Below are positions 1 through 23,756 of a DNA stretch of 23,756 nucleotides, in pieces. Origin of the DNA: a virus. The notes under the pieces were generated by a model. It made no database searches, was not told the origin of the DNA, and saw nothing but the letters and a program-made list of their open reading frames with translations. The position numbers and the translations under genes were made by a program. How positions within the stretch are numbered: position 1 is the first letter of the stretch; every line of letters begins with the position of its first letter. The stretch is taken from the IMG/VR virus record IMGVR_UViG_3300008448_005338, positions 1 to 23,756 of that record; one strand, 5' to 3'.

Positions 1-442
1 CGTTTACGACCACATATAAAAAATCCCTGAAAATCTCAGATAATGAGATATAAATGTATATTAATCTTATTAAACATATATAGAATATAACAGAATGTGA
101 TCTAAATCTGTCAGAATTGGGGGCAAATTTTCCCGTTTACGGGAGACATTTTTATGCCCCAGAAGCCTTGACAATATGGGCCGAATATGCTATTTACGAG
201 GGTATTGACAAAATCCCTCAAATATGCCACGTATGTGGAGCAAAATGGATTACGGTGGAGTAAAAGGGAGAGTCCCATTACATGTATATCTAACTACATA
301 TATATCAGTAGTATTTACTCAAGAATTAGTAGTATATTTTATGGTAGATGATCTCTAAAATAGGTCAAATAAGGCTCTAGGAGGCTATTAGAGACATGTT
401 ATATGGCGGGGGGAACCTAGGATATGGAGCAGATTTTAGCCA
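1..442. other. Left-edge region with little assignable content
   Basis: The minus-strand gene run ends at 443. To the left lies very AT-rich sequence with one candidate plus-strand ORF (117-263, listed separately). A plus-strand frame open from the window edge to a TAA at 51-53 could be the end of another rightward gene, but 16 codons are too few to support a call. A weak inverted repeat (CTCTAA at 353-358, TTAGAG at 388-393) could be a terminator for the minus-strand run, though it has no clear U-tract. I see nothing else between 264 and 442. Confidence 0.4.
117..263 (+). CDS. Possible small plus-strand protein with one CxxC pair
   Basis: This frame is open from 84 to a TAA at 261-263 and would give 48 residues from a TTG at 117. 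The product has balanced composition, with Tyr, Trp, Phe and charged residues, and a C-terminal CHVCG-AKW segment like half of a zinc finger. It would be the only rightward gene in the window and would converge on the minus-strand genes ending at 443. No ribosome-binding site is visible before the TTG, and no ATG is available in frame, so the start is uncertain. It could be a chance open frame. The amino-acid composition is what makes me list it. Confidence 0.35.
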   Translation: MGANFPVYGRHFYAPEALTIWAEYAIYEGIDKIPQICHVCGAKWITVE

Positions 443-616
443 TTAGAATGGAGTTTCTCCAGACTCCTTGGCTATACGTAGCTGCTCTCTACCCCATGCG
501 TAGAATATATCTATCTGATTCTGGGTGTATAAGCAAGAGTTACAGAGTGAATATATCAGATTGTTCTTAGTATATAGATATAGGTCCTTATTGAGATTAC
601 ATACGTTACAGGTCAT
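443..616 (-). CDS. Small zinc-finger-like protein (two CxxC pairs)
   Basis: Predicted 57-residue protein. Residues 3-6 form CNVC, and a second CNSC pair follows about 20 residues later after a KDLYLYTKNN-type stretch, a spacing typical of a small treble-clef or zinc-ribbon fold. The frame is open upstream to 685, but the ATG at 616 is the better start: the extension lacks a ribosome-binding site and would run deep into the upstream gene, while the 616 start follows GGGAAG and overlaps that gene by only 11 bp. This is the last gene of the leftward run. Function is unknown. A nucleic-acid or protein-binding role is inferred from the cysteines only. Confidence 0.6.
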   Translation of the reverse strand: MTCNVCNLNKDLYLYTKNNLIYSLCNSCLYTQNQIDIFYAWGREQLRIAKESGETPF

Positions 617-851
617 TTTGCTTCCCCGCCCCACATTTCTTGCATCTATAATCAGGAGAATTAGGCATCCTATTTCCTCCCGCAAAAGCTGTTCCAGCCT
701 TTACCTCTGGAGCATATATCTCTGGTGGACATCCATACAATATTGGTATAAATTCGTGATCACAAATGTCTATTAGTTCTATTGAGCATTTGCCTTGACC
801 ATTTCGATCACATCTTGGGAATAGACTTGACCCATCGCATTTACATCTCAT
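606..851 (-). CDS. Cys-rich small protein with C-terminal CxxC
   Basis: 81 residues, beginning MRCKCDG and containing seven cysteines. CKC sits at residues 3-5, single cysteines follow at about 14, 22, 30 and 41, and a C-terminal CKKCG lies near residue 70. The pattern suggests metal binding. The ATG at 851 lies 8 bp after the upstream stop, and the 3' end overlaps the next gene by 11 bp, as expected in a translationally coupled run. I do not recognise the family. Confidence 0.6.
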   Translation of the reverse strand: MRCKCDGSSLFPRCDRNGQGKCSIELIDICDHEFIPILYGCPPEIYAPEVKAGTAFAGGNRMPNSPDYRCKKCGAGKQNDL

Positions 852-859
852 ATACCTAC

Positions 860-1036
860 CTAATTTCTAAGTATCTCGTCATTCATCCAGAGTTCCCCCT
901 GTATAATGCTATATCTTAATTGTAGTCGACTAGAATTACATTTCAAACATTTGGGATCATATGATATCTCATGAGATAAATCAAGATCAAGGACTGAACC
1001 ACATTTACAGTAGAAACTATATAGGTAATCTGTCAA
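860..1036 (-). CDS. Zinc-ribbon-like small protein, TTG start
   Basis: Predicted 58 residues. CKCG at 10-13 and CLKC at 30-33 form a typical four-cysteine zinc ribbon, followed by a basic/hydrophobic tail ending in an acidic NDEILRN. The start is a TTG whose last two bases are part of the TGA of the gene before it (a TTGA overlap), the same arrangement as the thioredoxin start at 6447. Ribosome re-initiation at the stop is therefore the likely way it is translated. Function is unknown. Confidence 0.55.
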   Translation of the reverse strand: MTDYLYSFYCKCGSVLDLDLSHEISYDPKCLKCNSSRLQLRYSIIQGELWMNDEILRN

Positions 1037-1173
1037 GGAGTCTCATTAATAAAATGACATTGGCAAACACCAATTACAGCATAGCGTTGTTTCTCAATCT
1101 CTGCTACATCTGTATATTTAGCCTTATTTGCACAGTAATGGCAAATCTCTTTTTCGGTATTTTCGTTAGACAT
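1033..1173 (-). CDS. Small Cys/His protein, possible zinc finger
   Basis: Predicted 46 residues from the ATG at 1173. An acidic N-terminus precedes CHYC at residues 11-14, and CQCH follows at 37-40, giving three or four cysteines plus histidines for one metal site. The start of the sequence (MSNEN-EKEIC) resembles that of the 40-residue protein at 4366-4488 (MSKEEVC), so the two may be distant paralogs. An AAGAGAAAGAG stretch upstream may serve for ribosome binding. Function is unknown. Confidence 0.5.
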   Translation of the reverse strand: MSNENTEKEICHYCANKAKYTDVAEIEKQRYAVIGVCQCHFINETP

Positions 1174-1218
1174 TTAGTAATCTACTCTTTCTCTTATATA
1201 CCAATTCTAGCATATCTT

Positions 1219-1407
1219 TTATGAAGAAGAGTCTTTAGTTCTTATCCAATGCCCGTATTTAGTAGGAGTTGGGGAGCCTATATATTCCTGCCCCGTCTCC
1301 ATATCGATCAGCTTCCATTTACCTGGAGCCTTAGTATGGACTATGAGATCAGTAGGAGCATTTAGCTCTTCTACCTCAGTTCCGTATATGTTTAGTAATT
1401 TTCGCAA
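1219..1407 (-). CDS. Unknown 62-residue protein, TTG start
   Basis: The frame from the TTG at 1407 encodes 62 residues with a hydrophilic C-terminal half (WKLIDMETGQEYIGSP, KYGHWIR). The frame is open farther upstream, including a cysteine-containing stretch, but offers no ATG or GTG there. The TTG lies 13 bp after a GCGAAAAAGTGCGGCGA element that is nearly repeated ahead of the gene starting at 2129. No family recognised; a small beta-barrel is possible from the sequence but not shown. Confidence 0.5.
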   Translation of the reverse strand: MRKLLNIYGTEVEELNAPTDLIVHTKAPGKWKLIDMETGQEYIGSPTPTKYGHWIRTKDSSS

Positions 1408-1420
1408 ATGTCTGCTCTTC

Positions 1421-1437
1421 TCGCCGCACTTTTTCGC
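1421..1437 (-). repeat. Copy 1 of a GCGAAAA(A)GTGCGGCGA element
   Basis: On the minus strand this reads GCGAAAAAGTGCGGCGA, 13 bp ahead of a TTG start. A copy differing by one A lies at 2141-2156, 11 bp ahead of an ATG. It is GC-rich for its surroundings and both copies sit in short gaps between genes, in the same orientation. Confidence 0.6.
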
Positions 1438-1458
1438 ACTATATAGGTCCTATTAATC

Positions 1459-1626
1459 TTATCTATTTCTACCAAAGAATGGAGTTATATTACCTTTATA
1501 GTCATCATCATCTGACCACTTGCCTGTGCTGTAGCCTGCCTCTGACTTAGTCTCTAATTCTAGATCTTTATCAACATCTTCGCCAAAGTCTAGCCACTCT
1601 TCTAGGTTGTCCAGGAATCCCATCAT
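1459..1626 (-). CDS. Small acidic protein, unknown
   Basis: Predicted 55 residues beginning MMGFLDNLEEWLDF. An amphipathic acidic N-terminal helix is followed by a polar SDDDD segment and a C-terminal ITPFFGRNR. The ATG at 1626 overlaps the upstream TGA in the ATGA form, and a second ATG follows directly at 1623. No cysteines and no membrane segment. It was identified by reading the minus strand, and the exact start overlap and composition support it as a gene. Confidence 0.5.
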   Translation of the reverse strand: MMGFLDNLEEWLDFGEDVDKDLELETKSEAGYSTGKWSDDDDYKGNITPFFGRNR

Positions 1627-1886
1627 ACACCGACTTCCGTTTCTGAAAGTATATCCATTACTTCCCCTAGTGTTTTTTCTGGAGTATCGTGGAAATAGTA
1701 AGTTCCGTCATCTTTGATAGCCCATCCTCGCCAGCCGTCTTCCTCATCCCAAAATGATGAGACAATCTTCATAGATTCTGGATCATTCATAGTTCTAGTA
1801 ATTGAGTTATAGAAATTAACCTCAGCAAAGATAGCTTCTCTTACTGGAGTCCACCAAAACAATTTGTTTATTAGCCAATCAATCAT
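1623..1886 (-). CDS. Unknown 87-residue protein
   Basis: The product starts MIDWLINKLFWWTPVREAIF, an amphipathic or interfacial helix rich in Trp and Phe. A polar domain follows with SSFWDEEDGWRGWAIKDDG and YYFHDTPEKTLGEV. The GWRGWAIKDDGTYYF stretch looks like a beta-hairpin. The ATG overlaps the upstream stop by 4 bp (ATGA), and the next gene starts the same way on its stop, so the genes look translationally coupled. No family recognised. Confidence 0.6.
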   Translation of the reverse strand: MIDWLINKLFWWTPVREAIFAEVNFYNSITRTMNDPESMKIVSSFWDEEDGWRGWAIKDDGTYYFHDTPEKTLGEVMDILSETEVGV

Positions 1887-2017
1887 ACTGCCACCTGAAT
1901 TGGAATCATAACTTCACACCTTTCACAATATTCATAAGTCGATCCTGTAAACGGGCAGGTTCCTGCCTGTACCAAAGCGTGTCCTTTTATTTTGCATTTA
2001 ATCTTATTAATCATCAT
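1883..2017 (-). CDS. Small zinc-finger protein (CPF..CxxC type)
   Basis: Predicted 44 residues: MMINKIKC, then a GHALVQAGTCPFTG segment and YEYCERCEV. The four cysteines at about 8, 21, 31 and 34 form a plausible zinc site. Small proteins with a similar GH...CPFT...YCERC layout occur, from memory, in phages of actinobacteria; I cannot give a family name. AAAGG a few bases upstream of the first ATG is a plausible ribosome-binding site. It overlaps the preceding gene by 11 bp. Confidence 0.55.
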   Translation of the reverse strand: MMINKIKCKIKGHALVQAGTCPFTGSTYEYCERCEVMIPIQVAV

Positions 2018-2129
2018 TTTTCAACCTTTCAAACAATTCAGCATTCTCTTCAAATACCTGCTCTATTACACGCTTTAGACGCAATGATCTGTCAAGATCA
2101 TACTCTTCGTCAAACTCTGTGGAATTCAT
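2007..2129 (-). CDS. Small charged helical protein
   Basis: Predicted 40 residues, almost entirely charged and helix-favouring (STEFDEEYDLDRSLRLKR, then VIEQVFEENAELFERLK). It is probably a single helix or short coiled coil. The ATG at 2129 lies 11 bp after the second copy of the repeated GCGAAAAGTGCGGCGA element, and AAAGTAGAGAG between them may serve as a weak ribosome-binding site. A short GTG frame inside the element ends in a TGA overlapping this ATG. Function is unknown. Confidence 0.5.
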   Translation of the reverse strand: MNSTEFDEEYDLDRSLRLKRVIEQVFEENAELFERLKNDD

Positions 2130-2140
2130 CTCTCTACTTT

Positions 2141-2156
2141 TCGCCGCACTTTTCGC
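2141..2156 (-). repeat. Copy 2 of the GCGAAAAGTGCGGCGA element
   Basis: Minus strand GCGAAAAGTGCGGCGA, lying between the GroES-like stop at 2161 and the ATG at 2129. It matches 1421-1437 except for one A in the A-run. Confidence 0.6.
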
Positions 2157-2160
2157 TTCA

Positions 2161-2463
2161 CTAATTGCGTTCTAATTTAGCCATAATATGTTTATGATTA
2201 ATTAGAAGATACTTATTAGATTGATCGTCCTCAATCTCTGTCCCTGTATGATCTGGGAAGTATACCAAGTCTCCAATATCAAGCTCTGGGATAGGCATAA
2301 GGTCACCTCTGTAATTAACCTCTCCTGCTCCCATGTCTACGATAGTACCAATCTTAGGCCCAGAGTCATTAAATACTGCAGATATGACTAAGCCAGACTG
2401 AGTAGTCTTTTCTTTATCTGTTTCTTTTGTTACTAATAGCATTCCACCAATTGGCTTAATCAT
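2161..2463 (-). CDS. groES: GroES-like co-chaperonin
   Basis: Phage homolog of the 10-kDa co-chaperonin, which caps GroEL in the cytoplasm to fold proteins. From the ATG at 2463 it has 100 residues, the normal family length. The family's first strand is visible as MIKPIGGMLLV. A mobile-loop region with KEKTTQSGLVISA follows, then GTIVDMGAGE, LDIGDLVYFPDHTGTEIE, and a final KYLLINHKHIMAKLE strand. ATGs at 2469 and 2493 are also in frame; I prefer 2463 because the family begins at this point and it follows a GAAGAAGATGAAG stretch. No GroEL is visible, so it probably works with the host chaperonin, perhaps in capsid folding as in T4 gp31 (inference). Confidence 0.85.
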   Translation of the reverse strand: MIKPIGGMLLVTKETDKEKTTQSGLVISAVFNDSGPKIGTIVDMGAGEVNYRGDLMPIPELDIGDLVYFPDHTGTEIEDDQSNKYLLINHKHIMAKLERN

Positions 2464-2593
2464 CTTCATCTTCTTCCGTATCAAATAGGTCATAGTCTAT
2501 ATCTTTTAATTGACTAAGGCTGTTATATGCTGCAAAAGCAACTGCTGCAAGGGCTACAATTAGCCCAATAAATGTTATAGTTTTCTTGTTCAT
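2456..2593 (-). CDS. Small single-pass membrane protein
   Basis: Predicted 45 residues: MNKKT, then a hydrophobic segment (ITFIGLIVALAAVAFAAY), then a polar tail ending in an acidic EEDEDD. It could be a membrane anchor or a signal-anchor protein with the acidic tail outside. The ATG overlaps the TGA of the gene before it (ATGA), and its 3' end overlaps the GroES-like start by 8 bp. It could contribute to lysis or membrane modification, but nothing shows this. Confidence 0.55.
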   Translation of the reverse strand: MNKKTITFIGLIVALAAVAFAAYNSLSQLKDIDYDLFDTEEDEDD

Positions 2594-2820
2594 AGTGGTA
2601 TTTCGTTTACCTTTTCTTTAGACCAGTGTATATAAGATCTAATGTATACAATAGCATACGCTAATGCGCTAAAGATAAATCCATATTGATCAGTTATCAA
2701 AGCATATGCTATCCACAATGCTTCATTAAATAGAAGGACTAGCCATCCCCATATTGTTTTCCGCCCAACAAAGTATATGCCAGCTACTCCAATTATTGCT
2801 AGTATCCATGACCACGCCAT
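2590..2820 (-). CDS. Small multi-pass membrane protein
   Basis: 76 residues with about three hydrophobic segments: residues 3-18 (WSWILAIIGVAGIYFV), about 24-42 (GWLVLLFNEALWIAYAL) and about 46-62, followed by a basic RSYIHWSKEK tail. The WGW and WIAYAL pattern is reminiscent of PnuC-type or small phage membrane proteins, but it is too short for a full transporter. It could be a holin candidate, although it lies far from the CHAP endolysin. It starts 2 bp after the upstream stop. Confidence 0.6.
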   Translation of the reverse strand: MAWSWILAIIGVAGIYFVGRKTIWGWLVLLFNEALWIAYALITDQYGFIFSALAYAIVYIRSYIHWSKEKVNEIPL

Positions 2821-2822
2821 TG

Positions 2823-3053
2823 CTATTCCTCAAATGATGTCTGTGTAGTTGGAAGAAGATTCTTGTATCTTCTTTCCCATGTTTCTGCTCTTAATTCTGC
2901 ATCTCTCCATTTAGAATGTAACAGCTGTTCTGAATCTTGAGATTCGTTTAATTTATTATAAATATCAGAAAGCTTATTTTCTGATTCTGGAGAAGATCTC
3001 CCAATAGTCATACCAACTAAAAAGAAACCTAAATTTAATAGAATATCCCACAT
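2823..3053 (-). CDS. Membrane-anchored coiled-coil protein
   Basis: 76 residues from the ATG at 3053. One N-terminal membrane segment (MWDILLNLGFFLVGMTIG) is followed by a charged, helix-favouring region from about residue 20 to the end (SENKLSDIYNKLNES, KWRDAELRAETWERRY). The frame extends to a GTG at 3074, but the ATG has a GAGGCGGAT ribosome-binding stretch. A strong promoter (3078-3107) lies directly upstream. The topology resembles spanin-like or holin-accessory proteins, but this is not shown. Confidence 0.6.
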   Translation of the reverse strand: MWDILLNLGFFLVGMTIGRSSPESENKLSDIYNKLNESQDSEQLLHSKWRDAELRAETWERRYKNLLPTTQTSFEE

Positions 3054-3077
3054 ATCCGCCTCTTTCTCTATCACCTA

Positions 3078-3107
3078 ATTATATAGGAGAGTCTAGGGTT
3101 TTGTCAA
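3078..3107 (-). promoter_or_regulatory. Sigma70-type promoter, TTGACA-18-TATAAT
   Basis: On the minus strand TTGACA (3107-3102) and TATAAT (3083-3078) are separated by 18 bp, both at consensus. It would start transcription about 17 nt upstream of the ATG at 3053. It lies inside the 28-codon ORF at 3079-3165. Confidence 0.65.
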
Positions 3108-3165
3108 TAGCATCGTCTATTGTGTTGGTATGTTCTTTAGAGCATGATCCACATTCTTTGCACAT
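3079..3165 (-). CDS. Possible 28-residue Cys-rich microprotein
   Basis: The short frame MCKECGSCSKEHTNTIDDAI... is preceded by GGAG five bases before the ATG at 3165. The CKECGSC cluster could bind a metal. It follows the terminator hairpin at 3183-3215, and the promoter for the next gene overlaps its 3' half. The ribosome-binding site and cysteine pattern support it, but 28 codons could occur by chance. Confidence 0.35.
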   Translation of the reverse strand: MCKECGSCSKEHTNTIDDAIDKTLDSPI

Positions 3166-3182
3166 AATTCTCCAATAAAGAT

Positions 3183-3215
3183 CCCCACCAGCCCTAATAG
3201 TAGGGCTTAGTGGGG
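3183..3215 (-). terminator. Stem-loop, probable terminator
   Basis: CCCCAC (3183-3188) pairs with GTGGGG (3210-3215), and AGCCCTA (3190-3196) pairs with TAGGGCT (3201-3207), leaving a 4-base loop. On the minus strand it is followed by ATCTTTATT, a weak U-rich tail. It lies 9 bp after the stop of the gene ending at 3225. Confidence 0.55.
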
Positions 3216-3224
3216 AATATTTAA

Positions 3225-3440
3225 TTAAACCTTCTTTGGTTTTGTTTTCTTTTGACCGATTATGGTTTCTCTACGGATACCATGTTTGTTTCTGTCAATC
3301 TTAGTTGGTGGCTTTGGGCCAGAAAAACCAGATTTAAACTTTCCTTGTGAAGGATTTTTTCTTGTTGCTTCTTGTGAAGTTACTGCGCCAGATGGTTGAT
3401 TATTTGGCGGAGTATCCATTCCAGTGCCATTATTACTCAT
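3225..3440 (-). CDS. Small basic, proline/glycine-rich protein
   Basis: 71 residues, disordered in appearance. An N-terminal half rich in Asn, Pro, Gly and Thr is followed by a basic half (GKFKSGFSGPKPPTKIDRNKHG, ending in GQKKTKPKKV). This composition suits a nucleic-acid-binding or scaffold-tail peptide, but no family is recognised. It overlaps the upstream stop by 8 bp and is followed directly by a terminator-like stem-loop. Confidence 0.55.
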   Translation of the reverse strand: MSNNGTGMDTPPNNQPSGAVTSQEATRKNPSQGKFKSGFSGPKPPTKIDRNKHGIRRETIIGQKKTKPKKV

Positions 3441-3588
3441 TAATAAAGTTTTCTCTTTGTTCTGGGGTTGCAGTCATGTTTAATGTTAATCCTGCTTCTC
3501 CGTCCCTAGAAACATCTAATATGCCTCCTGGGATATTTGCAATACCAGTCTCGCTTCCGAGTGATTCACATCCGCACTCTACGCACAT
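3433..3588 (-). CDS. Small protein with N-terminal CxxCxC
   Basis: Predicted 51 residues: MCVECGCESLGSETGIANIPGG, then VSRDGEAGLTLNMTATPEQREN. The three N-terminal cysteines may bind a metal. The frame is open upstream to 3732, but that part overlaps the 54-residue gene at 3590-3754, which has a clear ribosome-binding site and promoter. The ATG at 3588, one base after that gene's TAA, is therefore the likely start. Function is unknown. Confidence 0.5.
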   Translation of the reverse strand: MCVECGCESLGSETGIANIPGGILDVSRDGEAGLTLNMTATPEQRENFINE

Positions 3589-3589
3589 G

Positions 3590-3754
3590 TTACTTACCGT
3601 TGTTTCCGAGTCCTGCGCCATCCTGAGATGAAACATCCTTAGCTGCTGGGAATGATCCAGTCGCTGGTGAATAATCTCCAGTTGCATTGATGTCATTTGT
3701 TCCTGCTGGCTTGCGATTTGCTGTAAAGCCATCCAAGTTGATACCGTCTGTCAT
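3590..3754 (-). CDS. Small polar, disordered protein
   Basis: Predicted 54 residues rich in Gly, Ala, Asn, Asp and Ser (MTDGINLDGFTANRKPAG, ...GSFPAAKDVSSQDGAG), with no cysteine and no membrane segment. The start is well supported: TAGGAG lies 8 bp upstream, with an extended -10 promoter and a short hairpin farther up. It is the first gene of a set that continues through 3433-3588 and 3225-3440. Function is unknown; the composition suits a small structural or linker protein. Confidence 0.5.
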   Translation of the reverse strand: MTDGINLDGFTANRKPAGTNDINATGDYSPATGSFPAAKDVSSQDGAGLGNNGK

Positions 3755-3780
3755 TTTATTACTCCTATAGGTTTGTATTT

Positions 3781-3816
3781 AGATGGGTCTAGAAATCCAT
3801 CTATAAGTATATTATA
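3781..3816 (-). promoter_or_regulatory. Extended -10 promoter with downstream hairpin
   Basis: Minus strand TGC-TATAAT (-10 at 3816-3811). A small inverted repeat, AGATGG (3781-3786) with CCATCT (3797-3802), lies in the leader of the gene starting at 3754. The sequence around the -10 (AAATGCTATAATATACTTAT) is almost the same as that of the promoter at 4788-4793. Confidence 0.55.
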
Positions 3817-3841
3817 GCATTTCTTTTTTAATAGACTAGAA

Positions 3842-4369
3842 CTAAGATTTTGTAGAAGCAATCCTTACCCTAGTAGGCCAGAAAAATCCTACAAAAGCAG
3901 TTCTATTTCCAGATTTAACCATTTTTACTTCATGCATCAAGGACTCTTCGCCTCTGAAAAATATAAAACTTCCTTTTTTAGGCTTTATAAAGATGTCTTG
4001 ATCTGGAAAGCTAAGTTCTCCACCTTCGTAGTCGTCATTTAAATAAAACAGTGTCGACACATCTTCCTGACCATTTTCAATATAGTTGTCCCAGTGTAGT
4101 GGGTTTACTGCCCCAGGAGTCATAACACTATGGAATAATGTTTTAAGCTCCATGTCCTCTTTATAATAAGAAGTTAGGTGTGCCCCGATTCTTTTAACAA
4201 TATCAGAAATTAAACTTTCTTCTTTATATAAATCAGCAACGCCATCTTCAGATATACCAAATCCTGTTTTAAGAAAAGGATCTTTTGCGTCCCAAATTTT
4301 CTTATTATAGTGGTTTAATAGATCATCACACTCTTGATCAGATACAAAATTTTCTAATACGTTTATCAT
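3842..4369 (-). CDS. 2OG-Fe(II) oxygenase, prolyl-4-hydroxylase-like
   Basis: 175 residues, the usual size for phage members of this fold. The enzyme would use 2-oxoglutarate, O2 and Fe(II) to hydroxylate a substrate. The facial triad is visible as H92 and D94 (HWDNY) and H146 (LMHEV). R156 (SGNRTAF) is the expected 2-oxoglutarate-binding arginine. A YEGGELSFPD segment near 114-123 and GSFIFFRG near 133-140 match the double-stranded beta-helix core of P4H-type domains. The start overlaps the upstream small gene by 4 bp (ATGA). Such enzymes are common in marine and freshwater phages. The substrate is unknown; protein side chains or DNA bases are possible. Confidence 0.85.
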   Translation of the reverse strand: MINVLENFVSDQECDDLLNHYNKKIWDAKDPFLKTGFGISEDGVADLYKEESLISDIVKRIGAHLTSYYKEDMELKTLFHSVMTPGAVNPLHWDNYIENGQEDVSTLFYLNDDYEGGELSFPDQDIFIKPKKGSFIFFRGEESLMHEVKMVKSGNRTAFVGFFWPTRVRIASTKS

Positions 4370-4488
4370 TTTTTATACTTTTCGTGCCAACAATTTTCGC
4401 ATATCATAATATACTTACTTTCTGTGCTAGTCATTCTAGATACAGAATTATTACATCCTGTTATCTCACAAACTTCTTCTTTAGACAT
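4366..4488 (-). CDS. Small zinc-finger-like protein (4 Cys)
   Basis: Predicted 40 residues: MSKEEVCEITGCNN..., then YIMICENCWHEKYKK. Cysteines at 7, 12, 30 and 33 give a plausible zinc site. The first ATG base is shared with the TAA of the gene before it, and its TGA overlaps the ATG of the oxygenase gene. Small four-cysteine proteins of this kind recur through the window. Function is unknown. Confidence 0.55.
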   Translation of the reverse strand: MSKEEVCEITGCNNSVSRMTSTESKYIMICENCWHEKYKK

Positions 4489-4655
4489 TACTTCTTTTTG
4501 TTAGTCTTCTTAGAAGCAGTTTTCTTGGCTGGAGTTTTCTTGGCCACCTTCTTTTTAGATGGAGCTTTTTTAGCCACTACTTTATTTACTGGCTGATCTG
4601 CAACTATTGCCTTTACCTGTTGCTCTAGCAACCACAATCTTAATCTTTTAAACAT
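4488..4655 (-). CDS. Lysine-rich protein with histone-H1-like tail
   Basis: Predicted 55 residues. A short N-terminal helix (MFKRLRLWLLEQQVKAIVAD) is followed by a tail of Lys, Ala, Pro and Thr repeats (AKKAPSKKK, AKKTPAKKT, ASKKTNKKK). Tails of this kind occur in histone H1 and bacterial HU/Hc1-like proteins and bind DNA non-specifically. A phage could use it for genome condensation or takeover of the host nucleoid (inference). It starts directly after the upstream TAA and ends in a TAATG overlap with the next gene. Confidence 0.6.
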   Translation of the reverse strand: MFKRLRLWLLEQQVKAIVADQPVNKVVAKKAPSKKKVAKKTPAKKTASKKTNKKK

Positions 4656-4781
4656 TTACTGCCTTTCTATTTTTCTAACGATGTATCTAATAACTTCGTT
4701 AGCTTTCCATTCATATGGTAATTCTAAATATCTAATTTCATCTGCTATTTTTTTTCTTATAGCATCTTCAATGTATTCCAT
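4656..4781 (-). CDS. Small helical protein, leaderless start
   Basis: Predicted 41 residues: MEYIEDAIRKKIADEIRYLE, ...YEWKANEVIRYIVRKIERQ, two amphipathic helices. No ribosome-binding site precedes the ATG. Instead an extended -10 (TGC-TAAAAT) ends 6 bp upstream, so the transcript likely begins at the ATG. It is the first gene of a unit continuing through the lysine-rich protein, the zinc finger and the 2OG oxygenase. Function is unknown. Confidence 0.55.
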   Translation of the reverse strand: MEYIEDAIRKKIADEIRYLELPYEWKANEVIRYIVRKIERQ

Positions 4782-4787
4782 AAGTAT

Positions 4788-4816
4788 ATTTTAGCATTTA
4801 TGTATTAAAGGGGCAA
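4788..4816 (-). promoter_or_regulatory. Leaderless-type promoter, TTGCCC-17-TAAAAT
   Basis: The -35 TTGCCC (4816-4811), 17 bp and the -10 TAAAAT (4793-4788) are preceded by TGC, and 6 bp separate the -10 from the ATG at 4781. The -35 lies within the terminator stem at 4804-4839, so termination and initiation elements overlap. Confidence 0.6.
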
Positions 4817-4839
4817 GACCTGGGTCCTGCCCCTTTAAT
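4804..4839 (-). terminator. Rho-independent terminator of the 340-residue gene
   Basis: A stem of about 16 bp: ATTAAAGGGGCAAGAC (4804-4819) pairs with GTCCTGCCCCTTTAAT (4824-4839), closed by a 4-base loop. The one non-Watson-Crick position (4816/4827) is U-G only in the minus-strand RNA, which supports leftward function. It begins 9 bp after the stop of the secreted-protein gene. Confidence 0.8.
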
Positions 4840-4847
4840 ATAAAGAA

Positions 4848-5870
4848 TTACTTCTTTAGCTTGACCTTAGCCTTTGGATTCTTTGCATTCCACTTCTTTG
4901 CTAGAGCATTATACTCTGCAATGTATGTGGCCTTAGCAAGATCTGCTGCTGCCTTGGCTGTTACTGCTGCTGCAGTTGCTGTTGCTGAATCTGCTGCACG
5001 TCCAGCCTTTTCTGCTGCTAGAGCATCTTGGGCTGCCTTGAGTGCTGCATTAGCTGTTGCTAATTCGGCATTCTTTGCTGCGAGTTCTGCTGCAATATCA
5101 CGAACTACAATTGTAGCGCTTACAGAACCTACTGGTGCTGCCAAGCCTGTTACGGCTGTTGCTACTGTTGCATATGCAACTACTGTTACTGAACCAGTTG
5201 CAGGAATTGTTACTGTCTGCTCTTTTGTTCCTAGTGTTGCTGTTACTGTGTCAGTTGTTAGCGCTGTCGCTAGTGCTACTCCAGAGCTTGAAACCAAAGT
5301 ATTAATTGTGGCTCCACCCTTTGGATTACCAAACACGTCAAATCCAGATACCTTAAGCACCTGTGATGTACCTGCTGCTGCTGATGCAGGAGCGGTTAGT
5401 GTAATTGAGTTCAAAGCACCTGCGGTACCTTGCACATAATAAACTGTTGTAGTTCCAGCACGAGTAATCGATACTGATCCTACTGCTGTACTTTTAGTAT
5501 ATACATAAAAGTCTGCTGATGTTCCAGTTCCTGTTGCAATTGATAGCGTTGAGGATCCAGATGATGCTGTTACTGCTGCACCAGTTGCTGATAAAGCAGG
5601 AACAATTGTTGCATTTACCGCAACTGCTGTAACTACTGTTCCAGTGTCTACGCCTGTTACGGCAATCTTCAATGCATCTGCTGCATCTACACTGTTATCT
5701 GCTGGCACTGGTAATGAAACAGGAGTTGTTACTACTGTCCCACCTGTTGCTGCAGATCCCGCTACCGTTAGGGTAACAGTTCCAGCATTAGCCTGAGCTG
5801 CTGGCGATACAAGCATTGTGCTAGTCAGGGCTGCAGCGATGATTAGCGATACTTTCTTAAATGACTTCAT
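4848..5870 (-). CDS. Secreted Ala/Thr/Val-rich protein with C-terminal coil
   Basis: 340 residues. A Sec signal peptide is clear: KK at 5-6, hydrophobic LIIAAALTSTMLV, and an AQA/ANA cleavage site near 27-29. Residues 30-255 are beta-type sequence rich in Thr, Val, Ala and Gly and very low in Cys and Trp, resembling two or more Ig-like or S-layer-like repeats. Residues about 258-325 form an alanine-rich coiled coil (AELAAKNAELATANAALKAAQ...), and the C-terminus is basic (KKWNAKNPKAKVKLKK). AAGGAG lies 11 bp before the ATG, and the gene ends in its own strong terminator, so it may be highly expressed. A host-derived cell-surface protein or virion decoration is possible; the family is not recognised. 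Confidence 0.75.
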   Translation of the reverse strand: MKSFKKVSLIIAAALTSTMLVSPAAQANAGTVTLTVAGSAATGGTVVTTPVSLPVPADNSVDAADALKIAVTGVDTGTVVTAVAVNATIVPALSATGAAVTASSGSSTLSIATGTGTSADFYVYTKSTAVGSVSITRAGTTTVYYVQGTAGALNSITLTAPASAAAGTSQVLKVSGFDVFGNPKGGATINTLVSSSGVALATALTTDTVTATLGTKEQTVTIPATGSVTVVAYATVATAVTGLAAPVGSVSATIVVRDIAAELAAKNAELATANAALKAAQDALAAEKAGRAADSATATAAAVTAKAAADLAKATYIAEYNALAKKWNAKNPKAKVKLKK

Positions 5871-5917
5871 TTATTTTTTTCTCCTTAATTTATCCACCTC
5901 TAGATGAGCGTGGAATT

Positions 5918-6154
5918 CTAGTTCATGTATGAGTTCCGCCATTGCGACGGAGAGTGATATTCTTCTATTTCTTTTTTCATTTCAATGCCATCATACATTC
6001 GAACAACGTGGATACATGGATCTTGGCCTTCGCCAAACTCTGTATCCTCTTGCTCTGACATTGGTAGTCCATCGTGTGTAGTGCATACGGGAGGTCCGCA
6101 CCAACCTTTATTAACCCCGTAAGACATCCATTCTTCAAATTCTAGTTCAGCCAC
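5918..6154 (-). CDS. Unknown 78-residue protein (WCGPPVC motif)
   Basis: The sequence runs MAELEFEEWMSYGVNKGWCG, PPVCTTHDGLPMSEQED, then GEGQDPCIHVVRMY. The three cysteines and the neighbouring His/Asp may bind a metal. I have a memory of similar small proteins in actinobacteria and their phages but no name for the family. The start is a GTG at 6154 with AAGGAG eight bases before it, overlapping the thioredoxin 3' end by 13 bp. It closes the subtilase-thioredoxin unit. Confidence 0.6.
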   Translation of the reverse strand: MAELEFEEWMSYGVNKGWCGPPVCTTHDGLPMSEQEDTEFGEGQDPCIHVVRMYDGIEMKKEIEEYHSPSQWRNSYMN

Positions 6155-6447
6155 TCTTCGAGCTCCTTTAAAATTTTATGCTTGGGCATTGCGCCTTGCA
6201 CTCTATGAACTGGCTTTCCATCCTTAAATAATACCATAGTTGGTATTGATTGTACAGAGTATTCCTGTGTTTTTTCAGGATTCTCATCAATATTTAACTT
6301 ACCAACCCATAACCCATTTTCTTCAGAGATCTCATCTAAAATAGGAGAAATTTTTTGACAAGGGCCGCACCACTCTGCCCAAAAATCAATAAGAACTAAA
6401 CTATGAGATTTAATAACTTGAGCAAAACTTTGATCCGTTACTATCAA
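6142..6447 (-). CDS. trxA: Thioredoxin
   Basis: 101 residues, normal thioredoxin length. The active site WCGPC (C27, C30) sits in the standard LIDFWAEWCGPCQ context, and the cis-proline SIPT is at P69. FKDGKPVHRVQGA matches the family's last beta-hairpin. It is a cytoplasmic dithiol-disulfide oxidoreductase with no signal peptide. The start is a TTG forming a TTGA overlap with the upstream stop. Phage thioredoxins can be DNA-polymerase processivity partners (as for T7 with the host protein) or can reduce ribonucleotide reductase; neither partner is in the window. Confidence 0.95.
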   Translation of the reverse strand: MIVTDQSFAQVIKSHSLVLIDFWAEWCGPCQKISPILDEISEENGLWVGKLNIDENPEKTQEYSVQSIPTMVLFKDGKPVHRVQGAMPKHKILKELEEWLN

Positions 6448-6656
6448 TTTTTGTCCTTAAGATCATCTGCTGCTTCATTAAACTTATCCATAAACATTTT
6501 AACTACAAAATATGTAGACTCTGTAGCATTCTTATTTAAATTAGAGATAGTTTCTTCTGATTGCTGGTCCTCAGGAAGAGCATTGGCCCATTTTTGAAAA
6601 AGGGCCTTTGCTACATCTTGTACAATAGACTCAAGCACTGTCATTTGCTTATCCAT
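6444..6656 (-). CDS. Small helical protein, unknown
   Basis: 70 residues, almost all helix-favouring and without Cys (MDKQMTVLESIVQDVAKALFQKW, ...YFVVKMFMDKFNEAADDLK). It may form a helical hairpin or dimer. It overlaps the subtilase 3' end by 8 bp and shares TTGA with the thioredoxin start, so the three genes are translated as a unit. I do not recognise it. Confidence 0.6.
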   Translation of the reverse strand: MDKQMTVLESIVQDVAKALFQKWANALPEDQQSEETISNLNKNATESTYFVVKMFMDKFNEAADDLKDKN

Positions 6657-7584
6657 TGATTGCCTTACTTAGGTCAAATAGGTTGCCAAACGAGTTTGGG
6701 AACTTCTTGCCCCTGTTAATTTTAACAGAAGTCTTGTGGATTAAGTCAGAAATTTGCTTAACCGTATACTGTGGATAAGTTTGCTTTAATGTAAGCCATT
6801 GTGCTGCTGCAATTTGAGCAGAGACAGAGGTTCCAGCAGCATTTCTAACAATGTTTCCTGGCACTGTAACTCTTGCGTTGCCGACAGAATAGAAATCTGT
6901 TAAAGATTGGTCAGAATTACTAATTAGATCAATTCCGTTTCTAGAACCAGATCCAATAGCAAAGGATTCTGGTATGCAAGATGGCCAGTCAACTCTTGAA
7001 TAGTCACGACCATTTCCTGTAGGGAAAAAGGTTGGAATATCAACAGACAATAGGTTCTTAATTGATTGCTGTGTAGTTGGGGTAGACGGACAGTAGTTTT
7101 GTCCTGATGCTCTAGTAGAGTCTCCCATAGACATAGACACTGCCTTAATATTAAATTTATCTTTATTGGCATACACCCAGTCTAAAGCAGAATAAACTGT
7201 TTTTTCTGTTGTAATTTGTCTGTCACCATTAACATTCTGCCCGATAATTCTAACAAAAACTATGTTCATGTTTGGATTTGCAGAAATTGCTGCAGAAGCC
7301 ATTTGAGTTCCATGATCAAATCCATTTTTTGTAATAGATGCTAAAGGCAAGAAAGCTGCTCCTGGACCTTCCATAAAAGATTTTCCGTTAGGACAAGTTG
7401 TCCACTCTAGTATACAAACCTCATATACAAGTTTTTCTTTAATAGCTGGGATAGAAGTGTCTAACGCAGTATCAAGAATTGCAAGGGTCGGAGCCGATAC
7501 GGTCCTGTTCTTTACGTTTGCATGCGATATTGATGGTATAGATAGTGTAAGGGCAATTAGGCCCACTAGTATTTTTTTATTCAT
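6649..7584 (-). CDS. Secreted subtilisin-type serine protease (S8)
   Basis: 311 residues with a Sec signal peptide (MNKKILVGLIALTLSIPSISHA, cleavage near residue 22). The catalytic triad is complete: D38 (LAILDTALD), H91 (FDHGTQMASA) and S253 (AAGTSVSAQ), with the oxyanion N191 (PTGNG). There is no separate long propeptide: the catalytic Asp comes only about 16 residues after the signal peptide, so it is a minimal subtilase fold that may not need self-maturation. Cysteines at about 57, 64, 165 and 203 could form disulfides outside the cell. It has a strong TTGACA-17-TATTAT promoter placed for a leaderless mRNA. Targets could be host surface proteins or phage virion proteins (inference). Confidence 0.9.
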   Translation of the reverse strand: MNKKILVGLIALTLSIPSISHANVKNRTVSAPTLAILDTALDTSIPAIKEKLVYEVCILEWTTCPNGKSFMEGPGAAFLPLASITKNGFDHGTQMASAAISANPNMNIVFVRIIGQNVNGDRQITTEKTVYSALDWVYANKDKFNIKAVSMSMGDSTRASGQNYCPSTPTTQQSIKNLLSVDIPTFFPTGNGRDYSRVDWPSCIPESFAIGSGSRNGIDLISNSDQSLTDFYSVGNARVTVPGNIVRNAAGTSVSAQIAAAQWLTLKQTYPQYTVKQISDLIHKTSVKINRGKKFPNSFGNLFDLSKAING

Positions 7585-7591
7585 AGACTAT

Positions 7592-7620
7592 ATAATACTA
7601 AATACAAAAAGGATTGTCAA
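7592..7620 (-). promoter_or_regulatory. Leaderless promoter of the subtilase, TTGACA-17-TATTAT
   Basis: TTGACA (7620-7615), 17 bp and TATTAT (7597-7592) are followed by exactly 7 bp before the ATG at 7584. No ribosome-binding site is present. Confidence 0.75.
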
Positions 7621-7624
7621 TAGC

Positions 7625-7795
7625 CTATTTATCTTTATTTAATTTAGCGTTATACCACTTACCAGCGTCCATTTCTGGACCTGTGACCTTATTTTCATCT
7701 AATAAAAGTCTAACTGCTGTGTTTAAATATTCTATCTGAAATTGCATTCTTAGCATTTCCATTTCAAGCAGTCTAATTCTGTCTGATTTTCTCAC
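7625..7795 (-). CDS. Small coiled-coil protein
   Basis: 56 residues from a GTG at 7795 that shares GTGA with the upstream stop. The sequence MRKSDRIRLLEMEMLRMQFQIEYLNTAVRLLLDE is a clear heptad-type helix, followed by a polar tail ending in WYNAKLNKDK. A longer frame from GTG 7846 would overlap the previous gene by 55 bp and is less likely. It is probably a dimerising helical protein. Function is unknown. Confidence 0.5.
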   Translation of the reverse strand: MRKSDRIRLLEMEMLRMQFQIEYLNTAVRLLLDENKVTGPEMDAGKWYNAKLNKDK

Positions 7796-8118
7796 TCTGT
7801 TATCTCTCTGTCTAATGGAGTAGGGGCTGTCAATAAAGCTCCACACTCAACGCACTGCATATCTAAAAAATAAGTTGCAATCTCATAATCGTCAAAGATA
7901 GCCCTTACATAAAAATGAATTGATCCACAAACACAAGCATGGGTAGGAGTTCCACGCAAGTCTACTGGATTAGAGACAGGGTTCTCCTGCTCTTGCCTAG
8001 CCTCTTCTATATCATTTTTATCAAATACCAAAACGTCGTATCTGCTAAAAAACTCTCTTATGACCCCAATACCAATTAATCCAATTAGGGTAGCTGCTAA
8101 ACGATTAACCCATTTCAT
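7792..8118 (-). CDS. Membrane-anchored zinc-ribbon-like protein
   Basis: 108 residues. An N-terminal hydrophobic segment (residues about 5-22, LAATLIGLIGIGVIREFF) could anchor it in the membrane, though it may be a buried helix. The C-terminal half has CVCG near residue 63 and CVECG near 89, a four-cysteine zinc-ribbon arrangement around a FDDYEIATYFLD beta segment. Its mRNA is likely leaderless. It ends in a GTGA overlap with the coiled-coil gene. No family recognised. Confidence 0.6.
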   Translation of the reverse strand: MKWVNRLAATLIGLIGIGVIREFFSRYDVLVFDKNDIEEARQEQENPVSNPVDLRGTPTHACVCGSIHFYVRAIFDDYEIATYFLDMQCVECGALLTAPTPLDREITE

Positions 8119-8124
8119 AAATCT

Positions 8125-8153
8125 ATTATACTCTAGACTTCTATAATTGTAAA
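8125..8153 (-). promoter_or_regulatory. Leaderless promoter, TTTACA-17-TATAAT
   Basis: TTTACA (8153-8148), 17 bp and TATAAT (8130-8125) lie 6 bp before the ATG at 8118. The spacer contains AAGTCTAGAG, similar to the AAGTCGAG just before the -10 at 9032-9037. Confidence 0.7.
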
Positions 8154-8699
8154 GGGAGGCCTTACGCTCATATTAAACTTTGCTGCAGCTTCTAAAGCCA
8201 TTCTAACACGCTTGCGTGGAGTCTTTATTAATCCAGTTGAAAACAATGAACCAAGTGCTAGTTCCTGTCCAGCACCTTCAGCCATGTATTGAACATCTGC
8301 TTCTCCTATATGAAAGTCTGAATCCATTGTAAAAATTCTTCCAGCGCCTTGAACTGCTATTAAAAATATTCCGCCTTCATCGCCGTCTTCAGTTCCAGAT
8401 CCAAAGTTTCCGTAACCGTGTTCTTTAAATGAATCTTTAATCGACTCTACAAATTTTGTTCTTATAAATTTATCTAAGTTTCTGAATCCAGCAGTTGGTT
8501 TGTAAACTGGTGGTGTCCAGTCGTATTGCAAAATCTGTCCCATTCTAAAACTATCAACAAATCCTATTCCGAACTGACCTACTTTAAAAACTTTTGGGTC
8601 TGTGCGCTGAAAAATTAATCCAGACTTATCATCTGATGCAGCAGCATCGCCCCCCAAGAGGACTTTATTTTCATGGATTAGAGCTACTATGCAGGTCAT
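8133..8699 (-). CDS. Proteasome-beta/HslV-like Ntn hydrolase
   Basis: 188 residues starting MTCIVAL, so removal of the first Met would expose T2 as an N-terminal nucleophile, as in HslV and proteasome beta subunits. The spacing fits: LLGGDAAAS places D18 at the position of Asp17 of those enzymes, and PKVFKVG (K36) corresponds to the catalytic lysine region. A GIGFVDSFRMGQIL segment matches the 'GxxGSxxD' helix start of the fold. The protein is shorter than, or similar to, HslV and has no ATPase partner in the window. It may cleave itself or a peptide/amide substrate, or replace a host proteasome subunit. The start is leaderless behind TTGCAC-17-TATACT. Confidence 0.75.
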   Translation of the reverse strand: MTCIVALIHENKVLLGGDAAASDDKSGLIFQRTDPKVFKVGQFGIGFVDSFRMGQILQYDWTPPVYKPTAGFRNLDKFIRTKFVESIKDSFKEHGYGNFGSGTEDGDEGGIFLIAVQGAGRIFTMDSDFHIGEADVQYMAEGAGQELALGSLFSTGLIKTPRKRVRMALEAAAKFNMSVRPPFTIIEV

Positions 8700-8706
8700 A
8701 TAACCT

Positions 8707-8735
8707 AGTATACTATTTTAAAATTCGATGTGCAA
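8707..8735 (-). promoter_or_regulatory. Leaderless promoter of the Ntn hydrolase, TTGCAC-17-TATACT
   Basis: TTGCAC (8735-8730), 17 bp and TATACT (8712-8707) lie exactly 7 bp before the ATG at 8699. The -10 is within TAGTATACTA, a 10-bp palindrome. Confidence 0.7.
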
Positions 8736-8740
8736 GTAGG

Positions 8741-9022
8741 TTATTTAGAGGTATTTTTTTCAATTCTATCAATTGCATCCCTCAATGAGGTGCCATGATT
8801 ATTAAATAGTTCAGCTTTAATAATTCTTATTTCTTCGTCTAAATGTTCAAATCTAAGGTGTCCGAGTTCTAATCTTTCTACAACTCCTGGACGATCTTCC
8901 GTTCCATTCCAGTCTTGAATAAATTGAAACCAGGTCTTAAAAAGCTTAAAAAATTTATTGCCAAAGTATCCTAGGCCAGAAGCGGCGGCGGCGGCAAGCA
9001 CAATCCATTCAAGAATACTCAT
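8741..9022 (-). CDS. Membrane-anchored coiled-coil protein, holin-like
   Basis: 93 residues. A single N-terminal membrane segment (LEWIVLAAAAASGLGYF) is followed by an aromatic basic patch (KFFKLFKTWFQFI). An acidic, heptad-like helix occupies residues about 50-90 (VVERLELGHLRFEHLDEEIRIIKAEL, ...RDAIDRIEK). The layout resembles phage holin-like proteins of the 'membrane helix plus minor coil' kind found in actinophages, but the CHAP endolysin is 2 kb away. A -10 box (TATAAT) lies 9 bp before the ATG. Confidence 0.6.
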   Translation of the reverse strand: MSILEWIVLAAAAASGLGYFGNKFFKLFKTWFQFIQDWNGTEDRPGVVERLELGHLRFEHLDEEIRIIKAELFNNHGTSLRDAIDRIEKNTSK

Positions 9023-9031
9023 AATAAACTA

Positions 9032-9037
9032 ATTATA
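9032..9037 (-). promoter_or_regulatory. Likely -10 box (TATAAT) near-leaderless
   Basis: TATAAT ends 9 bp before the ATG at 9022 and is preceded by AAGTCGAG. The -35 is weak. No ribosome-binding site is seen for this gene. Confidence 0.5.
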
Positions 9038-9069
9038 CTCGACTTAAAATTATAATTTAAAATAGTTGA

Positions 9070-9306
9070 CTAAATTAAAAGCTCCGAAGCGGTAATTTCG
9101 TTACCAACATAACGTCTTTTTACAATGTATTCTTTTACGTGATCTGGACCAGAAGATCTTCCAGCCAATATAATTACCCAACGTGGCTCAAATTTAGAAG
9201 AAAAACATGTTTCACAAATAAGTAAATTAATTGGCAAAAGGACTGACTTCTTTACTTCTAGCTTGTTTTTAGACTTATTGCAGCTATAGCATAATATTTT
9301 TTCCAT
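9070..9306 (-). CDS. Zinc-finger-like protein (two CxxC pairs)
   Basis: 78 residues. CYSC at 6-9 and CETC at 31-34 enclose a basic segment (NKSKNKLEVKKSVLLPINLLI), and the remainder includes KFEPRWVIILAGRSSGPDHV and a final GNEITASELLI. The pattern is that of a small treble-clef zinc protein. The ATG shares its last base with the upstream TAA (TAATG). I believe related sequences occur in other phages but know no function. Confidence 0.65.
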   Translation of the reverse strand: MEKILCYSCNKSKNKLEVKKSVLLPINLLICETCFSSKFEPRWVIILAGRSSGPDHVKEYIVKRRYVGNEITASELLI

Positions 9307-9503
9307 TATTCTGATTCCTCAATATGTTTAAAGATTATCTCATCAATGATACTAAACTCTTCATTTTCCATTAATTCGCTGTACTCCGTGCCATTCTTAT
9401 TGTAGTTAACCGTTGATGCAAACGCACCAAGTTTTTCAACAGTACCGTGACATTGCTCTGAATGGATGTATACAACATGAACCACATCATAGTATTCTTT
9501 CAC
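9306..9503 (-). CDS. Unknown 65-residue protein, GTG start
   Basis: The sequence runs MKEYYDVVHVVYIHSEQCHG, then an acidic C-terminal half. A beta-strand-like opening (VVHVVYIH) is followed by helix. The GTG at 9503 is supported by GGAGG nine bases before it and overlaps the upstream gene by 17 bp. No motif recognised. Confidence 0.55.
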   Translation of the reverse strand: MKEYYDVVHVVYIHSEQCHGTVEKLGAFASTVNYNKNGTEYSELMENEEFSIIDEIIFKHIEESE

Positions 9504-9807
9504 TAGGCTTGCCCTCCAGCTCGCATCTTACTCCGTATGACTCAAGCAGTCGCTTGACCTTTCCTACATAATCAATAACCATTTCTTTTTTGGCTCCTTC
9601 GAATTGTAAAAAATTATCTTCATACAGTCTTAACGCTAAAAACTGTGGATACATTACTATGTCCATAAGAAGCATCGGTGGCTTCTTTACTTGATGGACT
9701 GCCTTCTTCATTTCTTCAGTATAAAAAACAGGTTTGTTTGGTTCGCCAGTCCATTCATTTACTCCGTATTTAAAATGCTCATTTATATCTTTTTTATTAA
9801 TAAACAT
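9487..9807 (-). CDS. Unknown 106-residue protein
   Basis: Soluble, without signal or membrane segment. An N-terminal polar region (KYGVNEWTGEPNKPVFYTEEMKKA) precedes a helical C-terminal region (MYPQFLALRLYEDNFLQFEGA, ...VIDYVGKVKRLLESYG). GAGG precedes the ATG at about 13 bases. It overlaps the WhiB stop by 11 bp, so it is in the same transcript and may be co-regulated with WhiB. No family recognised. Confidence 0.6.
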   Translation of the reverse strand: MFINKKDINEHFKYGVNEWTGEPNKPVFYTEEMKKAVHQVKKPPMLLMDIVMYPQFLALRLYEDNFLQFEGAKKEMVIDYVGKVKRLLESYGVRCELEGKPSERIL

Positions 9808-10108
9808 TTTTTTTCTTTAACCTCTTCCAGTCTTCTGCTGTTTTGTGTAAATTCTTGGATCTATCTATTGAACCTGAACTTAAATATACTCCGCCCCATA
9901 CTCCATATTCATTATTGTCTGTACCAGATTCATAACACATTTTCATTACTGGACAACTAAAACACATCTCGTCTATATTTCTTGCTATATTAGCATCAGA
10001 CTCGTATTTTTCATAAAATAAATTTGTATCCATACCTCTGCATATTGCAAGGTGGAACCAATCTAGATCATCTTCATCTATGCCTAAATCATTTAAAATG
10101 CTTGACAT
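9797..10108 (-). CDS. whiB: WhiB-like Fe-S transcription factor
   Basis: 103 residues from the ATG at 10108. WhiB proteins bind a [4Fe-4S] cluster and act with the host primary sigma factor as transcriptional regulators. The four cluster cysteines are present: C23 (LAIC), C49 and C52 (MCFSC) and C58 (VMKMC), giving C-Xn-C-x2-C-x5-C. The GVWGG turn follows at 69-73, then a basic C-terminus (DWKRLKKKNVY) of the DNA-binding type. The frame extends to a TTG at 10144, but that start has no ribosome-binding site. WhiB is confined to actinobacteria and their phages, which fixes the host group. Phage WhiB (for example TM4 WhiBTM4) can repress host whiB genes and block superinfection. Confidence 0.92.
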   Translation of the reverse strand: MSSILNDLGIDEDDLDWFHLAICRGMDTNLFYEKYESDANIARNIDEMCFSCPVMKMCYESGTDNNEYGVWGGVYLSSGSIDRSKNLHKTAEDWKRLKKKNVY

Positions 10109-10316
10109 GCTTTGTGGGCAACTTCCATATTCCGTTACTATCAACAGAAATTCTTTCTGCTGTCCCCCATGTGTTCTCTTTGAACATGCCCTTTACATTT
10201 GTAAATCCGTTAATATCTTTTTTCCAAATTACTAGATCGTAATTGTCCCAAAAAGGAGTGATATTCTTGGCCTTTTTAATAAAGACTTCGACACCTAGTT
10301 CTGTTAGATTTAACAT
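10089..10316 (-). CDS. Unknown 75-residue protein upstream of WhiB
   Basis: The product has a pattern of aromatic residues (PFWDNYDLVIWKKD, NTWGTAERISVDSNGIWKLP) suggesting a small all-beta, SH3-like fold. The start follows AAGGA closely and has its own strong promoter. Four codons upstream, ATG-TTT-AAG-GAA-TAA forms a tiny ORF whose stop overlaps this ATG. It overlaps the likely WhiB start by 20 bp. Function is unknown. Confidence 0.6.
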   Translation of the reverse strand: MLNLTELGVEVFIKKAKNITPFWDNYDLVIWKKDINGFTNVKGMFKENTWGTAERISVDSNGIWKLPTKHVKHFK

Positions 10317-10331
10317 TATTCCTTAAACATA

Positions 10332-10385
10332 AACCGCAGCATCCCACTGATATATATTATACAGTAAAATCTGCGGCTATGTCAA
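10332..10385 (-). promoter_or_regulatory. Strong promoter with inverted repeat flanking the -10
   Basis: TTGACA (10385-10380), 18 bp and TATAAT (10361-10356) drive the 75-residue protein and WhiB. An 8-bp inverted repeat (CTGCGGCT at 10371-10378, AACCGCAG at 10332-10339, one wobble) lies on either side of the -10. Confidence 0.6.
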
Positions 10386-10388
10386 TAC

Positions 10389-11075
10389 TTATTTAAGAAA
10401 AGTTCCATCCCATATGGACTTTTTAATTTTAGGCTCTTCTTCTTTATCTTCTACGTCATAAGCCTTTTCAACAGGTACACAATTTGGAACCATTCTGCCG
10501 TTCTTCTCTTTCATACCTCTTTGGGTATATCCTGACCAACAAGCCTTTTCCATGTTATTCCATTTATCTTCTTCTTCATTATCTGACTCATAATCCTCGT
10601 CCTCTTCATCTTCTTCATCTTCTGGCTTAGGATCTACAGATTTTACCAAAGTATTTTCTGGAATTTCAATAACTGTATCTATTGGATTAATTGCATCTTC
10701 TAACATATCTTTAATTTCTTCTATTACTTCTTGTACTTCTAATGACTTTTTCATATTTTTCTCCCTATTAACTATTTTACGAGACCAAGAAAATCCTGCA
10801 TCCCCACCCCAAGCTAGCCACATAATTTTTCCATTTGAAGGGTTTTCTGAGTTGTCCCAGTCTTTACCTTTTTTGTCTACTTCATGGCGAGAAAAATATG
10901 AATACATACGCTTTACAGTTGAAAGACTAAGAGTTTCACCTCGTGCTAATTGTCCTGCACGAGTCCAACCTACTGCAGTTCCTGCACCTTTAGCTTTTCC
11001 TTGCTCTTTCAACTTTATAGCACGACGTGCTGCTGACTGCATTCCAGATGTTGGCTTGTATCCTTCTTTTGCCAT
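10389..11075 (-). CDS. Two-motif phage protein with acidic linker
   Basis: 228 residues. Residues about 10-105 carry a motif seen in many phage genomes: SAARRAIKLKEQGKAKGAGTAVGW... followed by QLARGETLSLSTVKRMYSYFSRHE and IMWLAWGGDAGFSWSRK. Residues about 140-175 are very acidic (EDEEDEEDEDYESDNEEED). The C-terminal part holds a second recurring phage motif, CWSGYTQRGMKEKNGRMVPNCVPV (two cysteines). From memory both motifs recur in cyanophage and other phage proteins of unknown function. I cannot assign a role; the acidic middle suggests a DNA-mimic or scaffold-like region. The start has AAGGAGAAG inside the previous gene's 3' end. Confidence 0.7.
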   Translation of the reverse strand: MAKEGYKPTSGMQSAARRAIKLKEQGKAKGAGTAVGWTRAGQLARGETLSLSTVKRMYSYFSRHEVDKKGKDWDNSENPSNGKIMWLAWGGDAGFSWSRKIVNREKNMKKSLEVQEVIEEIKDMLEDAINPIDTVIEIPENTLVKSVDPKPEDEEDEEDEDYESDNEEEDKWNNMEKACWSGYTQRGMKEKNGRMVPNCVPVEKAYDVEDKEEEPKIKKSIWDGTFLK

Positions 11076-11076
11076 G

Positions 11077-11220
11077 CTACTTCTCCTTTACGCTAACAAC
11101 TTTAACATTTTTAACTTCATCATCTATACCAAATATATCGTTAGCATAATCTACAGCGTCTTCTGAAGAGAATGCCTCTACTTCTGCATCAATCTCTATC
11201 TTGACCTTGTATGTGTTCAT
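11077..11220 (-). CDS. Small acidic alpha/beta protein
   Basis: Predicted 47 residues: MNTYKVKIEIDAEVEAFSSE, then DAVDYANDIFGI and VKNVKVVSVKEK. The beta-alpha-beta pattern suggests a small ferredoxin-like or 'cyanophage-type' YKVxI protein. The ATG follows the CHAP gene's TAA directly, and the 3' end carries the ribosome-binding site of the next gene. Function is unknown. Confidence 0.6.
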   Translation of the reverse strand: MNTYKVKIEIDAEVEAFSSEDAVDYANDIFGIDDEVKNVKVVSVKEK

Positions 11221-11796
11221 TTACTTACCGCAAGTAGGGCACTTTGTATTAGATGTTTTTTCTGCTTTAGTCTTTGTTGTAGGTGCAGCACCCGCAGCCT
11301 TAAACTTTGGACGACCAAATCCTACAATTGAAATCATTACGCCTGCTTTGTTTTTCTTGAAAGCACGAAGTTGTTTGCAAGTCTCTCCGCCATTTCGTTG
11401 GCTTCCCTTTTTCTTTGAAGAAGTGTTGCCTTCAATACACCAAACAGTTCCATCTTCATTGTCTTTAACAACAATTCCGACGTGAGAAATCCTATCGACG
11501 CCATCTGAGGGGAAATCAAAATAGGCGATATCTCCTGGTTCTGGATCTGCGATGTCTCCATCAATCCATTGTCCAGCTTTCTTAAATGCTTGTGCACCAC
11601 TTGGTGTATAGACAGTATTAGGAATCTTTACTCCAGCTTCGTTTGCACACCAGTTAACAAAACTTCCGCACCATGGCTGGAAGTTAGCTTTCATAAAAGC
11701 ACCGTACTTAGTTTCGTTATCTTTAGGACCTTCAATAGTTCCTACTTCTGCTGTAGCAACTTCGATAAGACGTGCTGCTGTTCCTTGATCTGCCAT
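11221..11796 (-). CDS. CHAP-domain endolysin
   Basis: 191 residues. The CHAP (cysteine, histidine-dependent amidohydrolase/peptidase) fold cleaves peptidoglycan peptide cross-links or the amide bond to muramic acid. The catalytic cysteine C43 (QPWCGSFVNWC), H105 (RISHVGIVV) and E122/N124 (CIEGNTS) are in place. The C-terminal 40 residues are Ala/Lys/Thr-rich and end in KCPTCGK, a truncated zinc-ribbon or a wall-binding tail. There is no signal peptide, so it needs a holin. It lies directly after three membrane-protein genes and a lipoprotein gene (12835-11796), which form the lysis cassette. Confidence 0.88.
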   Translation of the reverse strand: MADQGTAARLIEVATAEVGTIEGPKDNETKYGAFMKANFQPWCGSFVNWCANEAGVKIPNTVYTPSGAQAFKKAGQWIDGDIADPEPGDIAYFDFPSDGVDRISHVGIVVKDNEDGTVWCIEGNTSSKKKGSQRNGGETCKQLRAFKKNKAGVMISIVGFGRPKFKAAGAAPTTKTKAEKTSNTKCPTCGK

Positions 11797-12017
11797 TACT
11801 TCACCTTATTCCCAAATTTTGCCCAGACTCTTTCATGAAGAAAGTATCCCAAAGCTTCCCATAGGATATATCCTAGAGCTCCTAGTGTTGCATATTCATA
11901 CTCGACTTCACCAGTCATGATATATGTAACAATTGCAATAATGCCAGCAACACCAATTAAATGAAATGTTTCCCAGCTTAATGTTTTAGCAAGTGTCTTT
12001 TTAGTTGAGTCTGCCAT
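11796..12017 (-). CDS. DUF2061-like membrane protein
   Basis: 73 residues. The family signature is visible: KTLSWETFHLIG near the N-terminus, a membrane segment (VAGIIAIVTYIMTG), a second segment (YATLGALGYILWEALGYFL) and the C-terminal HERVWAKFG. These are small two-helix inner-membrane proteins of unknown function. In this position, directly before the endolysin gene with a 1-bp overlap, it is a holin or antiholin candidate (inference). Confidence 0.75.
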   Translation of the reverse strand: MADSTKKTLAKTLSWETFHLIGVAGIIAIVTYIMTGEVEYEYATLGALGYILWEALGYFLHERVWAKFGNKVK

Positions 12018-12019
12018 AA

Positions 12020-12427
12020 TTACTTATCCCAATCTTCATCAACTGGTTGTACTTCTGGCATTGCTCCATCTGGCTTAGCTGCTAGACGTGCTGCAGTTGC
12101 ATCAATTTCTGCTTCAAGCTTTTTGTCTGCCTGTGTATTCTTTGCATCCATTTCTTTGTTAGCAAGCTGTGCTGACATAATATCCTTAGCACCAGATTGA
12201 CCAATCAATAGACCAGCGAGTGTTCCTGTAATAAATGTTGCAACGCTACCAAGTACGTTAAAGAACATCTTATCGTTCTCTGACTGTCCGCCAATTGGTT
12301 GTGTTACGAAAATAAGAGCATAAAGAATTCCCAATGTTGTGCACAAAAGAATTGTGCCTAATGTAATTCCTAAAATAAATTTTAATCTAGCGTCTAAATC
12401 TGACGCAGTAAGTCTTTCTCTAGCCAT
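12020..12427 (-). CDS. Two-helix membrane protein, lysis-region candidate
   Basis: 135 residues from the ATG at 12427 (the frame is open to a TTG at 12469 but that part overlaps the lipoprotein gene). The N-terminal segment MARERLTASDLDARL is followed by two membrane helices (LKFILGITLGTILLCTTLGILYAL and VLGSVATFITGTLAGLLIG). The charged helical tail contains AQLANKEMDAKNTQADKKLEAEIDATAARLA. The topology suggests a holin or a protein acting with one; the large tail is unusual for a simple holin. Confidence 0.7.
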   Translation of the reverse strand: MARERLTASDLDARLKFILGITLGTILLCTTLGILYALIFVTQPIGGQSENDKMFFNVLGSVATFITGTLAGLLIGQSGAKDIMSAQLANKEMDAKNTQADKKLEAEIDATAARLAAKPDGAMPEVQPVDEDWDK

Positions 12428-12638
12428 TTGAAGTACCTGTTTCGGTTGTTGTAATTTGATCTTTACCAATTACATCTTTAGTGCATGTGCCTGTCGCTTC
12501 ACAGATTGGGGGATTGCATTCCGCCTTCTCCCAATTAGCAGGATCTTGACATGGGTATCTATAGAAACCCTGATACCCGCAACTAGTTAATGATAGCATT
12601 AATAGCCCTGACAAAGCAATAGCAGTTATTCTTTTCAT
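12420..12638 (-). CDS. Small phage lipoprotein
   Basis: 72 residues. The signal is a clear lipobox: MKRITAIALSGLLMLSLTSCG, with the modified cysteine at C20. The mature part has GFYRYPCQDPANWEKAEC, NPPICEATGTC and a polar tail. A very similar YRYPCQDPxNW...CNPPIC sequence occurs, from memory, in T4-like marine cyanophage small lipoproteins of unknown role. Possible roles are o-spanin-like or superinfection-blocking lipoproteins; neither is shown. A -10 box lies 6 bp before the ATG. Confidence 0.75.
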   Translation of the reverse strand: MKRITAIALSGLLMLSLTSCGYQGFYRYPCQDPANWEKAECNPPICEATGTCTKDVIGKDQITTTETGTSNG

Positions 12639-12644
12639 ACCACT

Positions 12645-12650
12645 ATTATA
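12645..12650 (-). promoter_or_regulatory. -10 box of a leaderless lipoprotein gene
   Basis: TATAAT ends 6 bp before the ATG at 12638. The -35 region is weak. No ribosome-binding site of normal spacing is present. Confidence 0.5.
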
Positions 12651-12652
12651 CC

Positions 12653-12835
12653 CTACTCTGAGTCCTTATTTCTAGCAGGACTTGTTAATATCCAGAGTGC
12701 TGTAGTGGCTATAATTCCATAGCCCACTATAGTTTTTGCACTTCCGTCCAAAACGACCCAAGCAATGAACATACCAAGAAGGGTCCAGGCCTGATCAATT
12801 AGATCCTTCATTATATTTTTAAGTATTCTTACCAT
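12653..12835 (-). CDS. Small two-helix membrane protein, holin candidate
   Basis: 60 residues. A basic N-terminus (MVRILKNIMKDLIDQ) leads into two membrane segments (AWTLLGMFIAWVVLDG and TIVGYGIIATTALWILTS) joined by a short turn with K34. It ends in a charged PARNKDSE tail. This is the classic size and topology of a class II holin. It overlaps the end of the 837-residue gene by 7 bp and heads the lysis cassette. Confidence 0.7.
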   Translation of the reverse strand: MVRILKNIMKDLIDQAWTLLGMFIAWVVLDGSAKTIVGYGIIATTALWILTSPARNKDSE

Positions 12836-15342
12836 CTTCTACCTCCTCGTGAACCTGGTGAATTGGATCCTGAGCCTCCACCAGAACTTCCTCCGCCTCC
12901 TGTGCCACCTCCTGTGGCTCCTCCTGTGGCAACTGCTGCTGCGTTAATTGCGGCACCTGCTGCAACTACTGTAGCAACAACCATGTCTGTTGCCTCTTCT
13001 CTTTCTTCGTCTGACATATCTGCACCTATGCTTCCAAATGCAGCCAATGCTGCTGCTGGATTTGTAAATAATTCTTCTACCAATGCTCCTGGATTCTGAA
13101 GTAATTCTACTTGTGCAGCAACTGCTGCAGTAATTACAACTGCATTTCCATTTTCATCTGTTCTAACATCTACTGGTGTTGCAGGTGGAAGATCTTTGTA
13201 TTCAATTCCAGATGCTTTAATATCTGCAGAACTTACTGCTTCTCCTGGTTTTAAATCTGCAACAAGATTTTCAACAACTGCGTCTTTTTGTTCTTCAGTT
13301 AATTCTTTACCTTCTTTAGCATCTTCTATTGCTTTATCAAGGGCTTCTTTCTCTGCTTGCTTAGCCTCTGCCTCCGCCTTTAATTTATCTGCCTCTGCTT
13401 GCTTAGCCTCTGCCTCTGCTTTAGCGTTTGCCTCTTCTTGTGCTTTAGCTTCCGCTTCTGCTTTTGCTTGCTCTTCTGCTTGTCTTGCAGCTTCTGCTTC
13501 TGCTTCTAATCTTTCTGCTTCCGCTTTTGCATTTGCCTCTGCTTGCTCTTTAGCTTCTTGTTCTGCTTTTGCTGCAGCCTCTTCTGCTGCTACACGATCT
13601 GCCTCTGCTTTAGCTGCTGCTTCCTCAGCAGCAACTCTATCTGCTTCTGCTTTTGCTGCAGCTTCTGCAGCTGCTTTAGCTTCTGCTTCTGCTTTTGCCG
13701 CTGCTTCAGCGGCTGCCTTTGCTTGTGCCTCTGCTTGAGCCGCTGCAGCTTCCGCTGCCGCAGCTTCTTGTGCTGCTTGTTGTGCCGCTGCTTCCGCAGC
13801 TGCTTGAGCCGCTGCTTGTACTGCTGCTCTCTGCTCTGCATAATAATTTGTAGTAACCTGTGCAGCATTTGTCATTGCTGTTACTGCTTCATTTACTTTT
13901 GTAGTTGCTGTATTTGCAAGGGTGTCTGCAGCCTGAACTGTCGCTGTCGCAGTTTCTGTAAGTTGAGTTAGAGTTGCAACTTCTACTGCTTTTATTTCTG
14001 TTTTATCTACCACTACTGCTTCAGCAACTGTTTTTTGTGCTTGCAATGTATTTAGTACTGCGGTGTCTGCTGCAAGTACGGATACTGCTGCATCCTTTTC
14101 TTGCACTAAAGTAGTTAGCTCTGCAGTTTCTGTAGCAACTACAGTGGTCTGAGCTTGTATTTGAGAAGTTAATTCTGAATTAGTTACATTTGTCATTGGT
14201 TGTACTGCTTGACCAGCAGCTTCTCTAACACCAATGCGAGGTCCGTTATACAAATTAGTTGTGTTTCCAGCAACCGTGCCAACGCCTGTCCATTCTCCAG
14301 TTGCAGGATTTACAGTCATGGTCCAGTTAACATTTGTAATTGGGCTGGCTGGATTACCAAATAAATGTAAGTCCCAGTCAACAGCAAGTGTTGTTTCTGT
14401 AGTCTTTACTGTAATTCCAGCGTTAGGTCCAGCACTTTGAAAATCAGAACCAAATACTGAAATGCTTGGTCCATTAGGAAAATCCCACCAATTATAATCT
14501 CCAGTGCCAAATGTTATAGTTGCTTTAGATGTTACATAAATTTGACTTGCAGATCCTTGCCCTTCGTATACAGTATTTCCCATTTTAATATCAAATGGCG
14601 TTTCAATTTTAGTTGCACCGTCATACATTTCAGGTAAAGTTGTAGTGGTTGTAGTTGGGTTTTCAGGAGCAACTGGTGCTACATATCCAGCAGTTGTATA
14701 GGTTTTAGAATCTGAAGGAGTATTTTGAAGAGCGGTTAGCTCTGAAGTTTCGGTATTCACTACAGTGGTCTGTGCGTTAACTGCAGCTTGAGCCGTTGCT
14801 ACATTTGTAGCATCTGTTGCGACTACAGCAGTTTGTGACTCTACTTGCTGTGTTACTGTATTTAATGCTGTCTGAGCATTGTTTAAATTTGTTGTTGCTT
14901 CTGCAACTACCGTCGTTTGTGACTCAACAGCTGCCTGTGCAGTTGTAGCAACAGAAACCGCTGTCTCAGCAGACTGGATCGCTGTTGTGGCTTCTTGAAC
15001 CTTTACTGTAGCTTCTGCTACTGCAGTAGCAATTGGCTCTTGTGTGGTAGCAATTGTAGCTGCTTGCGTTGGTGTTGTATTAGGAACATTTGCTTGAATT
15101 GTAGTAGTTATAGCAGTTGCTTGTGTTTCTGCTGCTGCCTGCAATGTCTCTGCTGCCGCTTCAACCTTATCTGCAACTGTCTCAACTGTAATATGGGTGG
15201 TTGCTGTAGCGGTATCTGAAGAAGGATTAGCTGGAGTTACTTGAACTGTTGGCTCATCAGCATTTGCAATGCTGGGCCCAAAAAGGAAAAGCCAGCCGAT
15301 AATAAAAAGGCTGGTTAAAAAATACTGTAACTTTCTAGTCAA
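12829..15342 (-). CDS. Large secreted coiled-coil surface protein
   Basis: 837 residues. A Sec signal peptide (basic TRK, hydrophobic FLTSLFIIGWLFLFG, cleavage at ANA-28) is followed by: an Ala/Thr/Val helical stretch (50-205); a beta-rich domain (about 238-375, with GDYNWWDFPNGPS and WTMTVNPATGEWTG); a second helical stretch (390-500); a long Ala/Glu/Lys coil (505-680) with near-tandem EADRVAAEEAAAKA units; a globular part (700-800); and a Gly/Ser tail ending GSRGGRRW. The coil resembles TolA-type periplasmic rods. The start is a TTG with AGGAG 8 bases upstream. Being exported before lysis, it may line the cell wall or the virion (inference). Confidence 0.8.
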   Translation of the reverse strand: MTRKLQYFLTSLFIIGWLFLFGPSIANADEPTVQVTPANPSSDTATATTHITVETVADKVEAAAETLQAAAETQATAITTTIQANVPNTTPTQAATIATTQEPIATAVAEATVKVQEATTAIQSAETAVSVATTAQAAVESQTTVVAEATTNLNNAQTALNTVTQQVESQTAVVATDATNVATAQAAVNAQTTVVNTETSELTALQNTPSDSKTYTTAGYVAPVAPENPTTTTTTLPEMYDGATKIETPFDIKMGNTVYEGQGSASQIYVTSKATITFGTGDYNWWDFPNGPSISVFGSDFQSAGPNAGITVKTTETTLAVDWDLHLFGNPASPITNVNWTMTVNPATGEWTGVGTVAGNTTNLYNGPRIGVREAAGQAVQPMTNVTNSELTSQIQAQTTVVATETAELTTLVQEKDAAVSVLAADTAVLNTLQAQKTVAEAVVVDKTEIKAVEVATLTQLTETATATVQAADTLANTATTKVNEAVTAMTNAAQVTTNYYAEQRAAVQAAAQAAAEAAAQQAAQEAAAAEAAAAQAEAQAKAAAEAAAKAEAEAKAAAEAAAKAEADRVAAEEAAAKAEADRVAAEEAAAKAEQEAKEQAEANAKAEAERLEAEAEAARQAEEQAKAEAEAKAQEEANAKAEAEAKQAEADKLKAEAEAKQAEKEALDKAIEDAKEGKELTEEQKDAVVENLVADLKPGEAVSSADIKASGIEYKDLPPATPVDVRTDENGNAVVITAAVAAQVELLQNPGALVEELFTNPAAALAAFGSIGADMSDEEREEATDMVVATVVAAGAAINAAAVATGGATGGGTGGGGSSGGGSGSNSPGSRGGRRW
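13363..13830 (-). repeat. Imperfect tandem repeats encoding the Ala/Glu/Lys coil
   Basis: Short in-frame repeats of the GCTTCTGC type encode units such as AEADRVAAEEAAAK (two copies, residues 566-579 and 580-593) and AEAEAKQAEADKLK/AEAEAKQAEKEA. Such arrays are prone to slippage, so length may vary between isolates. Confidence 0.7.
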
Positions 15343-15350
15343 CTAGGTAT

Positions 15351-15394
15351 CTCCTAAGTAATGCAATATCTTTGCTTACTTAGATATTATAGCA
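15351..15394 (-). promoter_or_regulatory. Promoter and hairpin at the ribosome-binding site
   Basis: An extended -10 promoter (TGC-TATAAT, TATAAT at 15391-15386) precedes a hairpin whose arms are CTAAGTAA (15354-15361) and TTACTTAG (15376-15383), with an inner GCAA/TTGC. The Shine-Dalgarno AGGAG (15355-15351) overlaps the hairpin. A transcript from this promoter would start near 15379 and lack half of the 5' arm. Confidence 0.6.
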
Positions 15395-15409
15395 GAATGT
15401 TAATTTAAA

Positions 15410-15595
15410 TTACTTAACATTATCTGTTTTATAAAAGCCATTACCTTTAAACTGTATACCAAAAGAACCGTAATGTCTTTGTAACCTTTTACCACATTCA
15501 TTACATAGATAGTTAGGCTCAACAGAAGTTATAGATCTTTCTTTTGCAACAATGTTTTCTGGAGAACACTCACATTTGTATTCGTATATAGGCAT
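15410..15595 (-). CDS. FmdB-like zinc-ribbon protein
   Basis: 61 residues. The family's typical start MPIYEYKC is present, with cysteines at about 8, 10, 31 and 34 (CNECGKR) forming the zinc ribbon, and the conserved FKGNGFYKTD near the C-terminus. FmdB-like proteins are found widely in bacteria and in phages; the name comes from a putative regulator of amide uptake, but the function is poorly defined. The frame is open to a GTG at 15607, but the ATG at 15595 is preceded by AAGGTGG and matches the family start. Confidence 0.85.
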   Translation of the reverse strand: MPIYEYKCECSPENIVAKERSITSVEPNYLCNECGKRLQRHYGSFGIQFKGNGFYKTDNVK

Positions 15596-15596
15596 T

Positions 15597-16187
15597 CTAC
15601 TGACCACCTTCTCTGTATCTAAATGCTATAGCTGCCCTTGAAACATGAGGATTTAATCCGTGAAATACTCCTCTAGGCACAACAATTACATCTCCTGGTT
15701 CTACCAGCACTTTCTGTATTGGCTCTATCCCTCTGCCCTGATCCTCTTTGTTTAAAAATACTTCCCAAATTGTTGATCCTTGACATTGCCAAAACACGCT
15801 ATCTACATCGTCCACATGAGTTGGCACCATCATTCCATTTCCAACTATATTTAAAAAAGTTGCACCGCCATTAGTTTTTTCGCTATAGACTTCATTAAAA
15901 AATTCAACTACATCTCTGCATTCTGGGAAAAATGTAAACTTGTCGCTTGATGTTGCATCCCTGACATGAAAATAATAACCAGTTTTAGCAACTGTTCCAT
16001 TATGTATTGTGTGCCACTCATCAGACTCTTCTTGAGGACCTTCTGGCGTGGTATTAAAATGATAATCTAAATGATTAATAAATTGATCCCATTTTGGCAC
16101 AACAGGAAACATTGATTTTAACTGCAGGATCTTCTTATCGGATCTAGAGCTCTCAATCATTTCAATTATTTCATGCTTGGTCATCAT
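15597..16187 (-). CDS. Cupin/JmjC-type Fe(II) oxygenase-like protein
   Basis: 196 residues. The C-terminal half has a double-stranded beta-helix signature: GNGMMVPTHVDDVDSVFWQCQG holds an HxD pair (H124, D126), VEPGDVIVVPRGVFHGL holds the distal H176, and the final strand AAIAFRYR follows. This fits a 2-oxoglutarate/Fe(II) JmjC-like or cupin-8 domain. No 2-oxoglutarate-binding residue can be assigned with certainty. It overlaps the flavin monooxygenase gene by 17 bp, so the two are translationally linked and may act on one pathway. Substrate unknown. Confidence 0.75.
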   Translation of the reverse strand: MMTKHEIIEMIESSRSDKKILQLKSMFPVVPKWDQFINHLDYHFNTTPEGPQEESDEWHTIHNGTVAKTGYYFHVRDATSSDKFTFFPECRDVVEFFNEVYSEKTNGGATFLNIVGNGMMVPTHVDDVDSVFWQCQGSTIWEVFLNKEDQGRGIEPIQKVLVEPGDVIVVPRGVFHGLNPHVSRAAIAFRYREGGQ

Positions 16188-16974
16188 TTATTTTTTTTAC
16201 CATTCTATGTATTCTATAGTATTCATCGTCTATTTGAACTCTACTTACTAGGATGTCAGTAACCCCCTGACCTCTCATAGCATCTATATACCCTATTATC
16301 TCATTTTCTGTACCAAAAAGGCAAGAGGCTTTTCCCATATTATCTGGCAATTTATTATGTACCGCTTCAGCTTCTTCTTTTGTGTCACGAATTATTATAG
16401 GCATCGCCAAAAGAACCCGCTTTGTTTTTATTAAACTAGATAGCCCATTTTTATAGCTAGAGTACATACAAAGATGGGCGTCTGCATATTTTTCAGAATT
16501 TGATATTGTTCCATTAGATGTTCCGCTTACAACTATCTCGGGTTTATTCTTTAAAATAGGTAGGCTAGTAAATTTTTCAAGCCACTCTGTTGTATACTTA
16601 ACCCTGTCTTCATGCGTTTCTAATAAATTTGAAATAGCAACAACATCTGATCTACTGGTTTCATCTGCGTGTAGGTCACCAGCAGCAACATTTAAAATTA
16701 ATCTATCTGGGGATATTTCATTAAACGCTTCAACCATCATTGCACAATATTCTGGGCTTATCGCATATGTTCTCATTGCAATCATATATTTTAGTTTATG
16801 CTCTGGATTTATTATATTGGCTATTTTAATCCAATAGTCTGGTATCTTAGAGTGGTATACACTTAACACAGAATAGTATCCAGCAAAATCTAGTACATTA
16901 GATAAAATTTCGAGTTCTTTAGGAGTGCTTCCATCGAATCTCTGCATCCAATGAATGTTAATTTTTTTACCCAC
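16171..16974 (-). CDS. Luciferase-like flavin monooxygenase
   Basis: 267 residues, shorter than the 340-380 of typical bacterial-luciferase-like enzymes. The start is INIHWMQRFDG. The family pattern of a TIM-barrel strand followed by 'P...A.....l..iS.dRl.lNv..G' is visible as MRTYAISPEYCAMMVEAFNEISPDRLILNVAAGD (about 67-100). VSGTSNGTISNSEKYADAHL and the C-terminal EIIGYIDAMRGQGVTDILVSRV match later barrel segments. Such enzymes use reduced FMN or F420. The start is a GTG 5 bp after the nuclease stop. A phage-encoded member is unusual. Its reaction cannot be read from the sequence. Confidence 0.8.
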   Translation of the reverse strand: MGKKINIHWMQRFDGSTPKELEILSNVLDFAGYYSVLSVYHSKIPDYWIKIANIINPEHKLKYMIAMRTYAISPEYCAMMVEAFNEISPDRLILNVAAGDLHADETSRSDVVAISNLLETHEDRVKYTTEWLEKFTSLPILKNKPEIVVSGTSNGTISNSEKYADAHLCMYSSYKNGLSSLIKTKRVLLAMPIIIRDTKEEAEAVHNKLPDNMGKASCLFGTENEIIGYIDAMRGQGVTDILVSRVQIDDEYYRIHRMVKKINDDQA

Positions 16975-16979
16975 AGGAG

Positions 16980-17387
16980 CTACTTGCCGCTCTTTTTTCT
17001 CTTCTCTGCTAAGGCGTTAAAGTCTTTAACCTTAGTGTCTCCTAGGTAACCCCAGGCGTGTCCGTCTTCAATCATTTTTTCATTCATTGATACTTTTGAT
17101 CCATCAAGGAATACCCATCCTAAAATTCTTCCGTATTTTTCAGATGAATCCATTTTTTCTGTTTTAATAACAACAGTTTTTGCAGATTCAATCTCACGTT
17201 TTAGATAAGCTTTTGCTTCAAGCCCTAGAGCCTTTTCCATTTTATCTGTTGTTCTACTTTCTGGTGTATCAATACCAGCTAATCTTACTCTTGAACTAAA
17301 AGAGATATCAAATCCCAGATCAATTTCTACATCGATTGTGTCTCCATCTACAACCTTTGTAACTTTTTTAACATAATACTCGAACAT
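16980..17387 (-). CDS. Staphylococcal-nuclease-like thermonuclease
   Basis: 135 residues, about the size of the mature family domain. The Ca2+-dependent active site is intact: D16 (VDGDTI), R35 with D40, T41 and E43 (RLAGIDTPES), and R87 (KYGR); these R, D, T, E and R numbers happen to coincide with those of the staphylococcal enzyme. GYAHA-like MIEDGHAWGYLG follows. No signal peptide, so it acts in the cytoplasm, where it could degrade host DNA or RNA. AAGGAG lies seven bases before the ATG. The structured RNA candidate lies in its leader. Confidence 0.9.
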   Translation of the reverse strand: MFEYYVKKVTKVVDGDTIDVEIDLGFDISFSSRVRLAGIDTPESRTTDKMEKALGLEAKAYLKREIESAKTVVIKTEKMDSSEKYGRILGWVFLDGSKVSMNEKMIEDGHAWGYLGDTKVKDFNALAEKRKKSGK

Positions 17388-17428
17388 GATTCTCCTTAAA
17401 AATAAGAGCAGTTTTTTACAGTCATACT

Positions 17429-17523
17429 CAGGACTATACCAGTTGTTTATAGTCGCTGTCTCCCCCGACTATCCTGGGCGGCGATGCCCGAATCTGCGAC
17501 TCCCCAGTGACGGGGTGCAGATT
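17429..17523 (-). ncRNA. GC-rich structured RNA candidate
   Basis: A 95-base stretch between the Hsp20 and nuclease genes is GC-rich in an AT-rich genome and can fold, as minus-strand RNA, into several perfect stems: AATCTGC/GCAGATT (17523-17517 with 17497-17491) around CCCC/GGGG; GGGC/GCCC (17489-17486 with 17479-17476); ATAGTCG/CGACTAT (17472-17466 with 17455-17449), with an outer CAGGA/TCCTG (17476-17472 with 17433-17429). A competing stem GACTATA/TATAGTC (17454-17448 with 17438-17432) uses the same bases as the third stem. No ORF is present. It could be a riboswitch-like leader of the nuclease gene or a processed small RNA. I match it to no known class. Confidence 0.6.
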
Positions 17524-17536
17524 TCTATTATACTAT

Positions 17537-17959
17537 TTATTTGATCTTGATGGTCTTTGGCTTTTTTTCTTCTGGTAGAATGCGTACAATATCAATCTTA
17601 AGCATTCCGTCCTTTAGTTCCGCTGCCTTTACTTCCATATATTCACCAAGAGCCCACTCACGAGTAAATTTACGGGCAGCAATTCCACGATGGATAAACT
17701 TCGAATCGTTATCCTCTGTGTTTAATTCTCCCTTTACAGTGAGCTTGCCGTCTGCTGTTGATACATCAATATCTGTTTTAGCAAATCCAGCGACTGCTAG
17801 TTCGACAACAAAGTTGTCTTCGTCTACCTTGATTACGTTATATGGTGGATAGTTAGTCGCACTAGATACTGTTTGAGCGTGGCTCCATGTATCTAAAGCT
17901 CTATCAAATCCAATAAAAAAAGGATCCTTAAAAAGATCCCATGTATATGTTGTTACCAT
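17537..17959 (-). CDS. hsp20: Small heat-shock protein, Hsp20/alpha-crystallin
   Basis: 140 residues. The alpha-crystallin domain covers about 38-128: PPYNVIKVDEDNFVVELAVAGF, the DGKLTVKGE strand, ARKFTREWALGEYMEV and the signature AAELKDGMLKIDI. The C-terminal IxI motif (KTIKIK) for oligomer binding is present, so the protein should form oligomers and hold unfolded proteins without ATP. Hsp20 genes are common in aquatic T4-like phages. AAGGAGGAATAAA precedes the ATG. Confidence 0.92.
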   Translation of the reverse strand: MVTTYTWDLFKDPFFIGFDRALDTWSHAQTVSSATNYPPYNVIKVDEDNFVVELAVAGFAKTDIDVSTADGKLTVKGELNTEDNDSKFIHRGIAARKFTREWALGEYMEVKAAELKDGMLKIDIVRILPEEKKPKTIKIK

Positions 17960-17991
17960 TTTATTCCTCCTTCAAGCGAATAAGTTAATTT

Positions 17992-18016
17992 ATAGGACCC
18001 CATTAGGGCATCCTAT
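17992..18016 (-). promoter_or_regulatory. Hairpin in the leader of hsp20
   Basis: A stem ATAGGAC-CCC (17992-18001) with GGG-(C)-ATCCTAT (18006-18016) closes on ATTA; its one mismatch is a G-U pair only in the minus-strand RNA. Two overlapping TATAAT -10 boxes (18026-18021, 18020-18015) directly precede it. It may be the 5' end of the hsp20 mRNA, or a terminator for the gene ending at 18036. Confidence 0.5.
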
Positions 18017-18035
18017 TATAATTATATCATAATCT

Positions 18036-18365
18036 TTAATCGTTTGGAATGTTTTTAAAATCTGCAGGGTCTATCTCTACAAGACCCTTTTCTTTAGCTA
18101 TCCTGTGGCCTTCTTCGCTTAGACGTATTGTTGCCTCTAGATTTTCGTCATATTGAACATCTACCAAGCCAGCCTCGTACAGCTCAATTAAAGACTTATC
18201 AACATAGTCAATATGAGATTGCCATAATTCTGGGGCAAGCTCTTTAGCCAGTTCTTGATCTATTGAATAAATCATTTCACCGCTTTCGTCCATGCCCTCT
18301 AAATTAACAACTCCTATTTCTAAATAATAGGCTAACATTTCATCATCATAATTGTCTTCGTACAT
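18036..18365 (-). CDS. Unknown acidic protein, possibly winged-helix-like
   Basis: 109 residues, strongly acidic. After MYEDNYDDEMLAYYLEIGVV, the middle and C-terminal parts (WQSHIDYVDKSLIELYEAGLVDVQYDENLEATIRLSEEGHRIAKEKG) look like a helix followed by two strands and a helix, the layout of a winged-helix 'arm' of the kind seen in many small regulators. The high negative charge argues against DNA binding. AAAAGGAGTCAGT precedes the ATG, between it and the tRNA 3' end. No family name can be given. Confidence 0.6.
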   Translation of the reverse strand: MYEDNYDDEMLAYYLEIGVVNLEGMDESGEMIYSIDQELAKELAPELWQSHIDYVDKSLIELYEAGLVDVQYDENLEATIRLSEEGHRIAKEKGLVEIDPADFKNIPND

Positions 18366-18379
18366 ACTGACTCCTTTTG

Positions 18380-18453
18380 TGCAACAGGTAGGACTTGAAC
18401 CTACGGTAGCCGAATTATGAGTTCGGGGCCTTAACCAACTTGGCTACTGTTGC
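18380..18453 (-). tRNA. tRNA with CAT anticodon (elongator Met or Ile2)
   Basis: 74 bases fold as a full cloverleaf: acceptor GCAACAG/CTGTTGC with discriminator A, D arm GCC...GGC with GG in the loop, anticodon stem CCGAA/TTCGG with loop CTCATAA, and T arm GTAGG/CCTAC with loop TTCAAGT. CCA is not encoded. G1-C72 pairing and the lack of the GGG/CCC anticodon stem exclude an initiator tRNA. CAT may be read as Met or, if C34 is converted to lysidine, as Ile (AUA). AUA codons are frequent in this AT-rich genome, which makes the Ile2 option attractive. It begins 7 bases after the stop of the upstream gene. Confidence 0.9.
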
Positions 18454-18460
18454 CAAGTAA

Positions 18461-18712
18461 CTATTGTATCGTTCCGTCTTCATTTTTGTCAATACTTGTT
18501 TCAACTAATTGCTGGACATATTCTGAAAAATGTTTACGGATATTTCCCATCGGTCTTTTACCAGATGCAGCCCAAATTCTTTTATATTCAACTACATTAG
18601 AAAATGTTGTTGGACATAAGACGGTTCCATTATACTCTTTTAATACTGTTGGTAGAGGCACATGCTTACCACAGCATTTACATTCTTTAGCTCTTTCTTG
18701 ATATATACTCAT
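18461..18712 (-). CDS. Small Cys-rich protein after terL
   Basis: 83 residues. An N-terminal CKCCGKHVP at 11-19 and a CP near residue 33 give four cysteines and a histidine for a zinc site. The rest is basic and helical (EYKRIWAASGKRPMGNIRKHFSEYVQQLVETS). It could bind nucleic acid. The ATG overlaps the TerL TGA by 4 bp. HNH-type nucleases often lie next to terminase genes, but I see no HNH residues. Function is unknown. Confidence 0.6.
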   Translation of the reverse strand: MSIYQERAKECKCCGKHVPLPTVLKEYNGTVLCPTTFSNVVEYKRIWAASGKRPMGNIRKHFSEYVQQLVETSIDKNEDGTIQ

Positions 18713-20499
18713 ACTATTTCCATTCCATCTAACATATCTGATAAGTTCTTGGGCATTCTTGGTGGCCTTATCATGTTCATAACTATTTCATCTTCTTCTT
18801 TTTCTCTGTCCCACTTTAAAGAGCTGTAGGTATGTATATCTATCTCTTCATTGTTTTGTGGCCTACTTCTGCTAATTGCGTTATACACAGAACCGCACAC
18901 CGCATCCGCTAAATCTTTAGATCCTTTTCTTGGGTGATCAACCCTATCTCTCATAATTTTTAATTGCAGTAACTCATCAATAAGTAATTTAATTGCTGGT
19001 CCATTTAATCTGTCTTCAGCTACAACCATTGCCATATCATCGTAATGTTTTTTTGCAACAGATAGGTTTTCTGTATTAATGCCATACTGTTTTAATTGTT
19101 GCATCATATCGTGTGAGTTCCATCGGTCAAATGTACACACACGAATCTTAAATCCTTTTGTCCTAAGGGATAATATATAATCTTTAACCTCGGTAAAGTC
19201 TACAGACTTATCTGGGGTAGGCGTCCAGTACCTAACTGCATCAACTTCTACAATTGGAGCTGGTTGGGAATATGTATCAGTCACTTTTACATTTACCCAT
19301 TTTTGTACATGTGCCATTGCAACGGCACAATGGTCATGCTTTTGGGCCAAGTCAACGTGCAAGAAATATTCTTTATCTGGATCTGGCGCAAACCAATTTT
19401 CAAATCTTCCAAATTCGTCTACGGCCAAAGCTCTATTGCTAAATGCGGTTTCAATTTTTTCTCTAGATTTAAAAAATGCATCGATGGCTTCAGAAGGCAT
19501 ACATGCAAATCTTCCTAGTGCGTCTGGTGCATTTTTATAAAACGCTACCTTAAAATCATCTATACTTCTTGTGGGATTAATCTCCCAGGTTGGTCTTTTA
19601 AGAGCATACATTCTTGGATACTTATAGGATAATATATGGTCTTCTTCCCACTCGATATCAAATTCATTACCATCTGTTCCGTCTGGTAAAGAGTCATCAA
19701 GCTTAAAGTGGTGGGATCTAACTACCACTTCTTTTTCTGCAACAACGTCCTCATATCTCTGCTGAATATAGTCATTCTTATATCTTGGAAATGAAAGCAG
19801 AATAACCTTTCCGTAGTCTGGAAAACGTGAATCGACTGATGCACGATACATCTCGTATATTGCACTACCAGTTTTAGCTTGCTCGTGTCCAGTTGTATTT
19901 TCTGTAGCAAAGCCTGAAATTTCATCAAGGATGATTACGATAACGTTGTATCCTTCCCAGGCCTCACGCTCTGAGTGACCTGAGTGTACTGTTATATTCT
20001 TATTAAACTTTATCTCAGAAGCCTTTTCAGTATACTTTCCAGTAAACCATGGAGACTTATCTATTCGTGTTCTAAATCCCTTAAAGAAAACGTTGTTTGC
20101 CTGCTGTGCGTTAATAGCAATGTTAATGATATCAATAGAATCTCCAGGAGGCTTTCCATAATACTGAGCTGGATCCTTAAGACACAATAGTAAATATACT
20201 ATATAGGCTACTGATATGGTTGAGCAGTAGTCTTTTCCAGAACCTTTTCCAAGTTGAGCAACAACTTCATTAGCCGTTTGCTTAAACATTCTTTTTCCTT
20301 CATCTTCCCCAAATAATTTAATCAGAGTAGACTCTTTATAGACCTGCGAAGATTTTTCAATTAATATATATTGATACTCAGATAAAGGTGGAAGTCCTAG
20401 GTAATCTGGGCTTGTTACAAATGTGCGTAGGTCTACTGGACGCTCATCAAACTCTTCTCCGTCTAGTATGTCGATTAAATCATTAAAGTTAAGATCCAT
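18709..20499 (-). CDS. terL: Terminase large subunit
   Basis: 596 residues. TerL packages phage DNA into the prohead and cuts it. The N-terminal ATPase has a deviant Walker A QLGKGSGKD (residues 82-90, K89), Walker B VIVIILDE (185-193, D192 and E193) and the coupling segment ILLSFPRYKND. The C-terminal RNase-H-like nuclease shows D383 (FLHVDLAQKHDH), D458 (CTFDRWNS) and D529/D532 (KDLADAV). The type is closest to the T4/T7-like 'Terminase_6'-style arrangement, but I cannot name the subfamily. It begins one base after the fusion gene's stop. It fixes the window as tailed phage. Confidence 0.93.
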   Translation of the reverse strand: MDLNFNDLIDILDGEEFDERPVDLRTFVTSPDYLGLPPLSEYQYILIEKSSQVYKESTLIKLFGEDEGKRMFKQTANEVVAQLGKGSGKDYCSTISVAYIVYLLLCLKDPAQYYGKPPGDSIDIINIAINAQQANNVFFKGFRTRIDKSPWFTGKYTEKASEIKFNKNITVHSGHSEREAWEGYNVIVIILDEISGFATENTTGHEQAKTGSAIYEMYRASVDSRFPDYGKVILLSFPRYKNDYIQQRYEDVVAEKEVVVRSHHFKLDDSLPDGTDGNEFDIEWEEDHILSYKYPRMYALKRPTWEINPTRSIDDFKVAFYKNAPDALGRFACMPSEAIDAFFKSREKIETAFSNRALAVDEFGRFENWFAPDPDKEYFLHVDLAQKHDHCAVAMAHVQKWVNVKVTDTYSQPAPIVEVDAVRYWTPTPDKSVDFTEVKDYILSLRTKGFKIRVCTFDRWNSHDMMQQLKQYGINTENLSVAKKHYDDMAMVVAEDRLNGPAIKLLIDELLQLKIMRDRVDHPRKGSKDLADAVCGSVYNAISRSRPQNNEEIDIHTYSSLKWDREKEEDEIVMNMIRPPRMPKNLSDMLDGMEIV

Positions 20500-20500
20500 T

Positions 20501-23038
20501 TTAAAGATTAAGCATCCTTTGCAGGGTGCGATGAACTTGTGGAACTTCCATAATAGGTGGAATGTCTATTAATCTTATTTTTATGTTTTGAGAAAACTTT
20601 TGAGACTCTGATGTAATAATATTTGAATAGTGATTATACATTTGATCAATAAACTCTGGCTGACGTGGTTCAGCTAAAGCTAACACAGTTATATTTACAA
20701 TACCGTCATCTAGTGGGTCTAGATGATATAGATTGACCATGCTTGATCCCACATAACAGACTATGTCTGATGCAGATCTACAAATATTTATTTGTTCTTC
20801 TGGAGTAAAGTCTTCCATGCATACCGACTCAAACCCTCTTTCACGAAAATAATTTTCAATACCTATTTCATTAGGATGAACTCTTTCGTAATTTTTTCTA
20901 GATATGTATATCTTCTTTTTTATCTTTTTTCTTTTTTCTAAAAATGAATTTATTTCATTTCTTGTATAGTTAATTATATCTAGCTCGTGGGGTCCATTGC
21001 TTCTATGTAAAAGCCATGCAGGGAAATAAACCATCATGTTTGAAACACTTGGGTTTAGCCATTGGTCACAGTATTCCTTTTTTGCATTATGGACAACTAG
21101 ATCTTTTCTTTCATAAAAAACATAAGACTTTGCAAATGTTAAATTTTTTTCCATTAAATCTTTAAGTGTAACGCATTCAAAATCTATATCGAGAGCCTCT
21201 AGCCAAAACGCTAGGGATGAGGCATCTTCTTCTCTTCCGTATAAATTTTTAGCATTTTTACTATTTAGTCCAACAAAAATTCCATTTCTATCAACTTGTG
21301 TGTCTGCTAAAATAATTAATTTAAAGTCAGGGTCTATTCTTTTCAAAAAGAATAACTTTGGAAGAAGCTCTAAATAGATATGAAAAAATCTTGATGTGTA
21401 GGCTGTTACATAAACTGACTTTTCTTTTTCGCCTTTAACGTAATTCTTGTCTATTGAAGTTATTATTGGATGAAGCATAAGCTGATGGTCATGCGGCCCA
21501 GCACTTACAACCTTTTGCAAACTTTCTTCTTTAAAGTCATCATACTTAGAGTCAAAAACTTCGTACTTGGCATTTAAATAAGATACGCAAATTTCTGAAT
21601 TAGTAATTTCATATATAGACTCTATATAGTCTTCATCATTTTTTGGCACGTTTTCAGAATTATTAAAAAAATACCTGCTTTTATCTTTGGGAGTAAACTT
21701 AGGATTTTGTCCCTGATCCAAATATCTTTCTAAATCTTCTGGAGTTCCTAGCCCACGAAACTCTTTTGCTCGCAAAGTAGTTATGACTTTCTGATCTTCT
21801 ATTGCTTCGTTGTAAACTGGAGCAATATAAAATTCATTGTTAGTTCTTATTCCTTTATCAATCATTTGTTGAGCATACTTTACAAAATCTGATCCCGATT
21901 TCCAATAATAAAGTCCACAAGTTGCTTCTTGACCTACAACAACTTTTTCGTATACGTGTCTTACAAAAGGATCCTTTAGCTCTACATAAGACCACTTATC
22001 TTCGTTAGATTGAAATGTCATAACAGCACCATCTACTCCAGATTCAACCCACAAGTTCATGTCATCTTTTGCATTCCATCTTATGTATTGGTCTGAATTG
22101 ACAATTATTAAATGCGAATCGTTGTCAATAATATCTTTTGCTAAAAGAGCTGAGCAGGTTGCCCCTTCTAGTTTCTCTTTTTGCACTACAATCTCAAAGT
22201 CGTTACAAAATTCACCAATTTTTTTATATAAATCGTAATCTTTTACGTGCTCTTCTTTTGCAACAAAAATAAAGTGAGCGTCCAGATCAATAGAATCATG
22301 GACTATGTTAATCATTGTCTTTCCATCAATTTCAATTAAAGGTTTAGGTGTTGCATATCCTGCTTCAACAAACCTGGAACCTTCTCCAGCCATTGGAATA
22401 AGAACATTTATATTTTTTCTTGTTGGATTCAAATGACTTAATACTAAATCCATATTAAGATCACTTCTGTTTTTAATGCTTACCAATTTGGCTCCACTTG
22501 AAACAGCTGCAGATTTACCAACAAGGCTATCCTCAAAAATAACTGTATGCCATTTAGTAGTTTGCATATTTTCCATACACATCAAATATATTTCTGGATT
22601 TGGTTTTGGCGAAACAACATCTTCATTGGCCAGATAAAGATTTACATGGTCTATTAAGCCTAAAGATGTTAGGCAGGCCTCAACAGTTTCTTTAATACAG
22701 TTACTTGCTACAGCAACATCTACGTTATACTCTCTAATAACTTTAAATATTTCAATTAATTCTTCATCTTTAGGTAGATTTTCAAAAAATTTAATTGACT
22801 TTTCCTGCTTTGATTTCCATATCTTCTCGTGATACTCTTCTGGCAGATTACGAGTTTCAGTCAATATTTTTAATTTTTGTTTTGTTGTAAGACCTTCGAA
22901 AATTCCATACTGATCATCTTCTGATATCACATATTTTTCGTCTACTTCTTTTAATGCAATATTTAATGAATCAAAATGTATTTTTTTGCTATCTACAAGT
23001 ACCCCGTCTAAGTCAAATATAAAAAGTCTATTGTTCAT
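20501..23038 (-). CDS. HAD phosphatase / nucleotidyltransferase / GT61-like fusion
   Basis: 845 residues with three domains. Residues 1-205 are a HAD hydrolase: D9 and D11 (FIFDLDGVLVDS), S112 (VAVASN), K145 (SPKPNPEIY), D170 (IFEDSLVG). Residues 210-445 are a sugar-1-phosphate nucleotidyltransferase: GEGSRF (218-223), ATPKPLIEIDG (K232), VNSDQYI (D316). Residues about 535-845 resemble a GT61-type glycosyltransferase: YISRKNYERVHPNE, GFESVCMEDFTPEEQI and ASDIVCYVGSSMVNL. The order suggests dephosphorylation, activation as NDP-sugar and transfer in one chain. It lies between terS (4-bp ATGA overlap) and terL (1-base gap), so it is translated with the packaging genes. The sugar and acceptor are unknown; a virion protein, the host surface or DNA are possible acceptors (inference). 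Confidence 0.85.
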   Translation of the reverse strand: MNNRLFIFDLDGVLVDSKKIHFDSLNIALKEVDEKYVISEDDQYGIFEGLTTKQKLKILTETRNLPEEYHEKIWKSKQEKSIKFFENLPKDEELIEIFKVIREYNVDVAVASNCIKETVEACLTSLGLIDHVNLYLANEDVVSPKPNPEIYLMCMENMQTTKWHTVIFEDSLVGKSAAVSSGAKLVSIKNRSDLNMDLVLSHLNPTRKNINVLIPMAGEGSRFVEAGYATPKPLIEIDGKTMINIVHDSIDLDAHFIFVAKEEHVKDYDLYKKIGEFCNDFEIVVQKEKLEGATCSALLAKDIIDNDSHLIIVNSDQYIRWNAKDDMNLWVESGVDGAVMTFQSNEDKWSYVELKDPFVRHVYEKVVVGQEATCGLYYWKSGSDFVKYAQQMIDKGIRTNNEFYIAPVYNEAIEDQKVITTLRAKEFRGLGTPEDLERYLDQGQNPKFTPKDKSRYFFNNSENVPKNDEDYIESIYEITNSEICVSYLNAKYEVFDSKYDDFKEESLQKVVSAGPHDHQLMLHPIITSIDKNYVKGEKEKSVYVTAYTSRFFHIYLELLPKLFFLKRIDPDFKLIILADTQVDRNGIFVGLNSKNAKNLYGREEDASSLAFWLEALDIDFECVTLKDLMEKNLTFAKSYVFYERKDLVVHNAKKEYCDQWLNPSVSNMMVYFPAWLLHRSNGPHELDIINYTRNEINSFLEKRKKIKKKIYISRKNYERVHPNEIGIENYFRERGFESVCMEDFTPEEQINICRSASDIVCYVGSSMVNLYHLDPLDDGIVNITVLALAEPRQPEFIDQMYNHYSNIITSESQKFSQNIKIRLIDIPPIMEVPQVHRTLQRMLNL

Positions 23039-23568
23039 GATATTTCCGTTTCTATAAATACTGGCTCGACAATGCCAGTAATCTGAGATAATCTTTTTGC
23101 AACATCCATTTTACATTTAGGACACGAAGCAGTTACTTCTTTTAGTATTTTTATTAGGATGTCTTGTTTACGTTCAGTTTCAGCAATTTGATCTGCTAAC
23201 TCTGCATTGTCTAATAGCCCAACTTCTTGAAGCATTCCAATTCTTTTGCCCTCAATATCTGCAATTAGCTTTAGTGCTCCTGATTTAACACTCAGTTGTC
23301 CTGCTTGATCTGCATCCTCAACAGTTTTCCATGCTTCTTTAATAAGCATTGCGTAGTGTTGGTCTGCTCCAGAGATAGCTTCTTTAGCCCTTTCACGGGC
23401 CGCTGTGTCATTGTGGACTACGCTCTTCCACTCATCTATTAGCTCGACTACTTCGGATCTTTTAAATCCTGTAACGGTTGCAATTTGAGTTGGGTTGTTT
23501 CCCTTTAGCAGTTCTGAGACTACTATGTTCATTCGGTCAAAGTGGTCGGCTAATTCAATTTCGGACAT
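23035..23568 (-). CDS. terS: Probable terminase small subunit
   Basis: 177 residues. The N-terminal part (MNIVVSELLKGNNPTQIATVTGFKRSEVVELIDEWK) has a helix-turn-helix, as in TerS DNA-recognition domains. The middle (residues about 55-140) is helical and would form the oligomer core, and CPKC near 150 is an additional cysteine pair. No direct family signature is visible; the call rests on the helix-turn-helix, size and position upstream of terL. It has a leaderless promoter with an operator-like palindrome. Confidence 0.7.
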   Translation of the reverse strand: MSEIELADHFDRMNIVVSELLKGNNPTQIATVTGFKRSEVVELIDEWKSVVHNDTAARERAKEAISGADQHYAMLIKEAWKTVEDADQAGQLSVKSGALKLIADIEGKRIGMLQEVGLLDNAELADQIAETERKQDILIKILKEVTASCPKCKMDVAKRLSQITGIVEPVFIETEIS

Positions 23569-23575
23569 ATACTAG

Positions 23576-23604
23576 AGTATACTCTTAGTCGACTAAAAAA
23601 TCAA
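23576..23604 (-). promoter_or_regulatory. Leaderless terS promoter with palindromic operator
   Basis: TTGATT (23604-23599), 17 bp and TATACT (23581-23576) lie exactly 7 bp before the ATG. The spacer contains the perfect 12-bp palindrome TTAGTCGACTAA (23585-23596). The -35 includes the stop codon of the upstream gene. Confidence 0.7.
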
Positions 23605-23756
23605 CTGGATCTAGCTATTTTATAGAGAACTAGATATCCAATTAAATCATCGATATCATTATCTCCCGCAAACCCTTGGTTATTTTTTACTCTATTTAGC
23701 TTATCATCTATACGGACTTTTAATTGTTCTGTTGAATCCGCCGTTGAAAATATTCT
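23601..23756 (-). CDS. C-terminal end of an unknown gene (truncated by window)
   Basis: A frame open from the right edge to a TGA at 23603-23601 gives 51 residues (RIFSTADSTEQLKVRIDDKL..., DNDIDDLIGYLVLYKIARSS). It is helical and charged with no motif that I know. Its start lies outside the window. It precedes terS by 32 bp, so it may belong to an upstream operon, or be read into terS. Confidence 0.6.
   Translation of the reverse strand, partial: RIFSTADSTEQLKVRIDDKLNRVKNNQGFAGDNDIDDLIGYLVLYKIARSS

Follow-up and report, generated by a model that had tools for sequence, protein, structure and literature searches.

The window (the whole stretch of DNA analysed, 23,756 bases) is the record of an uncultured lake-water virus of bacteria. 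Between its terminase genes lies a single minus-strand ORF of 845 codons that starts with ATG and has no internal stop (Table 1). The start of the ORF and the end of terS share 4 nt (23035-23038), and a single base (20500) separates the stop codon from the terL ATG, both as described in an initial annotation of this DNA, which also named the two neighbours correctly. The 177-aa neighbour belongs to phrog_9507, a family annotated as the small terminase subunit in several Streptomyces phages, and TerS and TerL are 53% and ~62% identical, respectively, to Streptomyces phage proteins. Pfam places three domains in the protein, each above its curated cut-off: HAD_2 (1.1e-22, residues 7-186), NTP_transferase (1.7e-7, residues 216-436) and Glyco_transf_61 (1.8e-11, residues 551-772; 44.9 bits against a gathering cut-off of 27), the last of which also scores above cut-off in the fused homologues. 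Copies that are 100% identical over the 845 amino acids occur in two further viral contigs from different metagenomes, and the fusion is therefore not an artefact of assembly or frameshift. Each of the three domains is under purifying selection, with dN/dS of ~0.1-0.35 per domain where this was computable, although dS approaches saturation in the more divergent pairs. The gene is a real and functional-looking fusion, for which we infer catalytic activity.

Table 1. Positions of the fusion gene, its domains and the flanking terminase genes in the window.
Feature	Position	Strand	Basis
HAD-NT-GT61 fusion protein, 845 aa	20501..23038	-	ORF, Pfam, identical copies, purifying selection
HAD phosphatase domain, residues 1-205, beta-phosphoglucomutase-like	22424..23038	-	Pfam HAD_2 1.1e-22, TM_1254, invariant residues
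Sugar-phosphate nucleotidyltransferase (NT) domain, residues 206-445	21704..22423	-	Pfam, 4evw, invariant residues
Disordered linker between NT and GT61, residues 443-468	21635..21712	-	pLDDT <50 in full-length model
GT61 glycosyltransferase domain, ~residues 470-845	20504..21631	-	Pfam 1.8e-11, fold model, H553/R714/R719
terS, 177 aa, left edge of cargo slot	23035..23568	-	phrog_9507 1.3e-56
terL, 596 aa, right edge of cargo slot	18709..20499	-	Terminase PHROGs; ~62% identity to Streptomyces phage terminases

Folds and active sites of the three domains

The full-length AlphaFold2 model had a mean pLDDT of 82.9, with low confidence in the linker, and a pTM of 0.54, so that the relative placement of the domains is unreliable. 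By fold, the HAD domain matches beta-phosphoglucomutase (bPGM)-like enzymes, and its best solved relative is the TM_1254 sugar phosphatase (2.3e-15). Motifs I-IV are present and D9, D11, S112, K145, E169 and D170 are invariant across 10 distinct fused homologues. The domain scores above cut-off for TIGR01509 (HAD-IA) and below every equivalog cut-off, reaching 66.1 bits against the 189.4 required for bPGM. In the cap, GLTTKQ takes the place of the GVSRED-like sequence of the mutase, whose Arg binds phosphate. The cap sequence and the sub-threshold equivalog scores together suggest that this domain is likelier to be a phosphatase than a mutase.

The closest match of the NT domain, both by fold (E 1.7e-17) and by sequence (7.2e-12), is the Vibrio nucleoside-diphosphate-sugar pyrophosphorylase 4evw. 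The glycines and arginine of the GxGxR loop (G218, G220, R222), the Lys (K232) and the metal-binding Asp (D316) are invariant in the same 10 homologues. CTP:inositol-1-phosphate cytidylyltransferases are also among the fold matches.

Folded alone, the GT domain reached a pTM of 0.84. All 16 PDB chains matching this model at E <0.001 are POMGNT2, a GT61 enzyme with a GT-B type fold (Z 13.1, the next fold at Z 8.0), and in a Foldseek comparison with viral models two phage proteins named glycosyltransferase 61 ranked best. Sequence comparison of this part with solved structures gave POMGNT2 only, at E 0.98, and it is the structure model that settles the GT61 fold. The initial annotation had read three domains in the protein, with a GT61-like enzyme at the C-terminus and the key residues of the first two domains in place. 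Pfam and the three fold comparisons bear this out, as do the invariant residues, and the different fold that it had allowed for in the last domain was not found.

A 2026 structure paper on EOGT proposed a catalytic His (EOGT H248, POMGNT2 H166) and an N-R-R donor triad for GT61 enzymes (PMC13123520). The Asn of this triad was described for animal and plant GT61; Proteobacterial members keep only R-R, and prokaryotic GT61 enzymes are not defined by this residue (PMC13123520). In the fusion, H553 corresponds to the proposed catalytic His and is invariant in 19/19 aligned rows, while R714 and R719 are invariant in the 10 fused proteins and spaced as in EOGT, these equivalences being drawn from sequence pattern rather than residue-level superposition. 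The protein has in common with POMGNT2, EOGT and the plant xylosyltransferases the GT-B type fold and, by sequence pattern, the proposed catalytic His and the two triad Arg. It differs from known GT61 enzymes at position 550, the site of the triad Asn, which is Arg or Lys in all 10 fused proteins; in the usual HGA motif, which is VGSS or LGSS in the fused set; and in being joined to HAD and NT domains. With a donor pocket this atypical, neither donor nor activity can be transferred from known GT61 enzymes. The fusion shows neither a transmembrane segment nor a lipid-carrier enzyme, and the GT61 domain looks soluble.

One reading of the atypical pocket and of the cytidylyltransferase matches is that the substrate of the NT domain is a polyol phosphate or comparable small alcohol rather than a sugar, and that the group moved by the last domain is a phospho-alditol or a relative of it. 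A ~145-aa ORF that often adjoins HAD-NT genes and looks glycerophosphodiesterase-like by eye would fit such chemistry, but this label has no Pfam support, and the best NT match by both sequence and fold is annotated as a nucleoside-diphosphate-sugar pyrophosphorylase. We regard the polyol route as improbable. The small ORF recurs beside HAD-NT genes in many contigs (L095, L098, L100-L132 and others) and in L098 is itself fused to a GT61 domain.

Distribution of the fusion and the terS-terL junction

Related loci were collected from viral contigs, in three scans that used the enzyme as query and one that used TerL, and were compared as gene maps. The three-domain ORF was found in ten viruses distinct at 97% identity and lies between terS and terL in every one of them, the conserved neighbourhood for which the initial annotation had proposed a search; in one fused group a second GT61 gene follows the fusion, before terL. 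In a quick tree the HAD-NT parts of the ten fused proteins form one clade against 35 two-domain sequences (SH-aLRT 95.6, one change), which indicates that the fusion arose once. Two-domain HAD-NT ORFs are far commoner than the fusion and occur in aquatic phages, including isolated cyanophages. The proteins of cyanophages S-CAM9, S-PRM1 and B23, and of other aquatic phages, share with the fusion its first two domains, HAD before NT, the cyanophage proteins being 44-45% identical to it over residues 3-441. However, the cyanophage genes are located in glycan gene islands rather than between terS and terL, and their products lack GT61 in the chain. In two further contigs (L257, L258) terL is followed directly by separate, unfused genes for GT61 and HAD-NT.

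No three-domain match was present in cellular genomes, either in one scan of genome contigs or among 396 genomes of one phylum, and the two HAD-NT hits in Bacteroidota bins (L140, L141) were two-domain. A common host-derived fusion unconnected with packaging, the counter-explanation offered in the initial annotation, was rejected as to its origin, none having been seen in the cellular genomes searched; as to packaging, it agrees with the junction data below. L140, assigned to a Chitinophagaceae bin, carries its HAD-NT gene with homologues of phage Hsp20, SNase and GT61 genes (4700-15699) and may be a mis-binned phage contig. The GT61 part gave no tblastn match at E 0.001 among 50,697 phage records. 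A full-text search of the open literature, which is weak evidence, returned no description of such a fusion.

Among 65 distinct terS-terL junctions, 43 are empty (gap <=30 nt). A mini-gene of ~51-60 codons occupies ten, a 2OG-Fe(II) oxygenase-like gene three and the fusion nine, a frequency that is overstated as the set was partly recruited by the enzyme query. Enzyme-bearing viruses fall in three separate parts of the terL tree, and a close relative whose TerL is 99% identical to that of this virus (L005) lacks the gene. The DNA of the two viruses is 98-99% identical immediately upstream of terS and 75% identical where terS ends; on the other side identity climbs from 87% at the terL start to 99% inside terL. 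A dip of this kind, deepening toward the junction on either side, is what cassette exchange through flanking recombination would be expected to leave, although locally faster evolution could contribute. The GC content of the enzyme gene is 32.0%, compared with 39.7% for terS and 37.2% for terL. We conclude that in these uncultured freshwater phages, a widespread group, the terS-terL junction serves as a slot for exchangeable cargo.

These data bear on the suggestion, made from gene position in the initial annotation, that the enzyme serves packaging. The protein could act on the packaging machinery, with TerS or TerL, for instance, as the substrate of glycosylation, and its location in 10/10 fused viruses and likely co-transcription with the terminase genes would suit such a role; however, the same terminase occurs without the enzyme in most close relatives, L005 included, and the slot also houses the oxygenase or mini-genes. 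Of the roles considered here this one is the least likely. A functional link to packaging was rejected on the empty junctions, the unrelated nature of the other cargo, the patchy occurrence on the terL tree and the cassette-like loss of identity against L005. The initial annotation had domains, fold and conserved location right but overreached in drawing function from the packaging context. BillNye and other Stanwilliamsviridae are related phages with the order RecB-RuvC-glycosyltransferase-terS-terL, but in BillNye terS and terL are adjacent with no enzyme between them. The slot is a warning against inferring function from a place in the packaging operon.

We note that the mini-gene found in the slot of L009, L013, L021, L022, L023, L034, L036, L078 and L079 has Cys pairs (CEHVY...CPKCG). 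A second exchangeable cassette lies upstream of terS: this virus (L001, 550-1901) has a GT32-type glycosyltransferase and an FkbM methyltransferase just upstream of terS, and L005 (5789-7104) a GT25-type glycosyltransferase with Methyltransf_24.

Genome context and the probable acceptor

Two relatives of ~110 kb (G001 and G002, near-complete, with completeness unproven) reveal the wider genome plan. The replication genes stand between terL and the genes for protease, major capsid and tail, with the capsid and tail genes tens of kb away from terL; BillNye is arranged in the same way. With the capsid and tail genes at this distance, adjacency to terL is no pointer to a virion or packaging target. 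Freshwater actinobacteria are the suggested hosts, given the kinship with Streptomyces phages and the WhiB homologue encoded by G002; actinophages have been reported from lakes (PMC10202952).

We propose that the fusion is a glycosylation module carried as optional cargo in the exchanged terS-terL slot of freshwater phages related to the Stanwilliamsviridae, and that its acceptor is most probably a virion protein, a reading to which we give even odds (a probability of about 0.5). The HAD domain would take phosphate off a phosphorylated sugar or, less likely, isomerise it; the NT domain would couple the resulting sugar phosphate to a nucleotide; and the GT61 domain would move the activated sugar to its acceptor, for which a hydroxyl group on a phage virion protein is the likeliest candidate. 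The terminase genes would provide no more than a permissive, probably co-transcribed site.

The target is suggested by gene content in relatives and by known enzymes. One relative (L058) encodes a GT60-type GlcNAc-transferase downstream of terL, and in G001 and G002 a protein with ~13% proline adjoins clusters of 2OG-Fe(II) oxygenase-like genes. Proteins are the substrates of animal GT61 enzymes (PMC13123520), and glycosylation of capsid and tail proteins is described for mycobacteriophages (PMC12363180, citing Freeman et al. 2023). Of these, Che8, Corndog and Myrna, actinobacterial phages with their own glycosyltransferases and glycosylated virions, are the model for the proposed target (PMC12363180). 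This hydroxylase-glycosyltransferase context is found in the relatives and just partly in the window. A stronger version of the proposal, in which one polypeptide would lead from sugar phosphate through nucleotide sugar to glycosylated virion protein independently of host nucleotide sugars, a donor pocket of a new R/K-R-R type accepting a dedicated unusual nucleotide sugar that the HAD and NT domains would themselves produce, is possible but doubtful.

The oxygenase-like clusters comprise six ORFs in G001 (43881-49437) and a similar group in G002 (80704-87030), and with the proline-rich protein they lie ahead of the portal-side genes. Hydroxylation of virion proteins is a possible role for them; collagen-like GXY runs of at least six repeats were absent from both genomes. 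Regions downstream of terL in L056 (8994-15036), L058 (8739-14969) and L087 (11618-16446) contain a carbamoyltransferase, 2OG-like ORFs and paralogous proteins of 320-360 aa without a Pfam match.

Another possibility is that, in the infected cell, the module makes a sugar and adds it to glycans of the host surface, which would hide receptors from superinfecting phages or otherwise alter the surface. In cyanophages the HAD-NT genes are grouped with epimerases and several glycosyltransferases, a long way from the terminase, in islands that might just as well act on host-surface glycans, and the cassettes upstream of terS (GT32 with FkbM here, GT25 with Methyltransf_24 in L005) resemble polysaccharide tailoring. 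However, the fusion lacks any visible transmembrane segment or lipid-carrier enzyme, and its soluble-looking GT61 domain has solved relatives that modify proteins. Modification of the host surface is a serious but minority prospect.

Glycosylation of phage DNA ahead of packaging, also raised in the initial annotation, is disfavoured. Phages that glycosylate their DNA do carry a nucleotidyltransferase with a glycosyltransferase, and the gene adjoins the terminase genes, near replication genes. In Shewanella phage Thanatos, TH1_060 and TH1_063 pair sugar activation with a glycosyltransferase as the fusion does, but Thanatos acts on cytosine and has a dCMP-hydroxymethylase-type gene (PMC12838424). 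The enzyme families that provide the usual base handle were not found in ten records, possibly incomplete, that include the window and the two ~110-kb contigs: there was no thymidylate synthase/dCMP hydroxymethylase (PF00303) or C5-methyltransferase (PF00145), and no Tet_JBP (PF12851) above cut-off, deazaguanine and ThyX routes lying outside this search. We therefore consider a DNA target very unlikely. Virion glycosylation remains the preferred reading; on that reading too, the initial annotation had named the likeliest target, which the evidence set out above favours and to which the packaging position is little guide.

Phage glycosylation genes are known, and the three-domain form in one protein appears to be a new variation on them. 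If active, it would combine sugar activation and transfer in one protein, would provide a compact test case for phage independence from host nucleotide sugars, and could be of use as a glycoengineering tool.

Several other minus-strand genes in the window are worth recording. A luciferase-like monooxygenase gene followed by one for a JmjC/cupin protein (15597-16974) forms an ordered pair that is kept in relatives. Cpn10-like, thioredoxin, subtilase-family and Hsp20 genes are found at 2161-2493, 6142-6447, 6649-7584 and 17537-17959, respectively. An Ala/Glu-rich protein of 837 aa (12829-15342), with no Pfam or PHROG match, has a signal-like start and a Gly-Ser-rich end.
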